Virus record (IMG/VR): IMGVR_UViG_3300010938_000808
Location: 1-50,503 of that record
Source of the DNA: a virus
Direction: 5' to 3' (one strand)
DNA length: 50,503 nt
Shown: positions 1 through 50,503 of the stretch, one piece after another
Position numbering within the stretch: position 1 is the stretch's first letter
Layout of the letters: every line of letters begins with the position of its first letter
Made by a program: the position numbers and the translations under genes
Notes under the pieces: generated by a model
Databases searched by the model: none
The model's input: only the letters and a program-made list of their open reading frames with translations
What the model was told of the DNA's origin: nothing

Positions 1-93
1 AATCCCTTTGGAGGACACCCGAACCCCGATGCCCTCCTCTTCGTTGCCTAGATCAAATATGCGCTCTTTTAACTGTTCTGTGTCAATTAGCAT
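1..93 (-). CDS. Partial minus-strand gene, N-terminus only
   Basis: An open frame starts with ATG at 93 and stays open for 31 codons to the window edge, beginning MLIDTEQLKERIFDLGNEEE. A GAGAGAGGA stretch lies about 12 bases upstream, a usable but loosely spaced SD. It would be the next gene downstream of the exported protein at 267-602. No family can be recognised from so few residues, and the rest lies outside the window. Confidence 0.4.
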   Translation of the reverse strand, partial: MLIDTEQLKERIFDLGNEEEGIGVRVSSKGI

Positions 94-266
94 AGTCTTT
101 GCATTCCTCTCTCTTCTAGTTGTTTAAGGTCCCGAGTGTCCTCACGTTAAGCTCCCACACCCGGTCGCGGAGCTTATGGAGGCGGCCAGGTTGGATGGTG
201 ATAGGATCCCTGGCCTTTTCGCGCACATGAGGTCACGCATTTTTTACCTCTTTCTAGGGAGGCATT
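94..266. other. Intergenic stretch, GC-richer, no convincing gene
   Basis: About 170 bases between the left-edge gene and the exported protein. It holds one plus-strand hairpin (listed separately) and a 32-codon minus-strand frame at 142-240 that I do not accept. It looks richer in G and C than the replication genes that follow. Nothing else is visible. Confidence 0.4.
184..219 (+). terminator. Possible rho-independent terminator (plus strand)
   Basis: GGCCAGG at 184-190 pairs with CCTGGCC at 209-215 across an 18-base loop and is followed by TTTT at 216-219. The stem is short and the loop long, so this is weak. On the minus strand there is no T-run after the stem. It would stop plus-strand transcripts entering from the left. 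Confidence 0.3.
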
Positions 267-602
267 TTAGTCTTTTTTGAGCCTCAAGTTGTCTGGCGCA
301 AACGGTGCTCCTCTCCGCTCGAACGAGAATGGGACGAAAGGGGAGCAAAGAATCGCCCCCCACTCATCAATGCAAACCCTGACTTGAATATCTGTTCTCC
401 CCACAGGCGCGTTGGATAAGTCCACCTTAATACTTCCATCCGGCTGCAGGGGAGTTGGGTTGGGGATCCAAGCGGCTCCTGTGATATCACAGAAGCCCCC
501 AACTGCGCTAGGATTAGGATCGCTTACAAGAAAGGGGCTGGCAAATGCGGTTGAAGCCAAGGTCATAATTGCCGCGACAATTGCATAACAGAATGTTCTC
601 AT
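267..602 (-). CDS. Small exported protein, unknown role
   Basis: The protein has 111 residues. The N-terminus is a classic signal peptide: MR, then a hydrophobic stretch (residues 4-19) ending in AFA-S, so cleavage after about residue 21 is likely. The mature part has about 90 residues and three cysteines, with a beta-rich look and a WGAILCS-PF-PFSF ending. This resembles small Ig/fibronectin-like exported proteins that I recall from phages and bacteria, but I cannot name a family. AAGGAGGT precedes the ATG, the strongest SD in this part of the window. It is the last complete gene of the minus-strand block and may act in the periplasm. Confidence 0.75.
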   Translation of the reverse strand: MRTFCYAIVAAIMTLASTAFASPFLVSDPNPSAVGGFCDITGAAWIPNPTPLQPDGSIKVDLSNAPVGRTDIQVRVCIDEWGAILCSPFVPFSFERRGAPFAPDNLRLKKD

Positions 603-615
603 GTCTTATACCTCC

Positions 616-885
616 TTACGGTAAAATCAATGTGAATATGGCAATGATCAGGTAAAGCATCGAGCTTACGACCATAAAAATTCCCAAGGTTGCCAGAAGC
701 TTGAAAAACAGTTGCTTTCTTCGGTTGAGTTCCAGAGCCTCTTCATTAGCATCCATACGGGCTAATAACCAATGCCATATTTTTTGACTTTGATTTTCAT
801 TAGAGGTTAAACCATAGCGCTCTTCACAATGTGAACAAAACGGTTTAGCCCATTGGGATTGGCGACCACAATAGCAAGTTTTCAT
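616..885 (-). CDS. Zinc-ribbon plus transmembrane protein
   Basis: The chosen start is the ATG at 885 (MKTCYCGRQSQ), preceded by GTGAGGA, giving 89 residues. A longer version starts at 924 inside the Rad50 C-half gene and adds 13 residues. The N-terminal part has CYCG, then CSHC about 13 residues later, a four-cysteine zinc-ribbon pattern. A linker follows, then one strong hydrophobic segment of about 25 residues at the C-terminus (FFKLLATLGIFMVVSSMLYL onward). This architecture predicts a tail-anchored membrane protein with a cytoplasmic zinc ribbon. The function is unknown. Confidence 0.65.
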   Translation of the reverse strand: MKTCYCGRQSQWAKPFCSHCEERYGLTSNENQSQKIWHWLLARMDANEEALELNRRKQLFFKLLATLGIFMVVSSMLYLIIAIFTLILP

Positions 886-904
886 TTTTTCCTCACAAGA
901 TTTA

Positions 905-1531
905 TTAGGATGCTTGACATACATTAGTGATTCCCTTTTTGTCTTTGGCTACAAAAAAGGCTTGATCTGCCTTTTGAGCTAGTTCATCCGAGTGAGTAAT
1001 CAGCAAAATTCTAACATTAAGCTGTTTTGATATTTTTTGAATCAGCTCACCAGCTCTCTCTAAATTCTGTAAAGCAACATATCGAAAGGGCTCGTCCATT
1101 ATCAACAGTGGCTCAGTTTTGGGACGAGACAAAGACCAAATAGCCAGCCTCAAAGCAAATGACAAAACATCTACTAACCCGCCCCCTACGTCTGTAAGTG
1201 GATCTAATGATTCAAAAGAGTTTTGAGAATCTAACTTACAATCGCATTCTATTTGATTACGGCGCTGTACGAATTCGACATTGAAATCATAAGTAATCCA
1301 AGGGAAAACTCCTTTCAAAGCATCTGTTCCCAGCTGAGACAAGCAAAATTGTATAGAATTCTGAAGTTTTAAGTTCCAATCTTGTAAAATCTCCGCAGCC
1401 TCTTCATGGTGAGAAATAGACCGAAGGGCGTGCTTTTTCTGAATACGGGCTTCGCGCAGTTGGCTGGATAGGGCCTGCTCTTTTCCCTTCCATTGATTCC
1501 ACAAGGCCTCCAGCTCTTCAGACTTCTTCAT
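905..1531 (-). CDS. Rad50/SbcC C-terminal half (ATPase lobe II)
   Basis: The protein has 208 residues. It starts with a helical, coiled-coil-like region (1-60) and ends with the C-terminal ABC half-site: signature GGGLVDVLSFALRLAIW (about 116-132), Walker B LLIMDEPF (about 142-149) and the His switch LLITHSDEL (about 176-184). It has no Walker A and no zinc hook; these lie in the separate gene at 2718-3635. The two products should pair to form one Rad50-like ATPase with the Mre11 nuclease (1834-2766). Short phage proteins of this C-half type with the same RRN-EC and GGG-VD motifs are known to me from other phages, so the split is not unique. It follows the coiled-coil gene at 1534-1782 with a 2-base gap. 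Confidence 0.85.
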   Translation of the reverse strand: MKKSEELEALWNQWKGKEQALSSQLREARIQKKHALRSISHHEEAAEILQDWNLKLQNSIQFCLSQLGTDALKGVFPWITYDFNVEFVQRRNQIECDCKLDSQNSFESLDPLTDVGGGLVDVLSFALRLAIWSLSRPKTEPLLIMDEPFRYVALQNLERAGELIQKISKQLNVRILLITHSDELAQKADQAFFVAKDKKGITNVCQAS

Positions 1532-1533
1532 TG

Positions 1534-1782
1534 CTATTGGTCCTCATTAAGTTTGAATTTTTTAACAATGGCTTGGTATTTTTCCGAAATAGTTTGACTA
1601 AGATCTTCTAATTCTTCAGTCATTATATTGACTAGACACTCGGCCTCGTGCAAAGACCTAACAGACCAATCTTTCATCAACTGATCTTGTAATAGCTGGA
1701 GCTGACCTTCTAAGCGATGAAACTTATCTTCAATCCCTTCTATTTTTGCTTTCATTTCTATTAATTGTTTTTCTATCCCCAT
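1534..1782 (-). CDS. Small coiled-coil protein in the Rad50/Mre11 operon
   Basis: The protein has 82 residues, almost entirely helical with heptad-like hydrophobic spacing (IEKQLIEMKAKIEGIEDKFH at the start, then LEGQLQLLQDQL). GGAGG precedes the ATG. It sits between Mre11 and the Rad50 C-half. The family is not recognised. It could lengthen or bridge the coiled coil of the split Rad50, but that is inference from position and predicted structure. Confidence 0.7.
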   Translation of the reverse strand: MGIEKQLIEMKAKIEGIEDKFHRLEGQLQLLQDQLMKDWSVRSLHEAECLVNIMTEELEDLSQTISEKYQAIVKKFKLNEDQ

Positions 1783-1801
1783 TGTGGAACCTCCTTCATT
1801 T

Positions 1802-1814
1802 ATTATAAATTATA
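1802..1814 (-). promoter_or_regulatory. Tandem TATAAT boxes in the Mre11/coiled-coil gap
   Basis: The 51-base gap downstream of mre11 carries two minus-strand TATAAT hexamers (1809-1814 and 1802-1807). The -35 side is poor: TTAAAT at 17 bases from the first box. It could be a weak internal promoter for the last genes of the block. Confidence 0.25.
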
Positions 1815-1833
1815 AACGGATCTTTTTCTTTAT

Positions 1834-2766
1834 TTAAGTCTCTCGGGCTGCCTCTAGCGCAGTTTGAATAATTTTAGACACTTGAGGCTTCAATTTTTCT
1901 GGTTGGGGAACTAGGCTAGAAATAGATGTAACTTCCCCTTCAGACTCTGAAAGTTTTTTTAGTTTGTCCAAAAATTCGTCTAGATGAATAGAGCTTAATT
2001 CATATTTTTTTGAAGGATTTATAAATATTTCAGTTTCAGAGAAAGATAAAGAATCTTCTGGAAGATTGATTACGGACACTGAATTGTCCTCAGTATGCCA
2101 AAGCAAAACCTGAGGAACAAAATTCTCTTTTAGCAAATCAAAAGATTGAATGGTAAGGCACCCAGGATTTACTACCAATTTGTGGCCGCGCTTGATAGAA
2201 AATTGTCGGTGGAAATGTCCGGTTAAGAATAAGTCAAAATCCAGCTTGAAAACGTCTTCTAAGTCTAAATAGCTATCTTCAGTTAGCCAATGGGCTGGGT
2301 AGTCAGGGAGTTTTAGCATGGTATGTGCTACATAGACTGAATGATGATCCAGAAACCAAGACGGCCTATTTTCAATTTTGTCTCCCCAATGGTAGCAAGA
2401 GAGAATGTTAATTTTTTTGCTTAGCCACAAAACATTAAGCGCACTTTTTACCGACATATCCATATTGTGATAAGGAAGATCATGATTTCCGTATATAGTA
2501 TAAAATTGATCAGGAAGATATTCCATTGTGAGTGATATTAAATAGGGGGACGATTTCCAATGATGAAATAAATCTCCAGCGTGAATTACTGGACAATTGT
2601 ATTGTTTTTGAAGCAGGTAGACTTTCTTGACTTGTTCCCATTGCGATTCAAAAAACTTTTCATTTCTACAGGTGGGAATACTGTCTCTTAAATGCCAGTC
2701 TGCCGTTAGAATCGCAGTTACCGGCTTCTTGTTTTTTTGGGGAATTTTTGTCCGCACAATGGACAT
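1834..2766 (-). CDS. Mre11/SbcD-like nuclease
   Basis: Metallophosphoesterase-fold exonuclease, the partner of Rad50/SbcC in double-strand-end processing and recombination-dependent replication. Visible metal-binding motifs in order are TADWHLRD, HAGDLFHHW, YGNHDLPYH, VAHTM and LTGHFHRQF. All five phosphoesterase motifs are present, so it should be active. The likely start is the ATG at 2766 (MSIVRTKIPQ, 310 residues) with AAAGGA about 10 bases upstream; a longer frame reaches 2790. Either way its 5' end overlaps the 3' end of the Rad50 N-half gene, in the bases that encode that protein's zinc hook. Confidence 0.9.
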   Translation of the reverse strand: MSIVRTKIPQKNKKPVTAILTADWHLRDSIPTCRNEKFFESQWEQVKKVYLLQKQYNCPVIHAGDLFHHWKSSPYLISLTMEYLPDQFYTIYGNHDLPYHNMDMSVKSALNVLWLSKKINILSCYHWGDKIENRPSWFLDHHSVYVAHTMLKLPDYPAHWLTEDSYLDLEDVFKLDFDLFLTGHFHRQFSIKRGHKLVVNPGCLTIQSFDLLKENFVPQVLLWHTEDNSVSVINLPEDSLSFSETEIFINPSKKYELSSIHLDEFLDKLKKLSESEGEVTSISSLVPQPEKLKPQVSKIIQTALEAARET

Positions 2767-3635
2767 ATCTCGGGCATCCTTTCGTTCCATTCTTTTCTGG
2801 CTTTTTCTAACTCTTTGTTGAGAGTGTCTAGCTGAGATTGAATGGCTAAAATTGATGATATGCTTTCCTGAAGTTTTTGGAGTTTACCCTGTTTAACTTT
2901 CATGTCTTGGTGGAGTTTTAGAAGTTCGTTTATTTCATTGCGGAGAATCATGTAAGGTTTTAGTTTTCCCAGTTCTACTTCTATCTTATTAATATCTTCA
3001 ATAATTTCTGTTAGAGATTGAATGCTATTGCTTAATTCCTCTGCTCGGTTTTCTTGATTTTTCAATTCTTGTATGTCCTGTTGAATTTCGACTAGATTTG
3101 GAATTCGACTAAGTTCCTCCTCTAGCTGGATAATTTTTAAATCCAGTCCTTTGGCAGAATTATGAAGATTCCGAATTTGCTTAAGGATCCAACTGTTTGC
3201 TTTAGATAGAATATCTAATTTAGTAACTTTTTGGAGTAGATTAGCCCTTTCCCCTGAGCTGAGGGAAAGAAAGAATGGAGGATCAGTTTGGAATTGAAAA
3301 TTGATATAGTTAATCGGTAAAAACTGACTAACCTCCTCTGGAACGTTATTCCCAAATGCTTTCAGTTCCGAATCATTTATGCGATACAGATTGACCGTCT
3401 TATCTTTGATTCGAGAAAGAGTTCCTCTCTCCGGGATTTTCAAACTAACTTCCGTAGTTCCACCCCAGTGAGACCTAAACGAATCTCCGCTGGGGCGATT
3501 CCAAAGCAACCATCTCAACGCTCTAACTACAGCAGTTTTTCCCGAGTCGTTGTCTCCTAGTATTGCCGTAACACCTGGGCCGATTTCCAATTCTGTATAA
3601 TGGTGGCTTTGGAAATTTTTCAAGATTATTTGCAT
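2718..3635 (-). CDS. Rad50/SbcC N-terminal half ending in a zinc hook
   Basis: The protein has 305 residues. Residues 1-45 carry the N-terminal ABC lobe with Walker A GDNDSGKT (about 28-35). The rest is ATPase lobe I followed by a long coiled coil (about 150-280). The final residues hold CPLCGQKFPKK, the CxxC zinc hook that normally sits in the middle of Rad50. The protein therefore stops right after the hook. The returning coil, signature and Walker B are encoded at 905-1531. This is a natural split, because both genes have their own start, an SD (AGGAAG here) and intact motifs. Confidence 0.88.
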   Translation of the reverse strand: MQIILKNFQSHHYTELEIGPGVTAILGDNDSGKTAVVRALRWLLWNRPSGDSFRSHWGGTTEVSLKIPERGTLSRIKDKTVNLYRINDSELKAFGNNVPEEVSQFLPINYINFQFQTDPPFFLSLSSGERANLLQKVTKLDILSKANSWILKQIRNLHNSAKGLDLKIIQLEEELSRIPNLVEIQQDIQELKNQENRAEELSNSIQSLTEIIEDINKIEVELGKLKPYMILRNEINELLKLHQDMKVKQGKLQKLQESISSILAIQSQLDTLNKELEKARKEWNERMPEICPLCGQKFPKKTRSR

Positions 3636-3637
3636 TT

Positions 3638-4198
3638 TTAACTTCCTATACTCCGAAGAGATTCTGGAAATACATTCTTTTTGAAATCACAAAAGGGCAG
3701 TATCATATACCGAAACATTAACTTAGGACAGTTGACTATCCACCAAAAGCTTTCAGACAGCTTCAGCTCCAAATCTGAATACATAGGAGATGGTATACAA
3801 ATCATTTCCTGTTTCCGGTCTTTTTTGTATATCAATACGGGAAGCCTATTCCCGGATTGAATACAGGTTTTCTCTAACTTTATAAGGAATTGTATTAATA
3901 TTCCTTCGCTTTTGATATTGTCTGAAATTATATCCAATTTGGGATAACCTCTTTTCAGCTCAATCACAAATTTGTCGGTCAGTGGTTTACCTTCTGGCTT
4001 AACCGCCATTACATCTCCCCAGCCAGGGTTGTTTTTGTCTTTTCCTCTTGCCCAAGCTCCACTTCCAGGAGATCTCCAAAAGATGTCGTTTTGCTCGCCA
4101 TTCGACCACCACAAAGATAAACTTCTACAAATTTTTCTTTCAAAAGCAGATCCTTTTTGATGTTTATTCTTGAGGGGTTTTTTGGTCTTGGGAGTCAT
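3638..4198 (-). CDS. PD-(D/E)XK nuclease, resolvase-like
   Basis: The protein has 186 residues. KGSAFERKICRSLSLWW (about 15-31) is the N-terminal helix with the conserved Glu. GWGDVMA (about 59-65) supplies the metal Asp and FVIELKRGYP (about 77-86) the ExK element. This order is typical of RecB/Hjr-type phage nucleases that act on branched DNA. The SD GGAGG lies inside the recA gene, which it overlaps by 35 bases. The setting between RecA and Rad50/Mre11 supports a recombination role, perhaps Holliday-junction or Y-junction cleavage; the exact substrate is not shown. Confidence 0.75.
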   Translation of the reverse strand: MTPKTKKPLKNKHQKGSAFERKICRSLSLWWSNGEQNDIFWRSPGSGAWARGKDKNNPGWGDVMAVKPEGKPLTDKFVIELKRGYPKLDIISDNIKSEGILIQFLIKLEKTCIQSGNRLPVLIYKKDRKQEMICIPSPMYSDLELKLSESFWWIVNCPKLMFRYMILPFCDFKKNVFPESLRSIGS

Positions 4199-5267
4199 TT
4201 GTTATTGCCTCCTCCCTTTGGTCCGGCCGAGAAAACCGCGCCTTTCGCTTTAACTCAAATTTTGCTTCAACTTCCCTCCATATTCTTATAGTTTGCTTTA
4301 TAATATCACTTTGTAGTCCACGCTTTTCCACCAGTATTGTAGCTTTTTCAATAGATTGACTTAATTTCTCATCACCTACACAATAGACCGTTGATCCGGT
4401 CATTTCCTTAATATACTGTAGATTTTGCCGGATATCATCTATCCCGTAATCATACAAAATAGTTAATGGCGCAGATCTGAATGGTTTCCAAATGGAGCTT
4501 TTGAAAACCTCAACTTGTGTTTCCACACCAATTACTCGAGAGATAGTCTTTGATCCAATGGTTTTGTCCTGCTTTATAGGTTTGGGTTTTCCACACCGCA
4601 GCCTAAGGCTGGAGTAAAAACCAATAGCTTCTCCACCAGGTGATATATACTTTTGACCATATGGCCCGGCTTCTAAGTTTTGACGGATTTGATTGGAACA
4701 AACCAACAGGAAGTTCTTATTCACTAAAATCCGGCAAGTTTTCCTAAGTTGCTCGCTGAACTCTTTGGCTCTTCTCATTCCCATTCTATCTTCTTGATCC
4801 ATTTCCAGATCAGTTGACAACGCTGCTAAAGAATCCGCAAATATCCCAGATGGTTTATCAGGTCGTTCCGGCTTCCATTTCCTTATAGATTCAAAAACCT
4901 CTGGAATGGTGTTAGGAACAGTGTAGCTAATTTTGTTTTTGTCCAGCCCAAAAAGCGAAGCAAATTGGAAGTTCAGCCTCCCTTCAGGGTCGTGAAACAT
5001 AACATTTCCACCTTGCTGAGAAATTCTTCCTGCTATCTCAGAAAGCAAAACCGTTTTTCCACATCCCGATGGACCAAAGATCTCAACCATTATGCCAAAG
5101 GGGATTCCACCCTCCGGATAAACACCACCAGATATGGCTAGATCCAAGAGGGTGGATCCTGTGCTTATAACTAATGTTTCTGGTTTTGGAAGTATAGATT
5201 TATCGCTTGTTCTCCGAGCTATTTGTTCGTCCAAAGGAACCGTTGGTTTTCGGGCAAAAGGAGCCAT
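4164..5267 (-). CDS. RecA/UvsX-like strand-exchange recombinase
   Basis: The protein has 367 residues. The core has STGSTLLDLAISGG, Walker A GPSGCGKT (65-72), a Walker B-like IFADSLAAL, the loop LVCSNQIRQN and the L2-like PGGEAIGFYSSLRLR. It forms filaments on single-stranded DNA and promotes strand invasion. The neighbours fit a T4-like recombination set: gp32-like SSB and UvsY-like mediator upstream, PD-(D/E)XK nuclease and Mre11/Rad50 downstream. The C-terminal 60 residues are rich in Arg, Lys and Glu. GAGGAAG precedes the ATG. Confidence 0.93.
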   Translation of the reverse strand: MAPFARKPTVPLDEQIARRTSDKSILPKPETLVISTGSTLLDLAISGGVYPEGGIPFGIMVEIFGPSGCGKTVLLSEIAGRISQQGGNVMFHDPEGRLNFQFASLFGLDKNKISYTVPNTIPEVFESIRKWKPERPDKPSGIFADSLAALSTDLEMDQEDRMGMRRAKEFSEQLRKTCRILVNKNFLLVCSNQIRQNLEAGPYGQKYISPGGEAIGFYSSLRLRCGKPKPIKQDKTIGSKTISRVIGVETQVEVFKSSIWKPFRSAPLTILYDYGIDDIRQNLQYIKEMTGSTVYCVGDEKLSQSIEKATILVEKRGLQSDIIKQTIRIWREVEAKFELKRKARFSRPDQREEAITNDSQDQKTPQE

Positions 5268-5288
5268 TTTCGAATTCTTCCTCTGATT

Positions 5289-6458
5289 TTAGTCTATATC
5301 CGGAAGATTTTCTTCTTTTATATCTATACACTCATCCCAGATTTTACAAGTGTCACACTCTGGGAAATCATCTGCATCTACTCCAAATTTATGACCATGT
5401 GGGCAACGCTCCTTTTCAGCATCGGGCAATTTTCGAGGTTTGCCAGTCCCTCGGCATATTCTACAAACCTTTCCGCGTGAGTCTTTTCCAGATCCCTCGC
5501 ACGCTACGCAAACATCGTCTTTTGTCTTTTCTTCTTCATCTTCCATCAGAAAATCATCATCATCTTCATCTTCCTGAATTTTGGAAGGTTTTGGAGCGAT
5601 TTTGGGCTGTGGGGATCTTCTTCTTTCAGGTAGCCTTCTACTAGCAGTAGGCTTCTCTAATTCCTTCTCAGTTCCATCTAAATCATTTTCATGTATTTCC
5701 TTTGACTCTGGGACTATCGGCTCAGTATCCAATTCATAGAACAGACTTTCTAACTTTTTATACGGCAAGATAATCAAAACCTCATCTAATTTGGGCACAC
5801 GATTAAGTATAGATTCTTTATAAGGATTTTCTCTTTGCTGAAAATCAATACGAGAAGCCTCAGCAAAGGGGCGTCCAGTTCCAATCGTCTTCGAGTCAAA
5901 CCGGATCCGTAAAGTGAGCCCATTTTCCAAATCAGGAAATATGTCATAGTCTTCGTTTTCTTCCAATTCCTCTGCTAGCAAATTTTGGAATAGGAAATGA
6001 GACATATCCCAAATGTGAGGTACTTCATCATATTTTTTGGAATGCTTAGGAATTACTACATACAAATTTCTCATAGATGGCTTCAATGGATCAACTTCTT
6101 CTTTTTCTGCTCCTTTCTTGATCATTTCTGCCCGATAATTGCAAATTGGACATGGCTTCTTTATCGAGGTGGGACATACTACAGTGTCATTGTTTATTCC
6201 TATATTTCGGTGAATTTTAAATGGGCGTTTATACCATAAGGATCCAGGAATAGCAATTCCTAATTCATCATCTCTATCTGGGTGGTCTTCTGTGGTCACT
6301 TCATACGGCAAAATATCCAGCAGAACCTTAGAGTCTGGTTCTGGAGAAAAGATACTTATTTTAGGAGGCAAAGCCAAGTAGCCATAGGTTGCCCCACCAC
6401 CGGATTTAGTTTTTTCTGCATTTGCTCTAACTTTACCTGCGAAAAAACTCTTTTTCAT
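5289..6458 (-). CDS. gp32-like single-stranded DNA-binding protein with extra zinc modules
   Basis: The protein has 389 residues. The N-terminal ~240 residues look like a T4 gp32-type SSB core: a basic start, then CPTSIKKPCPICNYRAE, a cysteine cluster that would bind structural zinc. Residues ~250-310 form a charged, acidic linker with an EDEDDDDFLMEDEEEK run, like the acidic tail that phage SSBs use to recruit partners. After the acidic run comes CVACEGSGK...CRICRGTGK, two CxxCxGxG repeats as in DnaJ zinc domains, and then a CPHGHKFG...CDTCKIWDEC cluster. Placement just before recA supports the SSB role. The DnaJ-like tail is unusual for an SSB. Confidence 0.75.
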   Translation of the reverse strand: MKKSFFAGKVRANAEKTKSGGGATYGYLALPPKISIFSPEPDSKVLLDILPYEVTTEDHPDRDDELGIAIPGSLWYKRPFKIHRNIGINNDTVVCPTSIKKPCPICNYRAEMIKKGAEKEEVDPLKPSMRNLYVVIPKHSKKYDEVPHIWDMSHFLFQNLLAEELEENEDYDIFPDLENGLTLRIRFDSKTIGTGRPFAEASRIDFQQRENPYKESILNRVPKLDEVLIILPYKKLESLFYELDTEPIVPESKEIHENDLDGTEKELEKPTASRRLPERRRSPQPKIAPKPSKIQEDEDDDDFLMEDEEEKTKDDVCVACEGSGKDSRGKVCRICRGTGKPRKLPDAEKERCPHGHKFGVDADDFPECDTCKIWDECIDIKEENLPDID

Positions 6459-6460
6459 TT

Positions 6461-6631
6461 TTATTCCTCCTTTGGTTGATCTTCAATTTTGTTACTATAG
6501 CTGGGAAACTTTTCCAGAAAAGCGGAAATCCATCCAGTCATTTGTGCTTTGCTATACAAATAGACAAGAAAAGGAACCAGCAACCCTAAAATAATCAAAA
6601 TTAAAATAGTATATAGTAGAAGATCAATCAT
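6461..6631 (-). CDS. 56-residue single-span membrane protein
   Basis: A short gene hidden between the SSB and the UvsY-like gene. ATG at 6631 overlaps the end of the upstream gene by 8 bases, with AAGGA about 9 bases before it. The stop TAA at 6461-6463 sits next to the SSB start, and the SSB SD (AAGGAGGAAT) lies in its last codons. Residues ~3-26 are strongly hydrophobic (LLLYTILILIILGLLVPFLV), followed by a charged tail ending DQPKEE. The tight coupling on both sides argues that it is real. Function unknown; it could tether replication or recombination proteins to the membrane. Confidence 0.7.
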   Translation of the reverse strand: MIDLLLYTILILIILGLLVPFLVYLYSKAQMTGWISAFLEKFPSYSNKIEDQPKEE

Positions 6632-7115
6632 GGGTTTTGGTCCTTTTTAATCTTTGTGAAACTCGAAATGCTACTTCTTTCTCTTTTTTCTCTTTCCATT
6701 CTTTTTCTAGATCTCGCGGGACTTTAGGGCCAGCAAAATACTGTTGCCCATGTAGTCGGACTAAATTTTCCAGAGCCGACTTTTTGGCTTCCATGGCTTT
6801 GACAGCCACCATAATAACTTCATACTCATATTTAGCGGAAATATAATCATTACTAGCGGATTGGTATTCTGGTTGCAGTAAAATCGTGTTTTGAATAGCG
6901 GCTTCTGTGATTTTAACTAGGCCTCGGGATTCAGGGTTTTCTCGGATTTCCTTGTCTAACTTGGATCGTATTAAGTCTAATTTCTCTTTGGCTAAGTCCA
7001 TATCTTTTCGCTTTTGGGCAGCTTCTCTTCCATACTTCATCATAAGCTCTGGCTGCCTTAACCATTCTACATCCAATGCACTTTCATCAATTGAGATATC
7101 ATCTTCATAATTCAT
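6624..7115 (-). CDS. UvsY-like recombination mediator (tentative)
   Basis: The protein has 163 residues, mostly helical. It has the layout I associate with phage UvsY-like mediators: EWLRQPELMMKYG, then a long helix AKEKLDLIRSKLDKEIRENP, KITEAA, and an end with LVRLHGQQYFAGPKVPRDL. Such proteins load RecA/UvsX onto SSB-covered DNA. The operon position next to SSB and RecA agrees. The similarity is recalled rather than computed, so the assignment is provisional. The SD AAAGGATTG lies before the ATG. Confidence 0.6.
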   Translation of the reverse strand: MNYEDDISIDESALDVEWLRQPELMMKYGREAAQKRKDMDLAKEKLDLIRSKLDKEIRENPESRGLVKITEAAIQNTILLQPEYQSASNDYISAKYEYEVIMVAVKAMEAKKSALENLVRLHGQQYFAGPKVPRDLEKEWKEKKEKEVAFRVSQRLKRTKTHD

Positions 7116-7118
7116 TTT

Positions 7119-8030
7119 TTACAATCCTTTCACACATTGATAACAAGCCAAGACCAGCCGGGATTTGTCGCCATAGAAGGTCTCTGAAAACACTTCCATA
7201 ATTGCGGCCACTCTATCATCTTCAGAGTTTAGTAGCACAGTGGAACAGTAATTCATGATATGTTTCCGTATGTTTTCTGTATCCTTTCCTTCCATTTTTC
7301 TGAGAATAGATGAAACGTGCTTCCAAGATGCACGCTTGATTATGGCTTGGCATAGCTCTAAACTTGTGGACTCTTCCAGTAGAAATGATGTAGAAACATC
7401 GGATCTTTCGGATTCAGGAAGATCCAGAATTCTTTCTAAAATTTGAAGCGCTGTCCTGGGAAGCCCTTGACTCTCAGCGATAATTCGCTCGTATAACGAT
7501 TTGCTAAGTGACTGGCCTTCGGCTCGGACTACTCTTCTAAGTAATAGCATCATTTCTTGGGATGATAACTGAGGAAGCGAGAATGTAGCACATCGGCTTT
7601 TAACTGTAGGCAAAAGCCGGTCTGGTTCAGTGGTGCAAATGAAAAAGAAGACATGATCGGGAGGTTCTTCCAGAAGTTTGAGAAAGGCGTTTTGTGCCTC
7701 ATTGGTGAGCTTGTGAGCCTCGTCTATGATCCAGGCTCTACGTTTAGATCCCATTAAAGATGGCAGCCCAGATAATTGGATTATCTCCCTCACGGTATCA
7801 ATACCACGAAAATCCGAAGCATTTATTTCAATTTTCCCGTCCCCTTCACAGCCCAGATTCTTAGCACATATACGAGCCAGGGTAGTTTTCCCTGTCCCTG
7901 TAGGGCCGTGAAACAGAAAGGAATGTGGAGGATCCGTTTTAGAGATAGCAGCTTTAATGGAAGCTATCAATTCTGGCCGTCCAATCAACTGATCAAAATC
8001 AGCCGGGCGATATTTTATGTGAAGAGCCAT
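7119..8030 (-). CDS. Sliding-clamp loader ATPase (DnaX/RFC-like)
   Basis: The protein has 303 residues, AAA+ type. It begins IKYRPADFDQLIGRPE, a hallmark of clamp loaders, then has Walker A GPTGTGKT (42-49), Walker B IIDEAHKL, sensor 1 CTTEPDRLLPTVKSRC with the SRC arginine finger motif, and a helical C-terminal collar region. It would open the sliding clamp encoded at 10680-11771 for the adjacent DNA polymerase. The length matches a single-subunit phage loader without a tau extension. AGAGGATAGT precedes the ATG. Confidence 0.92.
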   Translation of the reverse strand: MALHIKYRPADFDQLIGRPELIASIKAAISKTDPPHSFLFHGPTGTGKTTLARICAKNLGCEGDGKIEINASDFRGIDTVREIIQLSGLPSLMGSKRRAWIIDEAHKLTNEAQNAFLKLLEEPPDHVFFFICTTEPDRLLPTVKSRCATFSLPQLSSQEMMLLLRRVVRAEGQSLSKSLYERIIAESQGLPRTALQILERILDLPESERSDVSTSFLLEESTSLELCQAIIKRASWKHVSSILRKMEGKDTENIRKHIMNYCSTVLLNSEDDRVAAIMEVFSETFYGDKSRLVLACYQCVKGL

Positions 8031-8064
8031 ACTATCCTCTCTTCTTCTATAAAATTATAAAAAT

Positions 8065-10683
8065 TTAGGTAATTTTATTTAGATTCCAGTGCTTTTTCAT
8101 TGATAAAGGCTCTCCAACATCGCATATTTCGAACTCAACCTCTAGAGGGACATTTATCCAATTCCATTGTCGTTGTAATTTTTTCTCGGCTAATCTTTTC
8201 AGAACTTTTGCGCACCATTGAAGTTCTTCTGAAGGACATTCTACTGTTACTTCATCATGCACCTGGCTTACTAAGCGACTTTGTTTTTTATTTTGTTTCA
8301 AAAGTTGATCAAATTCTATCAAAACCCATAACAAACAATGAAAAGCGGTGCCTTGTATCGGATAGTTAGAAACCTGCTTTCGGTCCATTAATCCGCTACA
8401 TCGAAAACCAGTCAGCATTTCTATATAACCATTTTTTATGTAGTTTCGCCACATTCTTTCTTTCCATGCGGAATATGTTTTGTAACGCTCGTTCCAGAAG
8501 GAGTCTTCCACTTTCTTCACGTGTTGCTCGAAGCGATTAAATGACAATAAGTTCCCCCTTCGGCCCAATCGAACTAGCTTTTTTTGTTCCAGATGCTCTA
8601 GCGCAGGCGTACCGTCTTTCAATCGAGAGTCTGCGGCCCATTTAATGAGATTCTTAGTGCAATTTACGTAATAATCTCCATAAAACTGAGGGAATACGAA
8701 GGAGTTCTTAGCAGCTTGTCTAAGGCGAGATTCATTAGGATCGTGCTTATCTAGAGAATCGAGAAGAAATAGCTCAATTGCCATATCACGATGCATATCA
8801 CCATTGAGAGTGTCTTTGATTAGTTTTTCGTCCTGCGTGTAAACACAAGCAATACGAACCTCTATCCCAGAAAAGTCCATAGACAAAAACTGTTTCCCGG
8901 GGCGAGGGTATAATACACTTCGACACATTTTCATTGTCTCGAGATCCCGTTTGGGGAGATTTTGGAAATTGGGATGATCTGAGCTAGATCGATATGTTCT
9001 GGTGGTGTGAAGCTGAAAAAATGGATGTAAAATTCCATCGCATTGTTCTCTCAAAAATTGGTCTAAGTAAGTGTCTCGGATTTTTTTGAGCTTGCGAATT
9101 TCTAAGATTTTGTCTAATTCTGGAAGTTTCAGTTCCTTTAATGCTTCATCATCAGTGGAACCTTTCCCTGAGGCAGTTAATTTTAAAGGCGGGGTCTTCT
9201 TGAACTCGTATAAAAATTTAGATAGCTGATCATTAGAATTGATATTAAACTTAGAAGGACCAACAAAAGTCTTCCACTGCTGTCCAAATTCGGATTGGAC
9301 TAGCTCAGCCGTTAGATGATCAATGGTGCGGGATAATTTGTTTTTTAGCTTATTACATTTTTCCGTTGCTATTACGATTCCATTTTGTTCCATATTTTCC
9401 AAAGCTATTGTACCATTATGAAATAGGCGATAGGCTTTACTGAGAGAAGGTGATTGAGATATTTGAGAAATTTGGATTTGAGCTAGACGATAAGTTAGAA
9501 GTGCGTCCATACCACAGTACTTTAACAGGTCTCGGGTTTTTTCATGATTTCTTATCAGAAGCTCTATCTTGTTTTTGGAATTAGCCCCTTTGTTGGAGCT
9601 TTCTACAGAACTTAAAAAGGGAGCCACAGATTCATCATAATTTGGAAGGCCGAATTGAACATAAGTCTGAAACTTGAGACTAGTTATCCCGGCTCGGTTA
9701 TCTAAAATATGAGCAGCAATCATTGTATCCCACTTCCAGCCTTTTACTTCACATTTCAATCGTGCGCGGCTCCACATCTCCTCAAACTTCATATTATGAG
9801 CAATTTTTTCAATTTTATCATTAGCCAGAAGTCCTTTGAGCAGTTGGAGTTGCTCCGAGTCAGATTGATCTACCAGAGATGCTATGGCTTGATTTTCGCT
9901 CAGAGCGATTCCAATAGCCACTATCTTATGCCCATCCGCCCAAGGTTTTAGCCCAGTAGTCTCATAGTCAATGGCTATGGTAGAGCCTTCTGGAATGTCT
10001 CGAATCCATGAAAGGTCTTCAGCGATTTCAATATACTTATCTAAATCATCTAAAGTTGGAAAGTTTTTCTGGGTTAACTTGATCGCGTTTCGAAGATCCC
10101 TTTTCCATTTTCTGGATATTTCTGGGGCTTCTCCTGTTCTGAGAATAAAACTGGGATGGTATGTTGGGCATATGAAAGATCTTAAGATTTGGTCTGGTAT
10201 ATTCCATCCAGCCCATTTCTCCATGCTTCCAATATCCTTTTTCCAGTTCATTCCGATTACAGATTCAACAGCGCAAGATCCTAATAAAATTATTACTTTC
10301 GGGTTATATGTTTTGATTGCGCTCAAAACTTTGTATCTGCAAAAGGAGATTTCCTTGGATGTTGGGGCACGATTAGATCCGCTTTTAGTCGTTGGTCGGC
10401 AGTTAACTGCATTTATACTTATGCAATCTTCAAACAGTTCCACTCCCAAGCTTCTCATAGTTTTCTGAAGTAGTAAACCGGCTTTTCCTTGCCATGGTTT
10501 TCCTCTTTGGTCTTCCACCTCACCGGGAGCTTCCCCCACTACCATGATATTTTTCTTTCCTTTGCCAAAGGGCTCTATACAAGGAGATTTGGCATTAAGA
10601 TACAGTTGACAATCAGAACATCTCCCTGGCAGACTTTCTGGTTGAGATGTTCCAGCCTTTATCAAAAGTCCTTGTTTAATCAT
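8065..10683 (-). CDS. DNA polymerase I (family A) with N-terminal uracil-DNA-glycosylase domain
   Basis: The protein has 872 residues and three parts. Residues 1-~205 form a family-4-type uracil-DNA glycosylase: CxxC (C22, C25), GEAPGEVED, NAVNCRP, a later Cys in EISFCRY and YHPSFILR, so all four iron-sulfur cysteines appear present. Residues ~230-400 form a 3'-5' exonuclease with DYETTG, AHNMKFEE and YCGMDALLTYRL, so proofreading is likely. Residues ~410-872 are the polymerase: motif A MDFSGIEVRI, motif B RQAAKNSFVFPQFYG (one residue longer than in bacterial PolI) and motif C QVHDEVTVE. ATG overlaps the clamp gene's TGA as ATGA. The fusion would couple uracil detection to synthesis. Confidence 0.93.
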   Translation of the reverse strand: MIKQGLLIKAGTSQPESLPGRCSDCQLYLNAKSPCIEPFGKGKKNIMVVGEAPGEVEDQRGKPWQGKAGLLLQKTMRSLGVELFEDCISINAVNCRPTTKSGSNRAPTSKEISFCRYKVLSAIKTYNPKVIILLGSCAVESVIGMNWKKDIGSMEKWAGWNIPDQILRSFICPTYHPSFILRTGEAPEISRKWKRDLRNAIKLTQKNFPTLDDLDKYIEIAEDLSWIRDIPEGSTIAIDYETTGLKPWADGHKIVAIGIALSENQAIASLVDQSDSEQLQLLKGLLANDKIEKIAHNMKFEEMWSRARLKCEVKGWKWDTMIAAHILDNRAGITSLKFQTYVQFGLPNYDESVAPFLSSVESSNKGANSKNKIELLIRNHEKTRDLLKYCGMDALLTYRLAQIQISQISQSPSLSKAYRLFHNGTIALENMEQNGIVIATEKCNKLKNKLSRTIDHLTAELVQSEFGQQWKTFVGPSKFNINSNDQLSKFLYEFKKTPPLKLTASGKGSTDDEALKELKLPELDKILEIRKLKKIRDTYLDQFLREQCDGILHPFFQLHTTRTYRSSSDHPNFQNLPKRDLETMKMCRSVLYPRPGKQFLSMDFSGIEVRIACVYTQDEKLIKDTLNGDMHRDMAIELFLLDSLDKHDPNESRLRQAAKNSFVFPQFYGDYYVNCTKNLIKWAADSRLKDGTPALEHLEQKKLVRLGRRGNLLSFNRFEQHVKKVEDSFWNERYKTYSAWKERMWRNYIKNGYIEMLTGFRCSGLMDRKQVSNYPIQGTAFHCLLWVLIEFDQLLKQNKKQSRLVSQVHDEVTVECPSEELQWCAKVLKRLAEKKLQRQWNWINVPLEVEFEICDVGEPLSMKKHWNLNKIT

Positions 10684-11771
10684 TGCTTTTTTACAGCAAG
10701 AGCTAAAGCGTAGATCTCTTTATATTTGTCTAGTTCTGTCATAATTACAATTGCAATAAAGTTTTTAGAGCTTTCGACAAAACCAATTAACGATTCCTGA
10801 TTAATTCCTGCAAGTAAAAGTTCCGAATCAAAGTCAATGCTAAAATCAGGTAGCTCTTTTAAGCAACCAGCAGAAAATGATTCCTTAAAACTCGCAATCT
10901 GAGTGCTTCTTGCTATGACACACGTATTTTCACTTTTTTGTAATTGAGTAAAGGGCTGCTCGTCTTTACTGCAAAAAGCGCTAGCTCTCTTTAATGTAGG
11001 AATTAAGTCGGGAACTTCTGAGACTTTATACAAATGCACAGAAGCAAAAGACTTCCAAATATCTGTTAGCTTGTCGAATTCTTGAGCTCCAGCATCGGCA
11101 GTTACTATCAATAGCTTAATCTCTATATTGTTTGGAGTTAGGAAACTAATTAATTCGGAGTCATAAAGCATTATCTTATTGATATTATACTTTGTTAATG
11201 CTTGAGCGGATTTAGCTCTTAAGAATAGATTATCTATCTCAAGGCCAAAATCAACTTTCCATGCACGAAACCCATCAGTTACTTGTATTGCGGTTTGCGT
11301 AAAGTTCAATAAGTCAAAAGGAGTGCATAATGCTTTTGCCGCAATTTCAATTCCTTTTGGAAGCAATTTTGCGAAAATATTTTCATGAATGTCAAAAGTT
11401 CTCAAAAGATTACCATTGCTTTGCCACATAACAGGAACTTCAGCTTTACTCACAGTAAGCGAGCAATTTATCCCACTATGCTCAATTATTATCTTTGAAT
11501 CTTCTATCGTTAGTATTGACGTTTTTGAATTGTCAGGTAATAAGTCAATGATCGAATACCACTCATTGAATGGTATTTGTATACATTTATCATAGCATAA
11601 GATTTCCGAAGGAATTTTCGCAGCAATATCAAATCCTTGTGCTATAATTCCTTCATTATAGAGTAGTAACTGAAATGGAACTATTTTAACGTCTGAACAT
11701 GCTGCGTAAATTGGTTTAGTAATAGCAGTTAATCGTTTAAGTTCAGAACATTCAATTTCAATCTGTTTCAT
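10680..11771 (-). CDS. Probable DNA sliding clamp (beta/PCNA-like)
   Basis: The protein has 363 residues from the ATG at 11771 (MKQIEIECSEL), which has AAGGGAG 7 bases upstream. A longer frame to 11849 would run through a strong inverted repeat and has a poor SD. The sequence shows alternating beta strands and the length of a three-domain clamp, with an N-terminal ECSELKRLTAITKPIYAA helix-strand pattern and a C-terminal FIAIVIMTE strand. It overlaps the polymerase gene by 4 bases, and the clamp loader follows the polymerase. Context is the main support, because clamp sequences diverge strongly. Confidence 0.6.
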   Translation of the reverse strand: MKQIEIECSELKRLTAITKPIYAACSDVKIVPFQLLLYNEGIIAQGFDIAAKIPSEILCYDKCIQIPFNEWYSIIDLLPDNSKTSILTIEDSKIIIEHSGINCSLTVSKAEVPVMWQSNGNLLRTFDIHENIFAKLLPKGIEIAAKALCTPFDLLNFTQTAIQVTDGFRAWKVDFGLEIDNLFLRAKSAQALTKYNINKIMLYDSELISFLTPNNIEIKLLIVTADAGAQEFDKLTDIWKSFASVHLYKVSEVPDLIPTLKRASAFCSKDEQPFTQLQKSENTCVIARSTQIASFKESFSAGCLKELPDFSIDFDSELLLAGINQESLIGFVESSKNFIAIVIMTELDKYKEIYALALAVKKQ

Positions 11772-11802
11772 TGCACTTTCTCCCTTCATAGTTTTTATAG
11801 AA

Positions 11803-11850
11803 AATGAATTCTGAGTAAGTCTAGTAATTAAAGCTTGCTCAGAATTCATT
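11803..11850 (-). repeat. Long inverted repeat before the clamp gene
   Basis: The 17-base arms at 11803-11819 and 11834-11850 pair with a single G-T wobble around a 14-base loop; the outer 13 bases (AATGAATTCTGAG and complement) are perfect. It lies between the stop of the KEKV protein (11860) and the clamp start (11771). On the minus strand it is followed by TTTTCTATAAAAAC, so it could be a leaky terminator, an mRNA-processing or stability hairpin, or an operator. Confidence 0.7.
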
Positions 11851-11859
11851 CTCTTGATC

Positions 11860-12375
11860 TCATATTATGTTTTTCTTACGAAGAGCACGCATAAATCTCC
11901 AACTAATATAAACTCCAGTATCGGTTGTTGTTTTTGCAACATTTACACCCAAAGATTCAAGTTTCTCAGTAATTGCAGTTTTTAGTTCCTTGTGTTCGCA
12001 ATCAAACCCAAGTTCAGAAAACGCATCAGCAATGATCTCAAAAACATCAATTTTGGATTTTTGCCTTAGTCCTTTCTCTTTTACTTTCTCCTTTACTTTC
12101 TCCTTTACTTTCTCCTTTACTTTTTCTTTAGTGGGTTTCTCTTTCGAAGGCGTTTCTTGCTTCTCCTCTTCTAATTTGTCTAACTTGAGTATAGATTTCA
12201 ATAATGTTGTTGACTTAGCAGAAAAATGATCATTTTTCCAGTCAACAAGCTCTCCTGCTTCTTTAATCATCTCAATAAGCAAATCAAGATCTTCTTCGTC
12301 AGGGTTCAAAGCTGGATCAAGACCTAATACTTCATTCATTTCTTCTGCAAGCTTCCTGATTCCCTTTACGTCCAT
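11860..12375 (-). CDS. Hypothetical protein with KEKV tandem repeats
   Basis: The protein has 171 residues. The N-terminal ~70 residues are acidic and helical. A Lys/Glu-rich linker follows with KEKVKEKVKEKVKEKVKEK (about residues 83-101), coded by 12-base tandem repeats. The C-terminal ~65 residues look like a small folded domain (IDVFEIIADAFSELGFDCEH...VYISWRFMRALRKKNII), possibly winged-helix-like. AGGAGGG precedes the ATG. It is first after a candidate promoter and upstream of clamp and polymerase. Family not recognised. Confidence 0.7.
   Translation of the reverse strand: MDVKGIRKLAEEMNEVLGLDPALNPDEEDLDLLIEMIKEAGELVDWKNDHFSAKSTTLLKSILKLDKLEEEKQETPSKEKPTKEKVKEKVKEKVKEKVKEKGLRQKSKIDVFEIIADAFSELGFDCEHKELKTAITEKLESLGVNVAKTTTDTGVYISWRFMRALRKKNII
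12080..12127. repeat. 12-base tandem repeat, about four copies
   Basis: Plus strand unit TTTACTTTCTCC occurs at 12080, 12092 and 12104, with a decayed fourth copy at 12116. It encodes the KEKV repeats of the gene above and is prone to copy-number change. Confidence 0.85.
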
Positions 12376-12418
12376 GATTTATCCCTCCTGATACAGATAT
12401 TGGTGATCAACTATAGAT

Positions 12419-12446
12419 ATTATAGTGACATCTTCGTTTTTATTAA
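12419..12446 (-). promoter_or_regulatory. Candidate minus-strand promoter for the KEKV-clamp-polymerase genes
   Basis: In the 74-base gap after dpdA, the minus strand carries TTAATA (12441-12446), a 16-base spacer and a perfect TATAAT (12419-12424), about 45 bases before the ATG at 12375. The -35 matches four of six consensus bases. No terminator is visible between dpdA and this site. Confidence 0.45.
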
Positions 12447-12449
12447 GAT

Positions 12450-13514
12450 CTACGTAAAGCGCTTACTTTCAGTATCTCCATGGTTTTGAGACTCTGCTTT
12501 TAAGCTCCGTGCAAGTCTTAATTTTTCTAGTGTTGAGCGAACAAATGTTTTATTTTCATAGCTAACCAGTATATTGAATTGGAATCCAATTTTGTTCAAA
12601 AAAGAGTTAAAGTCATTAACTCTATCTTCGAACCGCTTGAGAGAGTAAAATGTATATCTGTGATAAAACCATGGTCGTTTGCCATACTTATTTTCAATAT
12701 AATTTACAATATCAGAAAACGCTGCATTAAATTCTAACACAGATAGTAAATACATAAAAGCATGATAATTTAATATTTCGTTATGTAAACTATCATCAAA
12801 AAGTTCTTTGAAAAAAAATGAATAGCTTCTTGCTCTTTGCACTATAAGATCCCTTTGGCAAGGTAAATAACGCGACAGTAATCCACGATCGATTAGCTCG
12901 ATAAAAGGCTGATGTTTTTTTTCCACTGTTTCTGCTATTATCGTGGGGCGCTTATATGTATGGGGTATAAACAATAGTTTTTTATGATCAGGATTATAGA
13001 TTACAAATCTAGCGTATTTTCTTGCAAACAATGCTACTGTAGAGTCAGCACTATCAAATTCAAAACGCTTGAAAAAATCAAGGTCATTAAGCCCAAATCC
13101 ATGAAAGCTAATACTTTCAAGAATATCAGCTGGAAAATACCTTCGAATTGTTATCAACCATGGAACTGTCAAGTCTTTGCCAAAAGCAGCTATTCCGCCA
13201 ATAGCAATTCTTTTGTAATTATTTATATACTTTGAAATAATTTCTAAGGGCTCGGGATAATGAATTGTAGGAACAGGATTAAGGCCATTACTCTCCATTA
13301 TCTTCTGATTCTCATAAGTTTTTATCGGATTTCCTATTACATCTAATACAGCATATTCAGTGATAATATCCTTGTTTTCATGTAAGAACTTAATATAACT
13401 GTCTATGTTTATATTAATTCCTTTTGTGAATGCACTAAATGCCCCTGAATCCACAAAAACTTTATCAATCCATGGTTCTAAATAGAATGTTTCATTTGTA
13501 ACATTACCTTGCAT
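12450..13514 (-). CDS. dpdA: DpdA-like DNA guanine transglycosylase
   Basis: The protein has 354 residues and resembles the TGT family in its DNA-acting DpdA branch. VDSGAFSAFTKG (Asp22) matches the TGT DSGGF motif, IAIGGIAAFGKD the GGLAVGE-like loop, and SFHGFGLNDL...FDSADSTVALFARK the nucleophile region. It would exchange guanine in DNA for a 7-deazaguanine made by the three upstream genes. DpdA proteins lack the tRNA-binding zinc site of TGT, and none is seen here. The N-terminus is short: the DSGAF motif starts at residue 22, earlier than I expect for phage DpdA. The SD GGAGGTAG is good, and the gene overlaps the FolE fusion by 11 bases. Confidence 0.82.
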   Translation of the reverse strand: MQGNVTNETFYLEPWIDKVFVDSGAFSAFTKGININIDSYIKFLHENKDIITEYAVLDVIGNPIKTYENQKIMESNGLNPVPTIHYPEPLEIISKYINNYKRIAIGGIAAFGKDLTVPWLITIRRYFPADILESISFHGFGLNDLDFFKRFEFDSADSTVALFARKYARFVIYNPDHKKLLFIPHTYKRPTIIAETVEKKHQPFIELIDRGLLSRYLPCQRDLIVQRARSYSFFFKELFDDSLHNEILNYHAFMYLLSVLEFNAAFSDIVNYIENKYGKRPWFYHRYTFYSLKRFEDRVNDFNSFLNKIGFQFNILVSYENKTFVRSTLEKLRLARSLKAESQNHGDTESKRFT

Positions 13515-14400
13515 TTCTACCTCCGAATATAAGCGACATCAATTCTGCTCTTGCTGCTATCCCTTTTTGAGTAGGCTCTAAGAATACCCCGGTCAAACTT
13601 GATGTGATCATTATACTGCTTTGCTTTTCAACCCCTCTCGCCCTCATGCATAAATGATTTGCTTCTATTATACATGCAGCTCCAATACATTGTAATTTTT
13701 CTTGTAGAAAATCGACAACATTTTTTCCAATTCTCTCTTGGATTTGAAGCCTTTTCGCAAAAGTATCTATAATCCTTGCAAGTTTACTTATACCAATTAC
13801 TTTCCCGTTACTACCTGGAATATAAGCAACATGCGCCTTTCCGAAGAAAGGAAGAATATGATGCTCACAAAGAGAATAGAATTCTATATTCTTTAGAAGA
13901 ATCATCTCATTATAACCTTCCATATTGAAAGTTTTTACAATCTCATCAAGATTTTGATGATATCCCAAGCACATTTCTTTTAGCGCTGCAATAACTCTTT
14001 TTGGAGTCTCTTTAAGGCCATCCCGGTTAGGATCATCTCCTAAGTATTCGATGATTCGTGCAATATTCTCTTCAATTCCTTCATGCTGTAGAGAAGGATG
14101 TTGACGCTCCCAAGGAAATGAAACCCATACTCCAATCAACCCCTCAGATTGTTTATCAACCAAAGTAACAAAAGGTTTTGAAGGATATTTTTGTTGATAG
14201 TAATTTTTTGTCCTTCCTGAGTCAAGAATATCATCTAAAATAATATCAGCATCATCTGGAGAGATACATGGAATAGCGTTTCTAAGTAGAATGCATGCTA
14301 TCATGCCACCATTAGGTACTCCATATATTTTCTTTTCTGAAATATCAAACTTTGCTATTCTCTGCCTTATATCATCCCAGCTAAGTATATACTTATCCAT
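13504..14400 (-). CDS. folE: Phosphoribosyltransferase-GTP cyclohydrolase I fusion
   Basis: The protein has 298 residues. Residues 1-~98 look like a type-I phosphoribosyltransferase: YGVPNGGMIACILLRN, the PRPP loop IILDDILDSG (53-62) and WVSFPWERQ. Residues ~105-298 are a complete GTP cyclohydrolase I with zinc ligands C178, H181 and C251 (SLCEHH, HLCMRARGV). FolE makes dihydroneopterin triphosphate, the first precursor of 7-deazaguanines. The PRTase could salvage the guanine released when DpdA swaps bases, returning it towards GTP; this is inference from the fusion. It lies between queE and dpdA, with overlap into dpdA. Confidence 0.88.
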   Translation of the reverse strand: MDKYILSWDDIRQRIAKFDISEKKIYGVPNGGMIACILLRNAIPCISPDDADIILDDILDSGRTKNYYQQKYPSKPFVTLVDKQSEGLIGVWVSFPWERQHPSLQHEGIEENIARIIEYLGDDPNRDGLKETPKRVIAALKEMCLGYHQNLDEIVKTFNMEGYNEMILLKNIEFYSLCEHHILPFFGKAHVAYIPGSNGKVIGISKLARIIDTFAKRLQIQERIGKNVVDFLQEKLQCIGAACIIEANHLCMRARGVEKQSSIMITSSLTGVFLEPTQKGIAARAELMSLIFGGRNAR

Positions 14401-14411
14401 ACTTATCTCCT

Positions 14412-15071
14412 CTAAGGCAAATTTACAATTTTATGGATTTGGATTGACAATGTAATTCTATTCGGATCAATACTGCTAGAGAATATTACAAACTGTATAA
14501 TCTCGTTAGCAAGTTTCGGATCTGCGTTCAATGGGCTCAATAAGACCCTTCCTTTGTATCCCAAACTGTCTATCTTCAATAAATCCTTTGAAAACCACTT
14601 AAGATCTTTTGCATCATGAATTACATACTTGACAATAATGTTAGGAGATTCCCAGCGTTGATTGTCGTTCATATATTTACTCATTCCGCTAGAAGGACAC
14701 TTTCTATCAATAATCCAGTATGCTTTTTTAATAAAATCTCCAGGGATTCCTATTGATCCATTTGTCTCGACTTGGACAAGAAAACCCCTGCTATATAAGT
14801 CATCAATTAGTCTGACAATATCTTCATATGAGTTTGCAAGAGGTTCTCCTCCTGTTAGCAAGATTTGTTTGATTCTATAGCTTTCAATCTTTTTGAGTAA
14901 TTCATCGAGATCATATAATACTCCACCATACATGTCTTGTGCTCTCTTTGTATCACACCATATGCACTTCAAATTGCATCCCTGGAATCTCACAAAAAGA
15001 GTTATACTGCCTTGATGAAAGTATCCACCTTCTCCTGATATAGATACAAAGATTTCATTAACATTAAGCAT
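14412..15071 (-). CDS. queE: QueE-like 7-carboxy-7-deazaguanine synthase (radical SAM)
   Basis: The protein has 219 residues from the ATG at 15071 (MLNVNEIFVSISGEGG), one base after the queD stop, with GGAGATG upstream; a longer frame reaches into queD but is unlikely. Motifs are ISGEGGYFHQG, RFQGCNLKCIWCDT (radical-SAM CxxxCxxC cluster) and LLTGGEPL (SAM-binding GGE). It converts 6-carboxytetrahydropterin to 7-carboxy-7-deazaguanine (CDG). It is the third enzyme of the pathway, and no queC follows it. Confidence 0.92.
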   Translation of the reverse strand: MLNVNEIFVSISGEGGYFHQGSITLFVRFQGCNLKCIWCDTKRAQDMYGGVLYDLDELLKKIESYRIKQILLTGGEPLANSYEDIVRLIDDLYSRGFLVQVETNGSIGIPGDFIKKAYWIIDRKCPSSGMSKYMNDNQRWESPNIIVKYVIHDAKDLKWFSKDLLKIDSLGYKGRVLLSPLNADPKLANEIIQFVIFSSSIDPNRITLSIQIHKIVNLP

Positions 15072-15072
15072 C

Positions 15073-15465
15073 TCACATCTCCACTTCAGCCCAGCAATTA
15101 GGAGTCTCGTAAAGAATGACTTTATCAAGCTTGATTTCCTTGTCATTTATTGACTTTTCGATCCAATCAACAATTATTGAAGCAATCCATTCAGCAATTC
15201 GTTCTGCTGTTGGGCAATCAAAGGGGAATCCGATATTGTGCAAATCATTCAAAAGAGAATGATCTAAAATACTTGTAATTCTTTGATTTACTACTGCTTT
15301 AATATCTCCAAAATCAATCAACATTCCTTTATTATTAAGCTTGTCCCCTGATAAGCAAATAATCAATGTATACGTGTGGCCATGAAGGTTTCTGCATTTC
15401 CCTTTATGAGTAGGAAGAAAATGCGCTGCATCAAACGTTGTTTTATAGCAAACCTTTGTCTTCAT
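15073..15465 (-). CDS. queD: QueD-like 6-carboxytetrahydropterin synthase
   Basis: The protein has 130 residues, the usual length. Zinc ligands are His in DAAHFLP and both in NLHGHTY, the catalytic Cys precedes them in KGKCRNLHGH, and DHSLLND, PTAERIAEWI and the late ETPNCWAEV Glu complete the site. It turns dihydroneopterin triphosphate into 6-carboxytetrahydropterin. It is the first gene of the modification operon. GGGGGGAAGTGAG precedes the ATG. Confidence 0.93.
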   Translation of the reverse strand: MKTKVCYKTTFDAAHFLPTHKGKCRNLHGHTYTLIICLSGDKLNNKGMLIDFGDIKAVVNQRITSILDHSLLNDLHNIGFPFDCPTAERIAEWIASIIVDWIEKSINDKEIKLDKVILYETPNCWAEVEM

Positions 15466-15480
15466 CTCACTTCCCCCCTA

Positions 15481-15497
15481 TTGCATATTATATGCAA
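15481..15497. promoter_or_regulatory. Palindrome with TATAAT upstream of queD (possible operator/promoter)
   Basis: TTGCATA and TATGCAA flank a 3-base centre, a perfect 7+7 palindrome about 16 bases before the queD start. Its minus strand contains TATAAT. No good -35 is visible at 16-18 bases. A repressor site over a weak promoter is plausible. Confidence 0.35.
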
Positions 15498-15514
15498 AAA
15501 GCTAAAATCCATTG

Positions 15515-17050
15515 TTATCTCCTATAGGAATGAAGAACTGGTCTTCCAATTTGTAATCTTCCCAAAACAGTCACAGGTCTCAGCGGATCAAAGTCTGCCT
15601 CTCTTACCACAATCTCATTTATTCTTATCATACCAATCCGTTTTTCCTCAGGAGTCTGATTCAACCCATACATCGCTGTGACGTGGGCAAATTTGCGCTT
15701 ATCTTCGCTGAATTCGCTCATCGTCAGAATTGATTTTTTATAGCCATCGGCTTTTATCTGAGTGGCAGTTAACACTAGGCAATTAAACTCTTGTGACAAA
15801 GATCGTAACCTTTGCCAGATACGATTCTGCTGATGCCGATACTCTAAGCGGGCAAAATCCGCATCAGGGGCTAATATATCTGCATAATCAATTATAATTA
15901 GATCCGGATTGAATCCTTCACTACGCTTCAGGAAGGTTATTTTATTCTTAATTTCTCTGATAGTTAATGTTTCATTGGGATATGTTAAGATTTTGAGAGA
16001 TCCCTTAGTTTTTCTACCAAAGCGAATAAGATATTTATAAGCTTCCTTTTCCTGGAGAGGGGTTTCCGCTTCTCTCCAAAACAGCCAAGGAAACCCTTTC
16101 ATTTTTTCACAATTATGGCAGATCTTATGATTTGGGTTTAGTTTAGCTGCATTGATCAATGAATCATAATTCAATGCACTTTCCTCTTCATCTACGGTAA
16201 AAATTGGACTTCCAGAATTCTCCCTAGCAGAATTATCGCACTCATCTACTAAGTTCCACCAGCAGTCCAAGTCAGCAATCCACATACCATTACAGTATCG
16301 CGGATCATCCGACTTCTTAGCTAACCAGATAACAATCCTGCGCAATTGTTGCTCCTCTGTCATATCCCCAGCTTGGAAAAATAGGACTTTAGAACCAAAC
16401 CTCACTGCTCTCATAGCCAATTCTATCAATAGGAATGTTTTCCCAATTTTTTCCCTTCCCATTATTGCCACGAATGCTCCGCGGCACATTTCACGATCCC
16501 AGAACTCTCCTAATGCTTTGGGGGTTTTGATCACAGAAGACTGTTTCTGAGAAAATGCAGAAGCAATCTTTTTTCTAACACTAGTGGAAAAAGGATCTAG
16601 GGGTTCACCAAATTCCTCATTATAATCAACCCCTAATTCAAGCAGAGAATTTTCAGCTTTATCAATTTCATTACGTTCTAAATATTCAGAAGCCTTAGAA
16701 ATCTGATATGCAATTTTTCGCTTTTTGAGATAATTTAGAGCTTGGTCAATAAGGTATTCAGAGCTTTCTGGGTCTGGGGCTTCATATGACTCCAAAACAC
16801 TTCCAACCCACTCTGCAATATCATTATCAAGATGGGGTAAATTAGAGTAGAAAATTTGCTTTATGTTTTCTCTGGGGGCTCTAGAGTATTCTTTCCAAAA
16901 GCTAAGGCACCACTTAGCTATCACACGGGAGGCTCTGGATTCCAAAATTTTTGGATCCAGAAAGTTGATAATCTTTTTTAGAAAACTATCCGAGGTTATT
17001 GCAGCTTGAATTATCCTACGCTCAATGAAATCACCCGATTCATTCTCCAT
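15515..17050 (-). CDS. DnaB-like replicative helicase
   Basis: The protein has 511 residues. The N-terminal ~140 residues are helical, as in DnaB, and begin with ERRIIQAAITSDSFLKKI. The RecA-like motor has Walker A GREKIGKT (around 198-205), FFQAGDMTEEQ (Walker-1a region) and Walker B LIIIDYADIL, with LTATQIKADG after it. Between Walker A and B lies a long insertion with CHNCEKMKGFPW that may bind zinc; this is not typical of DnaB. It unwinds DNA at the fork and is loaded by the DnaC-like gene just upstream. AAGGGAAA precedes the ATG. Confidence 0.88.
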   Translation of the reverse strand: MENESGDFIERRIIQAAITSDSFLKKIINFLDPKILESRASRVIAKWCLSFWKEYSRAPRENIKQIFYSNLPHLDNDIAEWVGSVLESYEAPDPESSEYLIDQALNYLKKRKIAYQISKASEYLERNEIDKAENSLLELGVDYNEEFGEPLDPFSTSVRKKIASAFSQKQSSVIKTPKALGEFWDREMCRGAFVAIMGREKIGKTFLLIELAMRAVRFGSKVLFFQAGDMTEEQQLRRIVIWLAKKSDDPRYCNGMWIADLDCWWNLVDECDNSARENSGSPIFTVDEEESALNYDSLINAAKLNPNHKICHNCEKMKGFPWLFWREAETPLQEKEAYKYLIRFGRKTKGSLKILTYPNETLTIREIKNKITFLKRSEGFNPDLIIIDYADILAPDADFARLEYRHQQNRIWQRLRSLSQEFNCLVLTATQIKADGYKKSILTMSEFSEDKRKFAHVTAMYGLNQTPEEKRIGMIRINEIVVREADFDPLRPVTVLGRLQIGRPVLHSYRR

Positions 17051-17074
17051 GATAAATTTCCCTTATAGAGCTTT

Positions 17075-17713
17075 TTAGTATTCTACTTCTGCTATAGATT
17101 GAATCCGGAGATCTGGTCCTTGGATGTGTATTATTCCTGAGTCTCCACACATTTCCCGGATTCGAGAAATTAACCGCTCATCACCTAGCTTTTTTCCCAA
17201 TTCGCTTAATGAGAAGTTGGAGGTAAAAATAGTAGGTAAAATTCTAGCATATCTTGAATCTACCAGCTGATACAGTGTTTCATAGACCCATGCGGTTCCA
17301 CATTCTACACCGATATCATCCAAGACAAGGTATTTTATTTTTTTCAACATTTCTACTTTCTCAGAAGTTTCCGGATTTTCATTTCGGAAACTCATCCGCA
17401 AAGATTGTAGTAAATGTGGAACGGGCTCAAACCGAAATTGCTGAGCGAAATAGGGAAGTGCTTCAGAAGTCAAAGCTTCTCGGATTTCCTCTTGATCAAT
17501 GGGCAGCCATGCTAACTTAACCATTGTAGAAATCATAAGCTTTGCTGCCATTACGCTTTTTCCACTACCAGAATTTCCCCACAAGTATATGCTACGATTT
17601 AGCAAATGAGAAGAAAAACCGCAATTTTGAATTTGGAAGTCAGAATCTTTCAGGAATGAAATAATTCTTGGAGATACTCCGCATCGCGTCATTAGTCTCG
17701 TCCGTGATATCAT
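17075..17713 (-). CDS. DnaC/DnaI-like helicase loader ATPase
   Basis: AAA+ protein of about 212 residues from the ATG at 17713 (MISRTRLMTRCG). The frame extends to a TTG at 17755 that has no SD. Motifs are Walker A GNSGSGKS, Walker B YLVLDDIG, sensor FTSNFSLSELG and the Arg-rich RLISRIREMCG. It is placed between the initiator and the helicase, as expected for a helicase loader. Confidence 0.88.
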   Translation of the reverse strand: MISRTRLMTRCGVSPRIISFLKDSDFQIQNCGFSSHLLNRSIYLWGNSGSGKSVMAAKLMISTMVKLAWLPIDQEEIREALTSEALPYFAQQFRFEPVPHLLQSLRMSFRNENPETSEKVEMLKKIKYLVLDDIGVECGTAWVYETLYQLVDSRYARILPTIFTSNFSLSELGKKLGDERLISRIREMCGDSGIIHIQGPDLRIQSIAEVEY

Positions 17714-17766
17714 TGATTTGCGCTGACCTCCCTCTGGGATTTGTGGGCAGTTCAAAATATTATAAG

Positions 17767-19026
17767 TTAAAACTTCGGTTTCATTACTATGCCCTCCAAT
17801 TTAGCCCGGATTTCCGGCTGATCATAATAACCGCTCCACCCTGTGCCAAAGGAAGTTGTTCTGGGATAGCCGCCAGTGTTAGGTCTGTCGGAAAAATAGT
17901 TGCGGCGGGGGTTGGAAGGAAACTTTTCCTTGGGTTCATCAAAGTGGTAAAGTTTCATCTCTGCCGGATCATCTAGCCACCGCTTCTGATTCAACCAAGT
18001 AGATGGGTGCGGAATAAATTTTGGGTCTGACCATCGCTCAGACTTTTTCTGTGCTTCCAGGGCATTGATTATGGTTCCCCAAGTTGGGCGTTCTGATGGC
18101 TTCTTGTTACACATACGTTCCCAGATAGTCTGGCACTTACCTCGATCAATTTTTTTGGGATACCGCGACCAAAATTTTTCAAATTTGGACGGTGTGATTG
18201 GCTGGCTTTTAGGATTTAAACCTTGACTGGTAGTAACGAATTCTGAAGATTGGAGGTTGCAATTTTCCGGATTTAGTTTTTTGTCGCTCATAGTAGTAGT
18301 AGTAATAATAATATTTTTATTTTTTTCTTTTTTAATATTATTATTTATATATATAGGCGAACCCATATCGGGGGAATTTTTCCCATATAGGCATTTTTTT
18401 TCAGAATCGGAATTTTTTCCATATATGGGATCTGTGAAATGTGTTGAATATATTGGAATTTTTTCACTTTTATCAGTACTACGTCTACAGCCATTATCAT
18501 TATCATACATGGGCTCACCCATATTAGATGGATTTTTCCCATATAGGCATTTTTTTTCAGAATCGGAATTTTTTTCCTGTATAGGAAGTTTTTCTCCTAT
18601 ATCGGAATTTTGCAAAATTTCTAACCCCCAACGAGACAATTCTTGGTTCAAGGTTTCATTGTCAGGAAAATTGTTTTTTTCTTGAGTGAATAACCATAGT
18701 GCCCCCGCAATCCTTTTTGTGTGTTTAGTTCTGTAGTAGAGCTTTTTTGCATATCCATGTTTTCGTAGCATTCTCAAGTAAGTGGTAAGGCGGGAAGGGT
18801 CTTCTTTAGTTTTTCCCTCCAATTGTATTTTTAGATCTTTGATTGAAAATGACTCTGAACAAGTAGATAGCAGAATTAGCAAAAATGCTTTAAGATTCAG
18901 ACTTAGGCGTGTATCATGTAAAAGTGAAACTTTAGCTGGTATGGTAATTTTGGGATCTACGGAGAGACCAGACTCTGTGTAATCGGTTGGTATAGATGGC
19001 CTACGAGGATATGATGTTGTTGTCAT
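17767..19026 (-). CDS. Replication initiator, lambda-O-like
   Basis: The protein has 419 residues. Residues ~30-115 form a probable winged helix (RLSLNLKAFLLILL...LTTYLRMLRKHGY). Residues ~150-265 are low complexity with two copies of SDSEKKCLYGKN, encoded by the iteron cluster. The C-terminal part has FWSRYPKKIDRGKCQTIW, FIPHPSTWLNQKRWLDD, a signature of phage replisome organisers that bind loader and helicase. AAAGGAGGGAG precedes the ATG, inside the primase gene it overlaps. The layout (DNA-binding domain, repeats, loader-binding domain) matches lambda O, with the origin inside the gene. Confidence 0.82.
   Translation of the reverse strand: MTTTSYPRRPSIPTDYTESGLSVDPKITIPAKVSLLHDTRLSLNLKAFLLILLSTCSESFSIKDLKIQLEGKTKEDPSRLTTYLRMLRKHGYAKKLYYRTKHTKRIAGALWLFTQEKNNFPDNETLNQELSRWGLEILQNSDIGEKLPIQEKNSDSEKKCLYGKNPSNMGEPMYDNDNGCRRSTDKSEKIPIYSTHFTDPIYGKNSDSEKKCLYGKNSPDMGSPIYINNNIKKEKNKNIIITTTTMSDKKLNPENCNLQSSEFVTTSQGLNPKSQPITPSKFEKFWSRYPKKIDRGKCQTIWERMCNKKPSERPTWGTIINALEAQKKSERWSDPKFIPHPSTWLNQKRWLDDPAEMKLYHFDEPKEKFPSNPRRNYFSDRPNTGGYPRTTSFGTGWSGYYDQPEIRAKLEGIVMKPKF
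18285..18615. repeat. Iteron-like repeats with AT-rich flank: candidate replication origin
   Basis: An identical 43-base sequence lies at 18376-18418 and 18532-18574. Within and around it, a shorter degenerate motif, roughly TTTTTCCCATATAGG, recurs at about 18362, 18377, 18411 (CCATATATGGGA), 18518, 18533, 18569 (CCTGTATAGGAA) and 18590 (CCTATATCGGAA). Next to it, 18289-18355 is almost pure A+T with TAATAATAATATT and TATATATATA runs, a likely unwinding element. The repeats lie in the middle of the initiator gene, as in lambda oriO. Confidence 0.65.
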
Positions 19027-19981
19027 TGCACTCCCTCCTTTTACAGAAATAGATTTTTGGGCTTAGAAGTTCCTTGGCCCATTTTCTGGCTTCATCTAAA
19101 GGTAACGATCCAGGATCTTTAATCTTGGACGGAAGAAGTAATATCTGTGCCTTTTTACCTATCATTCGGATTTCTGATGCAAGTCTAGCAGCTTGGTTTT
19201 GAGCCTCTGCGTCTTGGTCAAAGATTATTATCATTCGATCAAATAGCTTTGTCAACCATTTCACTTGAGATAATTTGTAACTGATTCCAAATAGAGCTAC
19301 GCTCCGCTTTCCCATTTTCCATGCATCAAATATTCCTTCTACCACTATCACAGATTTGTAAGTTAGTGCTTCTGGATGCAGATAAAATATATTTTTGTGG
19401 TGGATCAGTTCCAGGGATTTTGGGCATGCTTTGTATTTTATGAGTGAACGATCTGTGATATCACGCGCCTGAAATGATACCATTCGATCTTTCCAGAAAA
19501 TAGGAGCTAGTATTCGGTATTTATAATCAGATCCTCCCAAGATGGATATTGGTCCGGTTCCCATTATTTTCCATTCTGTAGCGATTTCCTCTGGATCTGG
19601 AAAGCCGCGTTGGATGAGATAAGATTGGTGATATTTTCTTAGCGGTCCGATTCCTGTGGGCAGTTTTAGTTGGAGGTTTTTTTGTGCAGATGGGGGTGGT
19701 GTTTGCTTTCTCAGAATTTCCCAACCTTCGGCTTCTTTAATCAGACTTCTGATTTCACTCCATGATTTTTCCGGACATAACTTCTTAAGAGTGGGAATCA
19801 GGGGCTTCCATCCGCATCGCCAGCAATAGAAATACTCAGCTTCAGCATTCCACCCAAGGTGGAAACCGGGGTTTCCAATACACCAAGGGCACTCCACATT
19901 TATCCACCCTGGGCGGAAATGCTTATGGCCTTCTGGAGCTGTGCTAATTCCCAGCTCCGACAATAAATACGCCATTTTCAT
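19001..19981 (-). CDS. DNA primase (zinc ribbon plus TOPRIM)
   Basis: The protein has 326 residues. An N-terminal zinc-binding domain has C31, C34, C53 and C56 (VECPWC...FYCWRCG). A central linker carries YLIQRGFPDPE and RILAPIFWKDRMVSFQARDI. The TOPRIM part has VIVVEGIFDAWKMG (catalytic Glu) and IIIFDQDAEAQNQA (DxD-like metal site). It makes RNA primers for the phage fork. It is shorter than bacterial DnaG and lacks the helicase-binding C-terminus. It starts 7 bases after the sigma-like gene with a weak SD, so translation is probably coupled. Confidence 0.92.
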   Translation of the reverse strand: MKMAYLLSELGISTAPEGHKHFRPGWINVECPWCIGNPGFHLGWNAEAEYFYCWRCGWKPLIPTLKKLCPEKSWSEIRSLIKEAEGWEILRKQTPPPSAQKNLQLKLPTGIGPLRKYHQSYLIQRGFPDPEEIATEWKIMGTGPISILGGSDYKYRILAPIFWKDRMVSFQARDITDRSLIKYKACPKSLELIHHKNIFYLHPEALTYKSVIVVEGIFDAWKMGKRSVALFGISYKLSQVKWLTKLFDRMIIIFDQDAEAQNQAARLASEIRMIGKKAQILLLPSKIKDPGSLPLDEARKWAKELLSPKIYFCKRRECNDNNIISS

Positions 19982-19988
19982 TGCTTAT

Positions 19989-20456
19989 TCAATGGCGTAG
20001 TTCTGATTTTATGTCGGATAAAACTTTCCATATTCTTTCCCATGTCCATCCCTGTTTTTTTAGTTTTTTTATTATTTCTCCTCTAGATGCCTTTGGGGTA
20101 TCTTGGAGAAAGTCTTCCGGAGAACTTATTATCATTTTCACTAGCTGTTTAGCATCTTTTCCTAGCGAAGAGTAAATTTCCAAAAAATCTTGTGAGGTAG
20201 TTGCTGGTAGAGAGGATTCTTGCTGAAGATCTTCTAGGTAGATTTCAGGGTGGTATTTAGACATCAATGTTTTCATTCTGTAGCGAATATAATTTACTGC
20301 CCAAGTTTTTTCTGATGATTTACCGGGGCAGTAAGTTCGCTGGCTTTCTATTACGGCTAAATGGCCCTCCTGAATCAGATCTTCTTCATCTATCCAGGAG
20401 GGCTTTTTTATATTTATACGCGAGCACCATATAGCTTTTCGGATTGTAGCATCCAT
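19989..20456 (-). CDS. Sigma-70 region-2-like transcription factor
   Basis: The protein has 155 residues. IDEEDLIQEGHLAVIESQRT followed by KTWAVNYIRYRMKTLM resembles sigma region 2 (core binding and -10 recognition). The C-terminal third (SRGEIIKKLKKQGWTWERIWKVLSD) looks like a helix-turn-helix, perhaps region 4. It may direct host RNA polymerase to phage promoters. Region 2.3/2.4 is shortened, so activity as a full sigma factor is uncertain. GGAGG precedes the ATG, and a good promoter lies about 115 bases upstream. Confidence 0.65.
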   Translation of the reverse strand: MDATIRKAIWCSRINIKKPSWIDEEDLIQEGHLAVIESQRTYCPGKSSEKTWAVNYIRYRMKTLMSKYHPEIYLEDLQQESSLPATTSQDFLEIYSSLGKDAKQLVKMIISSPEDFLQDTPKASRGEIIKKLKKQGWTWERIWKVLSDIKSELRH

Positions 20457-20568
20457 TTTTCCTCCATAATTGATTTTTAGGCCACATGGGATCGGGACTT
20501 TAATTCTGAAATCTGATTTTTTTTGTTAAAATTCTTTCAGTTCCCTCTTCTCTCCAATAGTCTAAGTA

Positions 20569-20597
20569 ATTATATAACTTTTTTCGTTTTGGTTAAA
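20569..20597 (-). promoter_or_regulatory. Candidate minus-strand promoter before the sigma-like gene
   Basis: The minus strand has TTTAAC (20592-20597), a 17-base spacer and TATAAT (20569-20574). It falls in the 151-base gap 20457-20607, the largest internal gap of the left block, which holds no other feature. It would transcribe the sigma-like factor, primase, initiator, loader and helicase. Confidence 0.55.
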
Positions 20598-20607
20598 GCC
20601 TTCCTTG

Positions 20608-20838
20608 TTAAGGCAGCTTTCTCCACACTTTTTTATTCCAGCTGCCGGGCTTATTAACTTTTTTCCAGCCTAGGTCTCGGGCTAAGCGGTAAAGCTCTTT
20701 ATGTATCATATGCTGTCCTTGAAGCTTTACCAGCTCTGCTACCTGAGAGAGATCCTCTCGTGTCCAGGCATCTTCCGTTAGAAATGGATAGAACCTTGCA
20801 GCGGTATTCAGTGTGTATGCTCGGAGATCCTTTATCAT
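20608..20838 (-). CDS. Hypothetical protein, 76 residues
   Basis: A small mixed helical protein with a Lys/Trp-rich C-terminus (LARDLGWKKVNKPGSWNKKV). Its ATG overlaps the upstream stop as ATGA, and GGAGG lies 7 bases before. Family not recognised. It is the last gene before the candidate promoter at 20569-20597. Confidence 0.65.
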   Translation of the reverse strand: MIKDLRAYTLNTAARFYPFLTEDAWTREDLSQVAELVKLQGQHMIHKELYRLARDLGWKKVNKPGSWNKKVWRKLP

Positions 20839-21260
20839 AGTGATTCCTCCATTGCTGATTTTTGAAACTTTTTTATTGCTGCCTTTACTCTACTTTGAGG
20901 AGTTTTTAAGCCGATATGATAGTTATCCTGAGACAAGATAACTTCACAGTCCTCGGGAGGGGTTTCTCCAGTTCTGTATATTAGGTCAAATTTTGCCGGT
21001 GCGAGGGCTTCCGGGATCGGATAAATTCTAATAACTAGCTTTTCGCCTTCGCAGGATTTTGGTTTTTCGATGCTTTCTAGTTCTTTGTGGCTTTTGTACC
21101 ACCGCGGTTCTTTCTTTATGACTATTACACAAGGGTGTCCCGAGCGGGGTCTGCCGTTTGGGAATTTCACTATGAGGGGCATCCATCCCCTTCGATGATA
21201 CCCTCGTTCGTCGAAATTTTCCAGAAAACTTCCTGTCACGTTCGCGACTATCTTTCTCAT
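20835..21260 (-). CDS. Hypothetical protein, 141 residues
   Basis: Strong SD (GGAGGTG) before the ATG. The sequence is beta-rich in the middle (MPLIVKFPNGRPRSGHPCVI, KLVIRIYPIPEAL) with a basic helical C-terminus (RVKAAIKKFQKS). Family not recognised. Most of its first half is also covered, in another frame, by the gene starting at 21396. Confidence 0.7.
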   Translation of the reverse strand: MRKIVANVTGSFLENFDERGYHRRGWMPLIVKFPNGRPRSGHPCVIVIKKEPRWYKSHKELESIEKPKSCEGEKLVIRIYPIPEALAPAKFDLIYRTGETPPEDCEVILSQDNYHIGLKTPQSRVKAAIKKFQKSAMEESL

Positions 21261-21396
21261 GTTTCACCTCCATTGGTTTTTGGTAAATGCATTTGTTGTT
21301 TATCCAGTCGGGCTTAGCATGTTCACACCCGGCACAGGTGCCCCTCCATTGTTTTAGCTGGGGGCACCACCAAAATTTTCTTTTTGTTACCTGCAC
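21028..21396 (-). CDS. Cys-rich small protein with long overlap into the next gene (doubtful C-terminus)
   Basis: GTG start at 21396, overlapping the upstream stop by 10 bases, with GGAGGGG five bases before. The first ~42 residues hold CPQLKQWRGTCAGC and NNKC, a likely zinc-binding knuckle. From about residue 46 on, the frame overlaps the gene at 20835-21260 for 233 bases and becomes very basic (RTRKHRKTKILRRRKA). Either this is a true long overlap, or the real protein is shorter and a frameshift has lengthened it. Confidence 0.45.
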   Translation of the reverse strand: MQVTKRKFWWCPQLKQWRGTCAGCEHAKPDWINNKCIYQKPMEVKHEKDSRERDRKFSGKFRRTRVSSKGMDAPHSEIPKRQTPLGTPLCNSHKERTAVVQKPQRTRKHRKTKILRRRKASY

Positions 21397-21665
21397 ACTA
21401 TCCCCTCCCTTTCAAATTGTATTTGCTGGGCTTCTTTCATAAAATTGAAGCCCCATACTATATCACTAGGGCGAGGGACCTCTGGCTTATTTGTGGGAAC
21501 GGTTAGTATTGCTTTTCCAGATGTCAGGTCTAAATGGACGGGAACCTTTAGTATAAAGGTTTCCATGATGAATTTCAGAAATTCCTTCTCCAGTTTGGAT
21601 TGGATCTCCAAACCTCTCTTTTTTGCGAGTCTTCTGACATTTCTTTTATAATTTTTTACGTTCAT
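21387..21665 (-). CDS. Hypothetical protein, 92 residues
   Basis: A basic N-terminus (MNVKNYKRNVRRLAKKRGLE) is followed by a helix and a beta part (VPVHLDLTSGKAILTVPTNK). It lies two bases downstream of the SNF2 helicase stop, so it is probably co-translated. Family not recognised. Confidence 0.65.
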   Translation of the reverse strand: MNVKNYKRNVRRLAKKRGLEIQSKLEKEFLKFIMETFILKVPVHLDLTSGKAILTVPTNKPEVPRPSDIVWGFNFMKEAQQIQFEREGIVCR

Positions 21666-21667
21666 TT

Positions 21668-23185
21668 TTATTCCTCTTCGTAGTATTCTCTGATTAGCTC
21701 TGTCAGGAGCTCATCCGGTTGAACATCCGCCCCATCCAGTACTTTGGACAGGATAGATCTTTTTCTGTCCAAGAGGGCGGCTATCTTTTCTTCAATGGTA
21801 TGCTTTGCTAGGAGATAGTAAATAGTGACTGAGGACTTTTGCCCGATTCTATGGCATCTGTCCTCAGCTTGATTTAGTTCCCCTGGAGTCCAGGGGAGCT
21901 CTAGAAAGGCCACATTAGATGCAGCAGTCAGGGTTATGCCTGTCCCTGCTGCGGTTATATTTCCGATGAAGATTTTGATTTGCGGATCGTTCTGGAAACG
22001 ATCCACTGCTGCTTGGCGTTCTGGGGAGGGTGTGGAGCCGTCAATTTTGACGGCCTTCTCGGAGAACTCATTCATTAAGCGGTCTATTACGAAGCGGTGG
22101 TGAGCAAATACTACTAGCTTCCCGTCTACTTCTATGAAGTCCCGGATCCACTGGATTGCTTCGTCCAGCTTCCCGCGGACTGCTTCTTGTTTCAGAGCTT
22201 CGATTTGAGACAGGACATTAACTTTGGAAGCATCCTTTCCATTTTCCCGAAGCCATTGGCGAAAGTTATACTCTGCCATGGCATAATTCTTCCTGTCAGC
22301 AAGATCCATGGGGAGGATAGATCTTACTTTTTCTGGGAGGTCTTTTAGAACGTTTTCTTTTTTTCTCCGGATCATCACTGTGGAGGTGAGAATCCAATAC
22401 AGTTCGTCAGTATTGGTTGCCCTGCTGAAATCCCATCCAAAGCGGGTTTGCCGGGCACCACAATAACGCTTTGCGTAGCTAAAGAAATGCCCGAATCCAG
22501 AGGGAGATAAAACTGACAGGATAGTATAACCCTCGAGCGGGCGGTTGACGATTGGGGTTCCAGATAGCCCAATCGTATGGGGAATTTTAGCCGCAAGGGC
22601 TTGGAAAGCTTTGGTGCGCTTCGCATTACGGTTTTTCACGTAATGCGTCTCATCTACTACTAGAACTTTGATTCCTGCAGACTGGAGTTGGGGCAGCCAG
22701 GCAGCAAGAATATCGTAGTTGGAGATAAATATCTGGGAGGGAGAAAGCTCCTTTCCATTTTTTCCAGACAATACAGTTATTGTCTCCCCTGGAAGCCATT
22801 GGGAGGCCTCACGGCCCCAATTCCATTTTACGGAATTGGGACAAACTATCATAACTGGTCGTAGCTCCGGGTGAATCCGAAGCCAGGCCAACGTTTGAAC
22901 AGTTTTCCCGAGCCCCATCTCATCTGCGATGAGGGCCCGTCCCTTCCTGCTTTCCAGGAAGGCTACCCCTTCCTTCTGGAAGGGGTATAGTTTTTCTTCT
23001 AGATCTTTGGGGAACTGGATCGATGGAGCAGATGATGATATAGATGGTTGATTAGCGGTTTGATCAGTGATTTTGAACCCCCACTTTCGCAGGGATTCAA
23101 TATTGTTTTGAGTAGGGGCGGCAGTCCAAATTTTTCGATCTGGATGAAATCTCCGCCCATCCAGACCTCTGACTCTGCCCACCAT
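21668..23185 (-). CDS. SNF2-family DNA translocase/helicase, SMARCAL1-like
   Basis: The protein has 505 residues from the ATG at 23185. Motif I is DEMGLGKT, Ia IVCPNSVKW, II DETH (DEAH variant), III LSGTPIVN; the C-terminal lobe has VVFAHHRFV, GNITAAGTGITLTAA, motif V/VI ELPWTPGELNQAEDRCHRIGQ. The N-terminus resembles a HARP domain (GRVRGLDGRRFHPDRKIW). In-frame coding with HARP-like sequence (EIRFRYDP) continues 19 codons upstream to an ATA at 23242 that has GGAGG six bases before it, with no ATG, GTG or TTG there. A likely role is fork reversal or annealing, like T4 UvsW. It is first in the left operon. Confidence 0.9.
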   Translation of the reverse strand: MVGRVRGLDGRRFHPDRKIWTAAPTQNNIESLRKWGFKITDQTANQPSISSSAPSIQFPKDLEEKLYPFQKEGVAFLESRKGRALIADEMGLGKTVQTLAWLRIHPELRPVMIVCPNSVKWNWGREASQWLPGETITVLSGKNGKELSPSQIFISNYDILAAWLPQLQSAGIKVLVVDETHYVKNRNAKRTKAFQALAAKIPHTIGLSGTPIVNRPLEGYTILSVLSPSGFGHFFSYAKRYCGARQTRFGWDFSRATNTDELYWILTSTVMIRRKKENVLKDLPEKVRSILPMDLADRKNYAMAEYNFRQWLRENGKDASKVNVLSQIEALKQEAVRGKLDEAIQWIRDFIEVDGKLVVFAHHRFVIDRLMNEFSEKAVKIDGSTPSPERQAAVDRFQNDPQIKIFIGNITAAGTGITLTAASNVAFLELPWTPGELNQAEDRCHRIGQKSSVTIYYLLAKHTIEEKIAALLDRKRSILSKVLDGADVQPDELLTELIREYYEEE

Positions 23186-23467
23186 TATGGGATCATATCG
23201 GAATCTTATTTCTAAGATTCCATTTTTTACTGTTGCCTCTATTTCTAACCTCCATCATTATTTAATTTTGAAACTATTTTAACCCGTCCTTATTTTTTAG
23301 GCAAATTTCGTTAGCCTTCATTTTCTGGCATTTTCCGGCATTTTACCCTGAATACTAGGCGATATCTATTTTTTCTCATTTTATCTTTGATTTTCGCCGA
23401 TTTTCTCTATTTTGGTATTTATTTTTTTTTCGGCTGGGTATAAAATTCTCAGCAGGGGGTGAGAGTG
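23186..23467. promoter_or_regulatory. Divergent control region with phased T-tracts and a 10-base repeat
   Basis: About 280 bases between the two transcription blocks. A 10-base tandem repeat CATTTTCTGG, CATTTTCCGG, CATTTTACCC runs 23319-23348. Further T-tracts recur roughly every helical turn to about 23430, which predicts bent DNA. The plus strand has TATAAA at 23439-23444, about 24 bases before the terminase start, as a possible -10 without a clear -35. The minus-strand promoter is listed separately. Confidence 0.6.
23276..23304 (-). promoter_or_regulatory. Candidate promoter for the left (replication) block
   Basis: Minus strand TTGCCT (23299-23304), 17-base spacer, TAAAAT (23276-23281). 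Four of six and five of six consensus bases match. It fires towards the SNF2 gene and is the natural start of the left operon. Confidence 0.55.
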
Positions 23468-24025
23468 ATGTCCCAACAAAGTTCTCAAAGTGATGATAGA
23501 CCTAAGAGGAGAAGAAGACCGAAGTTTTATCCAGAGTATACGCGGCAGGCTTACAAGTTAGCTATTTTGGGCCTGACTGATAAAGAGATGGCTGAATTTT
23601 TCGGGGTAAGCGCTGATACTTGGTATGCATGGCGGCGCAAGTTTTCTGAGCTTGAACAAGCTATCAAGCGTGGTAAAGTGGATGCTGATTCTCGTGTGGC
23701 AGAGGCTCTATTTAAAAAAGCCTGCGGTTTTTACCACAGGGAGGTTGACCTTCGGGTTATCAAGGGCGAACTGGTCAAGACTGAGTATTTAAAGCATTAT
23801 CCACCGGACACTACTGCTGCGATATTTTGGTTGAAGAGCCGAACTCGGCCATATGAGTTTCCCTGGTTGGATGTAGACCGGGGAAATCCTGCCAATGATG
23901 ATCTTAGAGCAAGAGTTGCGGATTTTGACAAGCCTGCTCTGAAGGAGCTTTCTGACGATGATCTTCGGAAGGTGGAGAAATTGGTTTTTAACGTTATAGG
24001 TGGAGGAAAGAAAGCTGTTGGCTAG
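23468..24025 (+). CDS. terS: Terminase small subunit
   Basis: The protein has 185 residues from the ATG at 23468 (AGGGGGTGAGA upstream); a GTG at 23459 is an alternative. RQAYKLAILGLTDKEMAEFF, VSADTWYAWRRKF is a helix-turn-helix for recognising the packaging site. The helical middle (residues ~70-90) would form the oligomer, and the end has DLRKVEKLVFNVIGGGKK. It is first in the right block and overlaps the large subunit. Confidence 0.82.
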   Translation: MSQQSSQSDDRPKRRRRPKFYPEYTRQAYKLAILGLTDKEMAEFFGVSADTWYAWRRKFSELEQAIKRGKVDADSRVAEALFKKACGFYHREVDLRVIKGELVKTEYLKHYPPDTTAAIFWLKSRTRPYEFPWLDVDRGNPANDDLRARVADFDKPALKELSDDDLRKVEKLVFNVIGGGKKAVG

Positions 24026-25682
24026 TAAAATTCTGACATTTCAAAAAACCCCACTTAAGTCATCGAATTCTCCCTCCCCAGAGGATGTTTCCCGCGCATT
24101 AAGAAGAGCTTCTGTGGAATCATTGATATCCTCTCCGGTTAATGCTTTCCGCTTGTGGGTGGCAGTTAAGAGAGAAATGTGTCGAAGGTCATTGTTAGAG
24201 TTTATCAAGACCTTTTGGAGAGAAGTTAGTAATGATGATTTTTGTTTTAATTGGCACATTGAGTTTTTGTGTCAAGAATTAGAGCAGTTAGCATCTAGGG
24301 TGGGCAATAAGGTTCCTAAGACACATGATTTGATTATCAATATTCCTCCTGGCACAACTAAAACCACAATTTGTAGCATAATGTTTCCAGTCTGGTGTTG
24401 GATAAATTGGCACTGGATTAGATTTATTACCGCGTCCTATTCTGGCGCTTTATCTTTGGAGAGTGCAGAATATAGTCGTGATTTGGTTAGATCGGATTTA
24501 TTCCGTGCATTATTTCCAGATTTGACTATTAAACAAGATAAAGATACCAAGAGTAATTTCAAAATTCAGAAGCGAATGCCCAATGGGAGTATAGCTTTTG
24601 GTGGGAATCGTTACAGCACTTCGGTTGGGGGAACTTTAACGGGTTTTCACGGTCATATTTTGATTGTAGATGATCCACTAGATCCCAATCGGGCGGTTAG
24701 TGAAACAGAGATTCGTAATGCTAACCACTGGATGGAAATGACACTGTCCACTCGGAAAGTTGACAAAGAGCGTTCCCCTATTGTTCTGATAATGCAAAGA
24801 CTTCATGAAGATGATCCTGCTGGTCATATTTTGTCTAAAAGAAAGTCTACCGTGAAGCACATATGCCTACCGGGGGAAATTCGTCACTTCAAAGATCAGC
24901 TGAAACCATCTCATTTAGCTGCTAGGTATATGGATGATCTTCTGGATCCCGTGCGAATGAGCTGGAAGGTATTGGAGGAAATGGAAGTAGATTTGGGCCA
25001 GTATGGCTATTCTGCCCAAGTGGGACAGACGCCTGTCCCTCCCGGTGGAGGTATGTTCAAAGTAGACCATTTTTCTGTGATAGATCATTTTCTGGAGTCT
25101 GAAGTTGCTGATATTGTAAGATATTGGGATAAAGCTGGAACGGCTGGGGGTGGTGCATATACGGTTGGTTGTAAGATGGCAAGGCTGAAAAGCGGTAAGT
25201 TTTTAGTTTTGGATGTGAAGCGAGGTCAGTGGTCTTCGGAAGTTCGCGAAGCAATTATAAGGGAGACTGCTGAAGCAGACGGTCCTTCGGTGGTCATTTA
25301 TTTAGAGCAGGAGCCGGGTTCTGGTGGCAAGGATTCTGTGGATTGGAGCATAAGGAATTTGGCGGGGTTTAGAGTTTTCGCGGATCATCCGACAGGAAAT
25401 AAAGTTTATCGAGCAGATCCATTAAGCGTTCAGGTTAACCGTGGAAATGTTCTGCTATTGAGGGGCGAATGGAATCGGGCATTCATAGAGGAGTTCCGAA
25501 ATTTTCCGTTTGGGACTTATAAAGACCAGGTGGATGCTGCTTCTGCTGCGTTTAACCGTTTGGCATTGGCTAAGTTTCCTGGAATTTATCTTATTAAATC
25601 TGACGAGAGTGCTAAATCACTACAATCGGAGCATATTCTGCGGGGCCGGACAGTTAGAGATTCATTTTTTGCAGGAGACTAA
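24018..25682 (+). CDS. terL: Terminase large subunit
   Basis: The probable start is the TTG at 24018 with GGAGGAAAG before it (554 residues); the frame opens at a GTG at 24000 with no SD. The ATPase part has NIPPGTTKTT (Walker A variant), TASYSGALSLESAEYSRDLV and Walker B ILIVDDPLDP. The C-terminal nuclease has RYWDKAGTAGG, YLEQEPGSGGKDS and DQVDAASAAF, whose acidic residues should form the RNase H-like metal site. It pumps DNA into proheads and cuts it. Confidence 0.95.
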   Translation: MASKILTFQKTPLKSSNSPSPEDVSRALRRASVESLISSPVNAFRLWVAVKREMCRRSLLEFIKTFWREVSNDDFCFNWHIEFLCQELEQLASRVGNKVPKTHDLIINIPPGTTKTTICSIMFPVWCWINWHWIRFITASYSGALSLESAEYSRDLVRSDLFRALFPDLTIKQDKDTKSNFKIQKRMPNGSIAFGGNRYSTSVGGTLTGFHGHILIVDDPLDPNRAVSETEIRNANHWMEMTLSTRKVDKERSPIVLIMQRLHEDDPAGHILSKRKSTVKHICLPGEIRHFKDQLKPSHLAARYMDDLLDPVRMSWKVLEEMEVDLGQYGYSAQVGQTPVPPGGGMFKVDHFSVIDHFLESEVADIVRYWDKAGTAGGGAYTVGCKMARLKSGKFLVLDVKRGQWSSEVREAIIRETAEADGPSVVIYLEQEPGSGGKDSVDWSIRNLAGFRVFADHPTGNKVYRADPLSVQVNRGNVLLLRGEWNRAFIEEFRNFPFGTYKDQVDAASAAFNRLALAKFPGIYLIKSDESAKSLQSEHILRGRTVRDSFFAGD

Positions 25683-25699
25683 AATTGGGAGGGTCTAGC

Positions 25700-25975
25700 G
25701 TGTCTTTAACATCATTGGAGCAAGCCTTGATAGGCGCGTTTTTGATGGTTCTTGGATGGTCTTTAGGATCTGAACGTAGCAGGCGAAGCATGATATCCCG
25801 CAAAGAGTGCGAGGACTTAAGAATTTCCTGTGACAAAGCTCATGCGATTAGACAAGAAGCAGATGATGATCGTTATGCGGACATCAAAGAGCGGTTATCT
25901 AATATAGAATGTAAAATTGATCAGCTTTATCGAATTATGATGAGGGATAACCCCAGTGGATCTACTGGAAGATGA
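25700..25975 (+). CDS. Membrane-anchored coiled-coil protein
   Basis: GTG start at 25700 with GGGAGG six bases upstream, 91 residues. One N-terminal hydrophobic span (EQALIGAFLMVLGWSLG) is followed by a basic patch (SERSRRS) and a charged helix to the end (DDRYADIKERLSNIECKIDQ). It resembles inner-membrane spanins or holin accessory proteins in layout and lies at the head of the lysis genes. The exact role is not shown. Confidence 0.6.
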   Translation: MSLTSLEQALIGAFLMVLGWSLGSERSRRSMISRKECEDLRISCDKAHAIRQEADDDRYADIKERLSNIECKIDQLYRIMMRDNPSGSTGR

Positions 25976-26229
25976 AAGATGTTTGTGCTCATATAATTCG
26001 GAATGCATTGCCGAGGGTTCATTCATTGATAATGAATGCTAGGGTAAGTTTGAGATCTTATAAAGTAGCGGATGCGGAGAGATTACTCAAATTGGCTGAG
26101 CAAAGTTTGATGGAGGTAGATAGGGTGTTTTCTAGTTGCCCCATGAGAAATGGGGAGTGTTGTTTGAATGGTAGGGAGGGAAAGCGCAGTTGGTTTTCAT
26201 TTTTAAGAAGGAAGAAGGGGGAAGGATGA
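25972..26229 (+). CDS. Hypothetical protein, 85 residues
   Basis: ATGA overlap with the preceding gene. A helical N-terminal half (AERLLKLAEQSLMEVDRVF) precedes four cysteines near the end (SSCPMRNGECC) and a very basic tail. Family not recognised. Confidence 0.6.
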   Translation: MKDVCAHIIRNALPRVHSLIMNARVSLRSYKVADAERLLKLAEQSLMEVDRVFSSCPMRNGECCLNGREGKRSWFSFLRRKKGEG

Positions 26230-26552
26230 AGCCACGTTCCCGCTTTTTATTTGAAATAGCTAAGCTTTTGATTTTTGCGGAGAAAGAGGGTATTGAGTTG
26301 ATTTGCGTAGATTTTGATCGTACTGAGGAGGAGCAGCGGAAGTTGGTAGAGTTGGGTAGGTCTCAGATTATGAATAGCAAGCACTTGAAGTGGTTGGCTA
26401 TGGATTTGGTAGTTGTTAACGGGGATGGATCATTACAATGGGATGCTGATGGGCGTTATCAAAAGCTTGGGGAATTTTGGGAGGGTTTGGGCCACATTTG
26501 GGGGGGTAGGTGGTCAAGATTACATGATGTATATCATTTCGAGCTGGAATAA
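26226..26552 (+). CDS. Endolysin, peptidase M15-like
   Basis: The protein has 108 residues from the ATG at 26226 (GGGGGAAGG upstream), overlapping the previous stop as ATGA. SKHLKWLAMD gives the zinc His and Asp (H-x6-D), and LHDVYHFE the catalytic Glu/zinc His end. This is the VanY/T5-lysin-like fold that cuts peptidoglycan peptide cross-bridges (L-Ala-D-Glu or D-Ala-D-Ala). It is small, without signal or wall-binding domain, so it needs a holin to reach the wall. Confidence 0.85.
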   Translation: MKPRSRFLFEIAKLLIFAEKEGIELICVDFDRTEEEQRKLVELGRSQIMNSKHLKWLAMDLVVVNGDGSLQWDADGRYQKLGEFWEGLGHIWGGRWSRLHDVYHFELE

Positions 26553-26554
26553 TA

Positions 26555-27148
26555 ATGTGGTGGGAAAGAGCGAAGGATTATGATTTGATAATGACCTGGC
26601 CTAAGTTGGAAAATCATGATTTATCGACTTTCGTGATCTCTGGTGGAATAATGCTATTCACTGGCGGAGGGCCTTCCCACGTGATGATTTACCGCGAAAG
26701 GAGGTTGATTTGGGAAGTAACCTGGCCTAAGCCGAGAGTAGTTGGGGCGGAAGCTTGGAATACTGAGAATTATGACATAGAGATTGGATTTCACTGGGTT
26801 GCCGAATATCAAAGAGATAAATTTTTGAAATTTAATGCTCCTTTGATGGATCAGCAAATGAGAAAGATTCTTACGTTGGGGAAAACGTATGATATTTGGG
26901 AGTTGGGTTGGCAATTACTAGATGAGTTAGGAATTTATCACTTGGATAAAAGTGATCAGAGTCGTTTTGTATGCTCGTCTGGGGTGGAGAGCGTCTGGAA
27001 AGCGGGAGGATTGCCATTTAGACCAGATCAAAAACTAGTAAGCCCTCAGGATATTCGAATGAGTAAGGATTATGGGATAAGGTGGCAAAGTTGGGCCTCT
27101 ACTTCAGCAATTAGAGGAAGAGAGGAGGAGTGCCAATGGGCTGGGTGA
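26555..27148 (+). CDS. Permuted NlpC/P60-like (YiiX-type) hydrolase
   Basis: The protein has 197 residues. GGGPSHVMIY (His42) comes before RFVCSSGVESVWKAGG (Cys near residue 138), the order seen in circularly permuted papain-fold NlpC/P60 proteins, where His precedes Cys. It may cleave an amide or ester in the wall or membrane. It follows the M15 endolysin by two bases. Confidence 0.65.
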   Translation: MWWERAKDYDLIMTWPKLENHDLSTFVISGGIMLFTGGGPSHVMIYRERRLIWEVTWPKPRVVGAEAWNTENYDIEIGFHWVAEYQRDKFLKFNAPLMDQQMRKILTLGKTYDIWELGWQLLDELGIYHLDKSDQSRFVCSSGVESVWKAGGLPFRPDQKLVSPQDIRMSKDYGIRWQSWASTSAIRGREEECQWAG

Positions 27149-27540
27149 AAGGGATTTTTTGTTTGGTTTTGATTGCCCCGCTAGTAGGGTGTGCTACTAT
27201 TGGAGTTCAGGGAGTGGTGGATTTTGGGAATGAAATGATAGGGGATCCTGAGCAAGCTAAAACAGTATTGGAGTCAGCGTGTAGATCCGGGCCATTTCAT
27301 TGGGGATACTTGGACGGATTGGGCTTGTTGAGCTCTTTGACTGTTGGAACTACTAATGCTGCAGATTCCTTTCAGTCTTACTGTGATAGAATTCAGTCTG
27401 GAGAAGCTTTAACAGCCTATGAGTTGGGTTATGCATTGGGAATTTATCATCGGTTGGCTTACAGTTTAGCTAAGTCTAGTGCTATCAGAGTAATGGGAAT
27501 TTTAGGAGCAACAGGAGGGATTCCAACATGGTTGCCATAA
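27136..27540 (+). CDS. Putative lipoprotein
   Basis: The protein has 134 residues from the ATG at 27136 with GGAGGAG upstream. The N-terminus GIFCLVLIAPLVGCA ends in a lipobox (LVGC), so it should be lipidated and anchored in a membrane. The rest shows no family. An outer-membrane spanin-like or superinfection role is possible; it is longer than usual Rz1 proteins. Confidence 0.7.
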   Translation: MGWVKGIFCLVLIAPLVGCATIGVQGVVDFGNEMIGDPEQAKTVLESACRSGPFHWGYLDGLGLLSSLTVGTTNAADSFQSYCDRIQSGEALTAYELGYALGIYHRLAYSLAKSSAIRVMGILGATGGIPTWLP

Positions 27541-28376
27541 TAAGCGGGAATTTATTTGGATGGAAGAAAGATCGGTTTGACTCTAGAGACTATTTGTTGC
27601 CTAGGATTGTGAGAGTCCCAGAGGAGTTGCCGAAGACTGTGATCCATTCGGGTTTTTTGTCTTCTGTCAGGGATCAGGGCAATGAGGGAAGTTGTGTGGG
27701 GTTTGGGATTTCCGGTTTGATTTATTCTCAGGCTGGTATGTCCGGTTGGACGGATTCTGAGTTGTTCTCTCCCCGTTGGGTTTACAATGGAGCACGGTTT
27801 TTGGAAGGAAGGTTGGATGAGGAGGGGGCTTACCCGAGAGATGCTTTGAAGTGGTTGGCGCGGAAGGGGAACTTGCTAGAGAAATTTTGGCCTTATGAAC
27901 CGTGGAAAGAATCCAGCGTCCCTCCTCCTGGCAGGCTTGATTCGGAAGCTGTTAAATATCCTTTGGTTTCTTACCGCAGAGTTGATGGGGGGTTATTTGG
28001 TTTGTGCGAAGCTTTAGCTCAGGGACATTTTGTGGCTATTGGTGCGCCTTGGTTTGATAGTTGGATGATAACAGATTCTGAGGGAAGGTTAGCGAGGGTA
28101 GATGAGAAATCCGGGATTGCCGGTGGCCACGAGTTTTTGATGTGGGGATATTCCGATTTCCCGCAAGGTTATTTGTGCTGTAGAAATTCATGGGGCGAAA
28201 AGTGGGGAAAGGGCGGAGACTTTTTCATTCCGATGAGCGCTGTGGAGGTTTGGAAAAAGACTTATGGTTATGATGCGTATACAGTGGAGATAAAATGGGA
28301 AAAGGAACCTCCAAAGCCTTCCAGAAAATTAAAATTATTTTTGGATGATAAAGCGTTATGGGAAGGGGAAATTTAA
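27528..28376 (+). CDS. Papain-like (C1 family) cysteine protease
   Basis: The protein has 282 residues. VRDQGNEGSCVGFG carries the oxyanion Gln50 and catalytic Cys56, SGIAGGHEFLMWGY the His, and CRNSWGEKWGKGGDF the Asn with the typical NSWG..WG signature. There is no signal peptide and no long propeptide (about 45 residues). It overlaps the lipoprotein gene by 13 bases. C1 peptidases are uncommon in phage lysis clusters. It could process virion proteins, attack host proteins or assist lysis. Confidence 0.85.
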   Translation: MVAIISGNLFGWKKDRFDSRDYLLPRIVRVPEELPKTVIHSGFLSSVRDQGNEGSCVGFGISGLIYSQAGMSGWTDSELFSPRWVYNGARFLEGRLDEEGAYPRDALKWLARKGNLLEKFWPYEPWKESSVPPPGRLDSEAVKYPLVSYRRVDGGLFGLCEALAQGHFVAIGAPWFDSWMITDSEGRLARVDEKSGIAGGHEFLMWGYSDFPQGYLCCRNSWGEKWGKGGDFFIPMSAVEVWKKTYGYDAYTVEIKWEKEPPKPSRKLKLFLDDKALWEGEI

Positions 28377-28404
28377 TTCAACTAGATAAAAGGGGGAATT
28401 TTTC

Positions 28405-28665
28405 ATGGAATGGAAAATTGGAGAAATAGCTGTTAGTGGGTTTATAACTGTGGTTTTGGGTTTGATTTATGGAACTTTAAAGACTGAGAGTGATGTAGCT
28501 AAAGGGTGGATAGCGTTTCTGGTAGGAATTGTCTTTGGTTATTTGTTTATGATTTATAAAGCTGTTCCACTTTCAATTCAAAGCATTATTGAGTATTTGT
28601 TCACCGGAGCGCAGTTGGGACTAACGTCTATTGGTTTGTATCGCTTGACTCGGCGCGATGTTTGA
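28405..28665 (+). CDS. Holin-like membrane protein
   Basis: The protein has 86 residues with two clear hydrophobic spans (AVSGFITVVLGLIYG, WIAFLVGIVFGYLFMIYK) and a weaker third (EYLFTGAQLGLTSIGLY), ending in RLTRRDV. The size, span count and basic tail fit a holin, and it closes the lysis cassette before the portal gene. Confidence 0.65.
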   Translation: MEWKIGEIAVSGFITVVLGLIYGTLKTESDVAKGWIAFLVGIVFGYLFMIYKAVPLSIQSIIEYLFTGAQLGLTSIGLYRLTRRDV

Positions 28666-28715
28666 TTTTTATTTCCCCTTCCTGGTCTAAGGACTAAGAA
28701 GAGAGAGGTGCTGAG

Positions 28716-30161
28716 TTGAAGCTTTTCGGATGGTTGAAAAAGAGCAAAGATGATTTCATGTCTTTGCCTTTCAATGATATAGATAAAAAAGCTAAGGATT
28801 CAACAGCTTTTTCAGTAAATTTGATTTCCTCTTTGTGGAAGGGCGGAAAATCTTTAGAAGATCAATCCTACGCTCGATTTGTAGATGCATATAAAAGTTG
28901 GGTTTACACCTGTGTAGATAAAATTTCTAAGTCAGTCGCAATGATTCCATTGAATTTGTATGTATTTCGCCAAAGCGGGAGAAAAACCATTCTCGGAAGT
29001 GGGTTTTATCAAACTTTAAAGTCTTTTCCGGATTCTTCTAAACGCAGAATTTTTCTAAAAGCTCAAGGGATTGAAGAGGAGCAAATAACTGACCATCCAT
29101 TTTTGGATCTGATGAATCGTCCAAATGGAATTATGACACGTTTCATGCTATGGTATGAGACTATGGTTCGATTGGAGTTAAGTGGGAGCTGTTGCTGGCT
29201 ATTGATTAAAGATAAAATGGGCATTCCTCGGGAGATATGGCCTTTACCACTAACTAAAACTGCTAGTATTCAACCAGAAGTTTCTCCCGATGCTAAAATC
29301 CAGTGCTGGTTATATATGGATGGAAATATTCGAACTGTTTTTAATCCAGAAGATGTTTTGTTTTTTCATTATCCTAGCCCCGCTTCTCCATTTAAGGGAA
29401 TGAGTCCCCTTTTGGCTCAGGCTTATCCGTATGACTTAGATTTGTTTTTGCTTCAGCATCAACGGAATATATTTTTACGAGGAGCGGATCCTTTATTACA
29501 TTTACACACAGACCAGGTTTTGACTCAAGATCAACTGGAGGAGATGCGCCGTTATATTCAAGACCGCTTTGCCGGTCCAAATAAGGCTGGCGAAACTCTT
29601 ATAACTCATAGTGGTCTTCAGGCTTCTAAGCTGTCTCCGTCCAACCGAGAGATGATGCTTAATTCGGTAGAGCGGTTTGTAAGAGACAGATTAATAACTT
29701 CTTTTGATTTGTCTCCTGGAAAAGTCGGATTGGTAGAGGATGTGAATCGCGCTAATGCAGAAGCGCTGAATGAGACTTTTTTGAACGAGTGTCTTAGACC
29801 GAAAATTATGTTGATTGAAGAGACTATTGAGCAATTTTTACTGCCGATTTACGATGATGGTTTAACGTGTAATTTTCAAATGCCTGATTATGGCGACAGA
29901 GAAATGAGGCTGAGGGAAAGGGAAAGCAGACTCAGTCATTTTTTGAGTACAATCAATGAAGAGCGCGTTGCGGAGGGTTTAGATCCTGTGCCTTGGGGGG
30001 ATGCGCCTTGGATTCCTAATAATTTAGTTCAGTTTTCGTCTGGCATGTCTTCTTCTTCCGCTCAAGCACAACAACAAATGCAGGGGGAACTTTTGTTGGA
30101 GAAAATTGTAGAAGCCTCTGATTTCGATAGCTTGATAAGGATTTTGAGAAATGGGGGATAG
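28716..30161 (+). CDS. Portal protein (HK97 family)
   Basis: TTG start with GAGAGGTG upstream, 481 residues. Typical portal features are SWVYTCVDKISKSVAMIPLN (clip/stem N-terminal part), HPFLDLMNRPNG, PLPLTKTASIQPE, FHYPSPASPFKGMSPL and DLSPGKVGLVEDVNRANAEAL. It forms the dodecameric channel at the capsid vertex for DNA packaging and tail joining. Confidence 0.92.
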   Translation: MKLFGWLKKSKDDFMSLPFNDIDKKAKDSTAFSVNLISSLWKGGKSLEDQSYARFVDAYKSWVYTCVDKISKSVAMIPLNLYVFRQSGRKTILGSGFYQTLKSFPDSSKRRIFLKAQGIEEEQITDHPFLDLMNRPNGIMTRFMLWYETMVRLELSGSCCWLLIKDKMGIPREIWPLPLTKTASIQPEVSPDAKIQCWLYMDGNIRTVFNPEDVLFFHYPSPASPFKGMSPLLAQAYPYDLDLFLLQHQRNIFLRGADPLLHLHTDQVLTQDQLEEMRRYIQDRFAGPNKAGETLITHSGLQASKLSPSNREMMLNSVERFVRDRLITSFDLSPGKVGLVEDVNRANAEALNETFLNECLRPKIMLIEETIEQFLLPIYDDGLTCNFQMPDYGDREMRLRERESRLSHFLSTINEERVAEGLDPVPWGDAPWIPNNLVQFSSGMSSSSAQAQQQMQGELLLEKIVEASDFDSLIRILRNGG

Positions 30162-30708
30162 AGACCTTAGGTTTATCCAATTTTTGGAACTAGCTTACCA
30201 CAAGGGAGTTTCGTTGGCAGTTCTAAAGGAAATGGCATTATGGTGGGTAGTTCGTGGCGGAAGAGGGTCTGGGAATTATGGTCATGCAGGACGCCCTGGG
30301 CATGTAGGTGGAAGTGCCGCAGGAAGCGGAAGAGCTCAAAGAGCCAAGGAAACTTATGTTCCTGCTACGGCAGAGGTTCAGAAACAAGCTTTAGAGAATC
30401 AAAACCGTTTGGCGCGTCATTTGGGAGGTGATGTTACGGAGGATAATCATCCATTTGATGTAATTGTTGGTAGTCATGCTATAGAAGTAAAGACTATTGT
30501 GAGAGGAAAAAATGATAAGATTACTATGCATCCAGATTCTTTACGGCGCAAAAATTCACATTCTATTCGAGAAAGTTTAACTCCTCATACCGTGGTTTTT
30601 GACGATCGTCATGGCCATATTTATTATTCTCGAGGAGTGGGAAGTTTTAGGTTAAAGTCAATGCAAAAGGTAACTTTAGAAGAAATTAGAGAAATTTTAA
30701 AGAAATAG
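30151..30708 (+). CDS. GNYGHAGRPG-linker protein with nuclease-like C-terminus
   Basis: The protein has 185 residues and overlaps the portal gene by 11 bases. Residues ~34-58 contain GGRGSGNYGHAGRPGHVGGS, a Gly-rich linker motif that I recall from phage MuF and portal-linked proteins that carry toxin or enzyme domains. The C-terminal half has FDVIVGSHAIEVKTI, which matches a D-x(n)-E-x-K nuclease core, then DSLRRK and TVVFDDRHGHIYYS. It could be a small DNA-cutting effector packed with the virion or a processing enzyme. No immunity gene directly follows; the next gene is MuF. Confidence 0.6.
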   Translation: MGDRDLRFIQFLELAYHKGVSLAVLKEMALWWVVRGGRGSGNYGHAGRPGHVGGSAAGSGRAQRAKETYVPATAEVQKQALENQNRLARHLGGDVTEDNHPFDVIVGSHAIEVKTIVRGKNDKITMHPDSLRRKNSHSIRESLTPHTVVFDDRHGHIYYSRGVGSFRLKSMQKVTLEEIREILKK

Positions 30709-30751
30709 CGGAAATGGAAAAATTGTTTATAATTTTATAGGGGTATTGCAA

Positions 30752-33049
30752 ATGTCTTATGCGATTTATGATGCTAAAGGGTATGTAAGAGATGTGGCAT
30801 CAAACTATGGGCTTTTCCAGCTTAGGGATCTGATTGCTGAGCAAGATGGTGGGTGGTCTAAGTTCCCTATGCTAGAGAGGCTTTTTGATGTGGGGCATGT
30901 TCGTAAAAGTCCGAAATTGTTGGAAGAATTGGCTGCGGTGAAAGTTCATGGAAATCGTGTGGTAGCGAAGAGCTGGAAGGATTTTGTAAAAGCATGTCTT
31001 GATGCGGACGAAATTGTGATAATAACTGATGGCTGTTGGGATGCTAGTGGTGAAAAAGGTTGGAATTCAGATCTAGGATCCGATTTTCGGGAAGAGCTAA
31101 AACGGCTAGCTCATGATCCGGTAATGGGAGAGCTTTTGAGATACCACCCTGTTTATTGGGATGTAGAGGATTTTCGTTTTGATGAGTGGAAGGCTTTTGC
31201 CAGAGAGTCGGAGAAGTTTGAATCAACATTGATTCCAGTTATAAGATCACATTTTGCTCGTCAGCTTTCTGAAGTGGAGGATCGGCTTTTTAAACTCGGG
31301 AAAGCTGTGGAGGGCCAATATGCCGGATGGGCTCAGCAAAAAGTAAGTCGTCATATAAAGACTAATTCTAGAATTGATCAGATTAATATTGACAAGGACG
31401 AGGAGGCAAAAATTTTAGAAGGTTTGGTAAGTCCTTTGATAAAGAAGATGGTGGAAACAGTAGGAAATAGGAGAATGGCTAGCCTGGCTTCTATGGAGTC
31501 TGCTGGGAGGAAAGATATTTTTCGGTTTAATGAAAATGACCCCGAAGTTTTGAAATGGATTGGAAATAGGATGCGAACATTTAGTCGGCAGGTTTCTGGA
31601 ACTACTTTTGACGAGATTGAAAAAATACTTCGAGATGGATTTATCCAGGGAATTCCCATTCCTACATTGGCGCAGGTGTTGAGGGATAAATTTGCACTTT
31701 TTGATAAATACCGTGCCCCACTTATAGCCAGAACTGAAACCATTTCTGCTATGAATTATGCAGATTTGGAAGCGGTAAGGCAGTCTGGAATAAGTGATAA
31801 TTTGCGAAAACATTGGTTGAGTGCTAGAGATCCGGCTTGTCGGGCTTCTCACGCGGTGGCGGATACAAAATATGCCAAGAAAGGTATTTCCATTAAGTCT
31901 AAGTTCCGCGTGGGTCAGGATTCTATGGTTGCTCCTGGTCAGGGTTCTGTAGCTGGGGAAAATATAAATTGTCGATGTACTTTGTATTATACTAAGTCCA
32001 AAGCTATTGCTGACGATTTTGAAGATGTTCCCAAACCAGCTGCTAGTCCAACTGCTACAGTTGAAGGCCCTGCTTCTGCCCCTGTCGTGGAGTCTCCTGC
32101 TCCTGTCGCAAGTGGCGTTGAACTGACAGAGAATCAGAAAAATGCTATAGAGTTTGTGCGTAAGATAGGAAAGCAGGTATTTTTTGATCCAAAATTGTTT
32201 AGAGAGATAGCTGAGAGTTGGAAGGCTAAAATTTTTGAGTATTCGGGCAAAACGATTCCAATAGAAGACGTTGAGAAAATATTGTGGGAATTATCCCGCA
32301 GAGTTGCAAAAGAATTTCCAATTGGAATGCGGCGCAAAATGCATCCTGATACTATTAATGCATTGATGAATGATCCAAGATTGTTAAATCAATTTGAGGT
32401 AAAAGCTAAAACTGGAAAAAATAGAGGATCGGGGTATGTTGGTCCTGAGAAATGGAGTGCCCGTGATAAATGGGAGGGACTTCTTTTTGATTCGGCTTAT
32501 CATAAACGCGATGATTATTTGAACACTAATCCAGGCATGCCTCTTCCTTTGGAAGCAGCTAAGGAAAGACCGCGTTACGGCTTATTGATTCGTGGAAGAC
32601 TTGATAAGAAAAATGTAGAGTTTTACGGTCCTTATGAGTTGGTAATGAAGAGAGACGTGATTGATAGGATTACCATAACAACTGACAATAGTAGCCATAT
32701 AGATAGATATTTTCGTAAGTATGAAGTCCAATGTTTATTGAATGAAGGGGAAAATTATGCATTAGTACATAATATAATGGAAATATTAGCGAGAAGAGCA
32801 AAATGGCAGGATAAATTCATACCGGAAAATTTACGTAACATTTTTACAGAGCGTAATCCTTACTACGAAGTACAGTTTCATGGGGATATGCGGATGGATA
32901 GAGATGTGGAATATATTATTGTGCATAAGAAAGAATCTCGATTCGAATTTGATCCTCATGCAGATGAAAAATTGGAGGGTGTTTTGGCATTAGCTAAAAA
33001 GTATAATATACCTGTTTACGATGAGAATGAACAGAGGTTGGATCAATGA
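30752..33049 (+). CDS. MuF-type head morphogenesis protein with C-terminal toxin-like extension
   Basis: The protein has 765 residues from the ATG at 30752; a TTG at 30746 is possible. Residues ~1-150 are not recognised. Residues ~280-410 form the MuF/SPP1-gp7 domain, with ARTETISAMNYADLEAVRQ and ENINCRCTLYYTK. A Pro/Ala linker (~427-455) leads to a ~310-residue domain with RPRYGLLIRGRL, YGPYELVMKRDVIDRITIT and YYEVQFHGDMRMDRDVEYII, resembling the DUF3626 family. MuF proteins with variable C-terminal toxins and an adjacent immunity gene are a described class in phages. The gene overlaps the next as ATGA. Confidence 0.8.
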   Translation: MSYAIYDAKGYVRDVASNYGLFQLRDLIAEQDGGWSKFPMLERLFDVGHVRKSPKLLEELAAVKVHGNRVVAKSWKDFVKACLDADEIVIITDGCWDASGEKGWNSDLGSDFREELKRLAHDPVMGELLRYHPVYWDVEDFRFDEWKAFARESEKFESTLIPVIRSHFARQLSEVEDRLFKLGKAVEGQYAGWAQQKVSRHIKTNSRIDQINIDKDEEAKILEGLVSPLIKKMVETVGNRRMASLASMESAGRKDIFRFNENDPEVLKWIGNRMRTFSRQVSGTTFDEIEKILRDGFIQGIPIPTLAQVLRDKFALFDKYRAPLIARTETISAMNYADLEAVRQSGISDNLRKHWLSARDPACRASHAVADTKYAKKGISIKSKFRVGQDSMVAPGQGSVAGENINCRCTLYYTKSKAIADDFEDVPKPAASPTATVEGPASAPVVESPAPVASGVELTENQKNAIEFVRKIGKQVFFDPKLFREIAESWKAKIFEYSGKTIPIEDVEKILWELSRRVAKEFPIGMRRKMHPDTINALMNDPRLLNQFEVKAKTGKNRGSGYVGPEKWSARDKWEGLLFDSAYHKRDDYLNTNPGMPLPLEAAKERPRYGLLIRGRLDKKNVEFYGPYELVMKRDVIDRITITTDNSSHIDRYFRKYEVQCLLNEGENYALVHNIMEILARRAKWQDKFIPENLRNIFTERNPYYEVQFHGDMRMDRDVEYIIVHKKESRFEFDPHADEKLEGVLALAKKYNIPVYDENEQRLDQ

Positions 33050-33315
33050 AAATATTAGCTGTGAAAAAAATATCTAATGATAGTTTTGATGTCTGGATGG
33101 AAATGAGAGAGAATCATTTTCAGGAATGGGCAGTGACATCTAAGTTTTCTCGAGCTTTGGGAAATATTATTCATTTCCCCAACGGATACGAAATTTTTGC
33201 ATTAGTTTACGGAAAATTTGAGCCTGATGTTGATTTTTTTCTCAAACCAATTAATGTAGAGAGATTAGATTATGATACAGTAAAGAATGTATATGAGTCA
33301 GGACCGATAATTTAA
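33046..33315 (+). CDS. Small protein coupled to the MuF gene, candidate immunity protein
   Basis: The protein has 89 residues, ATGA overlap with the MuF gene. The sequence is mixed alpha/beta and soluble (MKILAVKKISNDSFDVWMEM, FPNGYEIFALVYGKFEPDVD), with no signal or membrane span. No family is recognised. Its size, its position directly after the toxin-like domain and the start-stop coupling match immunity genes of polymorphic toxins. That role is inference. Confidence 0.6.
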   Translation: MKILAVKKISNDSFDVWMEMRENHFQEWAVTSKFSRALGNIIHFPNGYEIFALVYGKFEPDVDFFLKPINVERLDYDTVKNVYESGPII

Positions 33316-33408
33316 GATTTATTTTTTGGAAAGATTCGAGTAAAATTCCTTTTTGAAAGGAGGGAATGAAAATAAAAACTAACAACCCGAAAAGAGGGGG
33401 AAACCTCG

Positions 33409-35178
33409 ATGAAAACAGAAATTAAAATCTTTCCTAGTATAGTTAAGCAATTCGATGATTCTAATCTGATTGTGGAACACTTTATTTCAACAGAGAAACC
33501 CGATCGTGTGGGAGACATAGTCAGAGCAGATGGTATGAGGATAAGCGGGAAGCCGGTGGTTTTATTTGGACACGGTTACGGCCCAATCGGAAATGAACCT
33601 ATAGCCAAACCTCTTGAGGTCCGTAAAGGAGAGTTCAACGGTAATCCGGGATTGATAGCTAGGACGCAGTTTTACGATGGAAGCCATTTGACCCCGCCGG
33701 ACAACACTGGTCAAAGGTTGTATGAGAAAGTTAAGAATGGTTTTCTGCCTAATTGGTCTATCGGTTTCATTCCACTTAAGTATCAAGAAATAGAGACTAA
33801 TGGGAAACGGGGAAGAGAAATTTTAGAATGGGAATTGTTAGAGTATTCTCTAGTAGCAGTGCCTGCTAACCCTGATGCACAAACCCTAGATTTTTCCAGC
33901 GAAATAAAAGCTTTAGAATTATTGAAGTTTCGCGTCAGTTTACTTCCAGACTTAGATGATTTATTGGAAATGGACGAAGTAAATTATGAGGAAAATAATC
34001 TTCTGGATTCTGAGAGTAAACCATACCCAGGGGAACACGCTTGCCGACTGGAAGACCCGGAGAAGTATGAAAAGTTCCGTAGACAAAATAATAAGTTTGG
34101 GGATGGTATACATGCTATATGGGGAATACTAAAAGGTGGGAAAGTAGAATTACAAGCAATAAGGTTTTCTAAAGACAAATTCACACCATCTCAAGCTCAG
34201 AAGTGGTTAAAAGAAAATGGTTTTGAATGTAAAGAGTTTGAACCAGCTGAAAGAGAAAAGATGATAGATGATGAAGTATTTAATGATATTAATTCAATGG
34301 AAATGAAGAAAATTTTGCCTTATCGTAAAACTCCATTAGACCCAGAAGAGTCTGAGTGGGATGCCAATAAAGAGGTAGCCGATGCTACTGTGGATGATCT
34401 GAAAATAATGTGTGCTTGGTATGATGAAGAGAAGCCTGACGTGAAATCATCTTACAAGTTACCTCACCATAGAGCTTCAGGAAATCATAATTGTGTATGG
34501 AGAGCCGTGGCAGCTAGTGCCGCTGCAATAATGGGAGCAAGGGGAGGAGTTAAGATCCCCCTGGCAGATCTCCCAGGTGTCAAAGCACATATCGGTAAAC
34601 ATTATGAAGATTTTGATAAAGGCCCCCCACCTTGGGAAAAAGAGTGGGGGATATTTTTGGATAGCATAACTGATGAGGATCAAAAGGCTAAATTGGCTAA
34701 GATGCTGTGGCAGATATTTGAAGAGGAGGTGATTGAACCCCAATCTCAGAAAAATGATAGAGAGGATGAGTCTCTATCGTCATCTTGGTTCAAAGAATGG
34801 GAATCTCTCGCAGCTAAAGTGAGTGCATTGGAATTGGAGATTTTCTCGATCAAGGAGGAGATTGGGATTATTTCCAAAAAGATGAATGCACTAAATATTA
34901 ACACTCCTCAAGATGATGGTGGGCTAGGGGCAGATTCGGAATATGATTCCGAGTTCGCAAAGGGGGTAGCGGATGATTCCTCTCTTCTGAATCATTCGGA
35001 TGATCACGATATGGATTCTGGGAATGATTCTGAGTCCACTGTAATTATCCGGGCTCAAGAGGAAGAGCGAATCAATCTAGACCCAGAACAAATTCATGCC
35101 CTGATTCAGTCGGTGCTTTCTCGCTCAGAGGGAATGTTGAGAGCAGAAATCAGACGGATGATGGGCAAAGTAGACTAA
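33409..35178 (+). CDS. HK97-family prohead protease with fused accessory domains and scaffold tail
   Basis: The protein has 589 residues. Residues 1-~165 are the S78 protease: VLFGHGYG (catalytic His) and NWSIGF (catalytic Ser). Residues ~205-285 form a second domain (YPGEHACRLEDPEKYEKF...PSQAQKWLKENGF). Residues ~300-395 carry LPYRKTPLDP, SYKLPHHRAS, AIMGARGGVKIP, a module I recall from other prohead proteases. The C-terminal ~180 residues are acidic and coiled-coil-like, suited to a scaffold. It matures the capsid encoded next. AGAGGGGGAAAC precedes the ATG. Confidence 0.88.
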   Translation: MKTEIKIFPSIVKQFDDSNLIVEHFISTEKPDRVGDIVRADGMRISGKPVVLFGHGYGPIGNEPIAKPLEVRKGEFNGNPGLIARTQFYDGSHLTPPDNTGQRLYEKVKNGFLPNWSIGFIPLKYQEIETNGKRGREILEWELLEYSLVAVPANPDAQTLDFSSEIKALELLKFRVSLLPDLDDLLEMDEVNYEENNLLDSESKPYPGEHACRLEDPEKYEKFRRQNNKFGDGIHAIWGILKGGKVELQAIRFSKDKFTPSQAQKWLKENGFECKEFEPAEREKMIDDEVFNDINSMEMKKILPYRKTPLDPEESEWDANKEVADATVDDLKIMCAWYDEEKPDVKSSYKLPHHRASGNHNCVWRAVAASAAAIMGARGGVKIPLADLPGVKAHIGKHYEDFDKGPPPWEKEWGIFLDSITDEDQKAKLAKMLWQIFEEEVIEPQSQKNDREDESLSSSWFKEWESLAAKVSALELEIFSIKEEIGIISKKMNALNINTPQDDGGLGADSEYDSEFAKGVADDSSLLNHSDDHDMDSGNDSESTVIIRAQEEERINLDPEQIHALIQSVLSRSEGMLRAEIRRMMGKVD

Positions 35179-35202
35179 TATAAGCAAAAAAGGAGAAATA
35201 AA

Positions 35203-36489
35203 ATGGAACTTACAATGAAAGAGCTTGAGGAAAAAATATTGGAGGCCGTTAAAAGCGGCCAGATGGAAATTTTGGAGAAGGTGCGGCAGGAGATCATTCA
35301 GACTACTCAGCGGAGTATATTTCCCTCTGGTGATGGGCAAAATTGGGAGAGTGATACAGGATCGGTAGTGGATACCAGTTTTTTCACCAAGAGCTACCAG
35401 GACCGCTATGGCCGAGTGATGAATGGTAAGGAGCTCGGTGCTATTATGGCTGCTAGCGGTGGGCCTTGGGTTAAGCTTTCTCCTGCTATGGAGCTGTTTG
35501 CCAAAGCATGCTCTATTGGGTTCGATTTCAACAAGGACTCCTATGGAATTGGGGGACTCAAAGCATACAACCAGAAAATCACGGAACTTCAGCAGAAGGA
35601 TGTCGCCACTGGTTTTACTACTACCGATGCGGGGGCTCTGGTTCCTATTGAATTTTTGGCAACTGTGATCGAGTTCGCAGTTGCTCAGAGCCCGATTTTG
35701 CAAAGGGTTTGGCGGATTCCGATGGGAGGGCAGACATTACGAGTTCCCCGATTGGTTCAGTCTGCAGGAAGCTACTTTGGTGGGATTACTCTTTACCGGC
35801 CTGCTGAAGCTGCTTCTAAGACGGAGACTAAGCCCAGCTTCACTTATCTTACTTTCACTGCGAATAAATTGATTGGGATCGTTCCATTGACGGACGAGGT
35901 TATTGCGGATAGTTCTATCAATCTGATTAATTATTTTACGGGGCTATTCGTCAGAGCAATGAGTTATCAGATGGAGCGCGAGATCATCCAGGGATCCGGT
36001 TCCAATCAGGAGTTTCTTGGTATTCTCAATGATTCCGGGGTTAATTTGGTTCCTCGCCAGACGGTTTCTACGGTTAAGTATGATGATCTGATTAATCTTG
36101 AGTCTGCGCTGGACGAGAATTTTGTGGATCTGAGCTTTTTGGGCAGAAGGGCGACTTTTAATGTGATTCGAAAGCAGAGGGATACTGTTGGGCAGCCGGT
36201 CTACAAAGATGCTATGGAGACTTTCATTGGCGGAAAGATGCCTCCAACAGTATTGGGATATCCTGCATACAAAACTCGGAACTGTCCTGCTACTGGTGCC
36301 CAGGGCGATTTGATCCTCGGGGATCTGGGGATGTACATTGTTGCTCTCCGTCAGGATATGACTATTGATACCAGTAGAGATGTACGGTTCTTCTATGATG
36401 AGACAGTTTTGAGATTTGTAATGAGGATGGATGGAAAGCCTGGAGTATCCGCGGCTTTCGCGGTTTTGGATAATGTGCCTGAGAGTTAA
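35203..36489 (+). CDS. Major capsid protein (HK97 fold)
   Basis: The protein has 428 residues. A helical N-terminal part (1-~110) would act as the delta/scaffold region removed by the protease. The body has TTTDAGALVPIEFLATVIEF, SPILQRVWRIPMGGQTLRVP, FTANKLIGIVPLTDEVIADS and the late MFFYDETVLRFVMRMDGKP-like end (RFFYDETVLRFVMRMDG). This order is typical of HK97 capsid proteins. AAAGGAG precedes the ATG, and a strong terminator follows the gene. Confidence 0.93.
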   Translation: MELTMKELEEKILEAVKSGQMEILEKVRQEIIQTTQRSIFPSGDGQNWESDTGSVVDTSFFTKSYQDRYGRVMNGKELGAIMAASGGPWVKLSPAMELFAKACSIGFDFNKDSYGIGGLKAYNQKITELQQKDVATGFTTTDAGALVPIEFLATVIEFAVAQSPILQRVWRIPMGGQTLRVPRLVQSAGSYFGGITLYRPAEAASKTETKPSFTYLTFTANKLIGIVPLTDEVIADSSINLINYFTGLFVRAMSYQMEREIIQGSGSNQEFLGILNDSGVNLVPRQTVSTVKYDDLINLESALDENFVDLSFLGRRATFNVIRKQRDTVGQPVYKDAMETFIGGKMPPTVLGYPAYKTRNCPATGAQGDLILGDLGMYIVALRQDMTIDTSRDVRFFYDETVLRFVMRMDGKPGVSAAFAVLDNVPES

Positions 36490-36504
36490 GGTTTAGCCCA
36501 GTAT

Positions 36505-36540
36505 GGCCCTGGACTGGGTAAAAATCCCAGGGCCTTTTCT
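36505..36540 (+). terminator. Rho-independent terminator after the capsid gene
   Basis: GGCCCTGG (36505-36512) pairs perfectly with CCAGGGCC (36527-36534), followed by TTTTCT. An alternative stem, GCCCAGT near 36496 with ACTGGG(T) near 36513, would compete with it. It separates capsid from the sugar-transfer genes. Confidence 0.75.
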
Positions 36541-36586
36541 CCAGTACTAATAAAAACTTTCTTAAGTGTAAGAGGGAGTTCCGCTA

Positions 36587-37738
36587 TTGGTGAATCGGGA
36601 TCAATATGAGACCATAGATAGCGGGAAATTAGTTTTGGTTCATATCATTGATCCTGTTTTAATACAATCGTATGGTCCACGGCAATATTATGGTTGGGAA
36701 ACGGCTTTACGCGGCGAACGGATGGGAAAATGGATACTGGTTCGTAAGCAGGATTTTTCATCTCCCAATTCTAAATATAATCCGGTATTAAGCCGGTCAT
36801 TTTCCGGGGATATTTTTTCTAAAATGCTCCCTGATTGGAGGCGTTACTCTTGGAAAGAGCGGAAATGGGTTGGGGTTGCTTCTGAAGTGAATGAGGCGAG
36901 GGTTGCTTGGGTTCAAGATTTTTTGAAAGTTGGTGGAGCGGAGTTAAGTTGTGAAACTGCGGTCAGGGTAGGGAGGGCTTTAGGCTTTGGGGTGGACGTG
37001 ATAACGGGGGAGACTCCAGTTGAGATCTTCGACAAGATTTTGAAGTCTGCGCGCTTAGCAGTTATTAATAATATTATCGGATTAAGCACACCTCATCATA
37101 AAGTTTTGATAGAACATATCTGGGACAAAAATCTTCCTTACATCAAATGGGAGCATGATCATCGAGAGCTACTCAGACCGTATTTTTCCAGAAAGCTATT
37201 CCATCTTTCTCGAATGAATGTGTTTTTGAGTCCCCTGCATTTGGAAAACCATATGCAGAAGTTGTCTATCGAAGGGGTAGCCCTGCCTTTGGCGATAGAT
37301 CCAGACCAGTATCAGGCGGATTCTAGCGTAGAGCGAAAGCCTAATACGGCTTTGGTATGCAATGTTAGGAATTTTAAGACATGGAATAATTTGCAGAAGT
37401 TTATTCGCGATCATGCTGATTGGGAATTTTGGATTTTATCTGGGAATGGAAGCTTACCGGTGGAAGGGGGTAATGTTAGGCGAATCCCCAAAGTTCCTCC
37501 TAACGAAATGCCTAAGCTTTATAGCCAAGTGGAATATGTTGTGCATTTGTTGGATGGGTATGGGGCTGGAGAGAGAGTGGTGATAGAAGGGGCTTTATGT
37601 GGGGCTAAGATCATAACCAATGAGAGGGTAGGACACGCTTCTTGGGGATGGGAATGGAATGATAGAGATTTTTTAAGCTCTCAGTTGATTCAGGCTCTCC
37701 GAGATTTTTGGAAAATTGTGGAAAGGGAGATTCAATGA
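36587..37738 (+). CDS. Glycosyltransferase, GT-B/GT4-like
   Basis: TTG start (or GTG at 36590), AGGGAG upstream, 383 residues. The C-terminal half has TALVCNVRNFKTWNNL, FWILSGNG, IPKVPPNEMPKLYSQVEYVV and GYGAGERVVIEGALCGAKII, the nucleotide-sugar site of GT4-type enzymes. The N-terminal half contains IEHIWDKNLPYIKWEHDH. It is first of five sugar/methyl-transfer genes behind the capsid terminator. Confidence 0.75.
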   Translation: MVNRDQYETIDSGKLVLVHIIDPVLIQSYGPRQYYGWETALRGERMGKWILVRKQDFSSPNSKYNPVLSRSFSGDIFSKMLPDWRRYSWKERKWVGVASEVNEARVAWVQDFLKVGGAELSCETAVRVGRALGFGVDVITGETPVEIFDKILKSARLAVINNIIGLSTPHHKVLIEHIWDKNLPYIKWEHDHRELLRPYFSRKLFHLSRMNVFLSPLHLENHMQKLSIEGVALPLAIDPDQYQADSSVERKPNTALVCNVRNFKTWNNLQKFIRDHADWEFWILSGNGSLPVEGGNVRRIPKVPPNEMPKLYSQVEYVVHLLDGYGAGERVVIEGALCGAKIITNERVGHASWGWEWNDRDFLSSQLIQALRDFWKIVEREIQ

Positions 37739-38373
37739 ATAGAAGCTATTGGGAGAACCGTTATCAGGCTCAGGGAGAGAGGACGGTAGCATTTTGTGGT
37801 TTTAAAGAAGCTGAATTTCTTCAGAATAAAACTCGGCTTCAAAGATGGATGGAGGAGGAGCTGGGGAATGAATTTGCTGGGAAGATGGTTTTGGATTTTG
37901 GCTGTGGAGTAGGAAGGTTCTCCGAAGTGATAGAGCGGTGTGGGGGAATCGTATTTGGATTTGACATTGTGAGGTGGGCTCTCTCTAGGTGTCAGATGAA
38001 ATTTCCCTGGACTCGCTTAGCGCAGTATGACGGGGAAAGGTTGCCTATCAAGTCTGAGTCTTTGGAGGTGATTTTTAGCTGGACGGTTTTACAGCACATT
38101 CCTCCTTCTCAGATCAGTTTCGTAACTTCAGATTTCTACCGGATTTTAAGAAGTGGTGGGAAAGTAATAGCGTTAGAAAATGTGACTCCGAACCTTCCGG
38201 ACAAGTCTCATATTTGGTTTAGAAGCGTGGGGGATTATGATCGATTGTTGAGCCCTTTGAAAAGAGTTAGCGCTATGTTTTGGAAAGGTATGGATGGTAA
38301 TGAGGAAATTCATGCTTTGATGAAATATGTTAAAAGTGATGATGAGGATTGGGAGGAGGAGGTGGATATTTGA
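37735..38373 (+). CDS. SAM-dependent methyltransferase (class I)
   Basis: The protein has 212 residues from the ATG at 37735, overlapping the previous stop as ATGA, with AAAGGGAG upstream. Motif I VLDFGCGVGRFSEVIE, then GFDIVRWAL, PIKSESLEVIFSWTVLQHI and YRILRSGGKVIALE mark a Methyltransf_11-type enzyme. In this setting the substrate is probably a sugar. Confidence 0.85.
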   Translation: MNRSYWENRYQAQGERTVAFCGFKEAEFLQNKTRLQRWMEEELGNEFAGKMVLDFGCGVGRFSEVIERCGGIVFGFDIVRWALSRCQMKFPWTRLAQYDGERLPIKSESLEVIFSWTVLQHIPPSQISFVTSDFYRILRSGGKVIALENVTPNLPDKSHIWFRSVGDYDRLLSPLKRVSAMFWKGMDGNEEIHALMKYVKSDDEDWEEEVDI

Positions 38374-39269
38374 GCGGGGAAAGTATTTCGAGAATGGGCG
38401 AGGAAGGATCTCCAGTTTTGATTATTTCAACCTTTGGTCCAACCCGGGAGTATTCTGATCCCGATATGATGCAAAGCACTTTACGATTTTTCCTCGGATC
38501 TCTCCTGGGCCAAACTTCCCCTCGGTGGCACTCCTTCATAGCCTGCCATGATGAGCCCGTCTTTCCTGGGATCCCCAAGGATGATCGCATCCATTGGGAA
38601 AGCGTGTCCGGGGATCCTTCCCACCAAACTACGTTGGTTTATTTACCGTTGCCGGAGCGATTTGGTAATGGGATTGAGTTAATTAGGACGGCAAAGCCGT
38701 TTGATAATCCTTTGACTGATATGAGCCGGAAGACCTTCACTGCAATTGTTAGCGCTATGCGATTTGCCTTTGCGAATAAGTTAAAAAGATTTTGGCTTTT
38801 GCGGATGGACTCTGATGATATGATATCGCGGGATTTGGTAGAAGATTTGCAACGATGGGAAGTAAAGAATGGGATTAGAGCAGTATTCTGTCGGAAAGCA
38901 TATATGTTTGATCCGAGATTAGTTTTGATAGCTGAACATCGGTATTGTGGAGGATCCTTGACGTGCAATGCTTTATTATATGAGATGAACGAAAAGGGTG
39001 AAGTAACTCCTTATCCATATTACCTAGCGCAAGATCATACTTTGTTTGCGCGTCAGGTCAAATCAGACGGGATTCCGTATCGGGAGAAGGATTGGGCTTT
39101 ATGTATAACCACAAATTCAGGAAATTCCATCAGTGGTCGTCCTCCGATTTATGAGGAAAAGAATACTTCAGTAGTAGCTTGGTCGAATGAGTTGTTGGAG
39201 AAATTTGGAAAAGAGGTGGGAAGATATGTTTGGAATGGAGGAGTTTGGGATTGGGATGATCAAGAATAA
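38370..39269 (+). CDS. GT-A-like glycosyltransferase (rhamnosyltransferase-like)
   Basis: TTG start at 38370 overlapping the previous stop as TTGA, AGGAGGT upstream, 299 residues. It has LIISTFGPTREYSDP, FFLGSLLGQTSPRWHSFIAC, FWLLRMDSDDMISRDLVED (DxD metal motif) and YPYYLAQDHTLFA. The layout fits a family of putative rhamnosyltransferases; the actual sugar is unknown. Confidence 0.7.
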   Translation: MSGESISRMGEEGSPVLIISTFGPTREYSDPDMMQSTLRFFLGSLLGQTSPRWHSFIACHDEPVFPGIPKDDRIHWESVSGDPSHQTTLVYLPLPERFGNGIELIRTAKPFDNPLTDMSRKTFTAIVSAMRFAFANKLKRFWLLRMDSDDMISRDLVEDLQRWEVKNGIRAVFCRKAYMFDPRLVLIAEHRYCGGSLTCNALLYEMNEKGEVTPYPYYLAQDHTLFARQVKSDGIPYREKDWALCITTNSGNSISGRPPIYEEKNTSVVAWSNELLEKFGKEVGRYVWNGGVWDWDDQE

Positions 39270-39915
39270 CTCTAAACAGTTTGATCGCGAAGTTGCTGAG
39301 ATTGCTAATGGTCCAGAAATGATTGCGGTACAAGCAGTTTTGCCTTATATTTACTCCAAGATTCTAGAGTTTGGGCCAAGAGTTATTGTTCAGCTTGGTG
39401 TGGGGGTTAATGGGTTGGCGAGCCGGGTGATCTGGAGAGCAGCATATTTGGTGGGAGCGAGTTATATTGGAGTAGACTTGAAAGATTGCTCGAAAAACGA
39501 AGCTGCAGTTTATGGAGAATGGTTTTTTGCCCAAGCTGATGCTAGGGAATTTCATGCCAGATTTGAGAATGTGTGTTCCTTTTTGGGAATTCGCCCAGTG
39601 ATAGATTTGTTGTATATAGACCTAGACGAAAAGTATAAGACTACGAAGTTGGTTTGGGAGAATTGGAAGAGGTTTTTGTCTGAACGATGTATGGTTATGT
39701 TTCGTTGTTCTAATTTGCAAAAGACTATTTTTTGGCAAGACGGAAGCGTAAACCAACGTGGTTGGGATAATGATCGTGGGGTGATTCGCGTGATTCAAGA
39801 GGAGCTGGGGATTTTTTGGGATGAAAATGAGGTTTGGGATGGGAGGGCGAAAGGTTGGAAAATAAATCATCTGCCTTGGGGTGCGGGGCTGACCGTTTTG
39901 ACCAGGGAGAGTTGA
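39226..39915 (+). CDS. Methyltransferase-like protein (Methyltransf_24/CmcI-like)
   Basis: The protein has 229 residues from the ATG at 39226 (GAGGTGG upstream); an ATG at 39256 is an alternative. VIVQLGVGVNGLASRVIW is a motif-I-like SAM site, then YIGVDLKDCS, AQADAREFHARF and IDLLYIDLDEKYKTTKLVWE, where the Asp cluster would hold SAM or metal. It lies between a glycosyltransferase and a sugar aminotransferase, so it is a probable sugar O- or N-methyltransferase. Confidence 0.65.
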   Translation: MFGMEEFGIGMIKNNSKQFDREVAEIANGPEMIAVQAVLPYIYSKILEFGPRVIVQLGVGVNGLASRVIWRAAYLVGASYIGVDLKDCSKNEAAVYGEWFFAQADAREFHARFENVCSFLGIRPVIDLLYIDLDEKYKTTKLVWENWKRFLSERCMVMFRCSNLQKTIFWQDGSVNQRGWDNDRGVIRVIQEELGIFWDENEVWDGRAKGWKINHLPWGAGLTVLTRES

Positions 39916-41045
39916 AGGTTCCTCTCTTTTGGCCTCCGGCACAGAGCGTGGACTTGATGCTGGCTGAGCTAGAGGATTCTTTAAGGAGCCGATGGTGGGG
40001 GGAAGGTCCTAAGGTAGAGGAGTTTGAGAAGCGGTTTGGGGAGAAATTTGGTTTTGACCCTGATCGATGCGTTATGACTAATAGCGGAACTGCAGCATTA
40101 CATTTGGCATATCGGTTAAGTGGAGTAAGGGAAGGAACAGAAGTTATAGGTCCAGTTTTAACTTGCACTGCTACTTACCACCCTGTGCTATTATTAGGGG
40201 GAAGTGTAGAATTTGCTGATATAAACCCTAGAACTTTGACTCAAGACCCTTGGGATATGATAGCGCGGATTAGTAATAAGACGAAGGTTTTGGTAGCAGT
40301 TCATTTAGGCGGGTGGGTAGATGTGGATGCTATGCTAGAGCTGAGAAAAGTAAGCCGCAGAGGGATTCGGCTTATAGAGGATGCTGCACAAGCTTTAGGG
40401 GCAGAAGGGTTAGGAAAGGGGGATTTCACTTGTTTCTCCTTTCAAGCCATAAAGGCATTGTCTACAGGGGATGGGGGAATGCTGGTTTGTCGAACTAAGG
40501 ATGATGCTGATCATGCCAGAAGACTCCGTTGGTTTGATATTGATCGGAGAATGAAAGCCGCTCAAGGATGGCAGGCTTGGACCAGACGTGGGATTACTTT
40601 TGATCAAGAGGAGCCAGGGTACAAATATCAGCCCACGGATTTAGATGCTGCAATCGGGTTGGCTGGGTTAGAAACTTTTGATCAAAACCAAGCTCACCGT
40701 CAACGGTTGGCTCGATTATATTTGGAGTTATTGGAAGGGGTGGAGCCGGTGCTTAAGCCGGGGTTTGACTGGGCTAGGGATTCGCGGTTTCATTCCTTTT
40801 GGCTACTTATGGTAAAGGTGGCGGGAGGAAAGCGGGATGATTTAGCAGAGTATTTATTCTGTGAGGGAATTGAAACAAACGTTGCACATTTGAGAAATGA
40901 TATTTTTACCGTGTTCGGACCTAGACGCGAAGACCTTCCCTTTATGGACCAAGTGGAGAATGAATACATTTGTTTACCACTGAATAATAAGATTAATGAT
41001 AAAGAAGTGCGTTATGTTTGCTCTAAAATCAAAGAATGGCTGTAA
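39912..41045 (+). CDS. DegT/DnrJ/EryC1-family sugar aminotransferase (PLP)
   Basis: TTG start at 39912 in a TTGA overlap with AGGGAGAG upstream, 377 residues. MTNSGTAALHLAYR is the PLP phosphate site, RLIEDAAQALGAE the Asp that binds the pyridine nitrogen, FSFQAIKALSTGDGGM carries the Schiff-base Lys. YKYQPTDLDAAIGLAGLE follows as usual. It puts an amino group on a keto-deoxysugar nucleotide. No dehydratase is in the window, so the keto-sugar would come from the host. Confidence 0.9.
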   Translation: MKVPLFWPPAQSVDLMLAELEDSLRSRWWGEGPKVEEFEKRFGEKFGFDPDRCVMTNSGTAALHLAYRLSGVREGTEVIGPVLTCTATYHPVLLLGGSVEFADINPRTLTQDPWDMIARISNKTKVLVAVHLGGWVDVDAMLELRKVSRRGIRLIEDAAQALGAEGLGKGDFTCFSFQAIKALSTGDGGMLVCRTKDDADHARRLRWFDIDRRMKAAQGWQAWTRRGITFDQEEPGYKYQPTDLDAAIGLAGLETFDQNQAHRQRLARLYLELLEGVEPVLKPGFDWARDSRFHSFWLLMVKVAGGKRDDLAEYLFCEGIETNVAHLRNDIFTVFGPRREDLPFMDQVENEYICLPLNNKINDKEVRYVCSKIKEWL

Positions 41046-41071
41046 TATAGCCCAAGGAGGTAATGGGAAAA

Positions 41072-42763
41072 ATGGCACTTGACCCTAGCAAATGGGAAAT
41101 TCAATCAGATAAAGATATTCGCTACACTGGTCCAAGTCATGGCCAGAATGGTGCCAATTATATTACGGTCTTAGAGCTTCACCGTTGGCTCCAAGATTTA
41201 GCGGATAATGATCAGGCTTCGGGTGATGATTATATGGATATCACTCGCGAGACGCCTTCAGACAAAGCTTTCTACACCATTATCAATCTCATCAATGGTT
41301 ACAATATAGATGATACTACAGCAGAGTACATCTATGGTGGTTCTATTATACAATTTGATGGTGATGAGATTTATGATGGAATCCAGATTGTAGCTAATAG
41401 GGGCTGCCATGTAGAGATTATCCAGAATGGGTCTATAATTACTAACGATTTTTGGAATTCTATTCCTTACGGTGAAAGTTACAAAGGAATAAACTCTGAT
41501 CCAGCTAATGGTATCTCAGCCAGGTTTATGGTCAAAGTTAGAACTGCTGGGGCAGATATAGATGGCCGAAGGTTGATTCTCCAGACTCGTGAATGGGGCA
41601 AAACTTATTCTGAGTTTAAGGTCAATGGAACTTCTCGTGGTGTAAACGTTGTTCCTTTGACCTATGCTGATGATTTGAATAATCAAACTGCTTCTGAAAC
41701 GGTTGCGGGTTGGACTGGTATTACTAACCTTAACCAGGGCTATATTGGAATAGATGTAGATAACAATGGATCTCCTGAGTATTATTATTCCAAGTGGGAC
41801 AGATCTACTTATACCATTAATCAATTCTATGAACGAATGAAATATCTCACTCGAAGAGGAACCACAGAAACTCTATATGGGATTAACGGAGAGCTTTTCC
41901 GGGGCATTACTCACGAGATAGATCTCACGACTCCTAGATCTGGAACATGGAACAATTATGAGCAGGTTAGTTGGACGGGTGGAACGGGTTTGATGCTAGC
42001 TATAAATTCTACATCCACTCCAACTAAGATGTGGATTCAGCTTTTGACTGGAACTGCTCCAAGTTCAGGCACAACTATTACTGGTCAAACTTCTAGTGCA
42101 ACTGCAACTACAACTGGAACTCCTACTGAGAGAACCCTTTCATTCCCCTTCTGCGGAATTTCTACCGGTTCGTCGATCATTGGGGCTTATGGATTTGGTA
42201 TTGAAGCCACAGATCTTTCAGCATCGGATAAAGTTTTTGATCTAACTAACACTATGAGGCAAGCTCCAAACTATGTGACTTTCACAGTTTTGGGCTTGGT
42301 TTCAGGAGAAGATTATGTTTTGGTTGGGCCTGCTTCTGGTGGTGCTTTGAATTATTCTCAGCTAACCCTCCAGACTTCTCTATCTGGGGCATCTGAAACT
42401 GCGGTTGTAGTTACAGCCGCGATTCCAGCAGATACTCCGGCTTCTGGAACCATTAGAATTCAGCTCAATTCTGGAAAGTATAGAAAGGTGAGCTATACAT
42501 CTTGGACTGGGTCCACATTTACAATTCCGTCTACAGACTTTTCTGGAGACCCAGCAACAGCGCCCAAGAATGTCTTTGTAAGCTACATAGATAAGTTGGC
42601 AGATAATACTTATGTATCCTTTACTACAATCTATTCCTCAAACCGAGATTTGTTTATCCGGGTGAGAGATGGCGGTTCTACTCCCATTAAGACTTTTGAA
42701 ACTGTAGGAACGCTTGGATCAGCTGGTGGAAGTGCTACGGCAGTCAGAACCAGTGATGCTTAA
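41072..42763 (+). CDS. Large structural protein, Thr/Ser-rich
   Basis: The protein has 563 residues from the ATG at 41072; AAGGAGG lies 11 bases upstream, too close to the ATG at 41063. The N-terminus WEIQSDKDIRYTGPSHGQNG and GYIGIDVDNNGSPEYYYS are typical of a phage structural protein that I recall next to head or tail genes. A stretch near residue 330 is almost only Ser, Thr, Gly and Ala (TGQTSSATATTTGTPTERT). The C-terminal half is beta-rich. It could be a fibre, a sheath-like decoration or a glycan acceptor. Confidence 0.7.
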   Translation: MALDPSKWEIQSDKDIRYTGPSHGQNGANYITVLELHRWLQDLADNDQASGDDYMDITRETPSDKAFYTIINLINGYNIDDTTAEYIYGGSIIQFDGDEIYDGIQIVANRGCHVEIIQNGSIITNDFWNSIPYGESYKGINSDPANGISARFMVKVRTAGADIDGRRLILQTREWGKTYSEFKVNGTSRGVNVVPLTYADDLNNQTASETVAGWTGITNLNQGYIGIDVDNNGSPEYYYSKWDRSTYTINQFYERMKYLTRRGTTETLYGINGELFRGITHEIDLTTPRSGTWNNYEQVSWTGGTGLMLAINSTSTPTKMWIQLLTGTAPSSGTTITGQTSSATATTTGTPTERTLSFPFCGISTGSSIIGAYGFGIEATDLSASDKVFDLTNTMRQAPNYVTFTVLGLVSGEDYVLVGPASGGALNYSQLTLQTSLSGASETAVVVTAAIPADTPASGTIRIQLNSGKYRKVSYTSWTGSTFTIPSTDFSGDPATAPKNVFVSYIDKLADNTYVSFTTIYSSNRDLFIRVRDGGSTPIKTFETVGTLGSAGGSATAVRTSDA

Positions 42764-42801
42764 GGAAATAGTTTTCAGTAGAAAAAAGGAGGTACTAAGC
42801 T

Positions 42802-43326
42802 ATGGCGGCAACTTATAGGGGTGTAGTAGTAGGTACAGCCTTTGCGGCTAATAAGAGCATGCTTACTCTTTTCAATGGTTCTGGATCGGGGGTAGTTCTA
42901 AGAGTCAAGAGAATCTGGATGCTTAACAATCAGACTAGTGCGGTTACCGGTGTTTTGACCACCATGGAAATCAGGAGGCTTTCTGCTTCTACTGGTGGTA
43001 CTGCTGGTGGAGTGGTTAAGCATGATTCCACTTCTTCCAGTTTGCCCGCTCAGGTGACTCTTACCACTGGTGCAACAGATACCCTTACGAGTGATCCGGC
43101 TCTTATAAGATTCATGTGGTCGAATGATGAGCCTGCAACTGGTTCTCTTACCAATGATGAGACTGAGTGTATTCCGGCTTTGGCATGCGTGTGGGACTGT
43201 ACTGGAGATTCTGACCTAGAGCCACTGGTTTTGAGAGAGAGTGAAGGAGTTTCTGTTAGGCATACTGGATCGACTACGGTTGGAATTGCAGACGTAATTA
43301 TTGAGTTCACCTCTGCGGCTAGTTAA
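42802..43326 (+). CDS. Structural protein, possible decoration or fibre subunit
   Basis: The protein has 174 residues, beta-rich. The segment SMLTLFNGSGSGVVLRVKRI resembles the start of the next protein (AVFALLNPSNSGKRVIVHSI), so the two share a module. AAAAGGAGG precedes the ATG. No enzyme motif. Confidence 0.65.
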   Translation: MAATYRGVVVGTAFAANKSMLTLFNGSGSGVVLRVKRIWMLNNQTSAVTGVLTTMEIRRLSASTGGTAGGVVKHDSTSSSLPAQVTLTTGATDTLTSDPALIRFMWSNDEPATGSLTNDETECIPALACVWDCTGDSDLEPLVLRESEGVSVRHTGSTTVGIADVIIEFTSAAS

Positions 43327-43340
43327 AAAGGAATCTAACT

Positions 43341-44777
43341 ATGGCTAGGCGGCAATATAGGTGGTTCAGCTCGGGATTATGGCAAAGTCAGTCAGGTAAT
43401 GCCGTCTTTGCCCTGCTGAATCCTTCTAATAGTGGCAAAAGAGTCATAGTCCATAGTATTGAGATATTCAACCATAAAACCGGTTCAGGTTCTTATTATC
43501 CGATTATAGATATGGTTGTTGGATCCACGTCTAAAACCGACTCGGTTTTGGGAGGAGAGCGCGTTCCCATTGCTAGTTTTGACACTAATTATTCTCTTCC
43601 CAGTGGTATAACTGCAAGAAAGAATACCGCGGTAGAAGCCTCGAGTTCCCAGTTTTTGAGGAAAGTTAGTGTTAGGCTAACCACCTCATCTATATGGGGA
43701 TCTTCTGCCTATGGACCCATACCGTTTCGTTACCGAAAGAATGGGAGAGGGTCCTGGTTTATTGAGAGTTGGAGCTCAGATGATATGGATCCAGTTACTC
43801 TTAATCCAGGAGAATTTCTTTCTGTAACAGATCTTACGACCACGGTTGTTAACCAAGATGGCATTCCACTCGAGGTTATGGTTATTTTTAAGGTTAATGG
43901 TCATACTTATTCTTGTGATGCTGTTCCTTGCTTCTCTTCTTACAATGGGACAGCGGGATTTGTTTTACTAAACAACTCCTCTTACCCTCTCTATATCAAG
44001 AGGTTTTTCATTAAGGAGGTTGGAACTGCTGACACACCCTATTTCCAAGTGGTTCCGGTGGGGTCGGTGGATCCTTTTTCACTTGGAGATAGTATAAGAA
44101 TTGTCCAAGGAGTCCCGATTGATTCCACTTATGGGTCTCCTGCTAGTGGGGATCCTATTATAGTTTTGGACGCCCCCATGCTTCCTTACTTGGTTCCTCA
44201 GCAGTATTTGGCTGATGCTTCTGGTGGTTCCCCCAAGGGAGCCAACTATCTACACACCAAGGATTTCTGGGGTCCAACCTATGGAGTCATGTTTCCAGAA
44301 TTTTTGACAATCTCAGCTAGTTTGGCACTGGGAGGTTTAGCTTGGGATTACAAGAAGAGGAAATTTTTTGATTCCAAGTTTAATCTGACTCTGAATGAGG
44401 GAGAGGGAATTGCTTTGGTCTCATCTGCTGAGACTGCGGTTATAACCGCTGCAATTGGGACTTCTGGATGGCAATCCTATGATTTTGGTATTCAGTATAG
44501 TGTCGAGCCTAAAAGTATTCCTGTCATTAGAGCTACGGGGATGGTAGTGGGTTCCAGATGGGCTATTCAGAAGGCATCCACAGGTGAGTTGGTTTCTCAA
44601 GGAGTTGCCTCTGATGGAACGATGGAATATACCTATTATGGAGATGACGTTCCCCTAAATATGATCTTCAAGGTTCGTAAGGCGTCTTCATCTCCATACT
44701 ACAAACCTTATGCGACTCAATTTTACTTAACCGCTGATGGGATAACAATTCCAGTCAGTCAGATTTTGGATGAGTAG
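43341..44777 (+). CDS. Structural protein with repeated beta modules
   Basis: The protein has 478 residues. The module AVFALLNPSNSGKRVIVHSI near the start has a second degenerate copy around residue 200 (TAGFVLLNNSSYPLYIKRFF). The rest is beta-rich without enzyme motifs. It appears to be a larger paralogue of the preceding protein and probably sits on the virion surface. Confidence 0.65.
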   Translation: MARRQYRWFSSGLWQSQSGNAVFALLNPSNSGKRVIVHSIEIFNHKTGSGSYYPIIDMVVGSTSKTDSVLGGERVPIASFDTNYSLPSGITARKNTAVEASSSQFLRKVSVRLTTSSIWGSSAYGPIPFRYRKNGRGSWFIESWSSDDMDPVTLNPGEFLSVTDLTTTVVNQDGIPLEVMVIFKVNGHTYSCDAVPCFSSYNGTAGFVLLNNSSYPLYIKRFFIKEVGTADTPYFQVVPVGSVDPFSLGDSIRIVQGVPIDSTYGSPASGDPIIVLDAPMLPYLVPQQYLADASGGSPKGANYLHTKDFWGPTYGVMFPEFLTISASLALGGLAWDYKKRKFFDSKFNLTLNEGEGIALVSSAETAVITAAIGTSGWQSYDFGIQYSVEPKSIPVIRATGMVVGSRWAIQKASTGELVSQGVASDGTMEYTYYGDDVPLNMIFKVRKASSSPYYKPYATQFYLTADGITIPVSQILDE

Positions 44778-44779
44778 AA

Positions 44780-45436
44780 ATGGCTGTCTCCATTAACTGG
44801 GTCACGAAGGAAATAACGATTCCAAAAAACTATTTGGTCCCTCTTGGTGGAAGTTTGTATGAGTTAGATGTAAACCAATTTCGTTTAGATTTAAAGGCCA
44901 TCGAGGCTAGTGAAGAGGGAATCCCATTCGTAGATACACATAGGCATAATACAGAGGTAAATCTTGCTGGAATTACCTTGGCTAGGAGCGTTGAAATTAT
45001 CAACGGGTATACCGTAACGTTTGAATCCATGGGTTCCCCATACCGAGTTAAATGCGTTGGTGCGAATCATAACATTTCAGACGTTCAGAATTTGAATGAA
45101 GTTTCTCTCATCATTGGTAATACGGCCGGTTTAATTAGGGTTTCAGCAGGTAGTGGTTTAAGCCAAGAAGAACATGATGCCCTAATGGCCATAAAGCCAA
45201 CTCTAGAAGATATGCAAGATGTAATAGACCAAATTTTTGAGATCAACCAGCTATTAGTGGCTTTTGTAAAGAATAAGCGATATTTAGAAAAAGTAGGTTC
45301 TACTTGGTATTTAGTTATACGGAATTCGGATGATACTACAGATTTGGTCCGCAAGACTTTGAAGGATAAGTCAGGAAATGATATTACAGATCTGGCAGCA
45401 GGCGTGATTGCCAAGGAGTTAGAGTCAAGTGTTTAA
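44780..45436 (+). CDS. Conserved phage structural protein
   Basis: The protein has 218 residues. The stretch YELDVNQFRLDLKAIEASEE, GIPFVDTHRHNTEV, SVEIINGYTVTFE and NEVSLIIGNTAGLI matches a conserved phage protein that I know from many tailed phages near head-tail genes, where it is usually annotated only as structural. A helical part (135-180) follows. Only two bases separate it from the previous gene. Confidence 0.7.
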   Translation: MAVSINWVTKEITIPKNYLVPLGGSLYELDVNQFRLDLKAIEASEEGIPFVDTHRHNTEVNLAGITLARSVEIINGYTVTFESMGSPYRVKCVGANHNISDVQNLNEVSLIIGNTAGLIRVSAGSGLSQEEHDALMAIKPTLEDMQDVIDQIFEINQLLVAFVKNKRYLEKVGSTWYLVIRNSDDTTDLVRKTLKDKSGNDITDLAAGVIAKELESSV

Positions 45437-45866
45437 TCTGCTTCCAGGAACAGGTTTAGGTTTCCCCGATAATGCTGGGATATTAGCTTTCGATTTGGGA
45501 CATCCTTTTGCCCTTATTGTCCCAGAAGAATATTATGCGCTGATTCATTTAACCGCCTTGGAAACGATGGGAAATTTTTCCATAAGGACTTTGATTTCTC
45601 CGGTGATTTCTATTGATCGCTTTGAATCCTTTCATGCCAAGCGGGTTTTTGGTAGATTTTTTTGCTCAGACGGTCGCTCGAGAAAATTTGTAGTTTCTCC
45701 ACAAACGGGAATTAAAGCTATTCCCAGAGTTTTACAAGCGGTAAGTAAATCTAATCCAAGCGAAATTAGTACTAAAATTGGATTTGGCCGTATTGTTTCC
45801 TGGAGAGCCCATGACTATAAGGTAAAGAGCAAGTCTAAAATAAAAGCTAAACTGCGACAACAGTAG
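45429..45866 (+). CDS. Hypothetical structural-region protein
   Basis: GTG start at 45429 with AGGAGTTAGAG upstream, overlapping the previous gene by 8 bases, 145 residues. The start is hydrophobic (FNLLPGTGLGFPDNAGILAF) and the C-terminus very basic (KVKSKSKIKAKLRQQ). Family not recognised. Confidence 0.6.
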   Translation: MFNLLPGTGLGFPDNAGILAFDLGHPFALIVPEEYYALIHLTALETMGNFSIRTLISPVISIDRFESFHAKRVFGRFFCSDGRSRKFVVSPQTGIKAIPRVLQAVSKSNPSEISTKIGFGRIVSWRAHDYKVKSKSKIKAKLRQQ

Positions 45867-45880
45867 GGGGGAAAGATGAA

Positions 45881-46183
45881 ATGCTAGAGCCTAGTTTCGT
45901 TGTGAAATATCCAGGTGAGATTGTGGATTTAGACATAGATTTATCGCCTACTGTTCCCGAGGGAAGTGCTATTTCTTCTGTTTCTGTGATGGTAGTTGAC
46001 TCCAATGATTACGATATGACATCTCAAATGATAAGCAGTTATAGCTATGCTGATAATAAGCTGAAAGTAGTGCTAAAAAATGGATTGAAAGAAAGAGGTT
46101 ATACTCTTTGGGCAATAGTTGATTATAATGACGGACAAAGAATTTTCCATGATTTGGCTATCCGGGTGTTAAAGGGGCCGTGA
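45881..46183 (+). CDS. Small beta-sandwich structural protein
   Basis: The protein has 100 residues: VKYPGEIVDLDIDLSPTVPE, ISSVSVMVVDSNDYD, LKNGLKERGYTLWAIVDYND. This alternation resembles the small Ig-like or fibre-domain proteins often found before connectors. GGGGGG with AAAG precedes the ATG. Confidence 0.6.
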   Translation: MLEPSFVVKYPGEIVDLDIDLSPTVPEGSAISSVSVMVVDSNDYDMTSQMISSYSYADNKLKVVLKNGLKERGYTLWAIVDYNDGQRIFHDLAIRVLKGP

Positions 46184-46186
46184 GAA

Positions 46187-46993
46187 ATGGCTAGCTCACC
46201 GGGAAGTTATATAGGTGGGGTGGATATCGTAATAACCTCTCATGGTCGTTGGGAGCTGTTGAGGACTACCTTGGGATCTCTGAGGTGGGCTATAGAAGGC
46301 TATCCTCATAGAGTGATTATTGTAGACGATCAATCACCGGAAATTCGCTCTAATGGAAATGATCCGCAACCATATTGTTCTAAAATTTACTCATTGGTTA
46401 AGGGTTGGGAAAACGTGGTTGCAATTGTTCAGTTAACTCAGAGGAAAGGGGTTAGTTTTGCTTGGAACTTGGGATTTAACTTGACACAAGTATTGAATTT
46501 TTGGGATTGTGGTGCAGAGTGGGTTTTGTATCTCCAAGATGATATGGAATCATTAGAAAAAGCATGGCCGGTGAAGTTAATAGATGTTTTTGAGAAAGTA
46601 GAGTCTGCTGGGGTACCTGTTGGGTTTGTGACCGGGTTTCATTCATTATATCACCCAATCGAGAAGGTTATGAAAGTTGGAGATTGGGATGTTTTAATTA
46701 AGCCGTCTTCGACTGGGGGATGTTTGATGGCGAGGAGGAGGTTTTGGGAAGAGATTGCTTATGTTCCGAGGTTGAATCCGGACGGAACTGAACGTGGATT
46801 TCCTCATCAGGGGAGGGGCAGTGGGATAGATGTTTGGTGGACGGGGTGTGTAAGTGAAGGGAAATTTTGCAGACGAGGTGCTGGGCCTAGATCTTTGTTC
46901 AGCCAGGGAAAAAAGGTAGTTTGTGTCCCGGGATTTTTGAACCATTTGGGGGAAAATGTAGAAAATTCCACGTGGCGGAAAGAGAAGAAGTAA
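46187..46993 (+). CDS. Family-2-like glycosyltransferase
   Basis: The protein has 268 residues. VDIVITSHGRWELLRTTLGS, RVIIVDDQSPE and WVLYLQDDMES (DxD-type motif) mark a GT2/GT-A fold. STGGCLMARRRFWEEIAYVP is the acceptor-side region. It is soluble, with no membrane span. With the heptosyltransferase-like gene it forms a second sugar-transfer pair inside the structural block. Confidence 0.85.
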   Translation: MASSPGSYIGGVDIVITSHGRWELLRTTLGSLRWAIEGYPHRVIIVDDQSPEIRSNGNDPQPYCSKIYSLVKGWENVVAIVQLTQRKGVSFAWNLGFNLTQVLNFWDCGAEWVLYLQDDMESLEKAWPVKLIDVFEKVESAGVPVGFVTGFHSLYHPIEKVMKVGDWDVLIKPSSTGGCLMARRRFWEEIAYVPRLNPDGTERGFPHQGRGSGIDVWWTGCVSEGKFCRRGAGPRSLFSQGKKVVCVPGFLNHLGENVENSTWRKEKK

Positions 46994-47988
46994 TGAAAGA
47001 GGGGAAAACACTGGTTTATTTTGCTAATGGAATTGGGAATTTTATAATGATGATGCCTGCTTTACAGTTTTTGGCCGAGGAGGGAGATATTGAAGGAAAG
47101 ATTGATATAGTACTTCCTACTGGCTGGAGGGATTACCGGCGGAATGTAGTGAAGGAAATTGCGCAATCCTGGAGTATTGTTAGGAAAGTCTATCACGAGC
47201 AAAGCGAATTCATGGACTTGGTTAAGAGCCGAGATAATTACAATGTTTTCTTTATTTCTCCGCACGGAAGTAATGGCTATTCGGAAGTACACTTGTTTCA
47301 GCAAGGTTTAGCCCCTTTTCCTGCTCCAGATTGGTTGTCAGGAATTCATGAGGTAGATTATTATTTGAATCATGCGGCAACGGTTTTGGGTTGCCCAGTT
47401 CGGTATCCCCAAGTTCAATTCCCGGTAAGCCCTGTTCCTATTAGCTCATCTTTGAAATGTTCTAAATTGAAGATTGCTTTGTGTAACGGGGCTTTTGCTA
47501 CTCCGTATTGGCTTAAGAAGAGATGGAAAGGGTTTTCTTCACTCGCGCAAACTCTTCGTAAATGGATAGGAGCGACTGTGATTGGTATTGGTGGTGAAAA
47601 GGAGTTATCTGGAGTGAAGTTGGATTTCGACTTCACGGGAAGGCTTTCTTTCTGTGAAACTGCTTATGTTTTGTCCTATGTAGATATTTTGATTACGACT
47701 GATACAGCGGTTATGCATTTAGCAGATTTGATGGGGATTCCTTTGGTGGCAATTTTTGGGCCGACTTCCATTTCTAAAAATGGCCCGAGGTCACAGAATT
47801 CTCTGGTTCTGACCAGCGGGGCTAATTGTGCTCCTTGTCAGTTTGATAGAAGGTTTTTGAATTGTGGCGTGGCTTCTTGTATGAATGACGTAATTTCTGA
47901 TGAAGTTATGGCTGGGGTGCGTTGGATTCTCCGTAAATTAGAAGAAGAGGAGGGGTTTTCTCATGTCCATAATTCCAGGGCCGTTTGA
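46993..47988 (+). CDS. Family-9 glycosyltransferase, heptosyltransferase-like
   Basis: The protein has 331 residues from the ATG at 46993 in a TAATG overlap with the GT2 gene. [20 protein letters not shown] replaces the GDxxxTTP opening of heptosyltransferases, and [46 protein letters not shown] form the ADP-sugar site and CxxC tail seen in the family. It would transfer heptose or a similar sugar. Confidence 0.85.
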
Positions 47989-48598
47989 TAAAAAATTGTT
48001 CAGCTTGAGTGATCTTAAAAATCAGCTTTCTATGACGGATCCGATGGATGTGGAGTTTGATGATTATCTCATGGATTTGATTGATTACGTTACGGCTGCT
48101 GCGGAAAACTACGTGGGAGCTCGGTTAGCTCCATTTGAGAAAGAAATTCAATATTTTGATGGCGGACAGCGTGTTCTGACTCTAAAAGGGTTGAATGTTT
48201 ATAATGTTTCGATTTGGATAGACCCAAATAGAGTTTGGGATAATTCGACTTTGTTAACTTCTAGCGAGTTTCATGTTAGTCCGCTTTATGGCGTAATTTT
48301 GCTACTTAGTGGAGCGGGAAGTTTGGCGTGGTTTTTGGGCGGATTCGATAAAGGCGGGATTCCTGAGGGGATTGCGGTTGTGAAAGTTCAGTATGACGGG
48401 GGATTTGATAATGTTTCAGTTCCCAAAGATCTTCGACATGCATTGATCAAGCAGGCTTCCTATGCTTTCCGAAGGCGGAAGGATTTGGGGCTTTCTTCAG
48501 TTCAGTTTCCTGACGGTTCTGTGAATAAGTTTTCCCAAAGTGAGTGGCTCCCAGAAGTTCAAGCTGTTTTGGATCGTTATAAGAGGAGCGTGTTGTAA
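47963..48598 (+). CDS. Head-tail connector (gp6/Ad1-like)
   Basis: The protein has 211 residues, overlapping the GT9 gene by 26 bases, with GAGGAGGGG upstream. [40 protein letters not shown] is the helical opening of HK97 gp6-type connectors, and the end has [20 protein letters not shown]. It joins portal to tail. Confidence 0.82.
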
Positions 48599-49227
48599 TG
48601 TGGAAAGTCTCGGTTAGTTCAGATTTGAGAGGAAAGATAGGGGTTATAACTACTGAGAAGTTGAATTTGGTCAAAAGAGTTTTAGCTGTTACGACCAGAG
48701 AAGTGGCCTCTTGGATAAAGAGTGAGTATTTGACGGGGGGAACTACTGACACAAAGCTTGCAGTGCGAACCGGGAGATTGAGAGCATCGTGCCGTCCTGC
48801 CCCAGTTGAGATAGTGGGAACGGATAGAGTGGAAGGGGGGCTGTTGATTGGGACGGTTTATGGGCGGGTTCATATTGGGCGAAAAGGGTCCTCAACCACA
48901 ATTACTCCCAAAAAAGCTCGTATGTTAGCCATACCATTAGATGCTGCTAAGACTGCTGCAGGAGTTGCCCGAGGGACACCGAGAGGAGGACCTTGGGGCC
49001 AGACTTTCATTGCTAGGGTAAAAGGAAACTTGATTATTTTCGGTAAGCGTCAAATTACCAAAGGCCCGAGAGCTGGTCAATTTCGTGGTGGAATTGTTCC
49101 TTTATTTTTACTGAAGAAACAGGTTAAAATAAAGACTAGAGTTCCGTTGGAAGATATTGAAGCGGAACTTCTGAAAAGAGTAATAGAATCTTTGAAAGGT
49201 GTGAAAGCAGCAGTAACAACAACATAA
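48598..49227 (+). CDS. Neck or tail-completion protein (HK97 gp10-like)
   Basis: The protein has 209 residues; its ATG shares a base with the connector stop (TAATG). VRTGRLRASCRPAPVEIVG and TVYGRVHIGRKG are typical of the gp10/neck family, which binds the connector and the tail tube. The insert ITPKKARMLAIPLDAAKTAA and a C-terminal helix follow. No enzyme motif. Confidence 0.78.
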   Translation: MWKVSVSSDLRGKIGVITTEKLNLVKRVLAVTTREVASWIKSEYLTGGTTDTKLAVRTGRLRASCRPAPVEIVGTDRVEGGLLIGTVYGRVHIGRKGSSTTITPKKARMLAIPLDAAKTAAGVARGTPRGGPWGQTFIARVKGNLIIFGKRQITKGPRAGQFRGGIVPLFLLKKQVKIKTRVPLEDIEAELLKRVIESLKGVKAAVTTT

Positions 49228-49238
49228 GGAAAAACGGC

Positions 49239-49673
49239 ATGTCAATAAAGGGAGTTTTTCTGAATCAAGTTTTGGAGGATTTGAAAACCATATCAGAACT
49301 AGAAGGACGTGTTCATTTAGGTCAGGAAATAGTGCTAGATTTAGACAAAATAAAAATGCCTTGTGCCTTTATCTTCACTGAAGAGTCTGTAAAAGTTCCT
49401 CGCAATCGGATTCAAGAGCTTCAATTTGATTTAATAATTCATATTTGGATTTCAAGAAAAGGAGGAATATCAATTGAGGAGCAATCTAATGATTTGGATG
49501 CCAAGGTGGAGAGAGCCTTGTTGAGTGGGGCGTGTTTAGGAGAGTGTAACAAGTTGATTCCTGATCGCTCAGAAACTTTTTATGTAGATGATGCGTTTAC
49601 CGGGATGTTGCAAAGTGTTTTTAAAGTTGTAATTTTGCACGAGTGGGGTAACCCATTTAATCGTGCTACATAA
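49239..49673 (+). CDS. Tail terminator-like protein
   Basis: The protein has 144 residues between neck and tail tube, the usual place of the tail terminator. GVFLNQVLEDLKTISELEGR then a beta core (LQFDLIIHIWISRKG) and FTGMLQSVFKVVILHEWGNP fit the gpU-like ferredoxin fold of terminators. The assignment rests on order and pattern. Confidence 0.68.
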   Translation: MSIKGVFLNQVLEDLKTISELEGRVHLGQEIVLDLDKIKMPCAFIFTEESVKVPRNRIQELQFDLIIHIWISRKGGISIEEQSNDLDAKVERALLSGACLGECNKLIPDRSETFYVDDAFTGMLQSVFKVVILHEWGNPFNRAT

Positions 49674-49697
49674 GTTGAGAAAGGAGGGCAATTAAAA

Positions 49698-50219
49698 ATG
49701 CCTACCGCGCACAGCACCGATCTTTACATTTTGGGAAAGGGGATTCTTAGATTTGACCGTTGGGTTAATGGGGTCCCAACAGGGCTAAAGGATATGGGAA
49801 ACTGTACCTCATTTTCCTTGGCTCCCACAGAGGAAACCAAGAAACATTATTCCTCTCGGGAGGGCGTTCAAAAGGTGGACCTTGAGGTGACTACTTCCCG
49901 AGAGCTCGGAGTGAAATTTACTCTGGAAGAATATGATAAGAATATCTTAGCGATGGCGCTTTTTGGTGATACTTCCGGATTCTCTATCAATCTCATGCAA
50001 GCAACAGAGGTCGTGGGAACATTGGATTTTGTTGGAACTAACGAGTTGGGCCCACGTTATCATGTTCAGCTCTGGAAGGTTAAGCTACGCAGCACAGGAG
50101 AGGTTAACTTTATTTCTGATGACTGGGGAAATATCCAGTTTGAGGGCGTAGTTTTGGATGATCAGGCGAACCATCCCACACAGCCATATGGAATTATAAC
50201 TCCGTTGGGAGAGAGCTAA
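49698..50219 (+). CDS. Major tail tube protein
   Basis: The protein has 173 residues with AAAGGAGGG upstream. ILRFDRWVNGVPTGLKDMGN, SFSLAPTEETKKHYSSREGV, KVDLEVTTSRELGVKFTLEE and IQFEGVVLDDQA are typical of siphovirus/myovirus tail tube subunits (beta-sandwich that stacks into rings). No sheath gene is seen before it in the window. Confidence 0.85.
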   Translation: MPTAHSTDLYILGKGILRFDRWVNGVPTGLKDMGNCTSFSLAPTEETKKHYSSREGVQKVDLEVTTSRELGVKFTLEEYDKNILAMALFGDTSGFSINLMQATEVVGTLDFVGTNELGPRYHVQLWKVKLRSTGEVNFISDDWGNIQFEGVVLDDQANHPTQPYGIITPLGES

Positions 50220-50503
50220 TGGTGGATGAGACTAGGGAGCTAGACATTTTATTTCCAGAGCGTGAAGTGTGCGGTTATAAACTTCGGCCTTGGTCACTGG
50301 GGCAATTTTTGGAGTTGTTGCCAGATATTGTTCAGATATGCGAGAAAATTGATGATGGCGATGCTAATTGGTATCAGCTTCTCTCCATTATCGCTCCTAA
50401 AGCTCCTAAGATTTTACAAGTCACTTTGAGACTTGATATGCAAGAGGTTATGGATTTGGGAGTAGATAAAGTAGGAATGTTACTTCTGGCAATTCTGGCA
50501 ATG
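50219..50503 (+). CDS. Partial gene, tail-assembly chaperone-like
   Basis: ATG at 50219 overlaps the tail tube stop by one base (TAATG). 95 codons are open to the window edge. YKLRPWSLGQFLELLPDIVQ is the opening style of tail-assembly chaperones (lambda gpG-like), which follow the tube gene. The programmed frameshift and the tape measure would lie beyond the window. Confidence 0.65.
   Translation, partial: MVDETRELDILFPEREVCGYKLRPWSLGQFLELLPDIVQICEKIDDGDANWYQLLSIIAPKAPKILQVTLRLDMQEVMDLGVDKVGMLLLAILAM

Follow-up and report, generated by a model that had tools for sequence, protein, structure and literature searches.

Which base does a phage place in its DNA when it encodes a DNA-guanine transglycosylase together with the enzymes leading to CDG, and no QueC? 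The question is raised by virus record IMGVR_UViG_3300010938_000808, of which positions 1-50,503, i.e. the whole record, form the window analysed here. FolE, QueD, QueE and DpdA are encoded together on its minus strand at 12450-15465. The pathway itself is known; what is new here is a queC-less cassette with a fusion of a phosphoribosyltransferase (PRT) domain to FolE and with a short DpdA. According to the preferred reading, the phage would make CDG, the QueC of its host would convert CDG to preQ0, and DpdA would insert preQ0. This reading is given a probability of roughly 45%, and the recycling of guanine by the PRT domain is its weaker part.

The proposed route can be followed enzyme by enzyme. 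FolE would convert GTP to dihydroneopterin triphosphate, from which QueD would form 6-carboxytetrahydropterin and QueE would then produce CDG as a free base. The host's own QueC would turn CDG into preQ0. Phage DpdA would exchange guanines in the phage DNA for preQ0, and the resulting dPreQ0 would protect the DNA from restriction enzymes.

Gene content and setting of the cassette

The cassette is transcribed in the order QueD, QueE, FolE and DpdA from closely spaced or overlapping genes with intact ORFs, and its G+C content is 34% compared with 41% for the window. QueD (130 residues; 15073-15465, minus strand) scores 98.5 bits with TIGR03367, above the cut-off, and contains the motifs CRNLHGH, LDHSLL, CPTAE and YETPNCWAE. 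QueE, a radical SAM CDG synthase of about 219 residues (14412-15071, minus strand), is recognised by phrog_2076 (E 3e-35) and by its CNLKCIWC and GGEP motifs. Its listed ORF, 14412-15146, opens within QueD, and translation probably starts at the ATG at 15071, one base past the QueD stop. The 298-residue FolE protein (13504-14400, minus strand) matches PF01227 (E 8e-65) and, above the cut-off, TIGR00063, and keeps the zinc ligands C178, H181 and C251. At the sequence level, the motifs expected in functional enzymes were thus found in all three proteins. DpdA, the DNA-guanine transglycosylase (354 residues; 12450-13514, minus strand), is matched by phrog_887 (E 4.7e-39) and phrog_7068 (E 6e-15).

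These family matches bear out the original prediction that the four genes are encoded together. The same holds for the absence of QueC and QueF from the window that it described: QueC (PF06508), QueF (PF14489) and YhhQ (PF02592) had no match anywhere in the 50,503-base record, and a family search of the whole record for a canonical TGT found none. The search for queC had been named beforehand as a check, and it covers a record whose right end lies inside tail genes. Compared with the phage preQ0 system composed of FolE, QueD, QueE, QueC and DpdA, the window has all the components but QueC within the extent of this record.

The cassette is flanked on one side by a DnaB-like helicase gene (15515-17050, minus strand; phrog_19, E 2e-41) and on the other by the gene for a presumed sliding clamp (10680-11849, minus strand). 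The latter is named solely for its place: as in relatives, it lies between dpdA and PolA. It has no family match in Pfam or PHROG. An ORF of 171 residues with a tandem KEKVKEKV region (11860-12375, minus strand) separates dpdA from the presumed clamp; Pfam and PHROG searches gave no match for it. In relatives of the lineage, the 7-deazaguanine genes are likewise located between the DnaB helicase gene on one side and those for the clamp and PolA on the other; some relatives (L286 and L288) have the same slot without any cassette. The Queuovirinae-type cassette of Vibrio phage VpKK5 and Pseudomonas phage PaMx25 also carries QueE, QueD, FolE and DpdA by the clamp and PolA, and includes the same PRT-FolE fusion, 40-43% identical to that of the window over about 90% of the protein. 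It differs from the window by the presence of queC, a full-length DpdA and another gene order.

Several other features were observed in the window. A family A DNA polymerase encoded at 8065-10683 carries at its N-terminus a domain of the uracil-DNA glycosylase superfamily (PF03167), and SbcC/Rad50-like and SbcD-like pieces are spread over several ORFs near the left end (905-3635). A papain-like cysteine protease gene (PF00112; 27528-28376) lies upstream of that for the portal protein. Genes for methyltransferases, a DegT aminotransferase and glycosyltransferases were noted at 36587-47988, with the major capsid gene on one side and the head-tail adaptor on the other.

The base that DpdA would insert

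The absence of queC is a recurrent trait. A set of 160 IMG/VR loci was collected in two scans seeded with FolE and DpdA alignments, and the operons were typed with profiles built for the analysis. In sets biased by these seeds, queC was present in 70 of the 72 complete DpdA-seeded operons versus 40 of the 66 FolE-seeded ones, 26 of which lacked it. PF06508 was also absent from the 30 queC-less records that were searched whole (5 to 170 kb, most of them fragments). On the DpdA tree, the distribution of queC requires at least four changes if well supported branches are counted and 13 under parsimony, so that its presence has changed repeatedly. Judged from this tree, queC has been lost several times and its absence is not an oddity of one contig. 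The original prediction had left two readings of such an operon open, the direct insertion of CDG and the supply of preQ0 by host QueC. Both are legitimate, and the queC-less operon is real.

In the first of these readings, DpdA would insert CDG itself, producing dCDG, a negatively charged base, and QueC would be unnecessary. The gene set does end at QueE, and many related records of up to 170 kb are devoid of queC. Cui et al. are said to have reported dCDG in phage DNA in 2023. The Mycobacterium phages Bipper and Typha provide cultured examples that share FolE, QueD, QueE and DpdA with the window and have no queC in or near their operon. The possibility that Bipper carries CDG, and thus the idea of direct insertion, was already raised along with the report that the mycobacterial host has none of the queuosine genes (PMC6884629). 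For these two phages host-derived preQ0 is consequently unlikely, and they speak for direct insertion as a general possibility. On the other hand, phages with DpdA but without the pathway genes were described that may draw on host preQ0 (PMC6884629).

The residues of DpdA separate the window from Bipper and Typha. Of the 30 positions that make up the pocket signature, 26 in the window DpdA fall within the range of queC-containing operons (median score 30), and DpdAs of queC-less operons with C14 mostly score 17 to 25, a comparison that measures resemblance only, no DpdA proven to take CDG being among the yardsticks. In one group of the latter, D58 is replaced by Q and G106 by S. The window pocket is therefore not unlike that of queC-bearing phages, the feature that would have pointed to dCDG or dDG. 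At position 107, the glycine of the window is shared by nearly all DpdAs of queC-bearing phages, including the mycobacteriophage Quesadilla, which has queC, whereas Bipper and Typha have a lysine. These two phages further differ from the window by a host reported to lack QueC and by a FolE without PRT domain.

A second marker is C14, a paralogue of QueD (hhalign E 4.5e-9) that we take to be possibly the CDG decarboxylase DpdL. It was found in 16 of 31 queC-less loci versus 3 of 128 loci with queC (Fisher p 6e-11, kinship ignored), and a glycosyltransferase-like gene frequently comes after it. Within operons devoid of queC, the two genes lie between FolE and DpdA (L019, L025, L027, L031 and L059) or elsewhere in the cassette (L016, L048 and L064), and the pair suggests a further, perhaps glycosylated, 7-deazaguanine in these phages. 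The cassette of the window has neither C14, for which the profile gave no match in the window, nor its glycosyltransferase-like follower; Bipper is also without C14. Cellulophaga phage phiST and its relatives resemble the window in carrying QueD, QueE and FolE with no queC nearby, but they possess C14 (gp040) and no DpdA recognised by the profile of the analysis.

Because the pocket is of the queC type, position 107 is a glycine instead of the lysine of Bipper and Typha, and C14 is absent, direct insertion of the carboxylated CDG by the window DpdA is not favoured, though it retains an appreciable chance. The same three observations leave the claim of the original prediction that this gene set would favour an unusual product without support. 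As far as its residues and gene content indicate, the window appears to encode a preQ0-using system that relies on an outside QueC.

The phosphoribosyltransferase domain fused to FolE

The FolE gene (13504-14400) codes for a two-domain protein, in which an XGPRT-like PRT domain (residues 1 to about 98; 14104-14400, minus strand) precedes GTP cyclohydrolase I (residues about 105-298). AlphaFold predicted both domains confidently (mean pLDDT 94.5). Alignments and PDB searches identified in the PRT domain a PPi loop (VPNGG), a PRPP loop (DDILDSGRT), K83 and W92. When the PRT profile was compared with solved structures, XGPRT was the best match (5xtk, E 4.6e-8; 1a95, E 1.9e-7). A fold search with the model of the whole fusion returned only FolE chains among its best 50 matches, the larger domain filling the list. 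Among 42 PRT-FolE fusions, P29, G32, D56, D57, D60 and G62 are invariant, and the PPi and PRPP loops nearly so. The domain shares with E. coli XGPRT (Gpt) both loops, an N-terminal KYI(V/L)(T/S)WD and the base-binding lysine, K83 aligning with K115 of XGPRT. It differs from it by the fusion to FolE and by a shortened flexible catalytic loop region, with 24 residues from G32 to D56 compared with about 49 in XGPRT according to the alignments.

The fusion is not restricted to the window. No earlier description of it was found in the open literature, which is weak evidence of absence. At least two PRT-FolE fusions are present in cellular genome records, both in MAGs and neither pointing to the host of this phage. 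Of the MAG fusions listed, one belongs to a DpdA cassette; the other has QueD, QueE, C14 and a terminase-like gene as neighbours. An intein that contains an HNH endonuclease domain splits PRT-FolE in two loci (L157:5206-6948 and L164:4627-6342).

Each insertion of a base by DpdA sets one guanine free. Since a guanine PRT is here fused to the enzyme that uses GTP, the arrangement suggests a recycling of guanine, and the PRT domain may recycle the guanine expelled by DpdA. By binding PRPP and the purine, it would convert the released guanine to GMP, which may re-enter the GTP pool used by FolE. We tentatively propose that PRT-FolE closes in this way a guanine cycle (expelled guanine to GMP, GTP and FolE), the modification being fed by its own waste. 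The flexible-loop region being shorter than in XGPRT, the domain may also bind rather than catalyse and have a binding or regulatory role.

An alternative substrate would be CDG or another 7-deazaguanine base, converted to a nucleotide and opening a modified-nucleotide route beside DpdA. A precedent exists in TubE, a CDG-specific phosphoribosyltransferase of tubercidin synthesis (PMC6112128), and FolE, to which the domain is attached, catalyses the first step towards CDG. However, the residues of the domain match XGPRT, a guanine enzyme. Furthermore, among the 78 loci with enough flanking sequence, PRT-FolE occurs with DpdA in 76 and with queC in 57, so that CDG is not the end product that these phages share. 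An action on CDG is accordingly regarded as improbable, and guanine as the better candidate for the base recycled beside preQ0 insertion.

Extent of the record and of DpdA

The right end of the record is located between the major tail protein and a tail chaperone-like ORF that runs off the end, and the genes for the tape measure and further tail proteins are absent from it. The genome is thus incomplete and the record is a fragment, in which the cassette itself looks complete. As the record ends inside tail genes, absence from the window differs from absence from the genome, and a phage queC could exist on the missing part. Such a gene would agree with the presence of queC in nearly all DpdA-seeded operons and in records of the same lineage such as L275, L284 and L296. 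Nevertheless, queC sits inside the DnaB-clamp slot in these relatives, and the slot of the window is bounded on both sides without containing it. A queC on the missing part is hence possible but not likely, and its chance is judged to be slim.

The window protein is, by its alignments, a divergent and short homologue of DpdA. It is devoid of the N-terminal stretch of about 50 residues that corresponds to barrel strands 1-2 of queC-type phage DpdAs. There is no in-frame extension upstream of dpdA, and a good ribosome site (GGAGGTAGAAATG) precedes the dpdA start. The C-terminus has diverged: there, W161 and further positions with almost no variation in other DpdAs are poorly kept. The AlphaFold model accordingly comprises strands 3-8 only and not a complete (beta/alpha)8 barrel, with pLDDT values of 85 to 97 for residues 21-140 and a poorly defined C-terminal region. 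The catalytic and base-recognition residues D22, D58, G106-G107, H138 and D157 are kept, of which D22, D157 and H138 are conserved in all or nearly all aligned rows. Structural alignment of the model gave as best match DpdA 7ui4, the solved bacterial DNA preQ0 insertase (Z 12.0), with tRNA-guanine transglycosylases at Z about 10 to 11. The alignment profile also placed 7ui4 first among solved structures (E 0.0045), and Foldseek of the model yielded generic TIM barrels, none of them below E 0.001. In the DpdA tree the window falls among queC-bearing rows, on a long branch (1.99) and with an unsure placement, and a single-sequence scan confirmed no close relative.

A home for the missing segment was sought in two ways. 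As a separate small ORF of the window, the best candidate (3218-3361, E 0.16) falls within a different gene, out of frame with it, and was rejected. A move of the segment to the C-terminus of DpdA itself, observed in L015 and L023, was also rejected for the window, whose score of 3.7 bits is one that shuffled sequences reach as well. In other loci, small ORFs of 44-90 residues resembling DpdA strands 1-2 (MKIYLAG...LLSYY) are located just downstream of dpdA, frequently as tandem groups of two or three (L013:9868-10325, L060:8488-9128, L017:6193-6708, L061:9978-10549, L094:7464-7667 and L035:9351-9599). In L013 and L060 they occur even alongside a full-length DpdA.

With strands 1-2 missing and no separate copy found in the window, the activity of this DpdA is uncertain. 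The truncation, the model limited to strands 3-8 and the poorly kept C-terminal positions could reflect a decaying cassette in which DpdA is inactive and queC is gone too, but this has a comparably slim chance, given the good ribosome site, the confidently predicted core with its catalytic residues, the open remaining genes and the recurrence of a similar short form in many relatives (L014, L017, L018, L030, L059 and L094), which would be unexpected under decay.

The presence of 7-deazaguanines in phage DNA being already known, the base used by a QueC-less phage is a directly testable question. The pocket signature combined with the presence of C14 would provide a sequence rule predicting which queC-less phages still use preQ0. 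If true, the guanine cycle proposed for PRT-FolE would link phage DNA modification to metabolism in a new way, and would do so in a large fraction of the phages that encode DpdA.

Follow-up and report, generated by a model that had tools for sequence, protein, structure and literature searches.

A compact phosphoribosyltransferase domain fused to phage GTP cyclohydrolase I and its possible role in recycling guanine freed by DpdA

The window, which is the whole stretch of 50,503 nucleotides of viral DNA analysed here, carries the genes for FolE, QueD, QueE and DpdA together in one minus-strand cluster, within 8065-17050. The genes queD (15073..15465; PF01242, E 4.8e-37) and queE (14412..15146, with a true start probably near 15074) are followed by a prt-folE fusion gene (13504..14400), which encodes a protein of 298 residues from an ATG start, and by dpdA (12450..13514), which encodes a guanine transglycosylase (PHROG 887, E 4.7e-39). 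The ATG of dpdA falls within the last codons of folE, with 11 nt of overlap, and the GGAGG of dpdA also sits in the folE gene, an arrangement consistent with coupled expression. A family A DNA polymerase gene (8065..10683, minus strand) lies downstream of these modification genes. No queC was seen in the 50.5 kb record, which may be a fragment, and it was likewise unseen in 32 of 74 loci of at least 12 kb that carry the fusion; phages without queC may insert CDG or rely on the QueC of the host. A PADLOC search of the fusion and DpdA gave no defence match.

In the 298-residue product, residues 1-100 (14101..14400) form a compact phosphoribosyltransferase (PRTase) domain and residues 105-293 (13522..14088) a complete GTP cyclohydrolase I. 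The latter is matched by PF01227 at residues 109-277 (E 7.9e-65), scores above the cut-off of the NCBIfam folE equivalog, and aligns with the Mycobacterium tuberculosis FolE structure at Z 23.7 and 43% identity. Its zinc ligands C178, H181 and C251 show no variation in 88 aligned relatives, confirming the full FolE with all zinc ligands that the initial annotation had described.

The N-terminal domain is less readily recognized. Pfam, PF00156 included, gives no match to residues 1-100 of the window protein, and PF00156 matches 13 of 40 aligned relatives of the domain. The best family match is PHROG 8995, annotated as 'phosphoribosyl transferase' (E 1.1e-8), and a profile of the 40 relatives matches the XGPRTs of Yersinia (8e-12) and E. 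coli (1.2e-10) over the whole domain length. AlphaFold2, run on the whole protein with an alignment of 88 sequences, returned a mean pLDDT of 95.1 and a pTM of 0.86, and residues 1-100 alone gave a pLDDT of 96.1. The solved structures nearest to the predicted domain are all XGPRTs from E. coli and Yersinia, some of them with cPRPP and guanine, superposing with an rmsd of 2.3-2.4 Å over 98-100 residues. They include 4jls, with a guanine analogue bound (Z 11.9), 1a95, the E. coli enzyme with Mg:cPRPP and guanine (Z 11.4-11.5, rmsd 2.3 Å, 100 residues aligned), and 1a97, with GMP bound (Z 11.0). Archaeal and Helicobacter pylori 6-oxopurine PRTases come next in the ranking, and PyrR is also among the matches (Z about 8). 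The domain is modelled with a PRTase fold, and a chance resemblance to PRTases is ruled out by the profile and structure matches.

The elements of a 6-oxopurine PRTase active site can be followed along the domain. Loop I, YGVPNGG (residues 26-32; 14305..14325), carries Asn30 at a position that is Arg in 72 of 88 relatives. The PRPP loop, IILDDILDSGRT (residues 53-64; 14209..14244), supplies D56, D57 and D60, which align with XGPRT D88, D89 and D92. Lys83 (14152..14154), a Lys in 78 of 88 relatives, aligns with K115, and the base-lid motif WVSFPWE (residues 92-98; 14107..14127) places W92 and E98 opposite W134 and D140. In XGPRT, D88 and D89 bind PRPP, D92 faces N7, K115 contacts the purine O6 and the other residues frame the base. 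By alignment, then, the domain has a PRPP loop with two acidic residues, an N7-facing Asp and then G.T, as well as the base-binding Lys and a W...PW(D/E) lid. The initial annotation had read residues 1-98 as a PRTase from the motifs IILDDILDSG and SFPWE; the XGPRT profile, PHROG 8995 and the AlphaFold2 model all agree with it, the two motifs correspond to the PRPP loop and the base lid, and a PRPP site is present in the predicted structure.

One further feature, which the initial annotation had missed, accounts for the small size of the domain. In the XGPRT alignment, 22 residues are missing between loop I and the PRPP loop, at the location of flexible loop II; known 6-oxopurine PRTases use this loop to close over PRPP. 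It is missing from every family member, and the spacing from loop I to the DD pair is mostly 20-34 residues in the fusions, whereas canonical cellular PRTases, with few exceptions, have 43-59. Its absence is thus a family feature and no defect peculiar to the window, and is the main reason why the domain is named XGPRT-like rather than XGPRT.

Conservation across the fusions indicates that the site has been maintained. P29, G32, D56, D57, G62 and T64 are invariant in 88 fusions, and D60 (87), W92 (87), W97 (87), Glu or Asp at position 98 (88) and K83 (78) are nearly or fully so, although part of these loci had been fetched by a pattern fixing D56-D60. In a second scan that did without this pattern, D60, the N7-facing Asp, was present in 65 of 66 fusions. 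The dN/dS of the N-terminal domain was about 0.02-0.25 in the 25 closest pairs; medians over 257 pairs were 0.32 for this domain and 0.16 for FolE, with distant pairs near synonymous saturation. Sequence comparison therefore places the domain under purifying selection.

Relatives in public collections show that the fusion is no peculiarity of this contig. Among GenBank/RefSeq phages it occurs in 33 records, duplicates among them (31 found with the N-terminal domain alone, plus two MMDA13 records), with carriers that include NP1, PaMx25, JG012, Quinobequin P09, VpKK5, and Vibrio breoganii, Stenotrophomonas and Variovorax phages. Where these genes are annotated at all, the label is 'GTP cyclohydrolase' only. 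In IMG/VR, 144 of 153 fetched loci carry the fusion: 78 of the 80 that the N-domain profile retrieved and 66 of the 73 that the whole-protein profile added, a few contigs being in both sets. The pairing with dpdA, which the initial annotation had proposed to look for in other phages, recurs throughout: dpdA is on the contig in all 74 fusion loci of at least 12 kb, within the fetched flank in 73 and elsewhere on the contig in the other (L116), and in the 125 loci with both genes the gap is always below 4 kb. Among the matches listed for the lid pattern in cellular genome contigs, just two (L168 and L202) are fusions; they come from one MAG and both carry dpdA and que genes, L168 having a phage-type DNA polymerase as well. 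Within those matches, the phage-like, dpdA-bearing nature of both contigs speaks against a cellular housekeeping protein, a reading that was rejected. In a tree of the PRTase domain, 41 of 45 sampled fusions, the window and three viral standalone forms share one clade with weak support (0.71); this tree, which also includes E. coli Gpt, serves as a hint only. In Pseudomonas phage Baskent_P4_1 (L001), an unannotated gap directly follows folE (7832-8750); the DpdA model matches an ORF there (7507-8748), and dpdA is absent from the annotation of that phage.

Compact PRTases also occur outside the fusion, and these standalone forms likewise match PHROG 8995 best. One contig (L005) has the PRTase as its own gene together with an unfused FolE and DpdA, and in another (L043) the PRTase gene directly precedes an unfused folE, which is followed by a TGT-family gene. 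In L124 the PRTase lies beside FolE, and DpdA was not found on the 170 kb record. A lone compact PRTase is encoded at 7902-8348 of L078, a 57.5 kb phage fragment on which neither FolE nor DpdA was found. The PRTases of L043, L124 and L078 can be read as ending in a short tail similar to the initial helix of FolE, which would fit an origin by the splitting of a fusion. On a Clostridia MAG contig (L207), QueD, PRTase, QueE and FolE are encoded by separate neighbouring genes. No PRTase was found in the whole genome of phage 9g or in six DpdA-bearing IMG/VR records. Second short PRTase-like genes stand near que clusters at L043:11287-11760, where the PRPP loop is degenerate, and at L037:226-498. 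A compact PRTase without loop II is also found in Prochlorococcus (L177:6148-7043) and in about 30 similar picocyanobacterial loci. The L177 form has Glu at the N7-Asp position (DDVYETG) and overlaps a gene for a nucleoside 2-deoxyribosyltransferase (PF05014, E 1.6e-29), so that another base-exchanging enzyme adjoins a compact PRTase, as with DpdA.

Taken with the neighbouring dpdA, the two domains suggest a metabolic link. In Hutinet 2019 (PMC6884629), DpdA is presumed to exchange bases in the manner of TGT, which means that each inserted base would free one guanine. The FolE domain, judged by its family, would make the first pathway intermediate from GTP; each 7-deazaguanine would thus cost one GTP and each exchange would free one guanine, a 1:1 stoichiometry. 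The XGPRT-type domain would most likely join this guanine to PRPP, yielding GMP, and guanylate and nucleoside-diphosphate kinases, neither of them found here and presumably those of the host, would return GMP to GTP for FolE. Removal of guanine would also stop it from competing with 7-deazaguanine for DpdA, and the benefit may be GTP supply, removal of the competing base, or both. We give roughly even chances to a two-domain enzyme of the 7-deazaguanine pathway whose PRTase would recycle DpdA-freed guanine to GMP; catalysis, guanine as the substrate and the recycling role are inferred. The broader proposal, that a widespread bifunctional enzyme closes a guanine loop, saves GTP and pulls base exchange forward, is more tentative and stands slightly below even.

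Guanine recycling, as the initial annotation had proposed it, is partly supported. Neither of the outcomes that were to count against it, a missing PRPP site or a fusion widespread away from dpdA, was seen. The conserved XGPRT-like site, purifying selection on the domain, the N7-facing Asp and the dpdA linkage all favour it, several of the structures nearest to the model hold bound guanine, GMP or a guanine analogue, and L005 and L043 pair a separate compact PRTase and an unfused FolE with a DpdA- or TGT-type gene on the contig. Against it stand the missing loop II, the window's Asn at the position of the loop I Arg, the lone PRTase of L078 and the fact that hosts such as E. coli possess guanine PRTases of their own. 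The closed loop on a single chain that had been envisaged holds in so far as FolE is on the same chain as the PRTase; the loop itself is not closed there, because GMP must first pass two kinase steps. Nor is recycling required for modification, because DpdA phages without the domain exist, namely 9g and the six IMG/VR records.

In a regulatory interpretation, a PRTase fold without the catalytic loop would adjust FolE activity through the binding of PRPP, guanine or GMP, much as PyrR and PurR, both regulators with a PRTase fold, act in transcription control. Loss of the loop in all members, the attachment of the domain to the enzyme that starts the pathway and the structural match to PyrR would all suit such a role. 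Retention of the N7-Asp and base lid almost without exception, however, goes beyond what a PRPP sensor would need, and the standalone compact PRTases of L005, L043, L078 and L124, one of them with no FolE found on its contig, have no obvious place in it, making regulation of FolE unlikely overall.

The same site could also serve general purine salvage, in which breakdown of host nucleic acid would supply guanine, xanthine or hypoxanthine for conversion to nucleotides, so as to provide FolE with GTP, and the link to DpdA would reflect GTP demand only. An XGPRT-type site would take these bases, and fusion to a GTP-consuming enzyme fits, but every fusion locus that is long enough has dpdA. This linkage separates salvage from the recycling of DpdA-freed guanine only weakly, because que genes travel with dpdA; on balance, general salvage is judged rather improbable.

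The choice of base can be approached through a comparison set of five PRTases that are encoded with FolE, QueD, QueE or QueC and have no DpdA seen nearby, from a Rhizobium leguminosarum plasmid, Micromonospora zamorensis, Streptomyces liliifuscus, Microlunatus speluncae and Saccharomonospora (L236). All five have Gly at the D60 position (DDIAGDG, DDICGTG, DDIAGSG, DDVAGTG and DDICGSG), a feature drawn from few sequences, with those of TubE and ToyH not among them. Because a 7-deazapurine bears a carbon in place of N7, loss of the N7 partner is chemically plausible, and the Asp kept in the phage domain argues for a true purine, with guanine favoured over preQ0 or CDG as the substrate. One member of the set, Rhizobium leguminosarum plasmid pCC283b_4 (L326), carries at 7186-15534 a toyocamycin/sangivamycin-like 7-deazapurine gene set of queD, PRTase, queC, nitrile hydratase alpha, IMP dehydrogenase, queE, purB, purA and folE beside nodABCI.

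A PRTase acting on a 7-deazaguanine (CDG or preQ0), whose nucleotide product could then be incorporated into DNA in dNTP form, has a precedent in TubE of tubercidin biosynthesis, a PRTase proven to be specific for CDG and encoded alongside homologues of FolE, QueD and QueE (PMC6112128), and the lack of a visible queC in the window and in 32 of the 74 fusion loci would agree with it. The Gly of the five cluster PRTases, where the phage domain has Asp, tells against such a substrate, as does the insertion of a free base by phage DpdA, which makes a nucleotide unnecessary, so that this activity is considered very unlikely. Least credible of all is a domain that has lost its activity and survives only for its structural role in FolE, for although loop II is lost and DpdA phages with unfused FolE occur, active-site residues are kept in very divergent members and the domain is under purifying selection.

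If DpdA-freed guanine is indeed recycled, a dedicated PRTase, carried by the enzyme that opens the pathway, would keep DNA base exchange in metabolic balance, in place of the known account in which the removed guanine is simply released. It would also account for how phages afford thousands of GTP per genome, the window alone holding 20,725 G:C pairs; in phages CAjan and Rosebush about 30% of guanines are replaced, as derived from a table in PMC6884629. A 6-oxopurine PRTase site would, moreover, be functioning without the flexible loop thought necessary for catalysis. The existence of isolates NP1, VpKK5 and Quinobequin P09 opens the idea to direct test.

The fusion seems to be undescribed: no account of it was found in open papers searched on PRTase with DpdA, FolE or GTP cyclohydrolase in phages, a scope outside which the 2023 DpdA3 paper (Cui et al.) falls. 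The main text of Hutinet 2019 (PMC6884629), which includes the fusion-bearing Quinobequin P09, likewise yielded no mention of a PRTase domain. The 'phosphoribosyltransferase' of papers on coral, snow and Stenotrophomonas phages denotes nicotinamide/nicotinate enzymes. PHROG 8995 matches the N-terminal domain but is annotated as a separate family, with no stated role or FolE link.

Comparison with characterized systems shows how the protein combines familiar parts. With the XGPRT (Gpt) of E. coli and Yersinia, the phage domain shares the fold (Z 11-12), the PRPP loop DD..D.G.T, loop I, the Lys115 equivalent and the W...PWD/E lid, but it has about 100 residues instead of 152, lacks flexible loop II, is fused to FolE and reaches only 20-30% identity in structural alignments. 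GTP cyclohydrolase I is shared as a full domain with its Zn ligands, to which the phage protein adds the N-terminal PRTase. TubE and ToyH are likewise PRTases encoded with FolE, QueD and QueE, but they have about 190 residues and belong to antibiotic pathways without DpdA that handle 7-deazapurine bases (PMC6112128); the Gly at the N7-Asp position seen in the five cluster PRTases, taken as typical of the TubE/ToyH type, is absent from the phage domain. The phage 7-deazaguanine pathway FolE-QueD-QueE-QueC-DpdA, as set out in Hutinet 2019 (PMC6884629), where the unfused FolE of phage 9g is functional in E. coli, shares its QueD, QueE, FolE and DpdA cluster with the window, which differs in the fused FolE and in having no QueC seen. 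The locus is thus best described as a form of this established pathway that is distinguished by an extra PRTase domain, overlooked until now, on FolE.
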